In this document: positions 1 to 64,000 of the stretch, one piece after another
Layout: each line of letters starts with the position of its first letter
Position numbering within the stretch: position 1 is the stretch's first letter
Assembly (NCBI GenBank): GCA_018267955.1
Contig: JAFDXL010000004.1
Coordinates: 66,064-130,063, forward strand
DNA: 64,000 nt
Reading direction: 5' to 3'
From: Bacteroidota bacterium
GTDB taxonomy: Bacteria > Bacteroidota > Bacteroidia > Chitinophagales > Chitinophagaceae
Program-made: the position numbers and the translations under genes
The notes under the pieces: generated by a model
Database searches by the model: none
What the model saw: the letters and a program-made list of their open reading frames with translations, nothing else
What the model was told of the DNA's origin: nothing

Positions 1-370
1 TGATCTTTTTACCAAGGCGTATCACTTCAGATATGGCTTTCAATCGTTCGCCTTCTTTAATGGCATACAGGAAATCAACATTCAGGTTTAGCGATGTGTA
101 ATGATTATGAGTGTCCAGGCTCACAACCGCCCACCCTATTGCCTCATCCATTACAAGCGACATCATCCCGCCATGTATATTGCCATAGGGATTAGTCATA
201 TCATGCTTCACCTCAAGCGATAGAACAGCTTTACCCTTTTCAATTTTTTCCAGTGTAAACTGCATCCAGTTACCTGCAGGCGAGCGCGAATCTGTAACCA
301 GCTTCCCTTCGAAATGATTCTTAATAAAATCAAACACAGAAACCCCGGCCGGTATGTCTTTATAATTCAT
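1..370 (-). CDS. PaaI-family hotdog thioesterase, 3' end cut by window edge
   Basis: About 123 residues are visible, beginning at an ATG at 370 and running off the left edge. Residues 60-85 carry the hotdog-fold signature with HGGMMSLVMDEAIG. There the family's HGG loop is followed by the helix holding an acidic catalytic residue, as in PaaI/YbgC-type acyl-CoA thioesterases. The visible length is already close to the usual 130-150 residues, so only a short tail is missing. The start codon directly abuts the stop codon of the upstream YdeI-like gene, so the two are probably cotranscribed. The substrate cannot be told from sequence; phenylacetyl-CoA or another aryl/acyl-CoA would be typical for the family. 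Confidence 0.85.
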   Translation of the reverse strand, partial: MNYKDIPAGVSVFDFIKNHFEGKLVTDSRSPAGNWMQFTLEKIEKGKAVLSLEVKHDMTNPYGNIHGGMMSLVMDEAIGWAVVSLDTHNHYTSLNLNVDFLYAIKEGERLKAISEVIRLGKKI

Positions 371-1018
371 CTATTTTAGTTTTAGCTCTTTCTTATTTTT
401 AATATCCAGCACCATCTCTATCATCTTCGCTATACGCCTCTGCCTTGTCTCCGGCTTCTTCGCTTCTTCTATAGCTTCTATATACTCACGCTGATGAGAG
501 AAGGACATTTTGTAAAAGAACGTTTCAAGTCCGCTATGATCTTTCATGACCTCAATAGCGTCTTTCGGTAATTGTGTAGTTCTCTTTTTGTAATCAATAC
601 CGGGTGTGTTACGCTCTTCCATCGGTATGGAACTTTTATACGCTGCATCAGGTTTTTTCCTGGCTATACGCACAGCTGTCCATTCATCATTAATAGCAGC
701 AGAACTCACTATTCTATATTCAGATTGCAATACTGCATCCCATCCTGTATTTCGAATCAGGTCAGATGGTATACCTCCCGATTGTTTCGGATAGCCTATC
801 CAAAATATTGCATCATCCTCCAGCTTGCTGATCACCTTAGGATATTGAGCGTCAAGCATTGCCTTATCTGCAACAAATAATACAACCTGGTTTACCTTCT
901 TTGTTCCTATGGTAGCTTTTATCGTAAAGTCACCAAACAACTCAGTTGCTGAATCCGGTGGATTTAGCAACGTAACTGGCCGATCAGGAGAAAACTTAAG
1001 TTTCGTACCTAAGCTCAT
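371..1018 (-). CDS. YdeI/OmpD-associated (OmdA) family protein with DUF3052-like N-terminus
   Basis: This 215-residue cytoplasmic protein has two parts. Residues 1-125 resemble the DUF3052 fold, with a conserved 'FWIGYPKQSGGIPSDLIR' stretch like the WVxWPKxSSGxxTDL motif of that family. Residues 145-215 form the YdeI/OmpD-associated helical domain (LPKDAIEVMKD, SHQREYIEAIEEAKKPETR, RRIAKMIEML-like). Fusions of these two domains are common in Bacteroidota, and their biochemical role is unknown. The gene has its own TAnnTTTG box upstream and is followed without spacing by the thioesterase gene. The family assignment is good; the function is not established. Confidence 0.8.
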   Translation of the reverse strand: MSLGTKLKFSPDRPVTLLNPPDSATELFGDFTIKATIGTKKVNQVVLFVADKAMLDAQYPKVISKLEDDAIFWIGYPKQSGGIPSDLIRNTGWDAVLQSEYRIVSSAAINDEWTAVRIARKKPDAAYKSSIPMEERNTPGIDYKKRTTQLPKDAIEVMKDHSGLETFFYKMSFSHQREYIEAIEEAKKPETRQRRIAKMIEMVLDIKNKKELKLK

Positions 1019-1035
1019 ATCATCTATTTAATTCA

Positions 1036-1043
1036 CAAATGTA
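1036..1043 (-). promoter_or_regulatory. Bacteroidota -7 box (TACATTTG) for the YdeI-like gene
   Basis: The minus strand reads TACATTTG, matching TAnnTTTG, 17 bases before the ATG at 1018. No convincing -33 TTTG lies at the usual spacing. Confidence 0.5.
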
Positions 1044-1056
1044 GGATTAAAACAAA

Positions 1057-1090
1057 AAAAGACGGGCTGCATAATGCAGCCCGTCTTTAT
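1057..1090 (-). terminator. Intrinsic terminator of the GEVED/PKD surface gene
   Basis: The arms AAAGACGGGCTGC and GCAGCCCGTCTTT form a 13-bp GC-rich hairpin just after the stop codon at 1105. On the minus strand it is followed by a T-run. Confidence 0.85.
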
Positions 1091-1104
1091 CTATAAAGAT
1101 AATG

Positions 1105-4100
1105 TTATCGGCTTATCGTAAACAGTTTAGATACAACTCCAGCATCCTTACCATATCTCAATATATAATTTCCGGAAGGAAGTGCAGAAACATCGATCGT
1201 TGTTTTACCATTACCAACATTTTGTTGCTTGTAAACAATCACACCAATATTATTTACAATAAACACATCTCCAACTTGACTAGCTCCAGCCACATCTACA
1301 GCAAGCGTACTATTAGCCGGATTCGGATACAAGGTAAGTTGTGCATTTTTTATGCTTACATTATTAATGCCTAAAGGTATATATAGGTCAGCGGAGTCAG
1401 CACCACAATCGTTGTACATTATCAGTTTCACCTGGTAACCCTTATCATCTGCATATTCGTGTACGGGAGTTAGGGAACTTGAGTTTGTTGCACCATCACC
1501 AAACACCCACAGAAAACGCTTAATATCGCTCGCACCGGCAGCAGAGAAATAATATTTATTACCTGCCTTCTGGTAAGATATTCCGGTTACACTTGGTAAA
1601 GGTTTTGTAATGATATTGATAGTGTCAGACGACGTACAATATTTATCAACCAATACCCAATAACTCTTAGTACCAGGTGCATTCTGAACATTAATAGTTT
1701 GCGTTTGATCACCAGTATTCCATAAATAGCTACCACCGGCAAATCCTGCGTCTAATATCAATGGTATATTTTCACAAGCACTTATATCTGGTCCCAGGTT
1801 AGCTGCCGGTATTGGTCCTGCATAAGCCGTTACTGGCACTTTCGGACTCTCACAGATATCGTTGCTTTTACTGTAGTAAACAGTACCATTAAACGTCATG
1901 TCCTGGTTAGTGCTGCTAAATGAACCACAAAGCCCGGTGCCGGTGTTAATTTGCAGATCGGCATTGGTAAAGCTACTGTTGCCAGTTGTGTACTGGGCAT
2001 CGTAGCTTATATAGATACCATAAGTATTACCCGCTACCAGTTGCAAAGAATTATTCAGCTTAATCGGTGTAAATGCGGTTGTAGAAGTTACCGGAACACT
2101 ATAAGTTCCCAAAAACGTCCATGCAGCAGAATTTGTCTCAAAACCCGCAAACGACCCTTGCTTGTAATAAATTCTAGCTATTTGTCCACCGGTGGAATTA
2201 AAAAGGGCAGCAAAACTATCAACCGATATATTGGTCAGAGGTACCAGGTCAAACATAACACCACCGCTACATCCATTTCCTGCTGCAGAAGTGGTACTAA
2301 GAGCTTTAGCCGCTTTAATACCGGCGCTGCTCACGTAAAAAACAGTATCCTTCGCAACATCAGATATGCTCAACGTATCTCCTGTAAAAAATGGACTGTT
2401 ACCGTTCGACGTTTTATACCATAAGTGTTTAAAGGTATCGGACCTTAAGGTCAGCAATGCTGTTTCTCCAAAGCATACAGAGTCTGAATGTACCAATGGA
2501 GGGTTTGAAGTATGCAGGATATGGAACGGCGTTACTGCAGAAGAGTCATTTGCAGCGTTTACGTCCAAAGCACCTGTTACATAAGCCTTTGTATTAAAAC
2601 TGCCGGTTACGTTAAAGTTGTAGGTTGTGATAGTAACGGTATCAGATGTAAATGCATTCAAAACGCCACTATAAGGAATCGTATTAGTAGCCGACAAAGC
2701 ACCATTAAGTTGTGCAGTAATACTAAATCCGTTTTGTGCATTCGATCCGTTGTTATAGATCACAGCTTTAACCGGTATATCTGTAAACGGACAAATACCA
2801 GGATTTCGTTTTACAGGATTGAGCAGTGTAACCACCCTGATGTCATTTGTAGGTGCAGGTGTGATATTTACAATATAGTCTTCTGTTTCACCGTCAGAAA
2901 AATTACTACATGCATCGCCTGCTCCATTAGCATCTCCTGCAGCCGCGCTACGTATGCGTAACCCTGTAAGTCCCGTTGCTGCGGTTGGTGGTACTCGAAG
3001 TGTTGCCAAACCACTGGCACCATTGGTATTTATCTGTATCCACTCATTAGGTTCGTACGTGCCATTCCTGTTGGCATCCAGCCAGGCCGAACCTATGGCG
3101 TCGCCGCCGTACTGTACAAATATAAAATACAGACCACCTGCCTGTAAGTTCGCAGTTTGGTTACCAGTAAGATTATACTGGGTATAAGCACCTGCAGCAA
3201 CTCCCGGAGATCCATTATGTAAGGTCGATTCATCGATACCTACAGAATCAATGGACGGGCCTGATGAAGAGCCACCCAGCCCAGATTTACAATAGCAGGC
3301 ATAAAAACTATTGATGCCTATACTTACAGAAGGGGTGGTACTGGTTGCGTTGCTATTCGTACAGGTAATTTCGCATATAAAATCGGTAGGGACTGTAATA
3401 GTTGTGGTAAGGCTGGAGGAATTAGCACCTGCAATGGCCGTATAGGTTGTGCCGGTACTTGGTTTCGACAGCCATTGATAGGTAATACCGGGGCCTACTG
3501 TATTTCCTGACAGTGTCATTGTGAAATTGGTAGGACATACAGAAGCTGGCGCTACAATCGTGCCCGCAACTGGTGTTCCTGAGCATGGCGGTGGCGGGTC
3601 AAAACGATAACCGTTGCCATTGCCGGGCCATGCAGAGTTCGTTGTTGTAGATGTAGTAGATCCATCCAGGGCATTGATGTAGTGGCCGCTGCCCCCCGTT
3701 GCATCTTCTATACCCATAGAACGCCCCGTACTTGGTGATGCACCTGTAGTAGGACCATACAATATCTCTATACGGCCGGGGGCTGACGAGGCTGGGCCAT
3801 ACAATACCACCATATAATTAATATTATCGGTAGAGCTTTGTGAAAAACCAACTCCGCAGGCATCCCTCCATTCAAAGGCATAAACATCGGTGGCTATTGT
3901 TCCATGCACCATGGCGCCATTACCGCTTGGGAAGTTAGCGCCACCATCTGCAAAATATGCTGCAATAAAATTGTTAGGCGAATTGTCAGAGAACAAATTA
4001 CCCGCAGATCTGCCAGCTCCAATAGTGGCAGTAGAAGTTTGATCCCCCATACCAATCCAGCCATTGGTGCAAAATGTTACCTGGTTATAGCTGTTGCCAT

Positions 4101-4338
4101 CGTAAGTAAATGAGAAAGGGAGGCTTACCAATACAGAACCATCATCCTGTGATCCGTTTGTCAATTGTGCATTGGTGTTAATGACAGTACCTCCGGATAT
4201 CTGTGTATATGTTTGGCCGGATAATACTGTGCGAGAATAAAGGGTTAATTGAGCGTTTGACAAATGACAAACACTCATCGTCAATACAAACAAAAAAAGC
4301 TTTAGTCTCACAACGAAAGGAATAGTTATTTTTTTCAT
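1105..4338 (-). CDS. Large secreted protein with GEVED and PKD domains and T9SS sorting domain
   Basis: The 1,077-residue protein starts with a Sec signal peptide (about residues 1-30, ending SNAQ). An N-terminal region of roughly 230 residues follows, with a 'TFCTNGWIGMGD' stretch typical of large Bacteroidota surface proteins. Next comes an Ig-like region near 255-345. A GEVED domain near 365-490 includes 'GLRIRSAAAG' and the closing GETEDYIVNI. A CARDB-like stretch lies near 500-610. A PKD domain near 930-1000 has 'FLWVFGDGATNSS'. The protein ends with a type A T9SS sorting domain (LYPNPANSTLAV to LFTISR). It is probably attached to the cell surface or released; no enzymatic motif was seen. 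It is transcribed alone and ends at a strong hairpin. Confidence 0.88.
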   Translation of the reverse strand: MKKITIPFVVRLKLFLFVLTMSVCHLSNAQLTLYSRTVLSGQTYTQISGGTVINTNAQLTNGSQDDGSVLVSLPFSFTYDGNSYNQVTFCTNGWIGMGDQTSTATIGAGRSAGNLFSDNSPNNFIAAYFADGGANFPSGNGAMVHGTIATDVYAFEWRDACGVGFSQSSTDNINYMVVLYGPASSAPGRIEILYGPTTGASPSTGRSMGIEDATGGSGHYINALDGSTTSTTTNSAWPGNGNGYRFDPPPPCSGTPVAGTIVAPASVCPTNFTMTLSGNTVGPGITYQWLSKPSTGTTYTAIAGANSSSLTTTITVPTDFICEITCTNSNATSTTPSVSIGINSFYACYCKSGLGGSSSGPSIDSVGIDESTLHNGSPGVAAGAYTQYNLTGNQTANLQAGGLYFIFVQYGGDAIGSAWLDANRNGTYEPNEWIQINTNGASGLATLRVPPTAATGLTGLRIRSAAAGDANGAGDACSNFSDGETEDYIVNITPAPTNDIRVVTLLNPVKRNPGICPFTDIPVKAVIYNNGSNAQNGFSITAQLNGALSATNTIPYSGVLNAFTSDTVTITTYNFNVTGSFNTKAYVTGALDVNAANDSSAVTPFHILHTSNPPLVHSDSVCFGETALLTLRSDTFKHLWYKTSNGNSPFFTGDTLSISDVAKDTVFYVSSAGIKAAKALSTTSAAGNGCSGGVMFDLVPLTNISVDSFAALFNSTGGQIARIYYKQGSFAGFETNSAAWTFLGTYSVPVTSTTAFTPIKLNNSLQLVAGNTYGIYISYDAQYTTGNSSFTNADLQINTGTGLCGSFSSTNQDMTFNGTVYYSKSNDICESPKVPVTAYAGPIPAANLGPDISACENIPLILDAGFAGGSYLWNTGDQTQTINVQNAPGTKSYWVLVDKYCTSSDTINIITKPLPSVTGISYQKAGNKYYFSAAGASDIKRFLWVFGDGATNSSSLTPVHEYADDKGYQVKLIMYNDCGADSADLYIPLGINNVSIKNAQLTLYPNPANSTLAVDVAGASQVGDVFIVNNIGVIVYKQQNVGNGKTTIDVSALPSGNYILRYGKDAGVVSKLFTISR

Positions 4339-4604
4339 GCGGTGTGGTTTTTTAAACCGTTAATAATTAGAAATTTTCAATAGTATACAAGGCAGAGTCA
4401 CGCAGCACAAAGTTACACCCGCAACTAGTACAAAAACGCCACTGATAACGTTTTTTTAACGCTTTTTTAATTAGTTTATATTTTGTCATTTTTAACTAAA
4501 AATTGCTTTTTTAAGCAGATTTTTAATTGTTATAAATACCATGCATGAAAACCAAGGTTTTACCAATATGACCTATAGGTTTGGTCTATATCAATTTTAA
4601 ACAG
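4339..4604. other. AT-rich divergent intergenic region before oxyR
   Basis: No gene was found between the surface gene (minus) and oxyR (plus). The stretch 4445-4535 contains repeated T-runs followed by AA (TTTTTTAA-like), giving very AT-rich promoter-type DNA. Both promoters must lie here or just downstream. Confidence 0.5.
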
Positions 4605-4612
4605 TAAGTTTG
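4580..4612 (+). promoter_or_regulatory. oxyR promoter, TTTG-N21-TAAGTTTG
   Basis: TTTG at 4580-4583 and TAAGTTTG at 4605-4612 are 21 bases apart. This fits the Bacteroidota -33/-7 consensus. The predicted leader before the ATG at 4636 is about 20 bases. Confidence 0.7.
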
Positions 4613-4635
4613 TATTCTAACATTTTTTATACATC

Positions 4636-5592
4636 ATGACAATCACTCAGTTAGAATATGTAGTAGCAGTGGCCACATACAAAAGTTTTGTGGCAGCGGC
4701 AGAAAAATGCTTTGTAACTCAGCCCACTTTGAGTATGCAGATACAAAAATTGGAGGAGGAATTAGGCGTAAAGTTATTTGACCGCAATAAACACCCGGTA
4801 GCCATTACGGCTATGGGTGCAGCCATAGTTGATCAGGCACGTGTAATACTGGCAGAATGTGAGAAAATACAGGAATTGATACAGGATCAGCAAAACAACG
4901 TAATGGGATCTTTCAGGCTGGCAGTTATCCCTACTATTGCGCCATACATTTTGCCCGGTTTATTAGATGGATATTCCCGCCATTTTCCGGATGTAAAACT
5001 GCAGGTTACCGAAATGGAAACCAAACAGATCCTTGCCGCGTTGAGGAACAACGAGTTAGATGCTGCCCTGGTAAGCACACCTTTAGAACAGAATGGTATT
5101 AAGGAATATCCTTTGTTCACAGAACCTTTTGTTGGATATTTCTCTGAAGATGAGCCCGCGCTGAAAAAACGTCTTATATCGCCGGATGATATTGATCTGG
5201 AACGCCTGTGGCTGTTGAATGAAGGCCATTGTATGCGCAACCAGGTATTAGATCTTTGCAGCGACCAGATTCAGCGTTTGCAGGCCAAAAAGCCATACCA
5301 TTATGAATCCAGCAATGTAGAGACGCTGCGTAAAATGGTAGACAAGAATAAGGGCCTTACCATACTGCCTGAACTGGCAACATTCGAATTCAATGAGAAT
5401 CAGATAGAAAGAGTGCGGTATTTCGAAGATCCGGAACCGGTGCGCGAAATCAGTATTATTACGAACGACCACTTCGTAAAACTATCTCTGCTGCAAACAC
5501 TCATTGATGAGATATTGTCCCTGGTGCCTGAAAAAATGAGAGTGCAAAAGAAAAACAGGAAAGTATTACGCATACAGTCTGCTAAACTGTAG
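4636..5592 (+). CDS. oxyR: Hydrogen peroxide sensor, LysR-type regulator OxyR
   Basis: This 318-residue LysR-type regulator has an N-terminal winged helix-turn-helix (residues 1-62, 'CFVTQPTLSMQIQKLEEELG') and a periplasmic-binding-like effector domain. The effector domain carries HCMRNQVLDLC with cysteines at residues 199 and 208. These are the same numbers and the same nine-residue step as the redox pair Cys199/Cys208 of Escherichia coli OxyR, so peroxide sensing by disulfide formation is expected. Regulated genes are likely to include peroxidases elsewhere; none is adjacent. The start is supported by a good promoter 24 bases upstream. The 3' end overlaps the convergent spermidine-synthase-like gene by 11 bases. 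Confidence 0.93.
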   Translation: MTITQLEYVVAVATYKSFVAAAEKCFVTQPTLSMQIQKLEEELGVKLFDRNKHPVAITAMGAAIVDQARVILAECEKIQELIQDQQNNVMGSFRLAVIPTIAPYILPGLLDGYSRHFPDVKLQVTEMETKQILAALRNNELDAALVSTPLEQNGIKEYPLFTEPFVGYFSEDEPALKKRLISPDDIDLERLWLLNEGHCMRNQVLDLCSDQIQRLQAKKPYHYESSNVETLRKMVDKNKGLTILPELATFEFNENQIERVRYFEDPEPVREISIITNDHFVKLSLLQTLIDEILSLVPEKMRVQKKNRKVLRIQSAKL

Positions 5593-6238
5593 CTATAAGT
5601 ACTCTGTTGATGCCCAGGTCTTTAATTTGACAATGGGGAAAGACGGTTGTGAAATTTTCACGGAACATATCCCACTCGCCATCATCATTAATCATATAAT
5701 TCATTACCAAATGCCGCCCTGCATTAACAGCAGCGCGGCATTTTTGCAAAAACGGTATAGTGGTGGCAAATCCCGGTACTACTCTGCCAATAAAAATATC
5801 TATAATCACAAGGTCATACCTCCCTTGCTGTTGCTGCATATAGTATTCAGCATCGGCATTCACGGGCTCTACTGCTAAAGCTGCATGTTGCGGTAGCAGT
5901 TCAAGCGCCCATTGCAGTATCGTTTCGTTGTATTCAACAAACGTGTACTTAGGCCTATAGCCACGCTCTGTTAATATATGCGCAGCGCTGGCGAGGCCTG
6001 TACCCAATATCAGTACACTTTCTACAGAGGGGAGTTCTTTTTTGAGATGATTAAACGCTACAACCATAGGGCGATAGCGGGTTCCGTCAGAATACATGGC
6101 GTCTCGGGTACCTAACTGATATTGACCTCGGTATACATATAACTCCAGGTCGTTCCCTTGCTCTAAGGGAGCCTTCCTCCGCATAACTGGGAAGAGAAAA
6201 CTAAACAGCCAGACATATAGTGATATGGTCCGTTTCAT
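5582..6238 (-). CDS. Spermidine-synthase-fold methyltransferase-like protein
   Basis: This 218-residue protein resembles the Rossmann core of spermine/spermidine synthases. 'SVLILGTGLASAAHIL' is the nucleotide-binding glycine loop, 'FVEYNETIL' ends in the acidic ribose-binding position, and 'YDLVIIDIFIG' is the catalytic-loop region with Asp. It lacks the longer N-terminal beta-barrel of true polyamine synthases, and the N-terminus is hydrophobic (about residues 5-19). It belongs to the group of short 'spermidine synthase-like' proteins of unknown substrate. It overlaps oxyR tail to tail by 11 bases, so the two mRNAs are complementary at their 3' ends. Confidence 0.7.
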   Translation of the reverse strand: MKRTISLYVWLFSFLFPVMRRKAPLEQGNDLELYVYRGQYQLGTRDAMYSDGTRYRPMVVAFNHLKKELPSVESVLILGTGLASAAHILTERGYRPKYTFVEYNETILQWALELLPQHAALAVEPVNADAEYYMQQQQGRYDLVIIDIFIGRVVPGFATTIPFLQKCRAAVNAGRHLVMNYMINDDGEWDMFRENFTTVFPHCQIKDLGINRVLIATV

Positions 6239-6315
6239 TGGCTATCAACACTATTTACATAGTATTACATAACCAATTTAAAAAAAAATGTTTTTATATC
6301 AAAGTGATGTAATTA

Positions 6316-6954
6316 TTAATTGTCTTTACGAAAACGGCGCTTGCGGAATAAAGGCACTTTACTTTCGTTGCCATTGATGAGCCGGCCTATGTTCTTATAA
6401 TGCGTTAGCACTACCAGGCAAGCTGTTGCTATTGCAAAAAGACGATAGCTTAGCTCCGGCTCTCTGAATATAAACAAGATGAGCAATGGGAAGGCAACAC
6501 TTGCAGAAATAGAACTTAAAGAAACATAACGCGTCAGATAGAGCATCATAAAAAACACACCTACAAGGCTCACTGCTACCAGAGGTTGTATCGCCACTAT
6601 CATACCAAATAGTGTGGCAATACCTTTACCACCACGAAAATCGGCCCAAATAGGGAAGATATGCCCTAAAACGGCAAATAAACCTAAAACTATCTGCAGG
6701 TTCACTATTGCCTCGCTCGACCAGCTAAAGGCAGAAAGAAGGGCTAGTTTCACTGCAACCAATCCTTTGAACATATCCACCAGCATCACTATCGATCCTG
6801 CTTTGGGGCCAAGTATCCTAAAGGTGTTTGTAGCGCCAGCGTTACCACTGCCGTGTTCCCTGATATCAATACCGTACACCCTCTTGCTTACCCATACCGC
6901 AGTGGGAATCGATCCTACCAGGTAAGCCATCACTATCAAAAGTGCAATACCCAT
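6316..6954 (-). CDS. plsY: Acyl-phosphate:glycerol-3-phosphate acyltransferase PlsY
   Basis: PlsY transfers an acyl group from acyl-phosphate to glycerol-3-phosphate, the first step of membrane phospholipid synthesis. The 212-residue inner-membrane protein has about five membrane segments and the three family motifs: GSIPTAVW with 'REHGSGNAGATNTFR', 'VDMFKG', and 'GHIFPIWADFRGGKGIAT'. Its length is usual for the family. A TATATTTG box lies upstream on the minus strand. It is separated from prmA by about 130 bases and is probably transcribed independently. Confidence 0.95.
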   Translation of the reverse strand: MGIALLIVMAYLVGSIPTAVWVSKRVYGIDIREHGSGNAGATNTFRILGPKAGSIVMLVDMFKGLVAVKLALLSAFSWSSEAIVNLQIVLGLFAVLGHIFPIWADFRGGKGIATLFGMIVAIQPLVAVSLVGVFFMMLYLTRYVSLSSISASVAFPLLILFIFREPELSYRLFAIATACLVVLTHYKNIGRLINGNESKVPLFRKRRFRKDN

Positions 6955-6982
6955 TCTTTTTCTAAATTCCGGTTGAAGTTGA

Positions 6983-6990
6983 CAAATATA
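6983..6990 (-). promoter_or_regulatory. -7 box (TATATTTG) for plsY
   Basis: The minus strand reads TATATTTG, matching TAnnTTTG, 28 bases before the plsY ATG. Confidence 0.5.
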
Positions 6991-7085
6991 GAGTTAAGTA
7001 GCCGTAAAACCTATATCACGAACCCTTAACAGTACTTCCGGCCATTGTTTTATATTCAAGTTTGACCGGGCATATAAGATACAGC

Positions 7086-7901
7086 TTATTTACCAAAAGA
7101 TAAAGCAATCCAATTGTTTAATTCTTCATATTTATCTTCTTTAAAGCCTGCATTCGTTGCTGCATCGGTTATTACAGACCTGTCTTCTTTGAGCAAACCA
7201 CTCATCAATATTGTACCACCGGGCTTAAGGAGGTTGTACATATCGTTCATATATTGCAGTAAAATATGGCGGTTTATATTAGCTAATATTATGTTAAAAT
7301 CCGCACCGTCAACATTTTCTATGCTGCCAGCTTTAATCTGTACATGTTTAGAATGATTACGTTGCAGGTTTTCAATGCTGTTTTCATAAGACCAGGTATC
7401 GTTATCTACCGCCTCTACATATTCAGCACCCAGCTTCTCGGCAAGTATGGCCAAAATACCGGTACCTGTACCAAAATCAAATACTTTACTGTCCGCAAAA
7501 TCCAGGTCACGCATCATTTTCACCATCAACTGTGTGGTTGCGTGATGACCGGTGCCAAAGGTCATTTTAGGTGTAATGACGATCTCGTGGATTGTTTGTA
7601 CATCAATATCATGAAAATCGGCCCTTATGGTACAAAAATCGTCCACAATTACGGGGTTAAAGTTCTTCTCCCACTCGTGGTTCCAGTTTTGCTCACCAAT
7701 CACCTCCGTTTCGTACGGGGTATTATACTCCCCTGCTACCAGGCTAATGGTTTCTGCATTGTATGCAGATAAGGGTATGTAGGCATCGAGGCGCTCGTCG
7801 GTTTCCTCAAAACCTTCAAAACCTTCGTTGGACAATTTAGCTATCAGTATCTCTCTTACTGATGCATTGATTGTAAAGAATGTTGTCTTAAAATACTGCA
7901 T
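7086..7901 (-). CDS. prmA: Ribosomal protein L11 methyltransferase PrmA
   Basis: PrmA methylates ribosomal protein L11 using S-adenosylmethionine. The 271-residue form begins MQYFKTTF. A longer frame starts at 7919, but a TATTTTTG promoter box lies inside that extension, so the ATG at 7901 is preferred. Visible features are 'MTFGTGHHATTQLMV', the SAM loop 'VFDFGTGTGILA' and the 'NIILANINRHIL' motif that corresponds to the NPPY-type position in this family. The length is normal. The gene is flanked upstream by the terminator of the PorE-like gene. Confidence 0.93.
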   Translation of the reverse strand: MQYFKTTFFTINASVREILIAKLSNEGFEGFEETDERLDAYIPLSAYNAETISLVAGEYNTPYETEVIGEQNWNHEWEKNFNPVIVDDFCTIRADFHDIDVQTIHEIVITPKMTFGTGHHATTQLMVKMMRDLDFADSKVFDFGTGTGILAILAEKLGAEYVEAVDNDTWSYENSIENLQRNHSKHVQIKAGSIENVDGADFNIILANINRHILLQYMNDMYNLLKPGGTILMSGLLKEDRSVITDAATNAGFKEDKYEELNNWIALSFGK

Positions 7902-7906
7902 CAAAG

Positions 7907-7914
7907 CAAAAATA
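7907..7914 (-). promoter_or_regulatory. -7 box (TATTTTTG) for prmA
   Basis: The minus strand TATTTTTG ends five bases before the preferred ATG at 7901. This predicts a leaderless or nearly leaderless transcript and decides the start codon. Confidence 0.55.
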
Positions 7915-7934
7915 CGCAATGCTTTAAATAGAAA

Positions 7935-7956
7935 CTGCCCCTCTTTTGAGGGGCAG
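7935..7956 (-). terminator. Terminator of the PorE-like gene
   Basis: A perfect 9-bp stem (CTGCCCCTC/GAGGGGCAG) with a TTTT loop lies 22 bases after the stop codon. It is followed on the minus strand by a T-rich stretch. Confidence 0.8.
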
Positions 7957-7978
7957 TAAATAATATGATTTAAAGATA

Positions 7979-10165
7979 TTACCTGTTAACTCGGCTTCCT
8001 GGTTTTGTCATATCAGGTTCGTTATCAGGCTCTTCATTTGAATCTTCGTTTTGCATCAGGTTTTTAGATTGATCATCCATATTACCCGGTTTTGCACTAT
8101 TGTAAAGCAGACGGCGAGTAGGCACATCCGTTACAATACGGAATTCTGTACGGCGGTTTAACTGACGGCCGGCAGGGTTGTCTTTGGCACCTGTCTTATT
8201 CGGAGCAGCCGGCATGGCAGCACCAAATCCTTTTGCGATCAGGCGGGCAGCATCTATACCACCAGTACCTACCAGGTAATCAATAACAGCTTGTGCACGT
8301 TTTTCAGAAAGAGCCTTGTTATATTGATCTGTACCTTTTGAGTCAGTAAAAGAGTAAACTTCCACATTGAAAGATGGATTGTCTTTCAGGAAAGCAACCA
8401 ATGTATCTAAAGATGCAATAGACTCAGGGCGCAGATCGGCTTTATCATAATCATAATAAACGTTGCTAACTGCGAATGTATATACCGGAGTTATTTCGTC
8501 CATATAGATAGTAACACGTACTGTATCATCTTTATCTGTGCGTTTTACATCCATAGTGTTTACTGTAGCGCGTGTAGAAGCAAAACCTTGCTTATCACCG
8601 GTGATAACGTAAGACTTACCACGAAGGATGTTGAAACCGAAATTACCGTCAGAAGAGTTAAAAGTTTTAGTATCGTTGTTTTGATCAACCATTTTAACTA
8701 CAACCTCGTCCATGGCCTGCTGTGTTTTACGATCTACAACCTTACCTAATACCACCAGTTTAGGCTCATACTGAATGCGCCAGATGTCATCGCAACATGT
8801 TGGGTTCTTCAGTGCGATAGCACCTATACGGTTAGATACTACATAAGCATCAGGTTTACCAACAGGGTCTTTAATATAGTATATCTCATCAGCTGGCGAA
8901 TTGATTGGATAACCAAGGTTCTGCAAGTTAGTATAACGTGAAGGTCCACCATCAGCAGAGAATATATCAAAACCACCAAATGTTACCCAGCCGTCAGAAG
9001 CAAAATATAATTTACCAACGCGGCTATCATAGTAAGGTGTCAATTCATTACCTGGAGTATTGATTTGCTTACCGGCATTTTGCGGACGACGGTACTGACC
9101 TGTACGAGGATCAATTACAGAATACCAGATATCATAACCACCGCGGCTTTGCAATGACCTGTTTGATGCGAAAAACAAAATTTCTTTTTTACCAACCTTA
9201 GCTACGCAAGGTTGTGTATTAGAACCACCTTCGTTGATACCTTCACCAAGTAAACGTGGCTCAGACCATTTGCTTTCTTTAAATTCAGAAACATATATCT
9301 TACAGGTAAATTTCATAGAATCTTCTTCAGCACATTTAGTGAAGTAGAAGTGGTCACCGCCTGGGTTATAACAACCGTTACCAACATTTTCTTTCTTGCT
9401 GGTAAATTGATTATTAGCATCGTTGAATACTAATGGCCATTGGAAAGAATCTACTTCCTCTACATGTTTTTGTTTGATAGACACCATGAAACGAGACAGA
9501 TATTCGTCGACCTTACGATGGTCTATTTCTACAGGGCTGTTTTGGCGCATAGTAGAAAATAACAAAGCTGTATCACCCAAAGGATAAGGTGCAGATTCTG
9601 TGTATGCACTATTAACGTTAGGACCTGCGTTCAGTATAGTTACAGGCTGAGGATCCTTAATAGAATTCATAGCGCTGTTACAACCTTCTATCTCACGAAG
9701 CGCTTTCTTTTTCTCCTTTTTCATAGTCTTCGGGTTGTCAGCTATGAACTGGTTGAATTGCGCGATAGCATCTTCGTAGCGTCCTTGCATTTTAAGCATC
9801 AAAGCGCTTAAGTACAATGCTTCAGGATATGTCTTTGGAGACATGCTATAAGCTTCTGAATAGTAGTGGGCCGCAGGCACGTAGTCACGTGTCATTCTGT
9901 AACAGTCTGCCAACTGGTATGTCAGATATAAATTCCTCGGGTCGTTTTCTTTCAGTTGCTGATAATATTCGATCGCGCTGAAGTAACTGCCCTGACGATA
10001 TAAGCCGTCAGCCCAGCGAAGTTTTTTATAATCAGGAAGCTTAGCTACAGGATCGTCAGCTTTGTTTCTGTACTTTTCTTTACGTTGCTGTTGAGCGTTA
10101 GCATTCAGTTGAACGGTGGTAACAAGAACCGATGCCAGAATCAGTAGCAGCCATTTTTTTCTCAT
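7979..10165 (-). CDS. PorE-like OmpA-family protein (TPR, propeller, CRD, OmpA)
   Basis: The 728-residue protein has a signal peptide (about 1-25, ending NANA). TPR repeats span roughly 50-165 and a WD40/PD40-like beta-propeller roughly 195-455, with repeats such as 'ILFFASNRSL' and 'KLYFASDGW'. A carboxypeptidase-regulatory-like domain lies near 470-560. A C-terminal OmpA peptidoglycan-binding domain near 575-690 has 'VEVYSFTDSKGTDQYN' and 'LSEKRAQAVIDYL'. This order matches PorE of Porphyromonas gingivalis and related T9SS/gliding proteins that tie a PorP-like membrane protein to peptidoglycan. The upstream neighbour is a PorP/SprF protein, supporting that role. The last 40 residues are acidic and Asn-rich and probably disordered. 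It could be a paralogue rather than the core T9SS component. Confidence 0.88.
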   Translation of the reverse strand: MRKKWLLLILASVLVTTVQLNANAQQQRKEKYRNKADDPVAKLPDYKKLRWADGLYRQGSYFSAIEYYQQLKENDPRNLYLTYQLADCYRMTRDYVPAAHYYSEAYSMSPKTYPEALYLSALMLKMQGRYEDAIAQFNQFIADNPKTMKKEKKKALREIEGCNSAMNSIKDPQPVTILNAGPNVNSAYTESAPYPLGDTALLFSTMRQNSPVEIDHRKVDEYLSRFMVSIKQKHVEEVDSFQWPLVFNDANNQFTSKKENVGNGCYNPGGDHFYFTKCAEEDSMKFTCKIYVSEFKESKWSEPRLLGEGINEGGSNTQPCVAKVGKKEILFFASNRSLQSRGGYDIWYSVIDPRTGQYRRPQNAGKQINTPGNELTPYYDSRVGKLYFASDGWVTFGGFDIFSADGGPSRYTNLQNLGYPINSPADEIYYIKDPVGKPDAYVVSNRIGAIALKNPTCCDDIWRIQYEPKLVVLGKVVDRKTQQAMDEVVVKMVDQNNDTKTFNSSDGNFGFNILRGKSYVITGDKQGFASTRATVNTMDVKRTDKDDTVRVTIYMDEITPVYTFAVSNVYYDYDKADLRPESIASLDTLVAFLKDNPSFNVEVYSFTDSKGTDQYNKALSEKRAQAVIDYLVGTGGIDAARLIAKGFGAAMPAAPNKTGAKDNPAGRQLNRRTEFRIVTDVPTRRLLYNSAKPGNMDDQSKNLMQNEDSNEEPDNEPDMTKPGSRVNR

Positions 10166-10214
10166 GTTCGCGAGCGTTGTTAATGGGTATAAAAGTATAA
10201 ATTGGTTTAAAAAA

Positions 10215-10251
10215 AAGAAAGGGCTTTAAAAAATATTTTTTGCCCTTTCTT
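10215..10251 (-). terminator. Hairpin between PorP-like and PorE-like genes
   Basis: A 10-bp stem (AAGAAAGGGC/GCCCTTTCTT) around an A/T-rich loop sits 20 bases after the PorP-like stop and before the PorE-like start. It could end or attenuate transcription inside the pair. Confidence 0.7.
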
Positions 10252-10270
10252 AATAATTATTTTTTTGTAA

Positions 10271-11317
10271 TTAGAAGCGTGCGCAAGGATAGATCAGCCT
10301 GCGTGCAAAATCAAGCGGATTAGGTGCCAGGTAAGTGAGAGCGATCTCAAAACCACCATTACCGTTTGATACTGTTTTAAGGCTTGATGTATTGTAGTCG
10401 TAGCTAACGCCTACACGCAATCCCTTGAATTCAACACCTGCATTTACCATTACAGCATCATTGCTGCGGTAGTAGCCGCCCAGGAATACCGCAGTGGTGA
10501 AAGAACGGAATTCAGAATTACCTACGATCAGGTGAAATTCGTTACCCGCAACCAGCTCTGTAGCAGAAGATTGAGATTGGTATAAAACTGCAGGACGCAG
10601 ACTGAATGTTTCACTCAGATAAGCAACGATACCAGCCTGTGCAGTATAGCGCATCCCCAAACCTACATCAGCATTTTTTTCTTTCTGAAAAGACTCCTGT
10701 GGTTGATTGAGGTTATTAGCGCCTAAACCTATTACGTAACTAAAGTTATCGCTAACACTCTGCGCAAAGCTAATACCAGCGTTAACAGTAAAATAATTTA
10801 CTTTATTGTTCATCATGTTACCGCCAGTACCCGGATCAAAATTCCCGTTAGTGAATTCATTACCAAAATACAGCTTGGTAAGATCTATACTTTTTTGTGT
10901 ATATCCGCCCTGGAAGCCTACAGACAATACTTTGGGATGGTCTGTATTACCCAGGAATTTGTGATATGCAACAGACCCTAACACAGAAAGGTTAGACAGG
11001 TTACCATCACCTGCAACGTCGTTATACAATTGAACGCCTGCAGCAAGAAAATCGTCATGAGTAAGATCATTAACGATTGGAGCATCTAATGAAACCGCGT
11101 AAGTTTTAAATGCTGACGGTGTTACACTCCTCCACTGGTCGCGATAAACGGCAGATGCGCGCCATTTGCCCATAGAATTACCTGTAAACGCAGGGTTTAC
11201 AATCAGCGGGGATGCGGTAAATTGAGTGAAGTGAATGTCTTGCGCCTGCACGTTTTGAAAACTTAATGCTAACGCAGCTATCAGACTTGCACGGCTAATT
11301 GTATGTTTCATCATCAT
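10271..11317 (-). CDS. PorP/SprF-family type IX secretion/gliding membrane protein
   Basis: The protein has up to 348 residues with a signal peptide ending NVQA and the family start 'QDIHFTQFTASPLIVNPAFTG'. It is an outer-membrane beta-barrel of the PorP/SprF type. Typical strands include 'DFLAAGVQLYNDVAGDGNL' and a C-terminal aromatic-ended 'YPCARF'. SprF-type proteins pair with PorE-like OmpA proteins or with giant adhesins such as SprB. Here the partner is the gene downstream. The first three codons are all ATG, so the exact start among 11317, 11314 and 11311 is undecided. Confidence 0.92.
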   Translation of the reverse strand: MMMKHTISRASLIAALALSFQNVQAQDIHFTQFTASPLIVNPAFTGNSMGKWRASAVYRDQWRSVTPSAFKTYAVSLDAPIVNDLTHDDFLAAGVQLYNDVAGDGNLSNLSVLGSVAYHKFLGNTDHPKVLSVGFQGGYTQKSIDLTKLYFGNEFTNGNFDPGTGGNMMNNKVNYFTVNAGISFAQSVSDNFSYVIGLGANNLNQPQESFQKEKNADVGLGMRYTAQAGIVAYLSETFSLRPAVLYQSQSSATELVAGNEFHLIVGNSEFRSFTTAVFLGGYYRSNDAVMVNAGVEFKGLRVGVSYDYNTSSLKTVSNGNGGFEIALTYLAPNPLDFARRLIYPCARF

Positions 11318-11688
11318 GATATATTAACCTTGTTATTGTATTATTTCAATGTTTTAAACTTTAACCATTACCCCGGTTTCCGGACAAATCCCTCAACCCC
11401 GACACCGTCATTTTTATACCGGGCGTTGCGGAAATGTTCCTCCTCAACGGTTGAAAATACGGAAATATTTCAAAGTTGCAATGCTTGCTTGCATAATTTT
11501 TGATAGCCTTCCGCGTTGCAGAACCTCCTAAGCGTAAAATTTCGCACCTGGTACTGCGATACTAAATAAAGACAGGCTCTATTCTTAGAAGGTTGGCTTG
11601 CTATGTTACAAACATCGCTGTGCGCAAATACATTTAAATCAGGTAAATATAAACTGCTTTTATATTTCACCTCACTGTATTAAAATTG
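11318..11688. other. Divergent intergenic region between porP-like gene and ftsK
   Basis: No coding sequence was supported in this stretch of about 370 bases. Short frames on both strands show no family resemblance. It must hold the promoter of the PorP-like gene on the minus strand and most of the ftsK promoter. Confidence 0.5.
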
Positions 11689-11696
11689 TACTTTTG
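11689..11696 (+). promoter_or_regulatory. -7 box (TACTTTTG) for ftsK
   Basis: TACTTTTG matches TAnnTTTG and ends 19 bases before the preferred ATG at 11716. It lies inside the longer reading frame that begins at 11686, which argues for the later start. Confidence 0.55.
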
Positions 11697-11715
11697 CGCC
11701 TGTTTCAGCCCCAAT

Positions 11716-14292
11716 ATGGCCAAGACCAAGAACAACAAAAAAACTACATCAGCAACGGAGGAAAAAGAGAATCTCATTACACAGCCATCGTTAGACCGTA
11801 AAAAGCAATGGCGTCTGGGTTTTGGCATCTTCTTTATTCTTGCAGGAGTGTTCATAACAGTATCCATTGTTAGCTATTTTTTTAACTGGAGCCTTGATTA
11901 CGACAAATCGTCATTCCACACACTGCTCAGCGGCAAGGAACCGGCAGCCAACTGGGGCGGCAGGCTAGGTGCTGCCTTATCTCATGCCCTGGTATTCAAT
12001 GGGGCAGGTATTGCATCACTGGCAATCGGCATCTGGATAGGTATGCTGGGACTTACTATGGTTTATGGCAAACGTGTAGTTCCTGTAATGCGTTATCTGC
12101 GCTGGGTATCCCTGGTGTTATTAGTAATAGCGCCTATACTTGCGTACCTGCAGTATCATAACCTGCTTCCATCCAATACACAAACCGGAGATTTTCCATA
12201 TGGCGGTGCCTGGGGTAATGCAGCTATAGAATACATGAACAGGATGCTTGGTACCGGCGGTACTGGTATGGTCCTCGTCGCTACGGTATGCATAGTGGCA
12301 TTTGCTGTATTCGCGTTAGACATACGGCCGCTACTACACAAAGCAAGAAGCACAGCGCGGGCTGTAGCCAGCCTGATACCTACTCCTGTAAAAACAGAGG
12401 AAGAGCCTCCAACACAACAGGAGGAACCTAACATTGCCAAAGAAGAAGCACCTGCAACCAAACCATTTGTAAAGCCAATTCTCCTGGATGAAGAAACCGG
12501 CGAAATACATGACTGGGATATCTCATTAGTTGAAAAAACAGCACCACATGTCAATTCATTAAAAGTCCCCCAATTAAATGAAGATCCTGCGGAGGAAGAG
12601 ATTGAAGAGGAGTTGACAGATGAGGAAGAAGAAGCTGAAGAATTACCGGAAATAACACTTACAGTTCCGCCTGCAGAGAAAAAAACAACACAACCAAAGG
12701 AACCCGAACTGGCCATAGAGATCATACAACAGGAAGAAGAACCCGTAGTTGTTGCCAACAACGGCCACATCAGCCTTGAAGATAATGAGCCTTATGCACC
12801 GGAGCTGGATCTGCGGGATTATAAGTTCCCTACACTTGATCTTTTGCAGGATCGCAGTGAATCTATAACACTTGACAAAGAAGAACTGGAGAAAAACAAG
12901 AACCAGATCATCCAAACGCTGAGGAGCTTTGGCATAGAAATACAACGCATCAGCGCAACGGTGGGCCCCACAGTTACGCTATATGAGATCGTACCAGCAG
13001 AAGGTGTGCGCATATCCAAAATACGCAACCTGGAAGATGATATTGCACTGAACCTGGCAGCCCTTGGTATACGTATCATTGCACCGATACCAGGCCGTGG
13101 CACCATTGGTATTGAAGTACCTAATACCAACAAGCAGATCGTGTCTATGCGCTCCTTACTTGCGAGTGAGAAGTTTGCAAAATCAAACATGAGCTTGCCT
13201 ATAGCATTGGGCAAGAAGATAGATAACGAAAACTACATTGTAGACCTTGCAACAATGCCACACTTGCTGATGGCAGGTGCTACAGGGCAAGGTAAATCTG
13301 TAGGTATCAACGCCATATTGGTATCGCTGCTTTATAAGAAACATCCGGCGCAGCTTAAGTTCGTAATGGTGGATCCTAAGAAGGTAGAACTTAGTATTTA
13401 TCGCACTATCGAAAAGCACTTCTTAGCTAAGTTGCCGAATGAAGAAGAAGCTATCATAACTGATACCAAGAAAGTGATCTATACACTTAATGCATTGTGC
13501 ATAGAGATGGACAACCGTTATGAATTGCTGAAGGAAGCCGGAGCGAGGAACATCAAAGAATATAACGAGAAGTTCATCAACCGCAGGCTGAATCCACAAC
13601 GCGGACATAAATACCTGCCATTTATTGTACTAGTAATAGATGAATTTGCAGACCTCATTATGACCGCGGGCAAGGAAGTGGAGATGCCTATTGCACGCCT
13701 GGCGCAGCTGGCACGCGCCGTAGGCATACACCTCATTATTGCTACACAACGCCCTTCTGTGAATGTGATCACCGGAACTATCAAAGCAAACTTCCCGGGC
13801 CGTATTGCCTTTAAAGTATCTGCCAAGGTAGATAGCCGTACCATATTGGATGCCGGCGGCGCAGAGCAACTGATAGGCCGCGGCGATATGCTGGTATCCT
13901 ATGGCAGTGAGCTGCTACGCGTACAATGCGCCTTTGTAGATACACCTGAAGTAGAGAAGATCGTTGACTTTATAGGCAGCCAGAGAGGCTATCCATCAGC
14001 ATTCGAGCTACCGGAATACGAAGGCGAAGAAGGCGAGAACGAAAAGATGGTCGATCTCACTAACCGCGACGATCTATTTGACGAATGCGCCCGTACAGTC
14101 GTAGAAACACAATCAGGTTCTACATCTTTGCTCCAGCGCAGGTATAACCTTGGTTATAATCGCGCGGGCCGTATTATGGATCAACTGGAAAGCGCCGGTA
14201 TCGTAGGCCCTGCAAGAGGCAGCAAGCCAAGGGATGTCATCTATAAAACCATCACTGAGCTGGAACAATTTTTTAACAGGAATAATGATTAA
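11716..14292 (+). CDS. ftsK: DNA translocase FtsK
   Basis: FtsK pumps chromosomal DNA across the closing septum and brings the dif sites to the Xer recombinases. The 858-residue protein has four N-terminal membrane segments (about residues 25-200) and an acidic, Glu-rich linker (about 225-365). The motor follows, with Walker A 'GATGQGKS' at residues 521-528 and Walker B 'FIVLVIDEFADLIM'. A C-terminal winged-helix gamma domain ('STSLLQRRYNLGYNRAGRI') reads KOPS-like sequences. The start at MAKTKNNKK is chosen because a -7 box lies within the longer frame. The linker is short compared with E. coli FtsK, as is usual in Bacteroidota. A LolA-like gene follows after 80 bases. Confidence 0.96.
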   Translation: MAKTKNNKKTTSATEEKENLITQPSLDRKKQWRLGFGIFFILAGVFITVSIVSYFFNWSLDYDKSSFHTLLSGKEPAANWGGRLGAALSHALVFNGAGIASLAIGIWIGMLGLTMVYGKRVVPVMRYLRWVSLVLLVIAPILAYLQYHNLLPSNTQTGDFPYGGAWGNAAIEYMNRMLGTGGTGMVLVATVCIVAFAVFALDIRPLLHKARSTARAVASLIPTPVKTEEEPPTQQEEPNIAKEEAPATKPFVKPILLDEETGEIHDWDISLVEKTAPHVNSLKVPQLNEDPAEEEIEEELTDEEEEAEELPEITLTVPPAEKKTTQPKEPELAIEIIQQEEEPVVVANNGHISLEDNEPYAPELDLRDYKFPTLDLLQDRSESITLDKEELEKNKNQIIQTLRSFGIEIQRISATVGPTVTLYEIVPAEGVRISKIRNLEDDIALNLAALGIRIIAPIPGRGTIGIEVPNTNKQIVSMRSLLASEKFAKSNMSLPIALGKKIDNENYIVDLATMPHLLMAGATGQGKSVGINAILVSLLYKKHPAQLKFVMVDPKKVELSIYRTIEKHFLAKLPNEEEAIITDTKKVIYTLNALCIEMDNRYELLKEAGARNIKEYNEKFINRRLNPQRGHKYLPFIVLVIDEFADLIMTAGKEVEMPIARLAQLARAVGIHLIIATQRPSVNVITGTIKANFPGRIAFKVSAKVDSRTILDAGGAEQLIGRGDMLVSYGSELLRVQCAFVDTPEVEKIVDFIGSQRGYPSAFELPEYEGEEGENEKMVDLTNRDDLFDECARTVVETQSGSTSLLQRRYNLGYNRAGRIMDQLESAGIVGPARGSKPRDVIYKTITELEQFFNRNND

Positions 14293-14372
14293 CATTTCAT
14301 TTTAAACATTCAGGCAAGGTATTTGTCCAAGAAGTATTATTATCCATTAGTAACTAAAACAGAAAAAAGAAG

Positions 14373-15020
14373 ATGAAAAAAATCCTGGGGTTAAGCATTG
14401 TAGCTGTAATGGCACTGGCACAACCCGCGATGGCACAGAATGATGCTAAAGCAAAGTCTATACTGGAAGCGGTAAGTAAAAAAATAAACTCACTCAAATC
14501 ACTAAAAGCTAATTTTGCCCTGCACCTGAATGGCAACGGCGGTAAGGTAAAAGACACCAAGAAAGGCACATTTTACATGAAGGGTTCCAAATACAAGGTA
14601 GATATTGCAGGGCAAGAGATCATCTGCGATAACAAGACCGTGTGGACCTACAACAAAGAAACCAAAGAAGTGCAGGTTAGCAATTACAATCCCAACGAAC
14701 AAACTATCTCTCCGGCCAAGTTATTCACCAACTTCTATGATAAGGAGTATAGCTATAAATACGCAGGCACCAGGAAGGTATCGGGTAAAAGCTGCGATAT
14801 CATAGAAATGATGCCCACCAACAAAAGCAAACAATTTACCAAAGTGGAGCTGGCTGTTGACAATACCAAAACCATTGTTGGTGGCAATGTATGGGAGAAG
14901 AACGGCAACAACTATCAGTACGATGTTAGCGGCTTTACACCCAATGCACCCGTTACTGATGACATGTTCACCTTCGATCCGAAAAAACACCCTGGCGTAG
15001 AAGTGGTGGATCTGCGATAA
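14373..15020 (+). CDS. LolA-like outer-membrane lipoprotein carrier protein
   Basis: This 215-residue periplasmic protein has a signal peptide (about 1-21, ending AMAQ) and the LolA/LolB fold pattern. Visible landmarks are an N-terminal helix 'AKSILEAVSKKINSLKSL', then strands with 'KGTFYMKGSKYKVDI' and 'NKTVWTYNKETKEV'. LolA carries lipoproteins from the LolCDE exporter to the outer membrane. In Bacteroidota this family is diverse, so lolA itself is likely but not certain. It follows ftsK, a common neighbourhood for LolA in many bacteria, and it ends at a strong terminator. Confidence 0.85.
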   Translation: MKKILGLSIVAVMALAQPAMAQNDAKAKSILEAVSKKINSLKSLKANFALHLNGNGGKVKDTKKGTFYMKGSKYKVDIAGQEIICDNKTVWTYNKETKEVQVSNYNPNEQTISPAKLFTNFYDKEYSYKYAGTRKVSGKSCDIIEMMPTNKSKQFTKVELAVDNTKTIVGGNVWEKNGNNYQYDVSGFTPNAPVTDDMFTFDPKKHPGVEVVDLR

Positions 15021-15048
15021 TTCATAATAATTATAAACAACAGATTTC

Positions 15049-15073
15049 AAAGCGGGCTATGCCCGCTTTTTTT
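15049..15073 (+). terminator. Terminator after the LolA-like gene
   Basis: A 9-bp stem (AAAGCGGGC/GCCCGCTTT) with a TAT loop is followed by a T-run. It lies 29 bases after the stop codon and ends the ftsK-lolA unit. Confidence 0.9.
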
Positions 15074-15110
15074 GTGGCCAGGCTGGCACAGTTTTGCCAA
15101 CCTGCTGATT

Positions 15111-16313
15111 ATGAACCTGCATTCCTACGACCCTTACTGGCTAATGAAAAGCGGCATGGTCACTACCTACCCTTCGCTGCAGCAAGACCTGAAGACGGAC
15201 GTGGTAGTGATAGGAGCAGGCATTAGTGGAGCCCTTACAGCAGATGCCCTTTCCAAAGAGGGCCTGGAGGTAGTGGTGGTAGACCGCAGACACGCAGGCA
15301 TCGGAAGCACAGCAGCCAGCACCGCCTTTCTGCAATATGAGATAGACACTCCGATGCGTCAGTTATCTGGTATGGTGGGTGAACACCATGCATTAAGAAG
15401 CTATGAGCTCTGCAGAGAGGCCATCTACAAACTGCAGGACATTTGCAAGCATGTGCAACCGGCTGTTGACTTCCACATCAGGCCGAGCCTGCAATATGCC
15501 AGCTATAAAAGCCATGTTCCTAAGCTATATAAGGAGTATCAACTACGAAGGCAACAGGGCTTCAAAGTACAGTGGCTGGAACCTGAAGACATAAAGCGGC
15601 TTTACGGCTTTAACGCGCCCGGGGCTATACTATCGAGGGATGGTGCAGAGGCAGATGCGTACCTGCTGACCCATTACCTGCTTGCTGCGTGTAACAGGCA
15701 CGGGCATGGCATTTACAACAATACTGAGGTCACAGACATCAGGTATCACAAACAGGGAGCCACCTTAATTACTAACAACAACTTTAAAATAAATGCACGT
15801 ATTGTTGTTATATCGTGCGGTTATGAAAGTTTGCGGTATATACCAAACAAAATAGCCGAAGTACACTCAACCTACGCGATGGTATCAGAACCGATAGCAC
15901 AGCAGAATTTCTGGCACCGAAACAGCCTGATATGGGAAACAGCCAATCCGTATCTCTACTTCAGGATAACGGATAAAAACCGCATACTGATAGGTGGTAA
16001 GGATGACCGTTTTTACAATCCCAGGCTGCGTGATAGCCGCATCAAACAGAAAGCAAAATTGCTACAGGAGGCTTTCAATAAAAAACTTCCTGATATTCCT
16101 GTTCGGCCAGACTTTAGCTGGGCAGGCGCTTTTGCCGTAACAAAAGACGGATTGCCCTATATAGGCAGGCTACCGGGTATGCCACATACTTACTTTGCCT
16201 TAGGGTTTGGGGGCAATGGTATTACATTTAGTGTAATAGCTTCCCAAATTATCGCCGATCACATCATGGGCAGGAAAAACCCTGACGCGGAGATTTTCAG
16301 TTTTGGCAGGTGA
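15111..16313 (+). CDS. FAD-dependent oxidoreductase (DAO family)
   Basis: This 400-residue cytoplasmic flavoprotein has an N-terminal Rossmann motif 'DVVVIGAGISGALTADAL' with an acidic strand end 'VVVVDRR'. Its C-terminal DAO segment contains 'WAGAFAVTKDGLPYIGR' and 'FALGFGGNGITFS'. It belongs to the D-amino-acid oxidase/glycine oxidase/glycerol-3-phosphate dehydrogenase superfamily; the substrate cannot be named. A longer frame begins at a TTG at 15072 inside the terminator's T-run, so the ATG at 15111 is chosen. The gene stands alone. Confidence 0.85.
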   Translation: MNLHSYDPYWLMKSGMVTTYPSLQQDLKTDVVVIGAGISGALTADALSKEGLEVVVVDRRHAGIGSTAASTAFLQYEIDTPMRQLSGMVGEHHALRSYELCREAIYKLQDICKHVQPAVDFHIRPSLQYASYKSHVPKLYKEYQLRRQQGFKVQWLEPEDIKRLYGFNAPGAILSRDGAEADAYLLTHYLLAACNRHGHGIYNNTEVTDIRYHKQGATLITNNNFKINARIVVISCGYESLRYIPNKIAEVHSTYAMVSEPIAQQNFWHRNSLIWETANPYLYFRITDKNRILIGGKDDRFYNPRLRDSRIKQKAKLLQEAFNKKLPDIPVRPDFSWAGAFAVTKDGLPYIGRLPGMPHTYFALGFGGNGITFSVIASQIIADHIMGRKNPDAEIFSFGR

Positions 16314-17008
16314 ACTTAAACAAAGCGAGTATTTGACTACGCCATTAAATTACATGTTCCCCTGGCATTATTTATTTTCATTTCTGTTGAAAACACCGGT
16401 GCGGGGGGTAAAAACACTATTTAAATTGCAGCCATAATTCATATCACCCTGAACCACCCCTAACACCACACCATACCACTACACTAATAACGCATTTACC
16501 TAACACCATGAAACTGAAGAACGGGCTCTATGTAGTCCGTTTTTTAGTTTTTAGGGGGCTTTAACAAAACAATAAGCCTTAGGAAAATAACTGGCACAAT
16601 TATTTAAACAGGTTTAATAGAAAGGTATTTAGACAGCCTTTACTTATTATTTTTCCTACCTTATAAATATTCTGCCGCGGCCTGGTGCTGCGGCTTTCCT
16701 CTTTTAGGCAAAATGTTAGAAAATGCTAGTTTTTGCTAGTGATTTTGGCGTTTTCTTAATGCGGTAATATGGTAATACGATAATGCGGCAATGTTTTACC
16801 CGGGTTTACAGTATATCAAAGATCTATGTGCAAAGTTAAGGGATAAGCACGAGACAATAAATACTACCATGCAGCGCCGACATATTGAGTAACAGGCAGT
16901 TATAATATACCGGTAAAAAACCTTGATTTTTTAATACGAAAAATTTGGATTTGCCTATTGCACGATAGTATATTGGACTATTCTTTAACTATATAAATTT
17001 TAATCTCA
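16314..17008. other. Gene-poor 695-base region
   Basis: No convincing protein gene was found. The contents are a G-poor, C/A-rich stretch at 16447-16510 followed by a hairpin with a T-run at 16520-16551. A second GC hairpin lies at 16674-16694 (GCCGC/GCGGC). A short degenerate repeat of GGTAATA-like units occupies about 16759-16793. The AT-rich promoter region of the next surface gene follows. Confidence 0.5.
16447..16551 (+). ncRNA. Possible small RNA or short leader ending in a terminator
   Basis: A C/A-rich, G-poor stretch is followed by an 8-bp hairpin (AACGGGCT/AGTCCGTT, one G-U pair) and a T-run. This arrangement suits an intrinsically terminated small RNA. An 18-codon frame from the ATG at 16508 (MKLKNGLYVVRFLVFRGL) overlaps the hairpin and could be a chance frame or a short peptide. 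No promoter was identified, and no known RNA family is recognised. Confidence 0.25.
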
Positions 17009-18604
17009 ATGAAAAAATTAATGCTATTCATGGCAGGCATTGCCATGTCCTTAGGAACCCATGCACAGTTTAGTTTGGATGCAGGCGGCTGCGGTACAGC
17101 TTACTGGCAACCCTGTTTAGGCACTACAGGTTATGCTTATAATTCTTCCTCTTTAACTGATGCAGTAATTTCTGATGTGCACGGCGCTCTAAATTCAACA
17201 TCACTTTATCATTACGAAGTAGGTGACTTTGATAACTCGGGTGATCGGGATATTTACCTGATTAAAAAGAACCGGTTAAATGGAGCAACAGTGAGTACAG
17301 TTACGTTTGACGCTAATACAGCAATTAATTCTAACCCAGCAACATATGATAATTGCAAGAAAATGACAGTAGATGAAAACAATCATAAAGCATATATCAC
17401 TGGTACGTGGGGACCTACATTCATACCCTTCCTTGCCTGTATAAACCTTAATACGAATACATTTGCCTGGGGAAAATCGTTAAATACCTACCAAGATATC
17501 AAAGATGTAGCAGTTGATGCCAGTGGAAACGTTTATGTATTAGTACGCGAGATACGCAGCTGCAATACTTGTCCTTTAGAATTTTCTATATTAAAATATA
17601 GCAGCGGCAGTACATTCCTTGGCAGCTGGAGTACTAGTTCTTTCGGTTCGTCAGATAGTTATTTCGGGAATGCAATGGAATATGACGGCAGTGGCAAAAT
17701 ATTTGTAGTCGGTCAAGGTTCTGGTGCAACCTGGGGTAGCAGTTTTCTTTTGGGCATTAATACCAGCAGTATGTCGTTTCATTATATTGCAAACCTTACC
17801 TCATACCCTTTTGACAAAGGAGGCTTTAATAAAATTGGAAGAAACCCTACGAATGGTCATATTGTAACAGCGGGCGAATATACTACCCCTTCTACAACTT
17901 CTACGACATGGCAAGAATGGGACGTAACTAGCAACCCTACTAAATATGGTGCTCTTAGTCCTACTGCTTTGCCACCTAACAAAGGTCTGAGTGGAATATC
18001 CTCAACTTCAATAGATATATTGACTGACCTTTTAGTAAACCCTAATGGCAAAGTAGATATTTTAATAGTTAACGGGGTTCTTAATGCAAGATACCTGACT
18101 TACATAAACCCTGCTTTAAACTCCGGTCTTGGTGATATTGACTATAGTACAGGGGGAGGAAATGCAATTCAATTTTCCTCTACCGACCCTCAACCTGTAT
18201 GGGCCAATAAAGATGAAGACGGAAGTATAATAGTTGGTGGGACTTATGGCACATCTCCAAGCTCAATAACCTTCACTGCCAAATTTCACGATGCAAGCCT
18301 TACGACCGGGACGGGAGCATGGCCGGGTTATGAAAATAAATCTACCGGTATCAATCATATCCATGCAGATGAGATAAGCATTGCTCCAAATCCTGCTTCA
18401 GATATACTTTCCATAGAAGGTATCAATGATAATGCTGATTATAGAATCAGTAATACTTTAGGGCAGATAGTTGCCAAAGGCAGTATAGGTAATTCTAAAA
18501 ATGCACAGATAGGCATATCGGGATTGAACCAGGGAACTTATTACCTGCAATTGTATAGTGCTGATAAATCTATTATCACCACCAAGCCATTTGTAAAGCA
18601 ATAA
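17009..18604 (+). CDS. Secreted protein with T9SS sorting domain, unknown function
   Basis: The 531-residue protein has a signal peptide (about 1-20, ending THAQ) and a central region of about 420 residues. That region has repeated strand-rich units ('KAYITGTWGP', 'GNVYVLVREIR', 'GKIFVVGQGSG', 'GSIIVGGTYG') spaced like blades of a beta-propeller. The C-terminal type A sorting domain begins 'ISIAPNPASDILSI' and ends TKPFVKQ. The propeller is inferred from blade-like spacing rather than a recognised family. It stands alone between the gene-poor region and a strong terminator and faces the cluster of five surface genes. Confidence 0.8.
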   Translation: MKKLMLFMAGIAMSLGTHAQFSLDAGGCGTAYWQPCLGTTGYAYNSSSLTDAVISDVHGALNSTSLYHYEVGDFDNSGDRDIYLIKKNRLNGATVSTVTFDANTAINSNPATYDNCKKMTVDENNHKAYITGTWGPTFIPFLACINLNTNTFAWGKSLNTYQDIKDVAVDASGNVYVLVREIRSCNTCPLEFSILKYSSGSTFLGSWSTSSFGSSDSYFGNAMEYDGSGKIFVVGQGSGATWGSSFLLGINTSSMSFHYIANLTSYPFDKGGFNKIGRNPTNGHIVTAGEYTTPSTTSTTWQEWDVTSNPTKYGALSPTALPPNKGLSGISSTSIDILTDLLVNPNGKVDILIVNGVLNARYLTYINPALNSGLGDIDYSTGGGNAIQFSSTDPQPVWANKDEDGSIIVGGTYGTSPSSITFTAKFHDASLTTGTGAWPGYENKSTGINHIHADEISIAPNPASDILSIEGINDNADYRISNTLGQIVAKGSIGNSKNAQIGISGLNQGTYYLQLYSADKSIITTKPFVKQ

Positions 18605-18627
18605 TCAATTCCTAATAAGTAATACTA

Positions 18628-18661
18628 AAGATGCCTGCTATATAGCAGGCATCTTGTTTTT
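18628..18661 (+). terminator. Terminator after the plus-strand surface gene
   Basis: A 28-base perfect inverted repeat (AAGATGCCTGCTAT and its complement) is followed by GTTTTT. It lies between convergent genes and may act both ways. Confidence 0.85.
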
Positions 18662-18687
18662 GATATGAAGCAGTAATTGAGATGAAA

Positions 18688-20154
18688 CTATTCTTTGCTG
18701 ATCTTGATGACCTGTGAGCGTTCGCCATCTGTATAATGCAGGAGGTAAAGCCCGGCGGGGACTTCTTTAAGATCAAGCTCTAGCTTATCGCCGGTCATGG
18801 TGACTGTTTTCAGCAGTTTACCGGAAATATCTGTTAGCTGTATGGTGGCGTCGCTGCGTTTGATGCCGTGCATTACAGATAAGGTAACGGTATTGTGTAC
18901 GGGGTTAGGGTATGCATTGATGCTGAATGCAGGCATTGCAGGTGTATTATCTACACTAAGGCAAGGCTGGGTAAGGAAAGAATCGACCGACCAATCGGAG
19001 GAGGGTGTAGGGTTGCACAATGCGCGGATGAAGAAATAATATTCCCTGCCACAATCGAGGCCATTGAGGTTTAAAGCAGTAACAGATGCGCGCGTGCCGC
19101 CGGTAGGCGCCGGTTCGCCTGCAATACCTACCGCATATTCATAAGCATATACAGAAGTTACCGGCTGCCATGTTGCCAAGGCAGTGGTGCTGGTGATGCC
19201 ATTGATATCTACAGGCGGCATATCGCAGCAAGGTGGTGTGGTGAAAGATACGGTAGTCCACGGACCATAGGTATAGGTAGCCTGGCTATGGCTATCTGTA
19301 TCGCAGATACTGCGTATGTGGAAATAATAGGTGGTATTGCATTTTATATGTTTGATATCGCTATTAGGCAGGTGCATGGATGTTGTGTTAGGATTCAGCA
19401 GGTAATTACCGGTACCGGGGTCATTGGGGTTTTGATCCACTATGTACTCCAGCAGGCGTTCGTTGCCGTTATTTATCCAGTTAACATCTGTACCTTTTGA
19501 TGTGGTATTAGAAAAAGTGACAGTTGGAATTTTGAGGCATGGATTGTGAATGATGACATCGTAATCTTCTGTTTCGCCACTTATAACAGGACCATTAGTG
19601 ATGCACGGATTAATGGGATCGCCGGGGGCATTACTGCTATTAGGTGTTTTAACCCTACCAGATAAACACCTGATACGCATACGTGTTAACCCATCTTTGG
19701 CAAAATGCGGTATCGTAAAAGTAAGGCTAGGAAATGGCCCGGGGGGAGCCTGGGCTTGTTGTGTCACCAACTCACCTTCAGGATAAAGTGAACTTAAATA
19801 ATTAGTGTTATCAAAACTATCGTCTCGATTCCAGTCTACCCAAAATGCAATACGATTGATATTACCATTTGCATTTGAAGGTACGACCGAAGTAATATTT
19901 ATGGTTACAGTAGCCCCTGCATTTACTTCAAGGGTATTACCGCTACCACTGTAGTATGCATAGTTGGTACCAGTATTTCCGCAGGTAGATGAGTTAGAGA
20001 TATTCTGTATCCCACCTGTTGTAACTACTTTGGTAATATTATAGCCATCTGAGCAGCTATTTGTGTACGTGGGGATACAGTTTTTGGAGAATTTTTGCGC
20101 AGATGCAGGCATTGCTGCCGCCAGCACCATACATAGTGGAATAAGCTTTTTCAT
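18688..20154 (-). CDS. GEVED-FN3-FN3 surface protein with T9SS sorting domain (copy 1)
   Basis: The 488-residue protein has a signal peptide (about 1-19, ending ASAQ). A GEVED domain spans roughly 45-205, with 'INRIAFWVDWNRDDSFD', 'GLTRMRIRCLS' and the closing GETEDYDVIIHNPC. Two fibronectin type III-like domains follow, with 'TYYFHIRSICDTDSHS' and 'REYYFFIRALCNPTPSSDW'. A type A sorting domain (AYPNPVHNTVTL to QVIKISKE) ends it. Paired cysteines (PPCCDMPP, QPCLS) border the FN3 domains. It is a close paralogue of the next gene and shares the rear-half layout with the three giant beta-helix proteins. Adhesion or matrix roles are possible, but none is shown. Confidence 0.87.
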   Translation of the reverse strand: MKKLIPLCMVLAAAMPASAQKFSKNCIPTYTNSCSDGYNITKVVTTGGIQNISNSSTCGNTGTNYAYYSGSGNTLEVNAGATVTINITSVVPSNANGNINRIAFWVDWNRDDSFDNTNYLSSLYPEGELVTQQAQAPPGPFPSLTFTIPHFAKDGLTRMRIRCLSGRVKTPNSSNAPGDPINPCITNGPVISGETEDYDVIIHNPCLKIPTVTFSNTTSKGTDVNWINNGNERLLEYIVDQNPNDPGTGNYLLNPNTTSMHLPNSDIKHIKCNTTYYFHIRSICDTDSHSQATYTYGPWTTVSFTTPPCCDMPPVDINGITSTTALATWQPVTSVYAYEYAVGIAGEPAPTGGTRASVTALNLNGLDCGREYYFFIRALCNPTPSSDWSVDSFLTQPCLSVDNTPAMPAFSINAYPNPVHNTVTLSVMHGIKRSDATIQLTDISGKLLKTVTMTGDKLELDLKEVPAGLYLLHYTDGERSQVIKISKE

Positions 20155-20282
20155 CAGGTAAAAGTTTTATGAGTAACCATACAAATACAAGACACGTATG
20201 CCCTGTAATGGAAAAGACGGGAATAGTAATAAATCGGAAAGTGAGCTGTATTAGTTTTAATCTGATTTTAAGGGAACATTAA

Positions 20283-20308
20283 AAAGCCCCGTCTTGAAAC
20301 GGGGCTTT
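20283..20308 (-). terminator. Terminator of GEVED surface gene copy 2
   Basis: A perfect 10-bp stem (AAAGCCCCGT/ACGGGGCTTT) lies 22 bases after the stop codon at 20331 and is followed by TTTT on the minus strand. Confidence 0.85.
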
Positions 20309-20330
20309 AAATATTATTGTTGAAGATGTA

Positions 20331-21761
20331 TTACTCTCTGCGCACTTTTATTACCTGCGTTCGCTGCTCATCGGAGTAGCGTATCATATATAAGCCACTT
20401 GGTACATCGTTCAGGTTCAGATCGAGCTTATCGCCGTCCATCACAGCCGTCTTCAGCACCTTGCCCGTGACATCCATCACTTCTATAGCACCTACCTCGC
20501 GCTTGATGCCGTGCATTACGCTGAGCGTTACCACGTTGCGGGTAGGGTTAGGATATGCATTCAGTTTGAACTCAGGCAATACCGGTGAATTATCTATGCT
20601 GGTACAAGGCTGTGTAAGGAATGAATCTATACCCCAGTCTGACGTAGGCGTAGGACTACATAAAGCCCTGAGGAAGAAATAATATTCGCGGGAGCAATCG
20701 AGGCCCGGTAATAATGTAGTAGTACCATTGTAACGCGTGCCACCCGTTGGCTCCGGAGAATCAGAGATGCTTACTGCGTACTCGTATTGAATAACCGAAG
20801 TAACAGGGCCCCATGAAGCTATAGCTGTATTAGAGGTGATATTATCCACTGTAATAGGCGGTACATCGCAGCAAGGTGGTGTCTGGAAAGAATCCAACCT
20901 CCATGGGCCATAAGACCATGTAGCCTGGCTATGACTTTCTGTATCACATACATCGCGGATGTGGAAATAATATTTGGTGTTACAATTGATACGTGTTGTA
21001 TTGGTATCCGGTACGTGTATAGATGTCTGCGTATTATTGAGCAGGAAATTACCGTTGCCCGGATCATTAGGGCTTTGGTCGATCATGTATTCTACCCATC
21101 TTTCATTGCCATTCACTGTCCAGGAAATGTCTGCTCCTTTTGAAGTAACATTGGTGATGTTGACAGAAGGAATTTTCTTGCAAGGATTATGAATAATAAT
21201 ATCGTAGTCTTCGGTTTCTCCATAAGCGGCACCAGACCAAGTTTGGCATGCATCAAATGTTCCTGTGGGATAATAACCAAAGAGTGGCAAAGCCGTTGGG
21301 TCTGTTGTTTTATAAAAAATACGAAACCTCAACCTTGTCACTCCGTCCTTAGCAAATGGATTTACAGTAATAGGTGTAGCAGTTGTGCCAACTAAATTGA
21401 CAACAAATTCACCCTTAGGCATCGTGATAGGATTATATGGATTGTTGTCAAAAATTTGATTCTGATCATAATCAATATACACTGCCGTACGTGCTAGATT
21501 TTGCCCTGCCTTCGGGTAAACGACTTGTACGGTAAAAGTAGACCCCGCGTTAACTTCTACTACCTTCTTAGTACCAGTATAATATGTGTAATTATTACAT
21601 CCTGTACCCAAGTTTGAAATATTCTGTATTGCACCACCAGTTGTGACATCGCTAATGTAAAGATTAGGATTACAGCCCGAGGGGTATGTAGGTATGCAAT
21701 ACTGAGCTTCCACATTATGGAAAGTAAAAAGCAAAATACACAACGCAAAAAGCTTTTTCAT
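20331..21761 (-). CDS. GEVED-FN3-FN3 surface protein with T9SS sorting domain (copy 2)
   Basis: The 476-residue form starts MKKLFALCILLF and has a signal peptide ending VEAQ. A longer frame begins at a TTG at 21788 and would spoil the signal peptide. The domain order equals that of the preceding paralogue: GEVED ('LARTAVYIDYDQNQIFDNN', GETEDYDIIIHNPC), two FN3-like domains ('KYYFHIRDVCDTESHS', 'REYYFFLRALCSPTPTSDW') and a type A sorting domain (AYPNPTRNVVTL to QVIKVRRE). The two proteins match well from the GETEDYD motif onward and diverge more within GEVED. Each gene has its own terminator, so they are separate units rather than an operon. Confidence 0.87.
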   Translation of the reverse strand: MKKLFALCILLFTFHNVEAQYCIPTYPSGCNPNLYISDVTTGGAIQNISNLGTGCNNYTYYTGTKKVVEVNAGSTFTVQVVYPKAGQNLARTAVYIDYDQNQIFDNNPYNPITMPKGEFVVNLVGTTATPITVNPFAKDGVTRLRFRIFYKTTDPTALPLFGYYPTGTFDACQTWSGAAYGETEDYDIIIHNPCKKIPSVNITNVTSKGADISWTVNGNERWVEYMIDQSPNDPGNGNFLLNNTQTSIHVPDTNTTRINCNTKYYFHIRDVCDTESHSQATWSYGPWRLDSFQTPPCCDVPPITVDNITSNTAIASWGPVTSVIQYEYAVSISDSPEPTGGTRYNGTTTLLPGLDCSREYYFFLRALCSPTPTSDWGIDSFLTQPCTSIDNSPVLPEFKLNAYPNPTRNVVTLSVMHGIKREVGAIEVMDVTGKVLKTAVMDGDKLDLNLNDVPSGLYMIRYSDEQRTQVIKVRRE

Positions 21762-21891
21762 TGAGTAAAATTTAATACGCATCAGCAATATTATTTTAAG
21801 CCGGAGTTTGAATTAAGTGTTATGTAGCAAGATACTAAAAAATATTAAAAATTTAAAAGCATTTTTTTGAGAAAATTTTTATTCATCAAGC

Positions 21892-21918
21892 AAAATGCCC
21901 CCTGAGCGGGGGCATTTT
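21892..21918 (-). terminator. Terminator of giant beta-helix gene A
   Basis: A perfect 11-bp stem (AAAATGCCCCC/GGGGGCATTTT) with a 5-base loop lies 26 bases after the stop codon at 21945. Confidence 0.87.
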
Positions 21919-21944
21919 ATAAATTATAAACTTTTAGTTATTAT

Positions 21945-24900
21945 TTACTGTTTGCTAATCTTCATTACATCTACATGGCTGCGGTCGCTGTATTTCAGTT
22001 GGTAAACACCTGCAGGTAAGCCATTCATGTTCACTTCTACCTGGCTGGCATTCACCACTATGCTGCGTACCTGCTTGCCCGTAACATCTGTAACGGTAAG
22101 TGTAGCTTCGCCATCTATTTTGCCGGACAGCTCTACATGCAATACATCTGTAACCGGATTTGGATAGGCACTCAGACCAATGCTGTTACCGCTGATGGTA
22201 TTGATTGCAGTAGGGAAAGTAGAGAACCCTAATACACCCCATTCAGACTCAGGATAGATGCTGTTACAATATGCTTTTACAAACACATAGTAATCTGATG
22301 CAGGTGCCAGTGGCAATTGCAAACTAGGAGTATTAACTACCGTACCAAATGCAGGTGCCGGCGTTGGTGCATGCTGTATCACATACTCGTACTTAGTAGC
22401 TGTCTGGATCGTATCCCAATACAAAATAGCACGGCTTTGTGTGAGCGTGATCAGCTTTGGCTCCGGTGTATGGCAAGTAATCAGTGTAGTGAAATCAACA
22501 GTAGTCCAGCCTGAAGTATCTTTTACACCACAAATACTGCGTACGTGCACATAATAGTGTGTGTTCTCGGTAAGTGTAGTAAGAGAAATTGTATTAGTAG
22601 TGGCGAAGCTGGAACCCACACCGGACGCAGGCGTAGCAGCGCTGTTGTCCACAATCACCTGGTATCCTATAGGAAGGAATACAGCATCCCAGTCAACATC
22701 TGCAGTAAAGGCAGTGATATTGCTCACTTTTACATGCTCGGGATTGATAACACAACGAATACCGATACGTGCATTTTCTACGATCGTGTATTTGCCCACA
22801 CTATCCAATGCTGCTGTAGGGTATGCTTTGTTGAGCACCGGATCTGTAGCAGCATTGCCATAGTTGTACCCTACCCAAGGAGAGCCATTGGATGAATTGG
22901 CGATCTTGGCATTAGCCTCTGTAGAGATGGTACCCAGCTGAGGATCTTTATAATACACTGTTGGTGTATGAGACAGTGCATACACACCATTGGTAAACAG
23001 ATCTAACCAGAGGTAGCTGCGGCCCACCAGTGATGGCATTGGCGCACCTGCCTGCTGGCCGCTGTACTGGCGCATTACCGCAGTAGATGGTACTGCAGGG
23101 CCCCATGCTATGCTGGCAGCAGTATCCTGGCCAAAGAGGAAGTATTGGGTAGTGCCGGCTGCAGGCGCTGCAGGTATTGCAGTACATGCAGGAGGAGTGC
23201 TGACAGGGCTTACTTCATAAGCACCCAGGTCAGGAACACCATCCTGGCGTGTTTTAGGACGCATTACACCATCGGCATCAAGCGTATCACCATCTATATG
23301 CATACCACGGCCGTTAACCGCCCATGAATTAGGATTGGAAGGATCAGGATGCACATTCTTATTAGCAGGATCGGCGAAGCCCGGATCAAAAATCAGCGAA
23401 TTGCGATCGCGGTTGCTGGCTTTTCTCCATGCCTGCAAGGAGGTAGTATTGACGCTAGGCTTAGAAGTGCCACGAAGCGAAACAGTACCGGGAGTATAAT
23501 ACAGGTTGTAATCGGACTGCCAATAAGTAGTATCATTCAAATAAATAGCCGGATTGGTACTTGTGGCATCGCTACGCGAGAAGACATTGTTATACAAATA
23601 GGAAACGCCGGGATAAGAACCGCTGCCACCTTGCTTGTAAATGAGGTAATTGGTGCTACCTGTACTGGCGCTGTGGAAGGTATTATTGATGTAATACATG
23701 TCGGAATTATTACCATAATACGATGGCTCATAGAACATGTACGTACTACCACTTGTTTTGGCCGTAAATACATTGCTGATGAATTTATCATTTCCAGGAG
23801 TATAACCGCCATATGCGTATATAGTACCGCCGGAAGTGCTGGTCATATCAAATATATTGCTTACCCAAGCAGCACCGGCATAGGAAGAAGACCCATAACC
23901 CTGGTAACCATAGATGCCGCCGGTAGTAGATGTAAAGGTGAGCTTGTTTTTATATGCCAGGCCACCATAACTATAATAAGCATAGTTATAAATATAGCCG
24001 CTCTTAACATTCGCTGTGATCGTGTTAAATGCGTTATAGCCTGCGAGGTAGTTTTGATAATTGTAGTATGAGCCGCCGTTTGTAGCATTATACGAAAACG
24101 TATTATACATCATCGTATCGGCAGCAGCATTACCGTAGTTGTAATCAAGCGGAGCATAATTGTACACATAGCCATAGCTGGTATTATCATTAAACGTAAA
24201 ATTGTTGTATTTGCATTTTACACTTTCAGAATAGTAGGCAGGGCCGTATACATAGCAGTAACCGCCGCCGGAACCAGTAAGATTACCTGTAAAATTGTTG
24301 CTATCTATAACTGCATTAAAGTTGCCGTACATATAAGTACCATACAAATAGTAACCACTGGAAGCTGTTATATTATTCTTCCTGATAAGGGCAGTATTGC
24401 CGGTACCATAGCCATTATAATAAACATAGAATGCGCCAAAATTATAGGCATTGGTACTGGGGGTATTAGTAACAATAGTGTTATTTTTTACTGCAAGGGT
24501 ACAATTGCTGCCTGTGTAGTTGTGATAAGCTATCTCAAAAGCATAATCGGAACCGGAACCAGTTGCCGATGCATTTACATTATTGTTTAGATATTCAGCA
24601 TATCCGTTTGCCAGGCCGTAGTTGTTCCAGTATCCGTAGATGCCGTAGTTGCTGTAACCGGCAGTTAGATTCAACGTGTTATTATCGCATTTGATGTTAT
24701 CGCAATACTGATAGATGTAAATGCCGTAGTTGGTACTACCTGTAGAAGTTTGCGTTAAGGTATTATTGGAGATATTTACCATTTTACAATAGTAGTAATA
24801 GTAAATACCATAGGTAGCGCTGCTTGAATAGAGCGTTATCGTATTATTGGAAGTATTTACCTCATTAGCAGTAGGCGTGCTGTAATTACCATATGTATTG

Positions 24901-25733
24901 TACACCCCGTAAACGCTACTGGTACCGGTAGTGCTGATGGTATTATTACTTACGGTAAAGCCGTTTTGCGGGTAATAAAGATAAAAACCATAGTGCGATC
25001 CAACTCCTGTAGCAGAACAAGTATTGTTCTTTATGGTAACATTGCCCAGGTATTGAGAGTAGATATAGGAATAATAGTTATTGCTGAAGGTATTGTAACT
25101 AAATACGTTATCGGACGACAAGGTAGCTCCTGAAGAAAGCCAGCAGATACCGTGTGAACCATAAGAGAACGTATTACCCATAGCAACAATATTGGTCATA
25201 GAAGAGGCGTTGGCGGCATATATCAATGCGCGCGCGTTGCTGGTAGAAGTAGTTGACTGGCCAATGAAGCTGCAACCCAGAAGGCTATCGTTGCTAGCAG
25301 AGCCTGTAAACTCTACCACCCTGCCATAGGAAGTACTCGTATTGGTAATGCTGATATTCCTAATAGTAAGATACTGTGTACCATTAAGCTGCAGCATATA
25401 ATTGGCAGACGAGCTGCCGGCATCGCTGATGCTTACCGTGCCTGCCCCGCTGGATGCCTGGATGACTACCCTATTAGAACTGCTTGCCCCTGAAAAGGCA
25501 GGTATCTGTACCTGCTGCCAGCCCGTACCCGAGTAAGTGCCGGGCAGGACATTAAAGACAATAGTACCTGAAAGCGTACCCACGTCCGCTATCGCGTCTG
25601 CAAGGGTAGTGTAAGAGCCCCCGGAACCAATAGTATACGTGCCGGTGGTGATCGCGGCATTTGCCTGCCCATACATACCGAGCAACAAGGCAGATGCGAA
25701 GCCTAGTTTTTTAAAAATGTTGAAGTGTTTCAT
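21945..25733 (-). CDS. Giant Tyr/Asn-rich beta-helix surface protein A (T9SS cargo)
   Basis: The 1,262-residue protein starts MKHFNIFKKLG and has a signal peptide ending QANAA. A right-handed parallel beta-helix spans roughly 30-780. Within it, units of about 26-36 residues open with NNT and carry an aromatic YGxY stretch about ten residues later (for example YGIYYYYYC, YGIYIYQYC, YGIYGYW). The helix closes with 'DGDTLDADGVMRPKTR' and PDLGAYE, like choice-of-anchor Q proteins. An unassigned segment, two FN3-like domains ('YYVHVRSICG', 'YYVFVKAYCNSIYPESEWG') and a type A sorting domain (AYPNPVTDVLHV to DVMKISKQ) follow. No polysaccharide lyase catalytic residues were recognised. The rear 1.46 kb is nearly identical to gene C. 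Confidence 0.88.
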   Translation of the reverse strand: MKHFNIFKKLGFASALLLGMYGQANAAITTGTYTIGSGGSYTTLADAIADVGTLSGTIVFNVLPGTYSGTGWQQVQIPAFSGASSSNRVVIQASSGAGTVSISDAGSSSANYMLQLNGTQYLTIRNISITNTSTSYGRVVEFTGSASNDSLLGCSFIGQSTTSTSNARALIYAANASSMTNIVAMGNTFSYGSHGICWLSSGATLSSDNVFSYNTFSNNYYSYIYSQYLGNVTIKNNTCSATGVGSHYGFYLYYPQNGFTVSNNTISTTGTSSVYGVYNTYGNYSTPTANEVNTSNNTITLYSSSATYGIYYYYYCKMVNISNNTLTQTSTGSTNYGIYIYQYCDNIKCDNNTLNLTAGYSNYGIYGYWNNYGLANGYAEYLNNNVNASATGSGSDYAFEIAYHNYTGSNCTLAVKNNTIVTNTPSTNAYNFGAFYVYYNGYGTGNTALIRKNNITASSGYYLYGTYMYGNFNAVIDSNNFTGNLTGSGGGYCYVYGPAYYSESVKCKYNNFTFNDNTSYGYVYNYAPLDYNYGNAAADTMMYNTFSYNATNGGSYYNYQNYLAGYNAFNTITANVKSGYIYNYAYYSYGGLAYKNKLTFTSTTGGIYGYQGYGSSSYAGAAWVSNIFDMTSTSGGTIYAYGGYTPGNDKFISNVFTAKTSGSTYMFYEPSYYGNNSDMYYINNTFHSASTGSTNYLIYKQGGSGSYPGVSYLYNNVFSRSDATSTNPAIYLNDTTYWQSDYNLYYTPGTVSLRGTSKPSVNTTSLQAWRKASNRDRNSLIFDPGFADPANKNVHPDPSNPNSWAVNGRGMHIDGDTLDADGVMRPKTRQDGVPDLGAYEVSPVSTPPACTAIPAAPAAGTTQYFLFGQDTAASIAWGPAVPSTAVMRQYSGQQAGAPMPSLVGRSYLWLDLFTNGVYALSHTPTVYYKDPQLGTISTEANAKIANSSNGSPWVGYNYGNAATDPVLNKAYPTAALDSVGKYTIVENARIGIRCVINPEHVKVSNITAFTADVDWDAVFLPIGYQVIVDNSAATPASGVGSSFATTNTISLTTLTENTHYYVHVRSICGVKDTSGWTTVDFTTLITCHTPEPKLITLTQSRAILYWDTIQTATKYEYVIQHAPTPAPAFGTVVNTPSLQLPLAPASDYYVFVKAYCNSIYPESEWGVLGFSTFPTAINTISGNSIGLSAYPNPVTDVLHVELSGKIDGEATLTVTDVTGKQVRSIVVNASQVEVNMNGLPAGVYQLKYSDRSHVDVMKISKQ
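21951..23415 (-). repeat. Near-identical 1.46-kb tract, copy in gene A
   Basis: The 3' part of gene A (choice-of-anchor, FN3 and sorting-domain coding DNA) matches 30156-31620 in gene C almost base for base, including silent positions. A short diverged patch is present near 22571-22655. Comparison was by eye. Confidence 0.85.
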
Positions 25734-26032
25734 CTTATTATAGCACAATTAGAAATTCGAAAAAAAGCCGCCGTTGGCTTTATTGATTCTGAATTTAAAA
25801 CGATTTCATAGAAATAAAAATGACCATACATCAATTTTAATCTCCATCCATTAATCTGTTTTTAACCGTCTATTAATAAGATTTTAATTTTAAAGCAATT
25901 TTATGGTAACAATAGCCTCATCCAGATTGAAAAATTACAATATGTATATATTAGTTATTTAACAAATGTTTCTAATTTACTTCAATTGAAATATCTATAG
26001 AAACGTTAAAAATTTTAATCTCTCCTTAATGC
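25734..26032 (-). other. AT-rich leader/promoter region of gene A
   Basis: No coding sequence was found. The DNA is strongly AT-rich. A small hairpin (AAAGCC/GGCTTT) lies at about 25764-25781, close to the start of gene A. The stretch at 25840-25900, rich in TTTTTAA and TTAATA, resembles part of the region upstream of gene C (34190-34260). Confidence 0.45.
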
Positions 26033-26068
26033 AAAAGCGAGTGCCTCCTGGTGGAGGCACTCGCTTTT
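26033..26068 (-). terminator. Terminator of giant beta-helix gene B
   Basis: A perfect 16-bp stem (AAAAGCGAGTGCCTCC and its complement) with a TGGT loop lies 21 bases after the stop codon at 26089. It is the second-longest stem in this window. Confidence 0.9.
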
Positions 26069-26088
26069 TAGAAAAAATCAGTATAAGA

Positions 26089-29000
26089 TTATTGTTTTGT
26101 AATCTTCATAACATCAACATGACTGCGATCGCTATACTTAAGCTGATAAATACCAGAAGCAAGGCGACTCATATCAATTTCTGTTTTGTTATTGTTAACG
26201 GACACTGAGCTAATCTGTTTACCGGTAACATCTGTTATTGTAATATTAGCCTCACCATCGATCTTACCTGCCAGTTCTACAGTAACCATGTTTGTAACAG
26301 GATTAGGATAAGCAGACAGGCCTATGCTGGCGCCGCTGATGGTGTTGATAGCAGTTGGGAAAGTAGAGAAGCCCACCATACCCCACTCAGATTGCGGGTA
26401 GATGCTATTACAATATGCACGAACAAACACGTAGTAATCTTTGCCCGGAGATAACGGGAATTGAAGAGACGGTGTATAGATCGGCGTTCCTACAGTTGGC
26501 ACAGGCGTTGGAGCATTTTGTATTACATACTCGTACTTGGTTGCTGTCTGGATCGTATCCCAATACACAACCACATTATTTTGTGTCAGCTTAAGAATCT
26601 TAACATCAGGAGTGTGACATGTGATCAATGTTTTGAAGTGAACAGTAGTCCATCCGGATGTATCTTTTGGTCCGCAGATAGTGCGCACGTGCACATAATA
26701 ATCTGTATTCTCCGTAAGGCTATTGAGATGCAAGCTGTTATTTGACGAGAAAGTAGCCGCAGCACCTGAAGAAGGTGTACCAGGTATGTTATCTACAAGC
26801 ACCTGATATCCTGTAGGCAGGAATACTGCATCCCAATCAATATCAGCATCAAATGCTGTTATGTTGCTCACCTTAACATTGGTAGGGTTGATAATACAAC
26901 GTATGCCAATGCGTGCATTTTCTACGATCGTATATTTTCCTACACTATCCAGATCGCTGGAAGGATAAGACCAATTTAAAAGCGAATCTACTTTAGCGTT
27001 GGTATAGTTGTAACCTACCCATGGAGAACCATTAGACGAGTTGGCAATTTTTGCATTGGTTTCGTTAGAAACAGTACCCAGCTGCGGATCTTTGTAATAG
27101 ATAACCGGTTTATGCTGTAACTCATAAACACCGTTGGTATTAAGATCTAACCATAAGAAGCTGCGACCTACGCTTGGTGGCATTGGTGCGCCTGCCTGCT
27201 CGCCGGTATATTGCCTCATTACAGTTGTAGAAGGAGCTACAGGTCCCCAGGTAATAGCTGCAGCAGTATCCTGCCCGAAAAGGAAGTATTGTGTAGTACC
27301 TGCTACAGCAGTTGCCGGTATTGCATCGCATGCAGGTGGCGTGCTGGTAGGTGTTACTTCATATGCACCCAGATCAGGAACACCGTCCTGGCGAGTTTTA
27401 GGACGCATGATACCATCAGCATCCAGTGTATCGCCATCCAGGTGCATACCACGGCCGTTTACAGCCCAAGCCCTTGGATCTGAAGCCTGCGGATGAAGAT
27501 TTTTGTTAGCAGCATCTGTATAGCCCGGATCATATATCAGTGAATTCATGTCCCGGTTGGTATTATTCCTCCAATCCTGAAGCGTAGAAGCGGTGCCGGT
27601 TGACGAAAACACGAAATCCATATTACCTGGAGCATAGTAAAGATTATAGTCTGCTTTCCAGTCAGAAGTGTCAATGATATATACCAGAGGATCTGTATTA
27701 TTTACATCGCTCTTAGAGAAGATATTGTTGTACATGTACATATTACCAGAGGTGCTTGAACCTTGTTTATTAACAAGGTAGTTGGTATAGCCTGTACTGT
27801 TACTGTGGAAGGTGTTATTAAAGAAATACACGTCAGAGTTGGCGTTGCCATAATCTGTGAACATGTAAGTGGCACCGTTAATGCTGTTGGCAACAAAAAT
27901 ATTGCTGATAAACTTGTCGTTACCGGGGTAAGCCCATGAAATACCGCCATAACCATAAATAGTACCATAGTTACTATTCATGTCAAACGTGTTGCCGATC
28001 CATGTTCCTATAGATGAAGATCCTCCATCAGTTGAAACTCCATTCACATCACCGTATTCTGAATAAAGATTGAATTTATTACGGTATGCCATACCATCTA
28101 CAGGGTAACTGAACTGTTGATAGATACCGCCGTAATAAGTATTTACATTAAAAGTATTCTCTGCATTGTATCCACCCCAATCATAAACCTGTGCATCATA
28201 CTCTCCGCCATCGGGACAATTGACATTATAGGTATTATTGATTACAGAATCGCCTGAGGCTGAAGACCATCCATTGTAAAAGGGAGTGTTGTTGTATATG
28301 CTACCCCAAGTAGTGTGTTCCAGGTTAAACGTATTATCCCGGAACATCAGGTTGGTACTGTTGTTAGGACCGTTAATATACATGGTACCATAATCGGTTA
28401 TCGTACCTGTGAAAGTATTATCCTTTACCAGCGCATTATTAACGCTGTAAAAATTAGGTAAATACATATAGTACGGTGATGTCGCCTCTACCGTATTATT
28501 CATAATGGAATCGGTATTACCGGTTCCATCGCCAATGTCACTCAGATAGAACGAACCATAGTTCCAGGCATAATAGTTAGTACAATAAGAGGTAATATTA
28601 TTGTTATTGCAAGTAAACGTAGAGTTGGTCGCGCCGGCATTTATGGATACCAACTGAAAGGCGTATTCAAAATAATCGCCATCGCTTTGAGCGGTTATCG
28701 TGTTGTTATTAACTTCAGCATACGCACCGCTCAAGCTATTATTGGCCGAATAAACATTAATGCCCATATTGCCGGAACTACTTGTCAGATCAAGCGTATT
28801 ACTATTACACTTGAAATTGTCGCAACCATAATTGAAGTCAATACCATAGTTCGTATTATAGGCATTCTGAGTAAGCGTATTATGCTCTACCGTGGCAGTC
28901 TTACAATTATCCAGATAAATACCTTGCAGCTGATCTGTTGTAGTGAGATTTAATGTATTATGTGAAATAATAAGTTCAGCAGATGCAGAACTATTATTAC

Positions 29001-29835
29001 CATTGATCATATAGATACCATAAAGAGCGCTATAGTTATCTGTGGTAAGGCTGTTATACTGGATGCTGCAGCCACCATCCGGATCCTCCATATAGATATC
29101 ATAATGGGTATCAGATAAGCCGGATATAGAACAAGTATTATGTTCTATAGCGGCATTGCTCATTTGCGAAGTATAGATATAAGAATAGTAGTTGTCCTGG
29201 AACGTGTTATTACTGAAAACATCGTCTGCAGTTGTAGCAGAAGTGGCCCACCAATAGATACCAACGGAACCATTTTGAATGGTATTGCCGGTGATAACAA
29301 CGTTACTGGTAGCACTTGCGTCGTCAGAAGCGATAACGGCAAGATCGGTGCTTTTATCACTGATAGAAGGCCCGTTCAATGTACAGCCGATTACGCTGTC
29401 ATACGCTGCAGCCCCTGCAAAGTTAATTATCCTGCCGTAAGTCTGATCGGTATTCTCGATGGTAATATTTTTAATACTAACATACGATGCGCCATCGAGC
29501 TTGATAATGTAATTATCAGAAGATGTACCCGCACCGGATATTGTAACGGCACTACTTGACGGCTGAATAATAAGCCTGTTGCTGCTGCTGGAGCCTGAAA
29601 GAGCCGGGATGGTTAACTGCCAGCCCGTACCCGAATAAGTGCCCGGTAATATATTCAGTTCAATATTACCGCTCATAGTACCAATATCTGCTATCGCATC
29701 ACTTAAAGTAGCGTAGGTACCTCCGGAACCTACTGTATAGCTACCAACTGTAATGGCTGCATTTGCCTGTAATAAACCTGATAGAACCAAGGCTGAACTG
29801 ATGCCGAGCTTCCTGATGATGTTGAGGTATTTCAT
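26089..29835 (-). CDS. Giant Asn-rich beta-helix surface protein B (T9SS cargo)
   Basis: The 1,248-residue protein has a signal peptide ending QANAA, nearly the same start as gene A (AITVGSYTVGSGGTYATLSD). The beta-helix region shows the same NNT-opening units, but it is less tyrosine-rich and more acidic than A and C. The closing segment is 'DGDTLDADGIMRPKTR' with PDLGAYEV. Two FN3-like domains and a type A sorting domain (AYPNPVTNMVTV to DVMKITKQ) follow. In the rear half it agrees with A and C at protein level but differs at many residues and at most silent sites, so it was not included in the A-C homogenisation. No catalytic motif was recognised. Confidence 0.88.
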   Translation of the reverse strand: MKYLNIIRKLGISSALVLSGLLQANAAITVGSYTVGSGGTYATLSDAIADIGTMSGNIELNILPGTYSGTGWQLTIPALSGSSSSNRLIIQPSSSAVTISGAGTSSDNYIIKLDGASYVSIKNITIENTDQTYGRIINFAGAAAYDSVIGCTLNGPSISDKSTDLAVIASDDASATSNVVITGNTIQNGSVGIYWWATSATTADDVFSNNTFQDNYYSYIYTSQMSNAAIEHNTCSISGLSDTHYDIYMEDPDGGCSIQYNSLTTDNYSALYGIYMINGNNSSASAELIISHNTLNLTTTDQLQGIYLDNCKTATVEHNTLTQNAYNTNYGIDFNYGCDNFKCNSNTLDLTSSSGNMGINVYSANNSLSGAYAEVNNNTITAQSDGDYFEYAFQLVSINAGATNSTFTCNNNNITSYCTNYYAWNYGSFYLSDIGDGTGNTDSIMNNTVEATSPYYMYLPNFYSVNNALVKDNTFTGTITDYGTMYINGPNNSTNLMFRDNTFNLEHTTWGSIYNNTPFYNGWSSASGDSVINNTYNVNCPDGGEYDAQVYDWGGYNAENTFNVNTYYGGIYQQFSYPVDGMAYRNKFNLYSEYGDVNGVSTDGGSSSIGTWIGNTFDMNSNYGTIYGYGGISWAYPGNDKFISNIFVANSINGATYMFTDYGNANSDVYFFNNTFHSNSTGYTNYLVNKQGSSTSGNMYMYNNIFSKSDVNNTDPLVYIIDTSDWKADYNLYYAPGNMDFVFSSTGTASTLQDWRNNTNRDMNSLIYDPGYTDAANKNLHPQASDPRAWAVNGRGMHLDGDTLDADGIMRPKTRQDGVPDLGAYEVTPTSTPPACDAIPATAVAGTTQYFLFGQDTAAAITWGPVAPSTTVMRQYTGEQAGAPMPPSVGRSFLWLDLNTNGVYELQHKPVIYYKDPQLGTVSNETNAKIANSSNGSPWVGYNYTNAKVDSLLNWSYPSSDLDSVGKYTIVENARIGIRCIINPTNVKVSNITAFDADIDWDAVFLPTGYQVLVDNIPGTPSSGAAATFSSNNSLHLNSLTENTDYYVHVRTICGPKDTSGWTTVHFKTLITCHTPDVKILKLTQNNVVVYWDTIQTATKYEYVIQNAPTPVPTVGTPIYTPSLQFPLSPGKDYYVFVRAYCNSIYPQSEWGMVGFSTFPTAINTISGASIGLSAYPNPVTNMVTVELAGKIDGEANITITDVTGKQISSVSVNNNKTEIDMSRLASGIYQLKYSDRSHVDVMKITKQ

Positions 29836-30104
29836 ATGTATAGCGCATTAATAATTTCTGATGAAAATTGGGCAATTCGGCTTCAAGTTATATCGTTTTT
29901 TAGCAATAAAAAAATATTTATATATAGTAACTTTTCATTTTAATTAGTTTTTAAACTATTAGTTACAAATACCTATATAACTAAACTAACTATTACATAA
30001 CTAGCTAAAGCATACTATAAAACGAAAGATTAAAGCCAACAAGCATAATATTAACTATCTATCACTAGTGACCTAATTCATTTATATCCAGACCATAACA
30101 ATAA
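29836..30104 (-). other. AT-rich leader/promoter region of gene B
   Basis: The 314-base gap holds no gene. It is very AT-rich, with runs such as AAAAAAATATTTATATATAG. The terminator of gene C lies at its far end. No clear TAnnTTTG box was picked out. Confidence 0.45.
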
Positions 30105-30124
30105 AGGCCACCGTTGGGTGGCCT
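30105..30124 (-). terminator. Terminator of giant beta-helix gene C
   Basis: An 8-bp stem (AGGCCACC/GGTGGCCT) with a GTTG loop lies 25 bases after the stop codon at 30150. TTTATTG follows on the minus strand. Confidence 0.75.
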
Positions 30125-30149
30125 CTATTAAATTATGATTATAATCTTT

Positions 30150-33100
30150 TTACTGTTTGCTGACTTTCATCACATCTACGTGGCTGCGGTCGCTGTATTT
30201 CAGTTGGTATACACCTGCAGGTAAGCCATTCATGTTCACTTCTACCTGGTTGGCATTCACCACTATGCTGCGTACCTGCTTGCCCGTAACATCTGTAACC
30301 GTAAGGGTAGCTTCGCCATCTATTTTGCCGGACAGCTCTACATGCAATACATCTGTTACCGGATTTGGATAGGCACTCAGACCTATGCTGTTACCGCTGA
30401 TGGTATTGATAGCAGTTGGGAAAGTAGAGAACCCTAATACACCCCATTCAGACTCAGGATAGATGCTGTTACAATATGCTTTTACAAACACATAGTAATC
30501 TGATGCAGGTGCCAGTGGCAATTGCAGGCTGGGAGTATTAATTACTGTACCAAATGCAGGTACCGGTGTTGGTGCATGCTGTATCACATACTCGTACTTA
30601 GTAGCTGTCTGGATCGTATCCCAATACAAAATAGCACGGCTTTGTGTGAGCGTGATCAGCTTTGGCTCCGGTGTATGGCAAGTGATCAGTGTAGTGAAAT
30701 CAACAGTAGTCCAGCCGGAAGTATCTTTTACACCACAAATACTGCGTACGTGCACATAATAGTGTGTGTTCTCTGTAAGTGCCGTCAAGGATATAGTATT
30801 AGTTGTTGCAAACAATGCACCTGCACCTGAAGCTGGCGTACCCGGCTTTGTATCTACGATCACCTGGTATCCTATAGGAAGGAATACAGCATCCCAGTCA
30901 ACATCTGCAGTAAAGGCAGTGATATTGCTCACTTTTACATGCTCGGGATTGATAACACAACGGATACCGATACGTGCATTTTCTACGATCGTGTATTTAC
31001 CAACACTATCCAATGCTGCTGTAGGGTATGCTTTGTTAAGCACAGGATCTGTAGCAGCATTGCCATAGTTGTAACCCATCCATGGAGAACCATTGGATGA
31101 ATTGGCGATCTTGGCATTGGCCTCTGTAGAGATGGTACCTAATTGAGGATCTTTATAATACACTGTTGGTGTATGAGACAGTGCATACACACCATTGGTA
31201 AACAGATCTAACCAGAGGTAGCTGCGGCCCACCAATGATGGCATTGGCGCACCGGCCTGCTGGCCGCTGTACTGGCGCATTACCGCAGTAGATGGTACTG
31301 CAGGGCCCCATGCTATGCTGGCAGCAGTATCCTGACCAAAGAGGAAGTATTGGGTAGTGCCTGCCGCAGGCGCTGCAGGTATTGCAGTACATGCAGGAGG
31401 AGTGCTGACAGGGCTTACTTCATAAGCACCCAGGTCAGGAACACCATCCTGGCGTGTTTTAGGACGCATTACACCATCGGCATCAAGCGTATCGCCATCA
31501 ATATGCATACCACGGCCATTAACCGCCCATGAATTAGGATTGGAAGGATCGGGGTGTACATCTTTGTTTACTGCGTCTTTATAGCCCGGATCAAAAATCA
31601 GCGAATTGCGATCGCGGTTGGTAGCATTTCTCCACGCCTGCAGAGAAGTGGTTGTAATATTAGGCTTAGAAGTACCGCGAAGCGTAACAGTACCGGGAGT
31701 ATAATACAAGTTGTAATCGGCGCGCCAATAAGTAGTATCATTCAGATAAATAGCAGGACTAGTGCTTGTGCCATCGTTGCGCGAGAAGATATTGTTGTAT
31801 AAATAAGCTACACCATTATAGCTACCACTACCTGCTTGTTTGTAGATAAGATAGTTGGTGCTACCGGTGCTGGCACTATGAAACGTATTATTCAGATAGT
31901 ACATATCGGCATAGTTGCCGTAGCTAGGTTCGTAGTACATATAGGTACTACCGTTAGTCTTGGCCTTAAAGACATTGCCGATAAGCTTTTCGTTACCAGG
32001 TAAATAACCACCACAACCATAGATAGTGCCGGTATTGCTGGTCATATCTATTGTATTGCCTACCCATGTAGCACCTGGATAAGATGGATAACCATAAGCA
32101 TAATAGCCATAGATAGTACCACTGTTTGTAGTAAAGTTTAGCTTATTATGATATAGCAAACCGCCATAGTTGTATTGCGGGTAGTTATAAATAGAGCCGG
32201 ATGTAGTAGTAACATTAATAGTATTATTACCGGAAAAACCGTTAGCATACTGCGCATAGTTATAATAACTACCGCTAGTGAGATTAATATTAAAAGTGTT
32301 ATTTATAGCAGTATCCTGGCCACCACTACCGGAGTTGGCTACAAATGGTGTGTAGTTGTAACAGCCGCCAGATCCGTTATGGGTATAATTGAGCGTGTTA
32401 TTTTTTACCATAGCACCTTCGCAATAATAATCGGCCGGGCCATAGATATAACCATAACCGGAAGTACCACTTGGGCAAGTTGCATTAACCACATTGTCTG
32501 ATATCACTGCATGATATTGATACAGCATGTAAGATATATAGTGATAATACTTGCTTGAATAGTTCATCACATTACCCTTAATCTGGGCTGAGTTACCGGA
32601 ACCATACATACCTGTGTAGTAGAAATATGGACCGTAGTTATATGCAGATGTGCTTAGCTCTGTACAGTTGAATGTGTTGTTATTACATTTGAAAGTACAG
32701 TTAGTACCGTTATAATTATTAAAATAGAAGTAATCGTAACAATAGTAGTTAGAGCTATATGAGATGGTGTTATTAGTTACTTCCAGGTACGCATCACTAG
32801 CGCCATAATTATTGTAGTAGAAGTAAACAGCATAAATGTAACCCGAACTAGTGTTGCTACAGCTGACCACGTTATTATTGAACTTAATATTGACATTGAA
32901 CCAATACACATATACCCCATAAGTATAGCCATTGGTAGCTGTAGTAGTTATGTTATTATTTTCAGCTTTGATATTGTAGTTGTAATAATAAAAATCAATG
33001 CCGTACACATAGCTGGTACTATTTAATGTGATAGTATTGTTTGAGGCCACCAGATCATTTGCTGATGTAGTACTGCTATTTCCGTATGTAGAATATATAC

Positions 33101-33929
33101 CATATAGATAACCGCTTGTATTGCTGGTAGTGATCGTGTTATTTGTTATTGTAAAACCATTTTGCGGATAATACATGTAAATACCATAATGATAGCCGCT
33201 GATGCTGGAGGCGCTACAGGTATTGAATTGTATGGTAGCATTGCCCATATACTGCGTGTATATGTAGGCATAGTAGTTACCGGAGAAAGTATTATTACTG
33301 ATAACATCATCAGAAGCCAGTGTACTGGTGCTGCTTGCATTCCAGTACACACCATAAGAGCCATACTGGATGGTGTTGCCTTTAATAACATTGCTATTCA
33401 TACTGCCGCCAGATGTAGCGCTGATAACAGCACGGTTATTGCTTGACGAAGAGCCCGAAACACCGGTAAGCGTACAACCTAAAACACTATCATAACTGGC
33501 GCCGCCGGTTAAATCTAAAACACGGCCATATGTGGTGCCGGTATTGACGATAGTAAGATTTTTTATTGAAACGTATTGTGAGCCATTGAGCTGCAATACA
33601 TAGTTGGCAGAAGAAGTACCGGCATTGCTGATGGTAACCGTACCAGCGCCATTCGCCGCCTGGATAGTAACCCTGTTAGAACTGCTGGAACCGGCGAAAT
33701 TGGGTATCTGCACTTGCCAATCGCTACCGGAATAGCTGCCGGGCTGAATGTTTAATACTATTGAACCCGAAAGGGAGCCAATGTCTGCAATGGCGGCAGC
33801 CAGGGTAGGATACGTGCCGGTGGCACCTATTGTATAGGTACCTGATGAAATGGCAGCCTGCGACCGTTGGAAACCAAGCAGAAACAAAGCCATCAGCAGA
33901 AAGCTTTTAAAGGTAGATGTCTGTTTCAT
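30150..33929 (-). CDS. Giant Tyr/Asn-rich beta-helix surface protein C (T9SS cargo)
   Basis: The 1,259-residue protein has a signal peptide ending RSQAA and then 'ISSGTYTIGATGTYPTLAAA', the same opening as A and B. The beta-helix spans roughly 30-775, with NNT-opening units and aromatic stretches (YGIDFYYYNY, YGVYVYWF, YAVYFYYNNYG). Tyr and Asn are strikingly frequent. The closing segment is PDLGAYEV, then two FN3-like domains and a type A sorting domain (AYPNPVTDVLHV to DVMKVSKQ). From about residue 770 to the end it is almost identical to A, apart from one patch ('VDTKPGTPASGAGALF' where A has 'VDNSAATPASGVGSSF'). The front half differs clearly from A. Confidence 0.88.
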   Translation of the reverse strand: MKQTSTFKSFLLMALFLLGFQRSQAAISSGTYTIGATGTYPTLAAAIADIGSLSGSIVLNIQPGSYSGSDWQVQIPNFAGSSSSNRVTIQAANGAGTVTISNAGTSSANYVLQLNGSQYVSIKNLTIVNTGTTYGRVLDLTGGASYDSVLGCTLTGVSGSSSSNNRAVISATSGGSMNSNVIKGNTIQYGSYGVYWNASSTSTLASDDVISNNTFSGNYYAYIYTQYMGNATIQFNTCSASSISGYHYGIYMYYPQNGFTITNNTITTSNTSGYLYGIYSTYGNSSTTSANDLVASNNTITLNSTSYVYGIDFYYYNYNIKAENNNITTTATNGYTYGVYVYWFNVNIKFNNNVVSCSNTSSGYIYAVYFYYNNYGASDAYLEVTNNTISYSSNYYCYDYFYFNNYNGTNCTFKCNNNTFNCTELSTSAYNYGPYFYYTGMYGSGNSAQIKGNVMNYSSKYYHYISYMLYQYHAVISDNVVNATCPSGTSGYGYIYGPADYYCEGAMVKNNTLNYTHNGSGGCYNYTPFVANSGSGGQDTAINNTFNINLTSGSYYNYAQYANGFSGNNTINVTTTSGSIYNYPQYNYGGLLYHNKLNFTTNSGTIYGYYAYGYPSYPGATWVGNTIDMTSNTGTIYGCGGYLPGNEKLIGNVFKAKTNGSTYMYYEPSYGNYADMYYLNNTFHSASTGSTNYLIYKQAGSGSYNGVAYLYNNIFSRNDGTSTSPAIYLNDTTYWRADYNLYYTPGTVTLRGTSKPNITTTSLQAWRNATNRDRNSLIFDPGYKDAVNKDVHPDPSNPNSWAVNGRGMHIDGDTLDADGVMRPKTRQDGVPDLGAYEVSPVSTPPACTAIPAAPAAGTTQYFLFGQDTAASIAWGPAVPSTAVMRQYSGQQAGAPMPSLVGRSYLWLDLFTNGVYALSHTPTVYYKDPQLGTISTEANAKIANSSNGSPWMGYNYGNAATDPVLNKAYPTAALDSVGKYTIVENARIGIRCVINPEHVKVSNITAFTADVDWDAVFLPIGYQVIVDTKPGTPASGAGALFATTNTISLTALTENTHYYVHVRSICGVKDTSGWTTVDFTTLITCHTPEPKLITLTQSRAILYWDTIQTATKYEYVIQHAPTPVPAFGTVINTPSLQLPLAPASDYYVFVKAYCNSIYPESEWGVLGFSTFPTAINTISGNSIGLSAYPNPVTDVLHVELSGKIDGEATLTVTDVTGKQVRSIVVNANQVEVNMNGLPAGVYQLKYSDRSHVDVMKVSKQ
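30156..31620 (-). repeat. Near-identical 1.46-kb tract, copy in gene C
   Basis: This is the partner of 21951-23415 in direct orientation, about 8.2 kb away with gene B between them. The diverged patch lies near 30776-30860. Homologous recombination between the copies could delete or exchange the intervening DNA. Confidence 0.85.
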
Positions 33930-34376
33930 ATTAAAATACTAGTTTTTACTTTCTCATAAAATTTTTCAGAATAGCATGGTAGCACAGTCATGCATTCTGT
34001 GTTTCGGGTAACGAGCGATTAATAGGTACTGAGTAGTAACAACCGGCGCAGAGTCAAAAAAAGATGTAGGGTGTGAAGGTCTGTTTGGTTTGTTTTGTTT
34101 GACTACTAACTATAAGTTGTTTTTTAACAGTTTTTTATTTGTTTGTTAGTTGCAAGATATTTATGTGTTATCAAATTAAAATACGATTTAGTGGTTTTAA
34201 TTTGTTTTTAATCGTTTTATAATCATCTATTAATCTCGCTATTAAAACCCTTTAATAAGCGTAAATATATACCTGTAATTCGCTATACAATAGAACATAC
34301 GTCATAGCGTATTGATGATTATTATCACTACGAGTTGCAGCAAGAACATTGCAAGCAAAAAAAAATGAAAAAGGAA
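33930..34376 (-). other. AT-rich region upstream of gene C
   Basis: There is no gene in about 450 bases. It contains a T/G-rich block with repeated TTTG (about 34078-34115) and T-runs with TTAATC-like motifs (34190-34255) resembling the leader of gene A. A regulatory role is possible but not shown. Confidence 0.45.
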
Positions 34377-34401
34377 AAGGGCCACATAAATTGTGGCCCT
34401 T
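34377..34401 (-). terminator. Terminator of the aldolase gene
   Basis: A perfect 10-bp stem (AAGGGCCACA/TGTGGCCCTT) with a 5-base loop lies 27 bases after the stop codon at 34428. It is followed by TTCC and TTTTTC on the minus strand. Confidence 0.85.
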
Positions 34402-34427
34402 CCAAAAATAAAAATATAGAAAAGATA

Positions 34428-35486
34428 TTATGCGATAGTTACATCTTTATCAAGATATACATCCTGAATTGTATTCAGTAATTGTACACCTTCCTGCATT
34501 GGTTTCTGGAAAGCTTTACGGCCGCTAATAAGACCCATACCACCGGCGCGTTTATTAACCACCGCTGTCATCACTGCTTCTGCAAGATCAGATGCACCTT
34601 TAGATTCACCGCCAGAGTTGATCAATCCTGCACGGCCCATATAGCAATTAGCAACCTGGTAGCGGCAAAGATCTATCGGGTGATCGGTTGTCAGTTCATC
34701 GTATACTTTTTTGTGTGTTTTACCGAAGTTGAGCGCGGTATAACCACCATTGCCTACGGGCAGTTTTTGTTTGATGATATCTGCCTGGATAGTAACACCA
34801 AGATGATTTGCCTGCGCTGTAAGATCAGCGGCAGTGTGATAATCAACGCCATCTTTCTTGAATGCACTATTGCGCAGGTAGCACCACAATACAGTAGCCA
34901 TACCCAGTTCGTGCGCATATTCAAATGCTTTAGCCACTTCTACTATCTGGCGTGCGCTTTCGTCGCTACCGAAGTAGATAGTAGCACCTACCGCTGTAGC
35001 ACCCATGTTCCATGCATCCTTAATAGTACCGAACATGATCTGATCAAAACGATTAGGATAAGAAATAAACTCGTTGTGATTGATCTTAACGATGAATGGT
35101 ATTTTATGAGCATATTTACGCGCAACCGCGCCTAATACACCGTAAGTAGAAGCAACGGCGTTGCAACCACCCTCGATAGCCAGCTTTACAATATTTTCAG
35201 GATCAAAATAAATAGGATTAGGAGCAAAAGACGCGCCTGCGCTGTGTTCGATGCCCTGATCTACAGGAAGGATAGAAACATAACCCGTATTTGCAAGACG
35301 GCCGTTACCCATCAGCGCCTGGATGCTGCGCAATGTAGGGATATTGCGGTTAGACATTGCCCAAACATCATCTATAACATTACCTGAAGGCAGGTGCAGT
35401 GCAGATTTATCGATTGTTTTGCAGGTATGGTCAAGGTAGTAACCAGCCTGGTCGCCCAAAAGTTCCTGTATTTTTTTTGATGCCAT
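34428..35486 (-). CDS. fbaB: Class I fructose-bisphosphate aldolase (DhnA/FbaB type)
   Basis: The enzyme splits fructose-1,6-bisphosphate into dihydroxyacetone phosphate and glyceraldehyde-3-phosphate by Schiff-base chemistry, in glycolysis and gluconeogenesis. The 352-residue length matches E. coli FbaB (350). Characteristic stretches are '[17 protein letters not shown]', '[11 protein letters not shown]', 'TVLWCYLRN' and '[10 protein letters not shown]', the last probably holding the Schiff-base lysine, then '[13 protein letters not shown]' and '[13 protein letters not shown]'. It is a single-gene unit with a TATCTTTG box upstream and a strong terminator downstream. Confidence 0.94.
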
Positions 35487-35516
35487 ATATCAGTTGAATA
35501 ATTTTTAAAAAGTGTG

Positions 35517-35524
35517 CAAAGATA
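35517..35524 (-). promoter_or_regulatory. -7 box (TATCTTTG) for fbaB
   Basis: The minus strand reads TATCTTTG, matching TAnnTTTG, 30 bases before the ATG at 35486. Confidence 0.55.
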
Positions 35525-35559
35525 ATTATTAATACTGATATTTTGCGCCACCACAGACA

Positions 35560-37098
35560 TCAGTTGCCCAGCCTGTAGATTTTCCAGTTCTCATCTTCCC
35601 GTAAGACCGGGTATTTGTTGTCTAGCCTGCCAGATAGCAAGGATGTGTTATTGCTATGCCGGGAAAGAAAATAATACTGAATATGAGCCTTATCCCATGC
35701 CTGCTCTTTCAAGCTATCTGAAGAGGACATAAAATATCTATTACCAGAAAAGTAGGCCAGGCGTTGCAGTTCTACATCATCGGGCATGCCATACGATACA
35801 TTGGAAACAAAGCTACCCTTAAGACCCAAGGCTTTAAGATGACCGGCAAGGTTATACTCTTCCCTCCCCTCGTTCCACATTTTATGAATGCCATGCAATG
35901 GGTACAACATGTAAGAACAGGCGAAAAGCAGCATGAAAACCTTTCTATTGAAAATTCTATTTCGCTGCATGATAGCGATGCCCAGTATCATACTCAATGG
36001 AAGCATATACCAGATGTACCGCGCCTCGAAATTGACGAGAAAGAATGGCAGCGGAAATAACAAAAAAACTATCAGCAAAGGATAGAACACCTTATAGTGC
36101 AGCCGGCGAATTTTCTTGAACAATAATCTTAATACATACAGGAAGACCGGCAGCAATGCAATACTGATCTGCATACTGCTAACGATAAACTTCCATGTGT
36201 TTTGCACGACCTTCATCAATTGCCTTGCGAAGAGCGCCTGAGAATGCCAAAACATGGGAAGCGGTCCATTTACATACCAGGGATCCTCCCAATAAGAAGG
36301 CGAATCGTTATATACCGGAGGTAAGATATCAGCAAATTCGGGCTTCCACAGAGGATGCCCTACCAGGTACCAGGACATATTGAGATTGCCGGCAGTACCG
36401 GTGGTCCAGATGCCATACTTACCATGCAGCGCGAATAGCCAGGGCAAACTAAGCGTAATCATTACCAGCAAAACGACCCCATAATTAATGAGCCAGTTGC
36501 GTATATACTTTCTATGCCATGCCCTGTTGATATAAAATGTGAGCATGGCTGTGCTGATGATAAAGAACGGAAAGGCATAGGCTTTGGCAAAATAAGCACA
36601 TACGCCTGCTATGCCAGCGCCAATCCATAAGGCGGGCGAATATTTAAACCTGTGGCTGACGATAATGCGTAACGCATATAAAAGAAAAAAGCACTCCCAG
36701 AGATCATCAAAGTTTTGATAATACACCGCATAGCAAAGAAATATAGCTAATGCGCCTTGCAGAAAAGCCTGTGCAAAATAGGGTGTCCTGTACTTGATGA
36801 AGAATAATTGGGAAACATACAATACCCCGACAGCACCGATCACATTGGCAGCTATGGCACCGGTAATTGCGGATGCACCCAACCTGATAAACCCTGCAGT
36901 AAGCCAGCAACTCCATGGGCTCCAGTAGCCATTAACAGCTTTTACCCAATCGCCATCTGCATACCTGCGGGCGATAGTAAGATATGCTGTTGCGTCAGGG
37001 TCTATATAATACTTACAATATGGAAATACCAAACATACACCTATACACAGCAATAATGCCGACGCAATAAAGGGGTAGTATCTGCGGATATAATACAA
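35560..37098 (-). CDS. GT-C fold membrane glycosyltransferase-like protein, TTG start
   Basis: The 512-residue polytopic inner-membrane protein has about ten hydrophobic segments. An early periplasmic loop holds 'YYIDPDATAYLTIARRYAD', where the acidic pair occupies the catalytic Asp/Glu position of GT-C enzymes (PMT/ArnT-like). Such enzymes transfer sugars from polyprenyl-phosphate carriers on the outer face of the membrane. The start is probably a TTG at 37098: an in-frame stop lies four codons upstream and no ATG occurs until well inside. It begins two bases after the stop of the preceding GT gene, which suggests translational coupling. Substrate unknown. Confidence 0.75.
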   Translation of the reverse strand: MYYIRRYYPFIASALLLCIGVCLVFPYCKYYIDPDATAYLTIARRYADGDWVKAVNGYWSPWSCWLTAGFIRLGASAITGAIAANVIGAVGVLYVSQLFFIKYRTPYFAQAFLQGALAIFLCYAVYYQNFDDLWECFFLLYALRIIVSHRFKYSPALWIGAGIAGVCAYFAKAYAFPFFIISTAMLTFYINRAWHRKYIRNWLINYGVVLLVMITLSLPWLFALHGKYGIWTTGTAGNLNMSWYLVGHPLWKPEFADILPPVYNDSPSYWEDPWYVNGPLPMFWHSQALFARQLMKVVQNTWKFIVSSMQISIALLPVFLYVLRLLFKKIRRLHYKVFYPLLIVFLLFPLPFFLVNFEARYIWYMLPLSMILGIAIMQRNRIFNRKVFMLLFACSYMLYPLHGIHKMWNEGREEYNLAGHLKALGLKGSFVSNVSYGMPDDVELQRLAYFSGNRYFMSSSDSLKEQAWDKAHIQYYFLSRHSNNTSLLSGRLDNKYPVLREDENWKIYRLGN

Positions 37099-37100
37099 GA

Positions 37101-38465
37101 TTAAAGATTACCAGCGGTTGCAATAATAGCCTTATTCCTTTGCCTTTGCAATATATGCTGACAGGCTAATACAGCGGTACCGATCATGATCAGCGAAACA
37201 GGTATAAAATATCTTGTATTAGCAATAGGGCCGGCAATGAACACAAAATAACCTACCAACGCTGTTATAAAAACCCTTAGCCTAAATGAGTATTGCTTAC
37301 TGAACAAGAACAAAACAAAACCTACAAGACGTAACAAGTTAAAGAACAACACAACTGCAGCTATTGGTAAAGTGGGATTACGAGCCATATAATCTTCTAT
37401 ACCGGCATATCCTTTATCTCTTATTGTATCAAAGAAACCGGCTGTATTATGAACATCGTATAGTTTAGACAGCGTAAGCAAACCTACAAACATATCCAGT
37501 TCGCCTTTACCGGGATCTATAAACATGCGGAGGCTATGGCCAATGTGATATGGCAGGTAGGATGCGGAATTTTGTTTTAATAACTGTATACCACGAGCAT
37601 TGGCATAATCATAACGTTGCGAAAATGTCGGTAGTTTTTCTACATGGCTCCGCTCTGTTTGTAAAAACTGTTCGGCTTTATCTATGCCATATTCATCTTT
37701 GTAAAAGTTATAATAATAGAAAATGGCGTTGAAGGATTGTGTACTTGAAAAATGGGGCTTGCCGGTGCGCTCATAGTTAATATATCCATAGCCGATAATA
37801 AGCAATAATGGCACCGTTGCGCATATTGCTGCCCGCATCAAGGCATCGCGACGTATAGATGCGTAGACCAGCACACCTACAGCATGTAGATATACCACAG
37901 GATAAAGTACGGGTTTTACAAAAGCTCCGGCGGCAAGTACCAGGCCCATACCGAGCATGTATCGCCAATGCTTTTCTTGTGTGAAAGCGATGAAGCAATA
38001 AAAGTAAGCTACAACACAGGACTGTAATAGTATATCGGGGGCGATGATATTAGCGTTTACAAACTGCGAGGGAAACAGAAGGATGAAGGCGAGCAAAAGC
38101 CAATCATACCTTTTTTGATAACCCAACCGAGTGATTGTATACCTTAAAAAATAAATATTAAAAATAGAAACCAGGTTTTGAACCAGTAATACTATCCAGT
38201 TATTGAGTGTAAAGAAGTAAATAAAACATAGAAACAAAGGATAGCCCGGCGGCCTGAGCGTCATAAATTCTTCCTTTACAGGTAAAACGGGATTGCCTGC
38301 ATAAAACCAGCCTGCATTTTTAATATTAGTGGCCATGTATATGTATTCATGAGAATCGCCGTTGTAGATATGCTTGTAATGCCATGCTATGAGATAGAAA
38401 ATAGCATGTGCAGCCGATACAAGTAATAAGAACCTTGCATCTACCCTATTAAAATTGCGAAACAT
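37101..38465 (-). CDS. GT39-like membrane glycosyltransferase (GT-C fold)
   Basis: The 454-residue polytopic protein has a first loop with 'IYNGDSHEYIYMATNI' and 'TLRPPGYPLFLCFIYF'. This is the usual pattern of the PMT_2/GT39 family: an acidic catalytic residue near GDS/E, then RPPGYPLF before the next membrane helix. About ten membrane segments and a short soluble tail are visible. It probably uses a polyprenyl-phosphate sugar to modify lipid, protein or glycan at the outer face of the inner membrane. It forms a two-gene unit with the downstream GT-C gene. Confidence 0.8.
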   Translation of the reverse strand: MFRNFNRVDARFLLLVSAAHAIFYLIAWHYKHIYNGDSHEYIYMATNIKNAGWFYAGNPVLPVKEEFMTLRPPGYPLFLCFIYFFTLNNWIVLLVQNLVSIFNIYFLRYTITRLGYQKRYDWLLLAFILLFPSQFVNANIIAPDILLQSCVVAYFYCFIAFTQEKHWRYMLGMGLVLAAGAFVKPVLYPVVYLHAVGVLVYASIRRDALMRAAICATVPLLLIIGYGYINYERTGKPHFSSTQSFNAIFYYYNFYKDEYGIDKAEQFLQTERSHVEKLPTFSQRYDYANARGIQLLKQNSASYLPYHIGHSLRMFIDPGKGELDMFVGLLTLSKLYDVHNTAGFFDTIRDKGYAGIEDYMARNPTLPIAAVVLFFNLLRLVGFVLFLFSKQYSFRLRVFITALVGYFVFIAGPIANTRYFIPVSLIMIGTAVLACQHILQRQRNKAIIATAGNL

Positions 38466-38570
38466 GAATTATGATGAAGCTGTGGAACAAATATAGCCGC
38501 TTAAAGCCTGAATTTGCCACGAAACACATGTTGCATTCTATACTATGATGGTTAAAGCCGGAAAAACTGA

Positions 38571-38578
38571 TAAATTTG
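38571..38578 (+). promoter_or_regulatory. -7 box (TAAATTTG) for the desaturase gene
   Basis: TAAATTTG matches TAnnTTTG and ends 18 bases before the ATG at 38597. This argues against the upstream TTG at 38576, which lies inside the box. Confidence 0.6.
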
Positions 38579-38596
38579 CGCACTTTTTCAAACGAA

Positions 38597-39352
38597 ATGG
38601 CAATATTTATTTTTTTTACAGCGCATTGGTATTTATCCCTTTTTTCGCAAACATTTTTTCAGCATAGGTATGCTGCACACGGTTCTTTTACCATGAGTAA
38701 AGGGTGGGAGAAATTCTGGTTTATCTTCACTTTTGTAACGCAAGGATCTTCTTACCTGAGTACACGCGCCTACGCATTGATGCACCGTATGCACCACGCA
38801 TACGCCGATACAGACAAAGACCCGCATTCTCCGCTGCATTTTAAAAATGTATTTACGATGATGTGGCATACTAAAAATGTATACACGGCGATATTTGACG
38901 GTAGAACAAAAGTGGAACCTCGCTTTGCTAAAAACGTGCCTGACTGGCCGGCGTTTGACAAATTTGCTCACAGCTGGGCTCCGCGTATTTTCTGGGCTGC
39001 GGTATATACAGGCTATTATGTATACTTCGCTACATCTTGGTGGATGTTCTTATTACTGCCGATACACTACATGAGCGGGCCTGTACATGGCGCCATCATC
39101 AACTGGTATGCACATAAATTTGGCTACAAAAACTTCGAGATGAAGAATACGGCGGATAACCTCTTCCATGTGGATGTTCTGATGCTGGGCGAATCCTATC
39201 ATAACAATCACCACATGCGTGCGTCTAATGCCAACTTCGGTGTACGCTGGCATGAAATAGACCCGGTATATGGTGTGATACTACTCTTTAATAAGGCTGG
39301 TATGATAAAACTAAAACAGCCTAAGCCTAACCCGGTAGAAACTGATTTTTAA
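38597..39352 (+). CDS. Acyl-CoA/acyl-lipid fatty acid desaturase
   Basis: This 251-residue membrane di-iron desaturase has three histidine boxes: HRYAAH (residues 23-28), HRMHH (63-67) and YHNNHH (201-206). They bind the two irons that insert a double bond into an acyl chain. The topology of paired membrane segments before and between boxes fits the delta-9 type (OLE1/DesC-like). It is shorter than many relatives and lacks a fused cytochrome b5. The start at MAIFIFF is preferred over the upstream TTG because of the promoter. It is a single-gene unit with a strong terminator, probably adjusting membrane fluidity. Confidence 0.92.
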   Translation: MAIFIFFTAHWYLSLFSQTFFQHRYAAHGSFTMSKGWEKFWFIFTFVTQGSSYLSTRAYALMHRMHHAYADTDKDPHSPLHFKNVFTMMWHTKNVYTAIFDGRTKVEPRFAKNVPDWPAFDKFAHSWAPRIFWAAVYTGYYVYFATSWWMFLLLPIHYMSGPVHGAIINWYAHKFGYKNFEMKNTADNLFHVDVLMLGESYHNNHHMRASNANFGVRWHEIDPVYGVILLFNKAGMIKLKQPKPNPVETDF

Positions 39353-39373
39353 ATATCGCGATCATAGAATAAG

Positions 39374-39403
39374 AGCCCGAACAAATTGTTCGGGCTTTTT
39401 TTA
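39374..39403 (+). terminator. Terminator of the desaturase gene
   Basis: A perfect 10-bp stem (AGCCCGAACA/TGTTCGGGCT) with an AAT loop is followed by seven Ts, 21 bases after the stop codon. Confidence 0.92.
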
Positions 39404-39449
39404 TGTATCAACCTGGTTAAGTAATATTTTTAGCAACAAAAGAAAAGCC

Positions 39450-39782
39450 ATGATCATAGGAGTTGCAGGGCCCTATTCGGCAGCCACTGAAGAACAAAGA
39501 CAAGCTAACCTGGATGTATTGAACAAGGCAGCTGCTGCATTGCTGGCAAGGGGGCATACTCCGTTAATAGGCGTAAATGCTGCGTTACCTGTTGTAAATG
39601 CCATGCAGGTAGCAGACCGCTACGAAGCCATCATGAAGATATCTATGGCGGTAATGCACAGTTGTGAAGCATTACTCATCGTTGCAGAAAGCCCCGGAGC
39701 TAACCGCGAACGGGAACTGTTTGAATCAAAAGGATTACCCGTATACCACAGCATTGATGAAGTGCCGGTAGCCGGCGCTTAG
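39450..39782 (+). CDS. DUF4406-like / nucleoside deoxyribosyltransferase-like small protein
   Basis: The 110-residue protein begins 'MIIGVAGPYSAATEEQR', then 'ANLDVLNKAAAALLARGHTP' and 'EALLIVAESPGANRERELF'. This matches the DUF4406 and nucleoside 2-deoxyribosyltransferase-like fold: a GPYS-type loop, an N-x-L helix with a Gly-His-x-Pro turn, and a late Ser-Pro-Gly-x-x-x-E motif. It may bind nucleotides or sugars, but activity is not shown. The stop overlaps the convergent YciI-like gene by four bases. Confidence 0.7.
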   Translation: MIIGVAGPYSAATEEQRQANLDVLNKAAAALLARGHTPLIGVNAALPVVNAMQVADRYEAIMKISMAVMHSCEALLIVAESPGANRERELFESKGLPVYHSIDEVPVAGA

Positions 39783-40117
39783 CCATTGTACTCGCGCACT
39801 TCGGCATAACCACCGAATTCGAAAATGGGGCAGCTTTTAACTATATGTGTTGCTTCATCCAGGTTAGCAGCTTTCAGGGTCATAAAACCGCCAACGATCT
39901 CTGTACCTACATAGTGGATCGTTTCTTCTATCTGCGCATCAATACCTTTAATGAGACGTCCCTCGAGCGTAAGGCCACTGCCGCCGGTGATGTTGCCCTC
40001 ATTGATATATTTGGTAAACCACTGATTCCAGTTTTGGCGATGGTTTTGAATCTCTACATCTGTATGTTCATCCTTTCTGCCATCCGGCTCGCGAAATAAT
40101 ACAAGGAAGTTTTTCAT
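39779..40117 (-). CDS. YciI-family (DGPF/YCII domain) protein
   Basis: This 112-residue alpha/beta protein has the YCII-related pattern: an opening strand 'MKNFLVLFREPDG', the helix 'NHRQNWNQWFTKYINEG' and 'VGGFMTLKAANLDEA', and a final 'EFGGYAEVREYNG'. Family members are small ferredoxin-like dimers of unclear function, often near sigma factors or VOC proteins. Here a VOC gene lies 11 bases upstream in the same direction, so the pair is likely cotranscribed. Confidence 0.8.
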   Translation of the reverse strand: MKNFLVLFREPDGRKDEHTDVEIQNHRQNWNQWFTKYINEGNITGGSGLTLEGRLIKGIDAQIEETIHYVGTEIVGGFMTLKAANLDEATHIVKSCPIFEFGGYAEVREYNG

Positions 40118-40128
40118 AAGAATGTTAA

Positions 40129-40497
40129 CTACAGTTTGAAATGTGGGTTGTAAATAATCCCAAATACATTACCCCACGGATCTTTTACCGAAGCAACAAC
40201 TATGCCATCGCCCACATCCTGCGGATCTGCGTGAGTGGTTGCTCCTGCGGCAAGCAATTCATTATACATAGCCTGTGCATCTTCTACTCCCCAGTATGTA
40301 ACGGTGGTATCGCCTTTAGCTTCGCTACCCTCTACAGGCTGCAAGCCCAGTTCGTACCCTGCCACATTAAAGCCTACGTAAAAAGGCATATCAAAGTAGG
40401 GCTCAATACCCAATATCTTAGTGTACCATTTTTTTGCTTCGGCGAGGTCAGATACTTTATAGCCTACAGTACGCAGGCCCAGAAATTTTGATTGCAT
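40129..40497 (-). CDS. VOC (glyoxalase/bleomycin-resistance) superfamily protein
   Basis: The 122-residue protein has two beta-alpha-beta-beta-beta modules. The first is 'RTVGYKVSDLAEAKKWYTKI' with 'PYFDMPFYVGFNVAGYELGL'. The second is 'TVTYWGVEDAQAMYNELLAAG' with 'VASVKDPWGNVFGIIYNPHF'. The DPWGN-x-FG ending is the classic VOC signature with a metal-ligand position nearby. Substrate unknown; the fold covers glyoxalases, dioxygenases and antibiotic-binding proteins. It sits between a small membrane protein and the YciI-like gene. Confidence 0.85.
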   Translation of the reverse strand: MQSKFLGLRTVGYKVSDLAEAKKWYTKILGIEPYFDMPFYVGFNVAGYELGLQPVEGSEAKGDTTVTYWGVEDAQAMYNELLAAGATTHADPQDVGDGIVVASVKDPWGNVFGIIYNPHFKL

Positions 40498-40511
40498 AAG
40501 ATGAGTTTGAT

Positions 40512-40619
40512 TTATTTTTCGTCCCTGCGATTATCGAGGTAGCGCATAATAGCTTTAGCGATAGAGTACACTACCACAACTATAGTAAGAAACAAGATAA
40601 CACGCAGGAAGAAATTCAT
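40512..40619 (-). CDS. Possible 35-residue single-pass membrane protein
   Basis: A 36-codon frame reads MNFFLRVILFLTIVVVVYSI, then AKAIMRYLDNRRDEK and a TAA stop. One hydrophobic segment (about 4-21) is followed by a charged tail. It lies 14 bases upstream of the VOC gene in the same direction and could be the first gene of that unit. No family was recognised, and a chance frame cannot be excluded. Confidence 0.45.
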   Translation of the reverse strand: MNFFLRVILFLTIVVVVYSIAKAIMRYLDNRRDEK

Positions 40620-40664
40620 GAGTGATGATTTTATTACAAGTTAACAATAATAGCCGAGTTAGCC

Positions 40665-40733
40665 TCATTTCACCAATGTTTCCATATACCCTGCCGCCTC
40701 CTTCATCCTGCTACCATACCAGCTAAACATTTC
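40665..40733 (-). pseudogene. Remnant 3' end of a corrinoid/metal-binding receptor gene
   Basis: The minus strand encodes EMFSWYGSRMKEAAGYMETL followed by VK and a stop. Sixteen of 22 residues equal the C-terminus of the intact receptor gene at 41323-42102. Upstream of this stretch the similarity stops abruptly and no receptor sequence remains. The remnant and the intact end flank a plus-strand gene. Confidence 0.8.
40684..40733 (-). repeat. 50-base direct repeat, copy 1 (gene-end duplication)
   Basis: By eye, 44 of 50 bases match 41342-41391, in the same orientation. The longest exact run is the 16 bases AGCTAAACATTTC with its preceding bases. Confidence 0.85.
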
Positions 40734-40754
40734 CCAAGCAAAAAATAAATTATA

Positions 40755-40762
40755 TACTTTTG
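40755..40762 (+). promoter_or_regulatory. -7 box (TACTTTTG) for the gene at 40768
   Basis: TACTTTTG matches TAnnTTTG and ends five bases before the ATG, predicting a leaderless transcript. Confidence 0.5.
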
Positions 40763-40767
40763 CATAT

Positions 40768-41259
40768 ATGTTTAGTGCAATAAAAAATACTATTGTCTTA
40801 TTGCTCGGCTTAACGTTAATTTTTTCAAAAGCATATCCCAAGAACAAGTCGAAATCTCGCTTAGAAGAATTGATTCTTGCGGTTGATTCAAACTGTGCTG
40901 TTCTTTCAGCCGAAACTTTAGATGCTGATGTTGACACTATGTATTATAGCGACTACAAATTTGGCTTACGAGATGAGATAGATTTCAATTCATTTTCCCA
41001 AATTGTAAAAAAAAGCAAAACAATAAAACCATCTGAATCATTTATTCAAGATAGCTTTAATAGAATCAAAGTACTACCAAAGGAAAAAATCAACCGCGGG
41101 TACAGCGAAGCATCGATTCCCGTTTTTGACGAAAAAGAACAATTTGCCATACTTAAATACAACACAGGATATGAAGAAAATCGGAGGGGTGGTTATTATT
41201 TGCTGAAAAAGGTAAATAATAAATGGATAGTTTTTGAGTTTGTTATCTGGATCACCTAA
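40768..41259 (+). CDS. Unknown protein inserted between duplicated gene ends
   Basis: The 163-residue protein has a hydrophobic N-terminus (about 1-22, 'MFSAIKNTIVLLLGLTLIFS'), probably a signal peptide or anchor. A lysine-rich polar body follows. The end 'GGYYLLKKVNNKWIVFEFVI' resembles the closing strands of small NTF2-like or lipocalin-like proteins, but no family is recognised. Its codons are more A/T-rich than those of neighbouring genes. It runs opposite to the genes on both sides and sits inside a duplicated receptor-gene end, suggesting that it was acquired. An inverted repeat (TTTAAAGAT/ATCTTTAAA, 41272-41321) follows its stop and overlaps the end of the receptor gene's 3' flank. Confidence 0.65.
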   Translation: MFSAIKNTIVLLLGLTLIFSKAYPKNKSKSRLEELILAVDSNCAVLSAETLDADVDTMYYSDYKFGLRDEIDFNSFSQIVKKSKTIKPSESFIQDSFNRIKVLPKEKINRGYSEASIPVFDEKEQFAILKYNTGYEENRRGGYYLLKKVNNKWIVFEFVIWIT

Positions 41260-41322
41260 TGCGTTTAATCATTTAAAGATTATAGCTAACATTCAATATG
41301 GTTTATAAAAACATCTTTAAAA

Positions 41323-42102
41323 TTACCTTATCAACTCACTCATATACGCAAGCGCCTCCTTCATCCTACTGCCATACCAGCTAAACATTTCGCCATCTAC
41401 CAGGCGCACATCGGCATTAGGCAAAACTGACTTTATTTCCTCCACATGTTTTTCTTTGAATGGATAAGGCTCAGAAGATAGCAATACCAAATCCGGATTT
41501 CTTTCTTTTAAGTCTTGCAAGGTGATCTCGGGATAGCGGGTTGTATCGGCAAACATATTTTGCCAGCCTATAGTCTGTATCATATTGCTAATGAAGGTAT
41601 CCTTACCAACAGTCATCCATGGATTGTACCAGATAAAATATGCCACACGCTTAGATGTAGCCGCTTTATGCAATTTTGTAAACCCTGCAACTATCTCTTC
41701 TACCAATTCATTGGCCTTCTGTTCCGTACCAGTGATCAATCCCACTACCTGCATCATCTGCAATGCCTGGGGCAAGGTTTGTATATCACTGATCCAAACG
41801 GGGAATTCTTTTGCCAATTCTTCTATCTGTGCCTGTTCGTTCTCTTCTTTATTTGCAATGATGAGATCGGGCTGCAGGGAGCGTATCTTTTCTATGTTCA
41901 GCTTCTTAGTGCCACCTATGCGTTCCTTAGTACGAAACCATGACTCAGGGTGAACACAGAACTTGGTAATACCTATTACTTCATTTTCGAGCCCAAGATC
42001 GTATAACAATTCTGTCTGAGAAGGAACAACTGATATAATACGCTTAGGCGGAAAGCTGATCTCTATTTCTCTACCTAGCATATCTGTAAAAATCCGCTTC
42101 AT
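41323..42102 (-). CDS. BtuF-like helical-backbone metal/corrinoid receptor, no signal peptide
   Basis: The 259-residue protein has the class III periplasmic-binding fold. The first lobe has 'RIISVVPSQTELLYDLGL', 'VIGITKFCVHPE', 'IGGTKKLNIEKIRSLQPDLI' and 'IANKEENEQAQ'. The second lobe has 'YFIWYNPWMTVGKDTFI' and 'NPDLVLLSSEPYPF'. It resembles BtuF and the 'helical backbone metal receptor' proteins for cobalamin or ferric complexes. No signal peptide is present, so it may be cytoplasmic, as in many Bacteroidota homologues, or act in corrinoid handling. It overlaps the small membrane protein gene upstream by four bases. Its 3' end is duplicated at 40665-40733. Confidence 0.85.
   Translation of the reverse strand: MKRIFTDMLGREIEISFPPKRIISVVPSQTELLYDLGLENEVIGITKFCVHPESWFRTKERIGGTKKLNIEKIRSLQPDLIIANKEENEQAQIEELAKEFPVWISDIQTLPQALQMMQVVGLITGTEQKANELVEEIVAGFTKLHKAATSKRVAYFIWYNPWMTVGKDTFISNMIQTIGWQNMFADTTRYPEITLQDLKERNPDLVLLSSEPYPFKEKHVEEIKSVLPNADVRLVDGEMFSWYGSRMKEALAYMSELIR
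41342..41391 (-). repeat. 50-base direct repeat, copy 2 (end of intact receptor gene)
   Basis: This is the partner of 40684-40733 and lies within the last codons of the intact receptor gene. The interval between the copies carries the plus-strand gene at 40768. Confidence 0.85.
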
Positions 42103-42446
42103 GAGAACTTCTTATAATAGGCGAGGATAAAGAATGAAAATAGAACGTTCATTAACACTAATGAACTTGCATAATCCTGTTTGATAGGGTCGTTGTGAAA
42201 TGCCAGCCAACAAGCAAGATCCGCTACTGTTACCACAAGATACATCCATGCGGCCCAGCGTTTCATATTGCAGATAAATATCCAGCTAAAGGTGTACAAT
42301 GCCATCCACGCAACATCTATCCATATAGGAGATAATGGCATTGAACTCGCACTCCATATACTGAATGCCAGCATACCTATATGAAACAATGCTACCCATG
42401 GGAATAAGGCAGGGGGCTTTCTTATAAAACTATTAATAAAGCTCAT
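42099..42446 (-). CDS. Small polytopic membrane protein, unknown function
   Basis: The 115-residue form starts MSFINSFIRKPP. A longer frame to 42515 adds an implausible Cys-rich stretch. About four hydrophobic segments are visible ('LFPWVALFHIGMLAFSIW', 'IDVAWMALYTFSWIFIC', 'MYLVVTVADLACWLAF', 'LVLMNVLFSFFILAYY'). No family is recognised with confidence. The stop overlaps the receptor gene start (ATGA), so the two are probably translated together and this protein may work with the receptor. Confidence 0.7.
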   Translation of the reverse strand: MSFINSFIRKPPALFPWVALFHIGMLAFSIWSASSMPLSPIWIDVAWMALYTFSWIFICNMKRWAAWMYLVVTVADLACWLAFHNDPIKQDYASSLVLMNVLFSFFILAYYKKFS

Positions 42447-42557
42447 TGGGAAACAAAAGTAACTGAAAGTATAAACAGTATTACAGGTAAAACACAAATG
42501 CCTTAACTTTAGCACTACTCTATTAAACTTTGTTAATTATAAAACCGAACGCATACT

Positions 42558-44270
42558 ATGAAGAAAACCTTATTAATTGCCTCCCTGGCAATTTTTAGTT
42601 GTGCTTATTCCGAGGCACAATGGACATTTGGAACCTACGATATATATCCCGGTACACAGCCATCTACGCCAAGAGGATTACGAGGTTGTAACAACCTGCT
42701 TTTTTGCAATGCGGATGATGGTGTGCATGGCGTAGAACCGTGGGTGAGCGATGGCACCCCGTCTGGTACTAAACTATTAATGGATATTAATGCAGGGCCC
42801 ACTACCTCACTACCGACCGGGTTTACTGCGTATAAAGGTCTTACCTACTTTGCGGCATCTAATGGGAATGACGGTATGGAACTTTGGGTTACCGACGGAA
42901 CAACTGCCGGAACTCATGAGTTTGCAGACATTAACCCAGGTCCCGGATCTTCGAACCCGGCATACATGACAATTTGGAATAACAAATTATTTTTCCAGGC
43001 CAGCGATGGTGTTACTGGCTTAGAGTTGTGGGTTACAGATGGTACTGCGGCAGGAACAGTATTGGTAAAAGATATAAATACAGGTACGGCAAACAGCAGG
43101 CCATGTAAGATGATGCCTTTGCCTAATGGCCTCTTTTTCGCTGCCGATGATGGCCCCGATGGTTATGAACCATGGATATCTGACGGTACTGCAGCAGGTA
43201 CACGTTTGATAAAAGACATTTGCCCGGGGTCGCCCAACGGAATCGGTGCTTCACAACCGGTGCCGCAAACTGTAGTTGATGGCATTGCATGGTATTTAGA
43301 CGGTCCCATACTTTATAACAACAAAGTTTATTTTTCAGGCAATTCAGGCTCTGGCTCGGCTAGCGGAGAGCTTTGGGTGAGTGATGGAACTTCATCGGGT
43401 ACGCATTATGTGCCGGCAAGTCTTACTGATGCCATGGGACCTAGAGAATTTGCAGTATATAATGGCAAGCTATATTTTAGAGCGTTTAACAATAATGGAA
43501 ACATTTTTATTCAAAACTATGAACTATGGACAACCGATGGTACGGCAGCAGGAACACAGATGGTGGCTGAAATAGGCCCCGGTGATTTGCCCGGAACGCC
43601 GGCGGGATTGACAGTTTGTTATGATAAATTATATTTTTCTGCCAATGACAGCGTACATGGCATAGAGCTTTGGAGTAGCGATGGTACTGCAGCAGGTACT
43701 AAATTAGTGAATGACTGGAATCCCGGCACGAAAGGTTCAAGTATATACACAATTATCAACTACGATGGCAAATTGTACTATGCCCCCACCGATACCGGTG
43801 TAATTAACCCATGGGTGTTGGCAATGTGCGATAGCCTGGGAAATGTATACACTGTACATCCGAATGGAAGTGTACCATCTTCCGGATCACTATTACTGAC
43901 TGAACCATTCATGGTTGCCAATAATTCTTTGTTCTACACACCACGCTACGATACCACGAACTTTGAGCTATGGTGGATTACCGATACGTCTGTACACCAT
44001 AATCCAAACAGCATTAAGCCAATAGGCACATCTCATTTCATGGTTTCACCTAATCCTACCACAGGAATTGTAACTGTGACTTTGGCATCGAATTATCCTA
44101 ATGCGGTTGTTACGATAAGAGACATCACAGGCAAAACACTATCGAAACAGAACGTTGACAACAATACAAAAACTGTAACGATGGACATTGGGGAGATGCC
44201 GGCCGGAACTTACCTGATAAGCCTGCAGCATGGAGACATGATAGAGACCAAAAAACTAATACTACAATAA
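42558..44270 (+). CDS. ELWxxDGTxxGT-repeat surface protein with T9SS sorting domain
   Basis: The 570-residue protein has a signal peptide (ending SEAQ) and seven clear ELWxxDGTxxGT units, such as 'ELWVTDGTTAGTH', 'ELWVSDGTSSGTH' and 'ELWSSDGTAAGTK', spaced about 45-80 residues apart. This repeat is probably a propeller blade. The type A sorting domain starts 'FMVSPNPTTGIVTV' and ends KKLILQ. ELWxxDGT proteins are a known group of Bacteroidota and myxobacterial surface proteins without an assigned function. A diverged relative lies at 48178-49647. The gene ends at a strong terminator. Confidence 0.9.
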   Translation: MKKTLLIASLAIFSCAYSEAQWTFGTYDIYPGTQPSTPRGLRGCNNLLFCNADDGVHGVEPWVSDGTPSGTKLLMDINAGPTTSLPTGFTAYKGLTYFAASNGNDGMELWVTDGTTAGTHEFADINPGPGSSNPAYMTIWNNKLFFQASDGVTGLELWVTDGTAAGTVLVKDINTGTANSRPCKMMPLPNGLFFAADDGPDGYEPWISDGTAAGTRLIKDICPGSPNGIGASQPVPQTVVDGIAWYLDGPILYNNKVYFSGNSGSGSASGELWVSDGTSSGTHYVPASLTDAMGPREFAVYNGKLYFRAFNNNGNIFIQNYELWTTDGTAAGTQMVAEIGPGDLPGTPAGLTVCYDKLYFSANDSVHGIELWSSDGTAAGTKLVNDWNPGTKGSSIYTIINYDGKLYYAPTDTGVINPWVLAMCDSLGNVYTVHPNGSVPSSGSLLLTEPFMVANNSLFYTPRYDTTNFELWWITDTSVHHNPNSIKPIGTSHFMVSPNPTTGIVTVTLASNYPNAVVTIRDITGKTLSKQNVDNNTKTVTMDIGEMPAGTYLISLQHGDMIETKKLILQ

Positions 44271-44298
44271 AAAGAGCGGCAATGGCCGCTCTTTTTTT
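44271..44298. terminator. Shared terminator between ELWxxDGT gene and cystathionine beta-synthase
   Basis: A 10-bp stem (AAAGAGCGGC/GCCGCTCTTT) with an AATG loop has A/T-runs on both sides, between two convergent genes. Confidence 0.88.
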
Positions 44299-44317
44299 AT
44301 GATTCAAACTTATTAAA

Positions 44318-45691
44318 TTACCCTTTGCTAAATGCATTCAGCACATCGTATTTGGTAAGGATATGGTATTGCCCGCTATCGTCTTTTACCAATACAGCAC
44401 CATTGTCTTTCCCTATATAATGCTTTAAGCGTTCCATAGGCATATCCATATCTACCACGGGGAGTTCATGCTCTTTAATATCAGCAATGTTGAAATCCTT
44501 CACTTCATGATTGTCTATCATTCTCCTGAATACACCCACCTGCGTAATAGCTCCTGTAATTTCACCGTTTTTCATAACAGGTATCTGCTCTATGTCGTAC
44601 TTCTTCATGAGTTCCAGGGCAGTGCTCACTTTGGCATCTTCATCGATAGTCACCAGCCTGCGACGGCCAAGGCCACCTATCAGGTCACGAACTGTTTCCA
44701 CCTCCAGGAAGCCACGATCCAGCATCCATTCATCGTTGTATATCTTACCCACATATCGGCTACCGTGATCGTGGAATACAACCACTACCACGTCTGTTGG
44801 CTTTAGCCTGTCTTTCAACTGCCTGAGGCCTGCTATTACAGAACCTGCAGAATATCCTACGAACAAGCCTTCTTCTTTCGCAATCCTCCGCGCCATAACA
44901 GCGCCGTCTTTATCTGTTACTTTTTCGAAATGATCTATTACCTCTTTGATATAATTCTGCGGCAGGAAGTCTTCACCAAAGCCCTCTGATATGTACGGAT
45001 GTACCTCGTTCATATCCAGTTCACCGGTATCAAACCACTTTTTGAGCAGGGAGCCATAAGTATCTATAGCCCACATCTGTACGTTTGGGTTCTTTTCTTT
45101 CATAAACATACCAATACCGGTGATAGTACCACCTGTACCGGATGCCACTACTACATGGGTTACTTTACCATCTGTCTGGTCCCAAATTTCGGGAGCAGTA
45201 GATTCGTAGTGCGCCTGCCTGTTGGCCAGGTTATCATACTGGTTTACATACCAACTGTTAGGAATTTCTGTAGCGAGGCGTTTAGACACAGAATAATAAG
45301 AATTCGGATCTTCAGGTTCTACGTTTGTAGGGCAAACGATCACCTCGGCACCTACAGCCTTGAGTATATCTACTTTTTCTTTGGATTGCTTATCGGTAGT
45401 AGCGAAGATGCATTTGTATCCCTTTATAATAGCGGCTAATGCAAGGCCCATACCAGTGTTACCAGATGTACCTTCTATAATGGTACCACCCGGTTTTATT
45501 TTGCCCTCTTTTTCTGCTACCTCCAGCATTTTCAAAGCCATACGGTCTTTGATGCTATTGCCGGGGTTGAAGAAATCGACCTTGGCATAAACAGGGCATG
45601 GGAGATCTGCCGTAACCTTATTCAATTTAATAAGCGGGGTATTACCTATTGTTTGCAGTACGTTATCGTACACGCGCTTTGATGCGTTCAT
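44318..45691 (-). CDS. Cystathionine beta-synthase with tandem CBS domains
   Basis: The enzyme joins serine (or O-acetylserine) and homocysteine to cystathionine in transsulfuration; some bacterial relatives act as cysteine synthase. The 457-residue protein has the PLP lysine in 'NPGNSIKDRM' (Lys48), 'EGTSGNTGMGLA', the phosphate loop 'VASGTGGTITG' and 'VGYSAGSVIAG'. Two CBS domains occupy about residues 335-455 ('VSTALELMKKYDIEQIPVMK' is the first). This architecture matches cystathionine beta-synthase better than plain CysK. An 18-base perfect palindrome sits 25 bases upstream, in the promoter position, so repressor control is plausible. Confidence 0.93.
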   Translation of the reverse strand: MNASKRVYDNVLQTIGNTPLIKLNKVTADLPCPVYAKVDFFNPGNSIKDRMALKMLEVAEKEGKIKPGGTIIEGTSGNTGMGLALAAIIKGYKCIFATTDKQSKEKVDILKAVGAEVIVCPTNVEPEDPNSYYSVSKRLATEIPNSWYVNQYDNLANRQAHYESTAPEIWDQTDGKVTHVVVASGTGGTITGIGMFMKEKNPNVQMWAIDTYGSLLKKWFDTGELDMNEVHPYISEGFGEDFLPQNYIKEVIDHFEKVTDKDGAVMARRIAKEEGLFVGYSAGSVIAGLRQLKDRLKPTDVVVVVFHDHGSRYVGKIYNDEWMLDRGFLEVETVRDLIGGLGRRRLVTIDEDAKVSTALELMKKYDIEQIPVMKNGEITGAITQVGVFRRMIDNHEVKDFNIADIKEHELPVVDMDMPMERLKHYIGKDNGAVLVKDDSGQYHILTKYDVLNAFSKG

Positions 45692-45715
45692 AAACGAAAA
45701 ATCTTAGCGCGAAAA

Positions 45716-45733
45716 TACTCAAATATTTGAGTA
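45716..45733. promoter_or_regulatory. 18-bp perfect palindrome upstream of cystathionine beta-synthase
   Basis: The sequence TACTCAAATATTTGAGTA is its own reverse complement. On the minus strand it overlaps a weak -7 box (TATTTTCG, about 45710-45717) ahead of the ATG at 45691, so a bound dimeric regulator would block the promoter. Confidence 0.6.
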
Positions 45734-45752
45734 GCCCTGATTAAGGCGATAA

Positions 45753-45884
45753 TTACAGCAACTTACTAATGGTAAATATACCCGCGACAACAACGCCCAA
45801 AACGGAAAAAAGGCCAATTAATAATCCGATGAGACTAATGATAGATGGATGGGATTCCTGCGGTGTTTCATATCTCTTCAACAT
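45753..45884 (-). CDS. Possible 43-residue single-pass membrane protein
   Basis: A 44-codon frame reads MLKRYETPQESHPS, then a hydrophobic run (IISLIGLLIGLFSVLGVVV and onward), ending FTISKLL. There are no internal stops; the charged head and single membrane segment fit a small membrane protein. It lies upstream of the cystathionine beta-synthase palindrome on the same strand. The rest of the 424-base gap up to mdh holds only the mdh promoter. No family was recognised. Confidence 0.5.
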   Translation of the reverse strand: MLKRYETPQESHPSIISLIGLLIGLFSVLGVVVAGIFTISKLL

Positions 45885-46040
45885 ATCGTTTTACTTTAAT
45901 AATTAAACAAAACGTTTGCAACGGGCGTCTACCTAAGTAGAGAAAAAACCATGCCAGATTTTATATATGTAACTGACCTTACCGTCATTAGAATACCATT
46001 TTCTTAACGTTTGATATTAGGGTTTATGAAATAAATCAGC

Positions 46041-46070
46041 TTTGTATCTGTTGCAATACCACTATCTTTG
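46041..46070 (+). promoter_or_regulatory. mdh promoter, TTTG-N18-TATCTTTG
   Basis: TTTG at 46041-46044 and TATCTTTG at 46063-46070 fit the Bacteroidota consensus. The predicted leader is about 40 bases. Confidence 0.65.
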
Positions 46071-46115
46071 CAGGGATTTTTTCATTCTCATTCACAAATA
46101 AAAATTAATTAATAA

Positions 46116-47051
46116 ATGAAAGTAACTGTAGTGGGTGCCGGTGCCGTAGGAGCTACCTGTGCCGACAACATCGCCCGCAGGGCATTAGTGGAAGAATTAG
46201 TTCTTGTAGACATTAAAGAAGGCTTTGCAGAAGGTAAGGCGCTGGACATCTCTCAAACCTGCTCTTTGCTGGGTTTTGACACACGTGTTATCGGCAGCAC
46301 CAATGATTATAGCAAAACCGCTAATTCTGATGTATGTGTGATCACTTCAGGTATTCCCCGCAAACCGGGTATGACCCGCGAAGAACTGATAGGCACTAAC
46401 GCTAAAATAGTAGAAGGCGTTGCTAAAAACCTGTTACAGTACTCACCTAATACCATCATAGTGGTGATCAGTAACCCTATGGACACAATGACTTACCTGA
46501 CGCTGAAAGCTACAGGCCTGCCTAAAAACCGCGTGATCGGTATGGGCGGCATCCTGGATAGCGCACGTTTTAAAACATACCTGCAAATGGCACTGGGTTG
46601 CTCTCAGAACGACCTGCATGCAGTAGTAATAGGCGGACACGGTGATACTACCATGATACCGCTGACACGCCTGGCTACCCTGAATGGTAACCCGGTAAGC
46701 AATACGCTGAGCGCAGACCAACTGAAACAAATAGCTGCCGACACTATGGTAGGTGGCGCTACCCTTACCAAAATGCTGGGTACCAGCGCATGGTATGCAC
46801 CGGGAGCTGCGGGAGCTGCACTGGTAGAAAGCATCATCCGCGACCAGAAGAAAGTATTCCCTTGCTGCGTATCTCTGGATGGCGAATATGGCCAAAGCGA
46901 CATATGCATGGGCGTACCTGTAATGGTAGGCCGCAATGGCTGGGAAAAGATCGTTGATTACAAACTGAATGCTGAAGAGCAGGAAGCTTTCAACAAATCA
47001 GCAGAAGCAGTACGCAATATGAATAGCGTGCTGGATACGCTGGTTGCTTAA
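46116..47051 (+). CDS. mdh: Malate dehydrogenase
   Basis: The enzyme interconverts malate and oxaloacetate with NAD in the citric acid cycle. The 311-residue protein has the GAGAVG NAD loop at residues 7-12 and Asp32 at the adenosine-ribose position. The substrate loop 'GIPRKPGMTREEL' holds Arg82 and Arg88, and the catalytic His lies in 'VIGGHGDTTMIP'. The two Arg residues fit malate dehydrogenase of the LDH-like type rather than lactate dehydrogenase. It is a single-gene unit with its own promoter and terminator. Confidence 0.96.
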   Translation: MKVTVVGAGAVGATCADNIARRALVEELVLVDIKEGFAEGKALDISQTCSLLGFDTRVIGSTNDYSKTANSDVCVITSGIPRKPGMTREELIGTNAKIVEGVAKNLLQYSPNTIIVVISNPMDTMTYLTLKATGLPKNRVIGMGGILDSARFKTYLQMALGCSQNDLHAVVIGGHGDTTMIPLTRLATLNGNPVSNTLSADQLKQIAADTMVGGATLTKMLGTSAWYAPGAAGAALVESIIRDQKKVFPCCVSLDGEYGQSDICMGVPVMVGRNGWEKIVDYKLNAEEQEAFNKSAEAVRNMNSVLDTLVA

Positions 47052-47083
47052 TTAAGGATTGTCGTTTCAATTATAGTAGTACG

Positions 47084-47113
47084 GCCTTCCCGGATTTCCG
47101 GGAGGGCTTTTTT
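47084..47113 (+). terminator. Terminator of mdh
   Basis: A 10-bp stem (GCCTTCCCGG/CCGGGAGGGC, one G-U pair) with an ATTT loop is followed by a T-run. Confidence 0.88.
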
Positions 47114-47195
47114 AATTACAACAAGACGATATAATAAAGGGATATATTGATTAAATTTGAGTAGATTAATTTAACTAATACAACCTTACACCCCT

Positions 47196-48116
47196 ATGAA
47201 TCGTTATATACTAACTTTAATTTTTGCTGTATTTAGCTTTTTTAGCTCTTCTGCACAGTATACATATCAGCCGGTACCAACCAATGGTTCTGTATGGGTT
47301 TACAGGACGGATACTCCTGACCAAGGTTATGAAATAATAGACGATTGGCAGTTAATGATGAATGGAGAAGACACCGTACTTAACGGCATCCATTACACCA
47401 AAATAATGTATAGAGTTTCGGGCAAGAGCTATTATTTCACTCCCGGCCCATATCCATTCAACAGGATCGCCTCAACACCAGACAGATTTTATGGCGGCTT
47501 TCGACAAGACGGGAAAAAGGCATATATGGTTTATGGCTCCGCAACTAAAGAAAGATTGATCTATGATTTTGATCTGCAGTTAAATCAAGTTTATACAGAT
47601 TCCTTCATCGGCCAATCTAAAGTAATAGCTGTAGACACTGTATTTGTAGCAAATAAATTGAGGAAAAGATTTACTATGCAAAACCTGGTACCCGCAGGCC
47701 ATCTTCCTAACCATATAGTAGAGGGCTATTGCGGAGATTACGGGCTGGATATTTCCATCGGTAGTGGTCAGTATTCTTATACCGGATTGATCTGCTTTCA
47801 TTACGACGATGAATATTATTGCAACCCCGATTGCATGTATATTTTACCTTATGGGACACCCGAATCTGTGGCCGGTGTCGCAACCGACAATTCTAATATC
47901 TACCCCAACCCATTTACAGACGAGTTGAAAATAAAAGTAACCCAACCGGGCATCTACACATTATTTAATACGGTTGGCGTTAGGATTTTGCAGGAAAACC
48001 TTTCAGCAGGAATCCACTCCATCAATACAGGATCATTGTCGCCAGGATTTTATTTTATAACGCTTAGAGATGAAGAAGGGAAAATAATACAAACTCAAAA
48101 ATTACAGAAACAATAA
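47196..48116 (+). CDS. Secreted protein with T9SS sorting domain, unknown function
   Basis: The 306-residue protein has a signal peptide (about 1-20, ending SSAQ) and a body of about 200 residues. An early Trp-Val-Tyr stretch ('NGSVWVYRTDTPDQG') resembles other short Bacteroidota secreted proteins of unknown role. A cysteine-containing segment ('GLICFHYDDEYYCNPDC') follows. The type A sorting domain begins 'NIYPNPFTDELKI' and ends TQKLQKQ. No catalytic motif was recognised. It is convergent with the next surface gene, with a shared hairpin between them. Confidence 0.8.
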   Translation: MNRYILTLIFAVFSFFSSSAQYTYQPVPTNGSVWVYRTDTPDQGYEIIDDWQLMMNGEDTVLNGIHYTKIMYRVSGKSYYFTPGPYPFNRIASTPDRFYGGFRQDGKKAYMVYGSATKERLIYDFDLQLNQVYTDSFIGQSKVIAVDTVFVANKLRKRFTMQNLVPAGHLPNHIVEGYCGDYGLDISIGSGQYSYTGLICFHYDDEYYCNPDCMYILPYGTPESVAGVATDNSNIYPNPFTDELKIKVTQPGIYTLFNTVGVRILQENLSAGIHSINTGSLSPGFYFITLRDEEGKIIQTQKLQKQ

Positions 48117-48118
48117 CG

Positions 48119-48146
48119 AAAATGGGCCTAATATTTCGGCCCATTT
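48119..48146. terminator. Shared terminator between two convergent surface genes
   Basis: A 9-bp stem (AAATGGGCC/GGCCCATTT) with a 9-base loop lies between the stops at 48116 and 48178. Confidence 0.75.
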
Positions 48147-48177
48147 ATTGCATATTTTATCTGTTTAAAAATTCAAA

Positions 48178-49647
48178 TCAATGCTTTAATACCTTGTCTG
48201 CGTATAATAACTTCCCTGCGACATCAGACAATCGTAAATAATAAACACCAGGCTGCAAGTTCGCCATAGAAATATCAATTGTTGAGACCCCTTTGGGATA
48301 ATCTGACTGCGGGCTATTGTATACCATCTTGCCTGAGACATCAAACAGATCGCATTGTATAGATTGGGCATTTTCAAGACTTAGCTGAATATTACAACTG
48401 CCAACTGTTGGATTGGGATATACTTTCACTTTGCCCGAGAAAAAGACATTAGAAATACCAGATGACCACAAGCCGGGGTTGGGCGTATAACGAATAAGTT
48501 CGAAACCATTACTACACTGAGCATCAAAATAGAGAGCATGATTATAGGAAGTAATATAAAAAGGCTCACCCCCCACATTTGAACCTGGCATTAACTCCAC
48601 TTCTAACTTAGGATTAGTAATACCATTATATGACCATAATTCGTAGTTTGGATATGCATCGCATGCAGAAAAGTAGAGTTTACCATCACACACGGCAAAA
48701 CTTGATGGATTAAGACCTGTAGAGAATTTTTTTACATTTTTTGTGACAGGATCAAATTCGCAAAGACGACATACCCCATCAGTACCATTACAAGAAAAAT
48801 ATACACGTCCATTATATTCGCCGATCGGCCATGTTTTATCCATGGATGTGGTATATGAGCTGTAATCTGCAACTTTTACCGGAGCGGTTGTACCATTGTA
48901 CTGATAAAGTCCTTTATTGATAACACCAATATATAGATTCCCTTGTATTACAACCATATATTGAACATCATTAGTAGCGTTACCGTAATCTGCGACACTA
49001 CTTACTGAAGCTAAATAAGGATCGTAACAAAATACATCGTCAGTTCCACATGAATAATAGACCTTCCCTTTATATATTGTAATATTTTTTATTCCCGTTA
49101 CAGAGCTATCAATTACAAAACCTTTATTCAACTTTATATCATACATGTATAGCATACTATTACAAGACAGATATATCTTGTCATTATCAGCAATGAACTC
49201 CTTGGACAAGTAATATGGGTCCAGCGATTGCGAACCTGGTACAAACTCATAAGCAAGCGTTTGCGAAGAGGAAACACCATCATATTTAAACAACTCCCAA
49301 CCAGTTGATCCATTATTGCCCGGCATGTACAATGCAATCTCCTTCCCTGCATCATCCCATACATCTGCCATATGCCTTGTATCAGAAATTATGCTATAAC
49401 CCGCCTGCCACATATCACCGTTAACATTTGATATCTTCTTTAAACTACCTGTCGCATCTATACAATAAAGGTTTGCGACGAAATTAGTATCGCTGGCCAT
49501 TAAATATAATTTGTTTTTAAAGATGGTAAAATACCTGGGAACGGATCCCTTAGTGCCGGGCCATATATCAAATACATGTGTACCTTCTGTTTGTGCCATC
49601 ACCAAGTTTGCAACAAATAGTAACAGCACCGCAAAGAACTTTTTCAT
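48178..49647 (-). CDS. Diverged ELWxxDGT-like surface protein with T9SS sorting domain
   Basis: The 489-residue protein has a signal peptide ending VMAQ, then 'GTHVFDIWPGTKGSVPRYF'. That resembles the opening 'FGTYDIYPGTQPSTPRGL' of the ELWxxDGT protein at 42558. Its blades are degenerate: 'WELFKYDGVSSSQ', 'YELWSYNGITNPK' and 'FELIRYTPNPG' replace ELWxxDGTxxGT. Repeated 'KLYFSACDA' and 'RVYFSCNGTD' strands support a propeller. The type A sorting domain begins 'VKVYPNPTVGSCNI' and ends ADKVLKH. It is likely an old paralogue of the 42558 gene. Function unknown. Confidence 0.82.
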   Translation of the reverse strand: MKKFFAVLLLFVANLVMAQTEGTHVFDIWPGTKGSVPRYFTIFKNKLYLMASDTNFVANLYCIDATGSLKKISNVNGDMWQAGYSIISDTRHMADVWDDAGKEIALYMPGNNGSTGWELFKYDGVSSSQTLAYEFVPGSQSLDPYYLSKEFIADNDKIYLSCNSMLYMYDIKLNKGFVIDSSVTGIKNITIYKGKVYYSCGTDDVFCYDPYLASVSSVADYGNATNDVQYMVVIQGNLYIGVINKGLYQYNGTTAPVKVADYSSYTTSMDKTWPIGEYNGRVYFSCNGTDGVCRLCEFDPVTKNVKKFSTGLNPSSFAVCDGKLYFSACDAYPNYELWSYNGITNPKLEVELMPGSNVGGEPFYITSYNHALYFDAQCSNGFELIRYTPNPGLWSSGISNVFFSGKVKVYPNPTVGSCNIQLSLENAQSIQCDLFDVSGKMVYNSPQSDYPKGVSTIDISMANLQPGVYYLRLSDVAGKLLYADKVLKH

Positions 49648-49731
49648 AATTCAAGGTGTGTATATTAAAGGTAGATTATTAATTACATAAAAACAATCGC
49701 CATACAACTAACTCAACAACCATTTCTATCT

Positions 49732-49772
49732 AATACAAAAGGCAGGCACTAAAAGTGCCTGCCTTTTGTATT
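49732..49772 (-). terminator. Terminator of fabD
   Basis: A perfect 19-bp stem (AATACAAAAGGCAGGCACT and its complement) with an AAA loop lies 13 bases after the fabD stop codon. It is the longest perfect stem noticed in the window. Confidence 0.9.
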
Positions 49773-49785
49773 GAAAATCCTCACT

Positions 49786-50667
49786 TTAATTGATACCGTT
49801 GGTAACAGCTTCTTTATTGATCTTTTTGATAAGGCCTTGCAACACATTGCCTGGCCCCACTTCTGTGAAATGTGTAGCACCAAGATCCATCATCTTTTGA
49901 ACAGTCTGTGTCCAGCGGACAGGAGCTGTTAACTGGTTGATGAGGTTTTGTTTGATCATGTGCGGATCAATATATGGAGATGCATCTACGTTTTGAAAAA
50001 CAGGACAGGTAGGATTGCTGAATTGAGTATTCATAATCGCATCCTGCAGTTGTTCTTTTGCAGGTTCCATAAGCGGAGAGTGGAATGCGCCACCTACCTG
50101 CAGTACGAGCGCGCGCTTAGCACCGGCAGCTTTCATTTTTTCGCAAGCCTGGTTGATGCCATTGATACTACCGCTGATCACCAACTGGCCCGGGCAATTA
50201 TAATTGGCAGGAACTACTACTTCGTCCTTAAATTCAGCGCATATCTCTTCTACCTTCGCATCCTCCAGACCCAGCACAGCAGCCATTGTAGAAGGATTTA
50301 TCTCGCAGGCACGCTGCATAGCGGCAGCACGCTGTGCCACCAGCTTTAAACCATCTTCGAAAGACAAGACTTTATTTGCTACCAAAGCCGAGAATTCGCC
50401 CAAAGAATGGCCAGCCACCATTTCCGGGAGCAGATCGGGGGTGGTAAGGAATAATATAGTAGAGTGCAGGAATACTGCCGGCTGAGTAACTTTCGTTTGC
50501 TTCAGATCTTCATCGCTGCCTGAGAACATGATATCTGTGATGCGGAAACCAAGTATTTCATTTGCCTGCTCAAAATATTCTTTCGCAAGGCTGTTGCTTT
50601 CATACAGGCTCTTACCCATTCCTGAAAACTGTGCTCCCTGGCCGGGGAATACATATGCATGTTTCAT
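49786..50667 (-). CDS. fabD: Malonyl-CoA:acyl carrier protein transacylase
   Basis: FabD loads malonyl groups onto acyl carrier protein for fatty acid synthesis. The 293-residue form starts MKHAYVFPGQGAQFSGMG; a longer frame to 50703 lacks support. The active-site serine sits in 'VAGHSLGEFSALVA' (GHSLG), the catalytic His in 'GGAFHSPLM', and a conserved 'EVGPGNVLQGLI' lies near the end. The length is normal. It stands alone here rather than in a fab cluster. Confidence 0.96.
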   Translation of the reverse strand: MKHAYVFPGQGAQFSGMGKSLYESNSLAKEYFEQANEILGFRITDIMFSGSDEDLKQTKVTQPAVFLHSTILFLTTPDLLPEMVAGHSLGEFSALVANKVLSFEDGLKLVAQRAAAMQRACEINPSTMAAVLGLEDAKVEEICAEFKDEVVVPANYNCPGQLVISGSINGINQACEKMKAAGAKRALVLQVGGAFHSPLMEPAKEQLQDAIMNTQFSNPTCPVFQNVDASPYIDPHMIKQNLINQLTAPVRWTQTVQKMMDLGATHFTEVGPGNVLQGLIKKINKEAVTNGIN

Positions 50668-50811
50668 TATAAATAAACTATTTGAACGGCGAAAGTAATG
50701 CAAAAGGGATTAGCATGAAAACCACAGACAATTTGCAGTGGGCTTTCGCATCATAAATGATGGTTATCTGCATATCAATGGCCTAAGTTTTTTTGCATGC
50801 ATGAGTGCATG

Positions 50812-50819
50812 TAAATTTG
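50812..50819 (+). promoter_or_regulatory. -7 box (TAAATTTG) for ytxJ
   Basis: TAAATTTG matches TAnnTTTG and ends four bases before the ytxJ ATG, predicting a leaderless transcript. Confidence 0.55.
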
Positions 50820-50823
50820 CATT

Positions 50824-51153
50824 ATGAATTGGATAGCATTGACCGAAGAAGCGCAGTTGGATCAAATAAAAGAACAAAGCAAACAACAACCCGTAGTAAT
50901 CTTCAAACACAGTACCCGTTGCAGCATCAGTGATATGGCAAAGGGCAGGCTGGAGCGGAAAATGGCTCCTGAAAATGTACAGTTTTATTACCTGGACCTA
51001 ATCCGGTACCGCAACATATCAAATGATATAGCTAAGGTATTCGGTGTACATCATGAATCTCCGCAGGTGCTGCTAATAAAAAATGGCGAATGTGTGTATG
51101 ACGAAAGCCATAACGGCATCAGCATGGAAGAGATAGCAGAAAAAGCTGCTTAG
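50824..51153 (+). CDS. ytxJ: Bacillithiol system redox protein YtxJ
   Basis: This 109-residue thioredoxin-fold protein of the YtxJ/DUF2847 family has 'VVIFKHSTRCSISDMAKGRL', where one cysteine (about residue 33) takes the place of the CxxC motif. A cis-Pro loop follows in 'HHESPQVLLIKNGE'. YtxJ proteins accompany bacillithiol synthesis and probably act as bacilliredoxins. That suggests the organism makes bacillithiol, although its synthesis genes are not in this window. The stop overlaps the convergent MATE gene by four bases. Confidence 0.9.
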   Translation: MNWIALTEEAQLDQIKEQSKQQPVVIFKHSTRCSISDMAKGRLERKMAPENVQFYYLDLIRYRNISNDIAKVFGVHHESPQVLLIKNGECVYDESHNGISMEEIAEKAA

Positions 51154-52481
51154 ATCTTCTTGCCCTTCCACCTGCCCGACCTGAGATAGAAATAGCTTGT
51201 AATAAAAAGACAAGACCAGTACACAAACTCTGAGCCCCATGCCCATTGCAGTGGCATCGCATTCCGTTCTATTATTATGTAGCAATAAACTAGGTAGCTG
51301 CATACACAGGAAACCTCTATCAGCAGGTTGGTCAGTGTATTACCGGTACCCACCACACCGTTGAACATAACCGTAGACCATGTCATGATGAGCATCGCCA
51401 TTAATATGAGGTGCAAACTAGGTGTTGCCAGGCTTATCAGCCCTTTATCCTCTGTATAGACGCCCAGGAAATTTTCTGAAAATATCAGCAGCAGCCCGCA
51501 AATGATAATGGTGTAGAAAAAACTGAGCTTACCTATCTTCCAGATAAGCGGTATCACTTCCCTTTGTTTACCCTGCCCTATCACATTGCTGACCATCGTA
51601 TTGCAGCTGGAAGCAAAAGCCCATGTACCAATACCCATAATACCAAAGACGCTACGTAAGATCTGAGAAGCAGCCAGTTCCCGCTGGCCCAGGTGCTCTA
51701 CAAAAATGAAAAACACCTGCCAGCCGCCTATGCTGAAAAGAAATTGTACAATAAGCGGAGCCGAAACCTTCAGGCTGCGGCGCGATAATTCTCCATCGAA
51801 ATGGAAATAGGAAAAGACCGGGTATTTGCGATATTGCTGCTTAAAATAGAATATGCTGTACATCACCAGGCAATTGATAAATTCTGCTCCTACTGATGCC
51901 AGTGCAGCGCCAATAAGACCTAATTCAGGAAAACCGCCCTTACCAAAGATCAGCAGGTAATCGAGCACAATATTAGTTATGGTACCGGCGAGCGAACCAT
52001 ATATCAGATGCCTGGATTGCCCGGTAGATATATAAAATGAGTTTGCAAGTTGTGTGAGCATTAGAAATGGAAGCCCCCATACCCGCACATATAAATAGTC
52101 GATACTCAGATAAATATGCTCGCTGTTGTGAAGGCTGTAGCCAAAGATGAGCGGAGCCATCCAAAGCGATAACAACATCAGCACCAACGAGCTGAGCATG
52201 GCTAGCATCATCCCGTTGATAAATGTATTAGCCAGTTCGCGGTTATCGCCCTCTCCGGCCCTCCTGGCCATCTGTACCTGTATACCACTTGCCAGGCCAT
52301 AACCGATCATACTCAGCGTCATATAAAAAATACCTGTAATGCCATTTACCGCAAGTTCGCGCTCACCAACCCTGCCTAAGAAGGCAGTATTGGTCAGGAA
52401 ACTGACCTGCGGGATGAGCAAAGCCATAGAAATGGGCGCTGCCAGCCTTAGAATGTCTTTATTGCTTACAGATACTCTCAC
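51150..52481 (-). CDS. MATE-family multidrug/toxin efflux transporter
   Basis: The 443-residue inner-membrane protein has about twelve membrane segments in two six-helix halves. The first half opens 'LRLAAPISMALLIPQVSFLT' with 'NTAFLGRVGERELAVNGI' after it. The second half has 'SAPLIVQFLFSIGGWQVFFI' and 'VGTGNTLTNLLIEV'. This fits the MATE family (NorM/DinF-like), which exports cationic compounds in exchange for Na+ or H+. It belongs to a DinF-like branch common in Bacteroidota. Substrates are unknown. It is divergent from the DUF3822 gene; an imperfect hairpin lies between them. Confidence 0.9.
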   Translation of the reverse strand: MRVSVSNKDILRLAAPISMALLIPQVSFLTNTAFLGRVGERELAVNGITGIFYMTLSMIGYGLASGIQVQMARRAGEGDNRELANTFINGMMLAMLSSLVLMLLSLWMAPLIFGYSLHNSEHIYLSIDYLYVRVWGLPFLMLTQLANSFYISTGQSRHLIYGSLAGTITNIVLDYLLIFGKGGFPELGLIGAALASVGAEFINCLVMYSIFYFKQQYRKYPVFSYFHFDGELSRRSLKVSAPLIVQFLFSIGGWQVFFIFVEHLGQRELAASQILRSVFGIMGIGTWAFASSCNTMVSNVIGQGKQREVIPLIWKIGKLSFFYTIIICGLLLIFSENFLGVYTEDKGLISLATPSLHLILMAMLIMTWSTVMFNGVVGTGNTLTNLLIEVSCVCSYLVYCYIIIERNAMPLQWAWGSEFVYWSCLFITSYFYLRSGRWKGKKI

Positions 52482-52619
52482 AAAATAACAATCGAATACG
52501 TATGATTTTTTATAGCGCTATGAACGTACAATAGCACGTTTCAGAGCATTACACCGACCTTTGCATGCTGATGCGGTGGTGTAAGTGTCGCAAATTTATT
52601 CTATAATTGTGTGCTTTTT

Positions 52620-53462
52620 ATGTCTGACGTAGCAAATAGTAGTTTAACCCAACAGGTTTATAAGGTGCACAATGGTGAGGGCCTTATAGCCCAGGTGGCG
52701 CGTGTGATCTTTGTGCTTACCCCACGCAGCATATGTACCGCAGGATTTAGTGAACGTGGCGATCTGCTGATGATCAGCCATAATGATTACAAAAAAAGCC
52801 TGTCTCCCTGGATACTGGATTTCTTTGAACATGAGTTTATCAATGAAACATTGCTGAGCTCACCGCACAAGGTAGTTGCCGCATTTATTGCTACAGATAA
52901 AAGCATGCTGATACCTGAAGTGCTATTCAAAGAACAGGAAGCCAGCAACTGGCTGAAGCAACTTTACTTTGTGGAGCGTAATGAGATCATGTCGACCTAC
53001 CAGGTGAAGGATGACAAAGCTCAGTATGTATATTCCTGGCCGGCGGCTATTAAAAGCCTCATATTCCGCTATTTTACAAAAGCAAGGATATTACCCTTTG
53101 CATCTTACCAGTTTTACAAACCCTTCAAGTCTGAAAGCTCACTGCAATGCAGCATTACGGGAGATGAGGTATATGCAACACTGTATAAAAACCGTGCACT
53201 TCACTGGCACCAGGTATTTACATACCAGAATGCGGAGGATATTGCCTACCATATAAAAAACGTTTGCAATCAGTATAATATTAATGCTGATGAGCTAACG
53301 ATACAATGCACCACCAGTAACAGGAGTTTGTCCGGAACAGTTACAGAGCTGTCTCAATACTTTAACGACCTGAAAGATGGCAGCGGCAATGTACCATCAA
53401 ATGACCGTAGCTGGACGGGCACTATTTACCTGCTACAACAATTATATGCATGCGCATTGTAG
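52620..53462 (+). CDS. DUF3822 family protein
   Basis: The 280-residue form starts at the ATG at 52620; a GTG at 52611 would add three residues. The protein resembles DUF3822, which has an actin-like ASKHA appearance: N-terminal 'ICTAGFSERGDLLMISHNDY' and 'KVVAAFIATDKSMLIPEVLF', then the central 'VYSWPAAIKSLIF'. In Bacteroidota it is regularly followed by rsmD and coaD, as here. rsmD starts 13 bases before this gene ends, so the genes are translationally coupled. The function is unknown. Confidence 0.82.
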   Translation: MSDVANSSLTQQVYKVHNGEGLIAQVARVIFVLTPRSICTAGFSERGDLLMISHNDYKKSLSPWILDFFEHEFINETLLSSPHKVVAAFIATDKSMLIPEVLFKEQEASNWLKQLYFVERNEIMSTYQVKDDKAQYVYSWPAAIKSLIFRYFTKARILPFASYQFYKPFKSESSLQCSITGDEVYATLYKNRALHWHQVFTYQNAEDIAYHIKNVCNQYNINADELTIQCTTSNRSLSGTVTELSQYFNDLKDGSGNVPSNDRSWTGTIYLLQQLYACAL

Positions 53463-53995
53463 GTGGCATGTTTGGGGGGCGAAAATTTAACCCACCGGCA
53501 AATACACCCGCACGGCCTACCATGGACGTAGCCAAAGAAGGCTTATTCAACTCGCTGAACAACCTGCTGGATTTTGAAGGCATCAAGACCTGTGAACTGT
53601 TTGCAGGAACCGGAAGCATCAGTTATGAACTGGCATCACGGGGGGCAGCAGACCTGACCCTGGTAGAGCGCGATATGGGTAATATCAACTTCATCAAGAA
53701 GATGGCTAAGGACCTGGGGATACAAGATATACTGCACATCATAAAAGGTGATGTTTTCAAGTTTATGAAACAAAACACCGAGCAGTATGATTTTATTTTT
53801 GCAGACCCGCCCTACGGACTAGTCAATATGGACGAAGTGCCCTTACTTGTTTTTGAAAAAAACATGCTCGCTCCTGAAGGTATATTTGTGCTAGAACATA
53901 CATCGCGAAACGACTACCAAAAACATCCTAACTTCATGCGGATGAAAAACTACGGAACTACCGTATTTAGCATTTTCCAACATACCAGCAAATAG
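53450..53995 (+). CDS. rsmD: 16S rRNA (guanine(966)-N(2))-methyltransferase RsmD
   Basis: RsmD methylates G966 of 16S rRNA during small-subunit assembly. The 181-residue protein has 'MRIVGGMFGGRKFNPP' and 'ARPTMDVAKEGLFNSL', both family hallmarks. The SAM loop is 'CELFAGTGSISYELASRG' and the catalytic motif is DPPY in 'YDFIFADPPYGL'. The length is typical. It overlaps the DUF3822 gene by 13 bases and precedes coaD by five bases. Confidence 0.95.
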   Translation: MRIVGGMFGGRKFNPPANTPARPTMDVAKEGLFNSLNNLLDFEGIKTCELFAGTGSISYELASRGAADLTLVERDMGNINFIKKMAKDLGIQDILHIIKGDVFKFMKQNTEQYDFIFADPPYGLVNMDEVPLLVFEKNMLAPEGIFVLEHTSRNDYQKHPNFMRMKNYGTTVFSIFQHTSK

Positions 53996-54000
53996 ATGTT

Positions 54001-54459
54001 ATGCAACGTATCTGTTTATTCCCCGGCACATTTGACCCAGTAACCAAAGGGCATGTAGATGTGATACAACGTGCCGCGTCCCTGTTTGACAAACTGATCA
54101 TCGGCGTAGGTATCAATGCATCCAAGCAGCCTATGTTTACCGTAGAGCAGCGTTGCCAATGGATACATGATATTTTCAGAAACGATCCGCGAATAGAAGC
54201 TACCGGCTATACCGGCCTAACCATAGATTTTTGTAAAAAAGTGGGCGCTCAATATATACTCAGAGGTATACGCTATGTAAGTGACTTTGAATATGAGAAA
54301 GCCATCGCAGACATGAACAGGATGCTGGCGCCGGAAATAGAAACACTATTCCTAACCTGCTCTCCTGAATTCTCTACCATATCATCTACGCTGGTAAGAG
54401 ATGTGATCCGCAATGGTGGTAATGTGAAGTTGTTTGTTCCGGAGGAAGTGAAGTTTTAA
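54001..54459 (+). CDS. coaD: Phosphopantetheine adenylyltransferase
   Basis: CoaD makes dephospho-CoA from ATP and 4'-phosphopantetheine, the fourth step of coenzyme A synthesis. The 152-residue protein has 'CLFPGTFDPVTKGHVDVI', with the T/HxGH nucleotidyl-transferase motif (here KGH). It also has 'YILRGIRYVSDFEYE' and the closing 'CSPEFSTISSTLVRDV' with its ISST loop. The length is normal. It is the last gene of the DUF3822-rsmD-coaD unit and overlaps the convergent YkvA gene by four bases. Confidence 0.96.
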   Translation: MQRICLFPGTFDPVTKGHVDVIQRAASLFDKLIIGVGINASKQPMFTVEQRCQWIHDIFRNDPRIEATGYTGLTIDFCKKVGAQYILRGIRYVSDFEYEKAIADMNRMLAPEIETLFLTCSPEFSTISSTLVRDVIRNGGNVKLFVPEEVKF

Positions 54460-54773
54460 AACCCTTTCCGCTCCATCACCTTTGCCCGCACATAGCGGCT
54501 GGTTTCTTTTTGTAATAATTTGATCAAAAAGAATGCTACCGCACCGTCATCTATCCAGCCTATAAAGGGTATCCAGTCAAAATCGAAGGGAAGAACAATA
54601 TATAGCACACCTAAAACCAATAGAAGGCTCGTGCCGAATGATAATTTATAATGCCCACGCCATATATCTTTTATCATACACCACATTGACTTGCGATTGC
54701 GTATTAGTTGAAAGCCTGTGTGAATATGTTTAACCCTGCCCGCCTGTGTAACTTTCTGTATCATCCGCCTCAT
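54456..54773 (-). CDS. YkvA family (DUF1232) membrane protein
   Basis: The 105-residue protein has the DUF1232 core 'SLLLVLGVLYIVLPFDFDWI' followed by 'PFIGWIDDGAVAFFLI'. The family signature is YxxxPxDxxPxxGxxDD, here LPFDFDWIPFIGWIDD. It probably has two membrane segments. Function unknown across the family. It has a TAATTTTG box just upstream and converges on coaD with a four-base overlap. Confidence 0.88.
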   Translation of the reverse strand: MRRMIQKVTQAGRVKHIHTGFQLIRNRKSMWCMIKDIWRGHYKLSFGTSLLLVLGVLYIVLPFDFDWIPFIGWIDDGAVAFFLIKLLQKETSRYVRAKVMERKGF

Positions 54774-54780
54774 TTTGATA

Positions 54781-54788
54781 CAAAATTA
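54781..54788 (-). promoter_or_regulatory. -7 box (TAATTTTG) for the YkvA-like gene
   Basis: The minus strand reads TAATTTTG, matching TAnnTTTG, ending seven bases before the ATG at 54773. Confidence 0.5.
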
Positions 54789-54850
54789 CCGTGCCTAATG
54801 TTGGCGGATTGTTAAGGTGTGGCGCAGTACTCTTAATGTTTTACTAAGAC

Positions 54851-55585
54851 TTATAGCAACTTATAACGATTGAGCATATTGTAAACCTCATCCTTATACG
54901 TGCTGCCAATTGCTATTTCCTGCTTGCGGATGCGGATGAGGTTACCGTCGATCTCTTCGATATACTCGAGGTTGACAATGAACGACTTGTGTACCCTGAT
55001 GAAGTTGGAATATTTACTGAGCGAGTCTTCAAAGTTTTTCATGGTGCTATGGATAACGATTTTGCCCTGTTCCGTCCACAGGCGGATATAATCTTTTAAT
55101 CCTTCGGCAAACCAAAGCTGTTTCAAATCTATTTTGATCAACTTCCCTTCTGCCTTGATAAACATCAGGTTGTCGGATTCTACAGGTTCATTGCTTTTTT
55201 CGGGCACTGCATTATTACCGCCAATGAGGTCGATTGCCTTATTGATACCTTTTAAAAAGCGCTCGAAGGAAATAGGTTTTAGCAAATAATCTACGGCATT
55301 GTGATCGTAGCTTTCCAGCGCATATTCTGAATAGGCAGTTGTAAAAATAACATGCGGAGGATCCTTTAAAGTATTAAGAAAGCTAATGCCGGTTATCTCC
55401 GGCATGTTGATGTCGAGCAAAAGCAAATCAACTTTTTGTTTGTTCAATACCTGGAAAGCCTCCAGTGCATTCTTACAACTTCCTATCAGCTCTAGTCCGG
55501 GAATTCTTGTAATATATGTTTCAAGGATGTCGCGGGCTATCGGTTCGTCATCCACTATTAAAACGCGTATACTTCCTGTGTTCAT
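54851..55585 (-). CDS. LytTR-type response regulator
   Basis: The 244-residue protein has an N-terminal receiver domain (about 5-125) with the acidic pair 'LIVDDEP' (Asp12, Asp13), phosphoacceptor Asp58 in 'LLLLDINMPE', Thr in 'VIFTTAYSEYA' and Lys in 'YLLKPISFERF'. The C-terminal LytTR DNA-binding domain spans about 145-244 ('FIRVHKSFIVNLEYIEEIDG'). The start codon abuts the stop codon of the sensor kinase gene, so they form one unit. Its targets are unknown; the nearest candidate is the serine hydrolase gene, divergent from the kinase. Confidence 0.93.
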   Translation of the reverse strand: MNTGSIRVLIVDDEPIARDILETYITRIPGLELIGSCKNALEAFQVLNKQKVDLLLLDINMPEITGISFLNTLKDPPHVIFTTAYSEYALESYDHNAVDYLLKPISFERFLKGINKAIDLIGGNNAVPEKSNEPVESDNLMFIKAEGKLIKIDLKQLWFAEGLKDYIRLWTEQGKIVIHSTMKNFEDSLSKYSNFIRVHKSFIVNLEYIEEIDGNLIRIRKQEIAIGSTYKDEVYNMLNRYKLL

Positions 55586-56698
55586 TTACAAGTCAATTTT
55601 TACTTCTATTGAATAATCCTGGTCATCCTTGCGCTGCTCTATTTTATACTTTTTCGGATATAGCAAATCTAACCGCTTAGTTAAGTTGGCCAGCCCAATA
55701 CCGCCCTCTCTTTTACTGCCATTTATTTGCACAGCGCCTTTATAATTATTGGTGCTTGATATAGTGAGTTTATTATCTGCTATTGCAAACTTAAAATCTC
55801 CGCGCATATCGTTGGTAATGATACGCGTACCATGTTTAAAGAGATTTTCCAGTACAGGCATCCATAGCAATGGAGGAATGGAATAATCAGATCTATCCGC
55901 GCTCACACTAAAATGCAAGCCTTTGGAGTCCGTAATACGCAGCAATTCCAATTCGATATAAGCCTGCATGATCTCTTTTTCCTTTTCGAAAGAAACCATA
56001 GGGGTGTTGGATTCGTAGAGTAAATAACGGAGGATAGAAGATAATTTTAAAATAGCGCCGGGTGCATTTTCTGAGTGTTTCAATGCAAGGCCGTAGAGAT
56101 TATTGAGGGTATTGAACAGGAAGTGGGGGTTTATCTGGTTCTTTAAAAAATTCAATTCGGCTTCTACCTGTTTTTTTTCTGCTTGCTCTGCAGCGCGTCG
56201 CTGCCTGGCGTAGTCCTGCATATACCAGGCCATGGTAAATATAAACAGCCAGGATGCGTTTCCGAAAGTATAGGTTTGCATATCGGTAAGCAAATCTTCG
56301 AAGGCCCACCCTTTGGTAACAGGCGATGTTACGAACCCAGCTTGCTGCACATGATCTACATCGAAATGCATACCAGCTATTTTAACCCCGATTGTATAAG
56401 CAAGCGAAATGACAAATACAAGTAGGGAAACATAAAGCGTATATCTGCCATACCGACGCGCATGAAGATACCTGGGACATAACCATAGATTATTGACATA
56501 CACCAATGTCATCTGCAATAAAAAGCCTGTAATAATGAACCAATAGTACCAGGGCGAATAGATAATGCCGTGATGGTAACGATGCTCATTATTGTAGTTC
56601 ATATCAAAAACCACGTACCCAAGAAACAACCACAAATAGATGTTTTTAGCCAACCGGCCGGTGAGAGCCTTGTATATTTTATTGAGCGTGGTCTTCAT
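55586..56698 (-). CDS. LytS/YehU-type sensor histidine kinase
   Basis: The 370-residue form starts MKTTLNKIYKAL; the longer frame needs a TTG. About four membrane segments lie in residues 20-160, then a coiled-coil linker ('AAEQAEKKQVEAELNFLKNQ'). The His_kinase domain has the phosphoacceptor His192 in 'INPHFLFNTLNNLYG', followed by an ATPase region with 'MPVLENLFKHG' and 'GGIGLANLTKRL'. No separate sensory domain is visible. It is partnered with the LytTR regulator directly downstream. Confidence 0.92.
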   Translation of the reverse strand: MKTTLNKIYKALTGRLAKNIYLWLFLGYVVFDMNYNNEHRYHHGIIYSPWYYWFIITGFLLQMTLVYVNNLWLCPRYLHARRYGRYTLYVSLLVFVISLAYTIGVKIAGMHFDVDHVQQAGFVTSPVTKGWAFEDLLTDMQTYTFGNASWLFIFTMAWYMQDYARQRRAAEQAEKKQVEAELNFLKNQINPHFLFNTLNNLYGLALKHSENAPGAILKLSSILRYLLYESNTPMVSFEKEKEIMQAYIELELLRITDSKGLHFSVSADRSDYSIPPLLWMPVLENLFKHGTRIITNDMRGDFKFAIADNKLTISSTNNYKGAVQINGSKREGGIGLANLTKRLDLLYPKKYKIEQRKDDQDYSIEVKIDL

Positions 56699-56887
56699 TC
56701 CATGCGAAGAAAGCAACAAAATAATCCGAATTAAAGAAAAATAGACGTAGGGCTCTTATTTATCGACCAAAATGAGGAAAGAGTATCTGTCGAAAAAAAC
56801 AAATGGTTAGTCTAATAGACAAAAAAACCAAGTGCCGGTGATGTTCCTTTGCCATAACAAATGTTCACCCCATAAAAAACTATATCA

Positions 56888-58264
56888 ATGAAAAAACTTG
56901 TATTAGCTACCGGCCTTCTATTCTTAACCATATACAGCGCACAGGCACAAATAGCATCTGCTTATGCCGGACGGCTGCAAAATGTATTAGACAGTGTTGG
57001 CAAACGCTTTCACATTAAAGGACTTTCCGCGGCTGTGTATCGCCCCGGTGAGGGTATGTGGCTGGGAGCATACGGCGAATCTTATAGTGGTGTTCCTATT
57101 ACTACCGACATGTATTTTCCTATAGGCAGCAATACCAAAACCTACACCTCTTGCATTATGCTGAAATTGCAGGAAGCAGGCACGCTGAGCCTTGATGATA
57201 CAATAGGCAAATGGTTGCAAAACATACCCAACGTGAGCGGGCAGATAACCATACGCCAGATGCTGAACCATACCAGCGGATTATTTAGCTATACCAATGA
57301 TCCCGGCTTTTTCACAGCATTAAACAATGACTATACTAAAGTGTGGCAACCTGAGGATATGCTGCAATTTATCGGCGCACCTGACTTTGCTCCCGGAAGC
57401 AGTTGGGAATATTCGAACACCAACTATTTACTGGCAGGGCTGATCATTAAAAAAATATTCAATGAGCCATATGAGGTAACCGTGCGTAGAATGATATTAG
57501 ATCCGCAAGGTTTTACAAATACAATTGTTTATCCTGCCGAAAAAAGAGGCACCATACCACATGGCTGGTCTGTAATTACTAACAATGGCCCGTTGGAAGA
57601 TATGATGGTGTCTGCAAACTATGATAACACTGCTTTTCTTAGTATGGCAACTTCTGCAGGCGCCATAGTAGCTACGGCTGAAGATGTGGCAAAATTCTGG
57701 GTTGCATTAATGAACGGAAAGATCATTAATAATAACTCTCTTGGAGAGATGAAGCAATTTGTTTCCATTAATGCAAATAATGGCTATGGGCTAGGCTTGT
57801 TCCGCACGAGGCCAGTTAACGGACACGTTGTATATGGCCATGGTGGTACCTGCTTTGGCTACCTGAATGAAAATATGGTGGATTCAGCAAACGGCATTAC
57901 CATTGCCGTACTGACCAACCAGGATAGCGTTGACAATGACCAGATCTTTAACTGGGTAGTTACCGCACTGCACAAAAACACACTGCAAATGGCACCTCTA
58001 TCTATTGCAGGCAACGTAAATGAAGACGACATAAAAATATATCCTAACCCGGCTAGTAATTATGTAGATGTAAACCTGGGAACTGCCAACAATGCAAAAT
58101 TTGAACTAATAGATATGACCGGAAGAAACATTGTCAACACTACAGTTGATGGAAATTATGTGCGTGTTTCACTATCTGATATTACACCGGGATTATACCT
58201 TGCAAGGCTCAGCAATACCGAAAAAGGAATATTTAAAACAGCAAAATTGCAGGTGATACACTAG
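56888..58264 (+). CDS. Exported class C beta-lactamase-fold serine hydrolase with T9SS sorting domain
   Basis: The 458-residue protein has a signal peptide (ending AQAQ). A beta-lactamase/transpeptidase-like domain (about 25-370) carries the complete catalytic set: SNTK (Ser81-Lys84), YSN (Tyr175-Asn177) and HGG (His318-Gly320). A type A sorting domain (about 385-458, 'IKIYPNPASNYVDV' to KLQVIH) follows. Family members are esterases, D-aminopeptidases or peptidoglycan hydrolases. The sorting domain sends it through T9SS to the surface, so substrates are probably outside the cell. It is not necessarily an antibiotic-resistance enzyme. It is divergent from the LytS kinase gene. Confidence 0.9.
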   Translation: MKKLVLATGLLFLTIYSAQAQIASAYAGRLQNVLDSVGKRFHIKGLSAAVYRPGEGMWLGAYGESYSGVPITTDMYFPIGSNTKTYTSCIMLKLQEAGTLSLDDTIGKWLQNIPNVSGQITIRQMLNHTSGLFSYTNDPGFFTALNNDYTKVWQPEDMLQFIGAPDFAPGSSWEYSNTNYLLAGLIIKKIFNEPYEVTVRRMILDPQGFTNTIVYPAEKRGTIPHGWSVITNNGPLEDMMVSANYDNTAFLSMATSAGAIVATAEDVAKFWVALMNGKIINNNSLGEMKQFVSINANNGYGLGLFRTRPVNGHVVYGHGGTCFGYLNENMVDSANGITIAVLTNQDSVDNDQIFNWVVTALHKNTLQMAPLSIAGNVNEDDIKIYPNPASNYVDVNLGTANNAKFELIDMTGRNIVNTTVDGNYVRVSLSDITPGLYLARLSNTEKGIFKTAKLQVIH

Positions 58265-58281
58265 TTATGTTGGATACTAAT

Positions 58282-58308
58282 AAAAAAGGAGGCGATGCCT
58301 CCTTTTTT
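58282..58308. terminator. Shared terminator between serine hydrolase and Nudix genes
   Basis: A perfect 12-bp stem (AAAAAAGGAGGC/GCCTCCTTTTTT) with a GAT loop lies between convergent genes and can serve both. Confidence 0.9.
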
Positions 58309-58309
58309 A

Positions 58310-58942
58310 TTACCATTTATATCCTACCGCGTGTAAGACCTCCCGAATGGCTTCGTAAGATTTATATACAACATCCGGCATTTCTTTTTCTGCTATCCAA
58401 CGCGCTTCGAGGATATTCTCTTCCTGCTGCGGTACCAATTTATCTTTCACAGATCCTTTCATTTTGTACCACGATGTGCACTTTAGCAAATTGGCGCCTC
58501 CCTGTGCGTACACATGATATGTATCGCAAATTTTTCCAGTCAAAGACAAAGTCTTCAAACCCGTTTCTTCTTCTACTTCACGGAGGGCACAGGTGGCAAT
58601 ATCTTCCCCATCATCGCGCTTGCCTTTAGGTAAGTCCCATTTACCCCTTCTATAGATCATCAATACGCCACCATCTTCGTTTACAACAACTCCGCCACCG
58701 GCATCTATAGGTGTATATAGTTCGTATAAAACTTCCTGGAGCGAACCTGCTGATACATCTTCTATGATAGCGCCCAGGCCGGTGATCTTTTCCAGGTGCT
58801 GAATAGCAAGACGAAAATTGCGGGTAAATGCCCCGGTAAATAACATATAACCGGCAGCAATTGTATGCGTAGCGATATATGCTTTTGCATCCGTTGTAAG
58901 GATCAGGGGCTTATTATTAATGTATATTTTTTGTATGAACAT
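58310..58942 (-). CDS. Nudix hydrolase
   Basis: The 210-residue protein has the full Nudix box, beginning 'GKRDDGEDIATCALREVEEE' and ending TGL, which fits Gx5Ex7REUxEExGU and binds the catalytic metal. An N-terminal region of about 65 residues ('MFIQKIYINNKPLILTTDAK') precedes the Nudix fold and is not recognised. The family cleaves nucleoside diphosphates linked to another group; the substrate is unknown. It is divergent from pyrE, with about 50 bases between the starts. Confidence 0.88.
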   Translation of the reverse strand: MFIQKIYINNKPLILTTDAKAYIATHTIAAGYMLFTGAFTRNFRLAIQHLEKITGLGAIIEDVSAGSLQEVLYELYTPIDAGGGVVVNEDGGVLMIYRRGKWDLPKGKRDDGEDIATCALREVEEETGLKTLSLTGKICDTYHVYAQGGANLLKCTSWYKMKGSVKDKLVPQQEENILEARWIAEKEMPDVVYKSYEAIREVLHAVGYKW

Positions 58943-58954
58943 GTATAGTCAAAG

Positions 58955-58985
58955 TTTGTAAACTTGCCTATTTGACGTAGGTTTG
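58955..58985 (+). promoter_or_regulatory. pyrE promoter, TTTG-N19-TAGGTTTG
   Basis: TTTG at 58955-58958 and TAGGTTTG at 58978-58985 are 19 bases apart, a full Bacteroidota consensus. The box ends seven bases before the pyrE ATG. Confidence 0.72.
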
Positions 58986-58992
58986 AGCGGTT

Positions 58993-59622
58993 ATGAGCAC
59001 ACAAAAACATTTCGCCGAAAAGCTGTTGCAAATTAAAGCATTGCAAATAAACCTGCAAAAGCCTTATGTATGGGCATCAGGTTGGAATTCACCCGTTTAT
59101 TGCGACAATCGCAAGGTACTTTCCTACCCTCATGTACGCGATTTTGTGAAAAGCGAGCTGGCGAATATGGTGTTAGAGCATTTTCCGGATGCAGAAGTGA
59201 TAGCAGGCGTGGCTACAGCAGGTATTGCACATGGTGTAATGGCTGCAGACTTATTAAAGCTGCCTTTCATATATGTTCGCAGCAAGCCCAAAGAACACGG
59301 GATGGGTAACCAGATAGAAGGCGTAATGGAACCGGGCAAAAAAGTGGTGGTGATCGAAGACCTGGTATCTACAGGAAAAAGCAGCCTGCAAGTGGTAGAT
59401 GTATTGCGTGAACAAGGTGCGGAAGTAATTGGCATGTGCGGACTGTTTACCTATGGTTTTAACGCGGCATCCGAAGCGTTTGAAAAAGCAATGCTGCCTT
59501 TGTACACCATAAGCAATTACCAGGCCCTGATGGAAGTTGCCGAAGAGCAAAAACTCATAGCCCCAGAGCAAAAAGCTAGCCTGGAACAATGGAGGGTTGA
59601 TCCTGCCAATTGGGGGAAGTAG
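58993..59622 (+). CDS. pyrE: Orotate phosphoribosyltransferase
   Basis: PyrE joins orotate and PRPP to give orotidine-5'-phosphate in pyrimidine synthesis. The 209-residue protein has 'YVWASGWNSPVYCDNRKVLS', the orotate/PRPP-site region, and 'EVIAGVATAGIAHGVMAA'. The PRPP loop is 'VVVIEDLVSTGKSSLQ'. The length is typical. The promoter lies directly upstream. It is followed after about 80 bases by the UbiA-family gene and may be cotranscribed with it. Confidence 0.95.
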   Translation: MSTQKHFAEKLLQIKALQINLQKPYVWASGWNSPVYCDNRKVLSYPHVRDFVKSELANMVLEHFPDAEVIAGVATAGIAHGVMAADLLKLPFIYVRSKPKEHGMGNQIEGVMEPGKKVVVIEDLVSTGKSSLQVVDVLREQGAEVIGMCGLFTYGFNAASEAFEKAMLPLYTISNYQALMEVAEEQKLIAPEQKASLEQWRVDPANWGK

Positions 59623-59704
59623 TTGATGAGTTGAATAGTTGATTGGTTACTATATTATTGCAACAGTAAATCAACTCTCCGGCATACCAACAAATCAATA
59701 AATC

Positions 59705-60655
59705 ATGTATTGGCTGAAGCTTGTAAGATGGCAAAACCTTATTATCGTATTCCTCACGCAACTGCTTGCCTGGGGATGCGTGATGTTGCCGATAGAATCT
59801 TACAGTAACCAGGTGCTGCTGCTTCAATGGCATAATTTCCTGCTATTGGCTATCTCCACGGTATTGATCGCTGCGGCAGGGTATATCATTAATGATTACT
59901 TCGATATTAAGATCGATATCATCAACCGGCCGCAGAAGGTAATACTGGAGAAACGTATTCCGCTACGCATGGCCATTATAGCACATACCGTGCTAAATGT
60001 GATCGGCATATTGCTGGCCGCTTCCGTAGCAAGGCAGGCAGGACATTATAGCCTTGTATTATTGCAAGTGGGCTGTACGGTGATGCTTTGGTTCTATTCT
60101 ACCACATTCAAGAAGCAATTCATCACAGGGAATGTAGTAGTGGCACTGCTCACGTCATTTACCATTATAACGCTGATGCTGTATGAACCGGCCATAAAAT
60201 ATTTCGCTACACAACCGCCATTCATAATCACACCACAAAATAAAATCCCCAACCCTGTATGGGTATTGGGAATATATACCTGCTTTGCATTTACCCTTAC
60301 CTGGATGCGGGAAATAGTAAAGGATATGGAAGATTTTAAAGGGGATGCACAGGAAGGCTGCGTAACGATGCCCATTAGATGGGGACTTTTAAGATCCAGC
60401 AGGTTTACACAAGCAATCGGCATTATTACATTAGTACCCCTTATTACAGGAGCTATCAAACTACTGATGGCAGACTGGATATTTCTTGGGGTATATACCA
60501 TCGTTACACTGGCTGCACCTATTATTGGTTTAATCATTTACCTGCCTACCAAAGCTACCAGCAAACATTATAATGATTGCAGCCGCTGGCTGAAGATCAT
60601 TATGATTGCAGGTATAGGTTCGCTCATCATTTATTATTTCCAGGCTCATGCATAA
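59705..60655 (+). CDS. UbiA-family prenyltransferase
   Basis: The 316-residue inner-membrane protein has about eight to nine membrane segments. The first Asp-rich motif is 'NDYFDIKIDIINRP' (NDxxDxxxD, binding Mg-prenyl diphosphate) and the second is 'REIVKDMEDFKGD'. It is closest in character to the geranylgeranylglycerol-phosphate geranylgeranyltransferase-like group seen in Bacteroidota, but chlorophyll, quinone or heme O pathways use the same fold. The acceptor is therefore unassigned. The maf gene starts eight bases before this gene ends, so the two are coupled. Confidence 0.88.
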   Translation: MYWLKLVRWQNLIIVFLTQLLAWGCVMLPIESYSNQVLLLQWHNFLLLAISTVLIAAAGYIINDYFDIKIDIINRPQKVILEKRIPLRMAIIAHTVLNVIGILLAASVARQAGHYSLVLLQVGCTVMLWFYSTTFKKQFITGNVVVALLTSFTIITLMLYEPAIKYFATQPPFIITPQNKIPNPVWVLGIYTCFAFTLTWMREIVKDMEDFKGDAQEGCVTMPIRWGLLRSSRFTQAIGIITLVPLITGAIKLLMADWIFLGVYTIVTLAAPIIGLIIYLPTKATSKHYNDCSRWLKIIMIAGIGSLIIYYFQAHA

Positions 60656-61214
60656 AATTATACTCGCATCTCAATCTCCCCGCCGCAGGCAACTCATGGA
60701 AGCGGCTGAGTTAGTATTTGATATTGTAATAGCAGATGTAGACGAAACTAATCCAGAGGGTATGGATGGTGCATTGGTACCGGAATACCTGGCAAAGAAA
60801 AAAGCCACAGCGATAGAAAAGCATGCGCATGACGCCATCATAATAGCTGCTGATACCGTGGTATTGCTGGATAGTGAGATATTGAACAAGCCCAAGGATG
60901 AAGCCGATGCCATTAGCATACTTAAAAAACTATCTGGCAGGGTACATAAAGTGGTAACAGGCGTTTGTATGCAGAAGGCAGAAAAGCAAATATGCTTCTC
61001 TACGACTACCGAAGTACATTTCCGTAAACTAAGCGATGAGCAGATAGTTCATTATGTGTCGGAATACAAACCTTACGACAAAGCGGGCGCTTATGCCATA
61101 CAGGAATGGATAGGTATGATAGGTATAGAAAAAATAGACGGCGACTATTACAATGTAATGGGCTTACCGATTGGCGAAGTGGTGATACGCCTGAAACAAG
61201 ACTTTAATTTTTAA
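60648..61214 (+). CDS. maf: Maf-family nucleotide pyrophosphatase
   Basis: Maf proteins hydrolyse dTTP/UTP or modified nucleotides to monophosphates. The 188-residue protein has the phosphate-binding start 'IILASQSPRRRQLMEAA', the central 'IIAADTVVLLDSEILNKP' and 'VVTGVC'. It also has 'PYDKAGAYAIQEW', matching the YhdE-type motif for dTTP/UTP. It overlaps the prenyltransferase gene by eight bases and the convergent FAD oxidoreductase by four. Confidence 0.93.
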   Translation: MHKIILASQSPRRRQLMEAAELVFDIVIADVDETNPEGMDGALVPEYLAKKKATAIEKHAHDAIIIAADTVVLLDSEILNKPKDEADAISILKKLSGRVHKVVTGVCMQKAEKQICFSTTTEVHFRKLSDEQIVHYVSEYKPYDKAGAYAIQEWIGMIGIEKIDGDYYNVMGLPIGEVVIRLKQDFNF

Positions 61215-62338
61215 GGTAAGAGGTTCACTAATTGGGCCCCTACTTCGCTACCAATAGCTACGCCCATGCCTCCCATGCGGAAGGCGCCATAGATATTATT
61301 TGATACCTGCTTTACAATGGGTTGTTTATTGGCGCCAAAAGCCATGATGCCAGACCAGCGCTGTTCTATTACGAAAGGCGTATCCGGCAATATTATTTCA
61401 GCAAGTTTCTGAGCCAGATCATTTTGTATCAGGTCATTTAATTCCAGCGCCGTGGTAGTTTCTCCCGTAAAGTCTTTATTGCGTCCGCCACCGAATAATA
61501 CCCTTCCATCTATTTCGCGGAAATAATAATAGCCTTTGTCAAAGTGATACACACCTTTGAAACGTAGATCTTTTACCGGTTCTGTTATTAGCACCTGTCC
61601 ACGACCGGGTATTACGTCTTCGCCCGGAAGCAATTGCTTTGTGAATGCATTGGTACAAACAAATAACTTACCGGCAGATAAAATAAGTTCGCCACGGACA
61701 GCATCATCTAACACTACATCAACTTGTGCTGCATGTTCATAAAAGCGTTGCACATTGGCGCCGGTTTTTATCTCAACGCCCATCATCATAGCATAGTCGA
61801 TCAATGCACGCAACATTTTGCCGGTATGCAATTCGCCTTCACAATTGTTTTTTATCAATGCCTTTGTATACTCTTCTGAAAAACCGAATTCTTCAATCTT
61901 TTCATTTGCTAGTGAAAAGGCAGTTTGCCTTGTAATATCTTTCAACAGAGCATTAATATCATCCAGCCTATCCAAGGCTTCCAATTCGTGTTCGTTCAAT
62001 AGTTCGTAGCTGCCATTTGCTTTATACCCGATCTTATCATCACCTAATCTTTCACGTAGCTTCAGCAATCCTTTTCTTCTCAGATCATACAACGCTACCA
62101 CTTCCTGTTCGCTGCTATACTGCAGATCATCCAAAAGCTCCGTAAGGCTTCCCATACAGACGAAGCCTGCATTACGACTGCTGGCTCCGGTTGGGAGTAG
62201 TGAGCGTTCCAGGACCAATACTGAAGATTTGGGATATTTAACTTTGAGTTCAATGGCAGTACTCAATCCCACGATGCCTGAACCGATCACGACATGGTCG
62301 TAGTTAATAAAGCTTTGTTGTTCCCAGTAGCTAAGCAT
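61211..62338 (-). CDS. FAD-dependent oxidoreductase (DAO family)
   Basis: The 375-residue form starts MLSYWEQQSFINYD; a longer frame to 62419 would run into the promoter region of the divergent gene. The FAD loop is 'HVVIGSGIVGLSTAIEL' with 'VLVLERSLLPTGASSRNAGF', a DAO signature. The C-terminal part has 'WSGIMAFGANKQPIVKQV' and 'FRMGGMGVAIGSEVG'. It is distinct from the DAO protein at 15111. The substrate cannot be named; glycine/D-amino-acid or 2-hydroxyacid oxidation are family options. Confidence 0.85.
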   Translation of the reverse strand: MLSYWEQQSFINYDHVVIGSGIVGLSTAIELKVKYPKSSVLVLERSLLPTGASSRNAGFVCMGSLTELLDDLQYSSEQEVVALYDLRRKGLLKLRERLGDDKIGYKANGSYELLNEHELEALDRLDDINALLKDITRQTAFSLANEKIEEFGFSEEYTKALIKNNCEGELHTGKMLRALIDYAMMMGVEIKTGANVQRFYEHAAQVDVVLDDAVRGELILSAGKLFVCTNAFTKQLLPGEDVIPGRGQVLITEPVKDLRFKGVYHFDKGYYYFREIDGRVLFGGGRNKDFTGETTTALELNDLIQNDLAQKLAEIILPDTPFVIEQRWSGIMAFGANKQPIVKQVSNNIYGAFRMGGMGVAIGSEVGAQLVNLLP

Positions 62339-62381
62339 ACAGCAAATGTGCAAATTATTCAGTAATCCGTAAATTGGCTGT

Positions 62382-62888
62382 ATGAAAAGACTGCTACTTA
62401 CGCTAATACTCCTCCCCACCCTTGCTTTCGCACAACAAAAAAAATACGACCCTGTGTACCACCTGGATATTCACGGATGCTACGAATACGCGATAACGGC
62501 TTTGGTACATGGAGATGCTGGCCTGGAAAGCATCGCCGGCAAGAAAAGGAAGAAGGCTATCTACTTTTCCAAAGAATATTATACAGCAGGCTTCCCAGAA
62601 GAAATTGATGGATGTACAATAAAGTTCATAGATATAGACCTGAATAAGGAAACGCTTTATAAAGAACAGAAGTCGAAAAAAGGCGTGGTGATGTATATGA
62701 GCGTATTAAACCTAACTGCCGATACCTGTGACCTGTGGATGATACCGATAGATATAGAAAAGAAGGGAGAAGAATATTCCTGGTCGTACAGTGATGGCGG
62801 CTGCCATGTATTCTACAACTTCAACAAAGAGGCCGGTAAACTGGGGTATCTGAAAACAGAATGTAAAGAGGCCAAAAAAGAGGATTAA
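62382..62888 (+). CDS. Secreted protein of unknown function (pair member 1)
   Basis: The 168-residue protein has a signal peptide (about 1-18, ending AFAQ) and no sorting domain, so it is probably periplasmic. Its body contains four cysteines and a central 'CDLWMIPIDIEKKGEE' stretch, with a Lys/Glu-rich tail. No family is recognised. The next gene has the same size and layout, including 'YIWLIPVNMKKKK', so the two look like tandem paralogues. They share a TAATG stop-start overlap. Confidence 0.75.
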   Translation: MKRLLLTLILLPTLAFAQQKKYDPVYHLDIHGCYEYAITALVHGDAGLESIAGKKRKKAIYFSKEYYTAGFPEEIDGCTIKFIDIDLNKETLYKEQKSKKGVVMYMSVLNLTADTCDLWMIPIDIEKKGEEYSWSYSDGGCHVFYNFNKEAGKLGYLKTECKEAKKED

Positions 62889-63391
62889 TGACTAGATATA
62901 TATTGATATTACTGGTTCTGTTTCCGGAGATTTTATTTGCGCAGCGACATGTAAGTACCGGCAATGAATATTGGATGTATAAGGAGACTGACTGCCAGTC
63001 GCACATTCTGAGGACGATCATTGAGCATGGAGGAACGTTGAATGATAGCTGCCCCGCTTTAATGGATAAGGGTGCAAAAGACCTCTATATCTTGCAGGAA
63101 CCTTACTTCAGGCATATGCCCGATACTTTTATGGGCGTAAACATTCATTATATTAACGCCGATAGTAATACCCGATACTGGTACGAACGCCAGAAAACTG
63201 AACATATACCCATCTACTATATGAGCCCTGTCTTTAGTTACCTGCGGTTCTACTATATATGGCTAATACCGGTGAACATGAAAAAAAAGAAAGTAGAATT
63301 TGCAAACAGGGGCTATATAGCCCATTACGAATTCAGGTACTACCAGAACGACTTCCAATATCAACGTTCGGAATGCCAGGAATGGCAATAA
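62888..63391 (+). CDS. Secreted protein of unknown function (pair member 2)
   Basis: The 167-residue protein has a signal peptide (about 1-18, ending LFAQ), a body with 'CQSHILRTIIEHGGTLNDSC' and a late 'YIWLIPVNMKKKKVEF'. That late stretch corresponds to the W-x-IP-[VI] stretch of the preceding protein. Weak similarity over the whole length and equal size suggest paralogues. Its ATG overlaps the preceding TAA by one base (TAATG), so it is translationally coupled. No known family. Confidence 0.75.
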   Translation: MTRYILILLVLFPEILFAQRHVSTGNEYWMYKETDCQSHILRTIIEHGGTLNDSCPALMDKGAKDLYILQEPYFRHMPDTFMGVNIHYINADSNTRYWYERQKTEHIPIYYMSPVFSYLRFYYIWLIPVNMKKKKVEFANRGYIAHYEFRYYQNDFQYQRSECQEWQ

Positions 63392-63425
63392 CTGTGTACA
63401 TGCCATAAAAGCGGCTGCCTTTTTG

Positions 63426-63433
63426 TATTTTTG
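63426..63433 (+). promoter_or_regulatory. -7 box (TATTTTTG) for leuS
   Basis: TATTTTTG matches TAnnTTTG and ends 19 bases before the leuS ATG at 63453. Confidence 0.5.
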
Positions 63434-63452
63434 GCTCCGTTTATAAATTATT

Positions 63453-64000
63453 ATGGAGTACGCGTTTAGCAATATTGAAAAGAAGTGGAAGCAATACTGG
63501 AGGGAAAATCATACCTATTCTGTCAATAATATAAGTGACAAGCCCAAGTATTATGTGCTGGATATGTTCCCTTACCCAAGTGGCGCCGGCCTGCACGTAG
63601 GGCATCCGCTCGGCTATATAGCTTCTGATATATTTGCACGCTACAAACGCCAGAAAGGTTTTAACGTACTTCACCCCATGGGCTTTGATGCCTTTGGACT
63701 GCCTGCGGAACAATATGCATTGGAAACCGGGCAGCATCCTGCTGTAACAACAGAAAAGAACATTGCCCGATACAGGGAACAACTGGATAATATTGGCTTC
63801 TGCTACGACTGGGACCGTGAGGTGCGCACCAGCGACCCCGGTTATTATAAATGGACACAATGGATCTTTCTTCAATTGTTTCATAGCTGGTATGACAGGA
63901 AACTGAACAAAGCCCGCCCGATTGAAGAACTGGTTGCCCTTTTTGAAAAAGAAGGCAACAATAATGCCCCTTGCCCCGAGGATGATCAATTGTGCTTTGA
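63453..64000 (+). CDS. leuS: Leucyl-tRNA synthetase, N-terminal part cut by window edge
   Basis: LeuS charges tRNA-Leu with leucine. About 182 of the usual 900-plus residues are visible. The start is '[20 protein letters not shown]', typical of LeuRS. '[15 protein letters not shown]' carries the class I HIGH motif in its HVGH form. '[16 protein letters not shown]' and '[20 protein letters not shown]' follow. The ATG at 63453 has a promoter box in front of it. The frame is open to the window end. Confidence 0.96.

Follow-up and report, generated by a model that had tools for sequence, protein, structure and literature searches.

Probable recent exchange between the rear parts of two of three tandem genes for predicted T9SS cargo in a Chitinophagaceae genome

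Three tandem genes and their predicted products

We analysed a stretch of 64,000 nucleotides (the window) from the genome of a member of the Chitinophagaceae. Three tandem genes lie on its minus strand, in the interior of a contig (C5) of the window's own genome: gene A at 21945..25733 (1262 aa), gene B at 26089..29835 (1248 aa) and gene C at 30150..33929 (1259 aa). Their coordinates and strand had been given correctly in an earlier note on this DNA. The three genes are similar to each other over their full length. The predicted product of A has a signal-like N terminus, a likely beta-helix at about aa 27-766 with a cap to ~840, a sandwich-like region, two fn3-like domains and a type A sorting tail of the type IX secretion system (T9SS); the signal peptides of A, B and C were called by eye only.

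The sorting domain PF18962 scored above its cut-off of 27 in all three products (A 40.1, B 50.8 and C 41.2 bits). TIGR04183 was above its cut-off in B and C, and A had no match to it among those listed at E 0.001. Among A, B and C, the fn3 domain PF00041 passed its cut-off in B only. The beta-helix family PF13229 matched A with a score of 29.5, above the cut-off of 25.9, and C with 23.7, below it; B had no match. An AlphaFold model of A (aa 27-1190) had a mean pLDDT of 73.8 and consisted of short regular strands up to about model residue 737, with pLDDT mostly 70-97, after which came one short helix, a middle part of poor model quality and two sandwich domains. Fn3 proteins made up most of the 50 PDB matches in the Foldseek list for this model, and the viral list held two "right-handed beta helix" proteins with low TMq (0.15 and 0.24). 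Searching solved structures by sequence gave four matches, all of them fn3 proteins that aligned to the tail region only. The helix call thus derives from sequence similarity, the strand pattern and, for A, the Pfam match, a strong fold match being absent. Taken together, the three genes likely encode proteins with a predicted N-terminal beta-helix, fn3-like domains and a T9SS sorting tail.

The window's genome also encodes SprA, the component of the T9SS machine that was searched for (SprA_N match of 547 bits), and 146 of its 150 scored PF18962 matches were over the cut-off. The products of A, B and C are predicted T9SS type A cargo, and we infer that they are displayed at the surface. With a consensus for the Bacteroidota-type promoter 5 matches were found where 3.09 were expected, none of them upstream of A, B or C. 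Sigma-70-like sites (48, with 41.3 expected) and terminator-like sites (14, with 8.9 expected) had no bearing on exchange.

The tract shared by the rears of A and C

The rear parts of A and C share a long stretch of nearly identical DNA, placed at 21976..23345 in A and at the counterpart positions 30181..31550 in C, both on the minus strand. The tract starts near the end of the predicted beta-helix (aa ~794) and stops just before the stop codon. Between 21945-23345 of A and 30150-31550 of C there were 75 differences in 1398 aligned nucleotides, 31 of them inside a diverged island of 85 nt in the first fn3-like domain (22569..22653 in A and 30774..30858 in C, minus strand). Leaving out the island, 44 differences in 1313 nt were counted (96.6% identity), and the 36 codons around the island had an identity of 0.713. 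In the codon alignment, A and C had an identity of 0.56-0.64 over the first 640 aa, 0.76 in the transition and 0.95 in the rear from aa 795 onwards, and outside the last ~37% of the gene the two were ~62% identical. A cluster of 16 differences at 23346-23377 of A puts a clean edge of the tract at about 23345. Uneven spacing of the differences was considered as a sign of several events and set aside as weak (p 0.04 and 0.13).

According to the earlier note the near-identity extended over 21951-23415 and 30156-31620, covered the rear half of the genes and included silent sites. The long stretch is real and the likeness is confined to the rear, but the diverged island lies inside it, the upper end had been set too far, and the tract takes up not half of the gene but its final ~37% (A aa 794-1262). 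Silent divergence is lowered, but the silent sites are not identical: without the island, 23 of 223 fourfold sites differed (0.103).

At fourfold sites, A and C differed at 35/246 positions in the rear and at 113/180 in the front (Fisher p = 1.3e-25), so synonymous divergence is not even along this pair. Gene B would be outside the exchange. Its rear had an identity of 0.72 to A and C, and about half of the fourfold sites in the rear differed from A (92/174) and from C (91/177), in line with the divergence at most silent sites that had been claimed for it. For neither pair was there a contrast with the front (A-B 84/139, p 0.21; B-C 78/134, p 0.25). A rear that is merely more constrained than the helix, with no exchange at all, would also look conserved, and in 10/10 within-array pairs (three in the window, six in genome G005 and one in genome G008) the rear had a higher amino acid identity than aa 140-640 of the helix part. 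However, fourfold sites were equally diverged in front and rear in A-B, in B-C and in five of the six G005 pairs, and not in A-C or in the pair of G005 copies 3 and 4. With A-B, B-C and the five G005 pairs as controls, these counts rule out constraint alone, which we consider extremely improbable as the source of the A-C likeness.

Exchange was also favoured by a permutation on silent sites, which was a GENECONV-like test of our own and not GENECONV itself: the best A-C segment with mismatches allowed (aa 799-1252) was reached in 0/2000 site shuffles. The longest exact silent run between A and C was weaker, being reached in 18/2000 shuffles. The same test gave a segment for B-C (B aa 261-595, 30/62 codons mismatched; 0/2000 shuffles) and a short one for A-B (A aa 665-696; 17/2000 shuffles). 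We do not take these two as exchange, as we think that chance matches may be common among the twofold codons of the Tyr/Asn-rich helix.

Short reads resolve repeats of 1.4 kb poorly, and the pattern could in principle stem from a repeat collapse, the error raised in the earlier note, or from a chimeric join in the window's genome. The 75 differences are scattered along the tract, with a longest identical stretch of 128 nt, which rules out collapse. As the genes are in the contig interior and a like pattern was found in another species, we regard an assembly artefact as very improbable.

The locus in the nearest genome

The locus was compared in five of the 14 other genomes of the genus, picked for full-length or near-full-length matches among those listed, so that the comparison covers six species with one genome each. 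Full-length members were found near the gene for a 352-aa aldolase, with one in G010, two in G008, four in G005 and one each in G011 and G012, next to the three in the window. In G008, G005, G011 and G012 one or two other genes stand between the aldolase gene and the family.

G010 was the nearest genome compared. The window and G010 are collinear, with a nucleotide identity of about 0.82-0.96 for the non-T9SS genes compared, and G010 has a single gene, X, in place of A-B-C. In the front, nucleotide identity was 0.892 for C-X and 0.577 for A-C. The C-X fourfold divergence of the front (aa 27-480) was 64/188, or 0.34, and lies within the range of 0.20-0.40 found between the window and G010 for five flanking non-T9SS genes. 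In the front tree C and X grouped with 100% support and A+C was rejected (AU 0.0004). By these measures X is orthologous to C in its front. In the rear tree C+X was the grouping rejected (AU 0.0006; 0.004 without the island). A+C was the best one, with a support of 71 (96 without the island), and A+X was not rejected at 5% (AU 0.34 with the island and 0.072 without it).

Within the tract, again without the island, the A-C fourfold divergence of 0.103 was below that of A-X (64/218, 0.294) and C-X (64/215, 0.298). Given these values and the conflict between front and rear trees, the A-C exchange is, on the sequence evidence, younger than the split from the G010 lineage and has roughly one third of its silent depth. 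The earlier proposal of a recent exchange that skips B is thus supported by the fourfold contrast between rear and front, by the tree conflict and by the related genome, with "recent" standing for roughly one third of the fourfold divergence that separates the window from the nearest species compared.

The 5' flank of C (33930..34427, minus strand) was identical to the 5' flank of X at 456/494 positions. The 3' flank of X matched the 3' flank of A (21789..21944, minus strand) at 152/156 positions and had no meaningful alignment to the 3' flank of C, which is also the 5' flank of B (29836..30149, minus strand). Neither flank of A resembles the corresponding flank of C. The 3' flank of B aligned at 108/140 positions with 76 gap positions, against X as against A, and we take this alignment in AT-rich DNA as noise or weak relatedness. 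In the island, identity was 0.861 for A-X and 0.704 for C-X; X matched A at 20 of the 31 differences between A and C, C at 3 and neither at 8. At five further A/C-differing sites near the stop codon (21957-21975) X matched A at 4. For the 44 differences outside the island the counts were 25 (A), 15 (C) and 4 (neither). The island can be read as old C sequence that was left unconverted, and together with the five sites and the 3' flank it suggests that A overwrote C, which makes A the putative donor and C the putative recipient of the tract. The direction is the weakest step of the argument, drawn as it is from a single island, one flank and five sites close to the stop codon.

Since X combines the upstream flank and front of C with the 3' flank of A, it fits a crossover between C and A that deleted B and the front of A. 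A deletion between the tracts, which the earlier note had proposed looking for in related strains, is therefore apparent in G010, and X would be the product of a C/A crossover in the rear; G010 is a metagenome-assembled genome, and a repeat-induced mis-join could mimic such a deletion. A search of G010 with positions 23700-29835 of the window (the front of A together with B) gave five matches, three at 66-70% and two short ones at 83% and 89%, all of them paralog-like. At aa 505-655 the identity of X to C was 0.733 vs 0.889 outside that segment, and the history thus involves more than one event, with at least one further replacement.

The chimeric flanks of X are compatible with either direction of change. 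The single gene of the sister species could be ancestral, with B, the front of A and a second rear gained by the window's lineage from incoming DNA, and the copy numbers at the locus in the six genomes (1, 1, 1, 2, 3 and 4) can be read in this way as well. However, divergence among the fronts of A, B and C far exceeds that between C and X, which argues that the three lines predate the split, and a gain requires an outside source, of which none was seen. We therefore consider a gain rather unlikely and a deletion in the sister species the better account.

Recurrence, origin and comparison with known systems

Signs of concerted evolution recurred across species, strongly in G005 copies 3 and 4 and weakly in G008. 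In G005, codons 698-1119 of copies 3 and 4 were identical (1266 nt), an exact identity to be read with care at a contig coverage of 3.77; their fronts had an identity of 0.693 and their 3' flanks were unrelated. The G008 pair gave a weak and patchy signal (fourfold 53/225 vs 80/237, p 0.018). A strong signal was present in only one of the three window pairs and one of the six G005 pairs. Both strong tracts run from near the helix end almost to the stop codon, the point at which homology ceases. Between G011 and G012 the nucleotide identity was 0.609 at aa 240-540 of the helix and 0.946 elsewhere, with fourfold differences of 37/63 vs 54/477 (p 3e-16), and this segment looks like a swapped helix. 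A dip was also seen between G000 and G010 in a distant family member, D, on contig C7 (fourfold 22/33 vs 154/460, p 0.0002); here as in the other species the segments were chosen after viewing sliding windows, and the p-values are descriptive. No donor for the helix of G011 or the middle of X was found in the 15 genus genomes, where non-self proteins reached identities of at most 60% and 77%.

As replacement of a front seems to happen at this locus, judging by G011 and G012, A and C could also come from a recent duplication, with the identity of their rears inherited and one front later replaced by a foreign allele. In such a history the upstream region, the helix and a 3' flank would have to have been replaced as well, since the flanks of A are unlike those of C. 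Moreover, B sits between the two genes, and the island and last codons of C differ from those of A. We consider this duplication distinctly unlikely.

The reading that we prefer, with a probability of roughly 0.8, is that of an old tandem set in which the rear of A was copied into C after the split, with a C/A crossover deletion in the sister species. A, B and C would have long stood in tandem, encoding T9SS-exported and probably beta-helical proteins, and would already have diverged throughout, in fronts and rears alike. After the split, homologous recombination would have transferred most of A's rear (the helix end, the sandwich, the fn3 domains and most of the tail) to C, which would have kept its own helix, the 85-nt island, the final few codons and the 3' flank. 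The converted segment would end where the likeness between A and C does, near the helix end and at the stop codon. A crossover of C with A in the rear would have removed B and the front of A in the sister species, leaving one gene with the front of C and the end of A. The rears would act as shared homology, and exposed parts would be exchanged or replaced. We infer that recombination was of the RecA type and that the sister lost genes rather than the window's lineage gaining them; variation may be of benefit. The exchange may serve to keep the anchor uniform with a variable helix, as proposed earlier. The tract edges are no proof of such a purpose, because conversion that halts at the end of homology gives the same edges.

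Eleven PF18962 genes lie in the window, and four of them showed a steep internal drop of identity against G010. In the T9SS-tailed GEVED gene at 20331..21788 (minus strand) aa 30-200 were strongly diverged, with fourfold differences of 27/38 vs 37/139 outside. A second GEVED gene at 18688..20154 (minus strand) had the same pattern in a weaker form (30/53 vs 52/150, p 0.006). The T9SS-tailed gene at 17009..18604 (plus strand) was strongly diverged at aa 25-440 (82/125 vs 6/37). The fourth is C, with 28/51 vs 169/509 in comparison to X. Because fourfold differences rise together with the drop in identity, the pattern in these four genes points to replacement by diverged alleles and not to amino acid selection alone. 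The genes at 1105-4338 and 56888-58264 were nearly flat, the former at 0.78-0.80 in its last three bins. For A, B and the genes at 42558-44270, 47196-48116 and 48178-49647 there was no convincing ortholog in the G010 stretches compared; the reciprocal match of 47196-48116 was only 0.447.

We tentatively suggest that 17.0-34 kb could be a diversification hotspot, in which rears and some 5' ends serve as homology arms for swapping helices and GEVED fronts between paralogs or strains. It is possible, if doubtful, that conversion keeps these arms alike enough for continued recombination, as a module-exchange system for T9SS cargo. If true, this would be a simple rule for renewing exposed parts with the export and anchoring parts kept intact.

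No title or abstract on this locus came up in the open-access literature that we searched for gene conversion or concerted evolution in T9SS or Bacteroidetes, for T9SS beta-helix paralogs and for gene conversion in Flavipsychrobacter. In the pilE/pilS system of Neisseria, an exported protein changes through gene conversion among related loci. In contrast, each of A, B and C is a complete reading frame, the part copied is the conserved and not the exposed one, and no silent cassettes were noticed among the 27 genome matches inspected. In Porphyromonas gingivalis, the gingipains and HagA are described as T9SS-exported surface adhesins diversified by domain rearrangement and allelic exchange (PMC5266723). 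Both cases concern T9SS cargo of Bacteroidota with recombinational diversification. However, the P. gingivalis adhesin domains are modular and stand behind proteases or in HagA, whereas here a 1.4-kb rear tract is shared by two of three tandem genes.

The closest likeness is to the babA/babB and homA/homB genes of Helicobacter pylori, paralogs that encode outer-membrane proteins. Their 5' segment is reported to follow orthology, whereas the paralogs of one strain evolve in concert in the 3' segment, and for segment 3 of homB-homA, in a set of 24 strains, Ks was 0.051 within and 0.202 between strains (PMC2795765, PMC3960876). In the same way the rears of A and C are closer to each other than to X, the front of C is orthologous to that of X, and the counts have the same shape. 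The proteins encoded by A, B and C are unrelated to those of H. pylori and are predicted T9SS cargo, and our comparison is of six species with one genome each, in contrast to many strains of one species. The A-C pattern, as read from sequence comparison, resembles the kind of concerted evolution known from these surface genes, now in T9SS cargo. This indicates that in a Flavipsychrobacter-like lineage of the Chitinophagales T9SS cargo genes, too, are shaped by concerted evolution of their 3' segment.

Diverged segments within family members

The full-length family members that lie near the aldolase gene in G011 and G012, two close species of the window's genus, were compared. Amino acids 240-540 of the helix (L036:8145-9047; L035:8318-9220) were only 0.609 alike, whereas outside this segment the two genes were 0.946 alike. 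A search of 15 genomes of the genus did not find a donor of the diverged helix segment. A fourth family member, D (L037:2033-5611), is located in the window's genome on a contig other than that of A, B and C, and amino acids 590-720 were found to form a diverged segment in comparison to its ortholog in the sister-species genome G010.

Other genes with a T9SS tail

Three adjacent genes with a T9SS sorting domain at 17009-21788 of the window have fronts that are strongly diverged from the sister species, silent sites included, and the divergence of their rears was near background. For two more T9SS-tailed genes, at 42558-44270 and 48178-49647, the parts of G010 that were compared contained no reciprocal match; the surroundings of these two genes were otherwise collinear with G010. 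In G011, a T9SS-tailed neighbour gene (C63:15691-16491) looks interrupted, as it carries one in-frame TAA stop.

Naming of the G012 records

The records matching G012 (L047 and L048) bear the title 'Azovibrio restrictus', which looks mistaken. G012 itself is classified within the Bacteroidota genus of the window.
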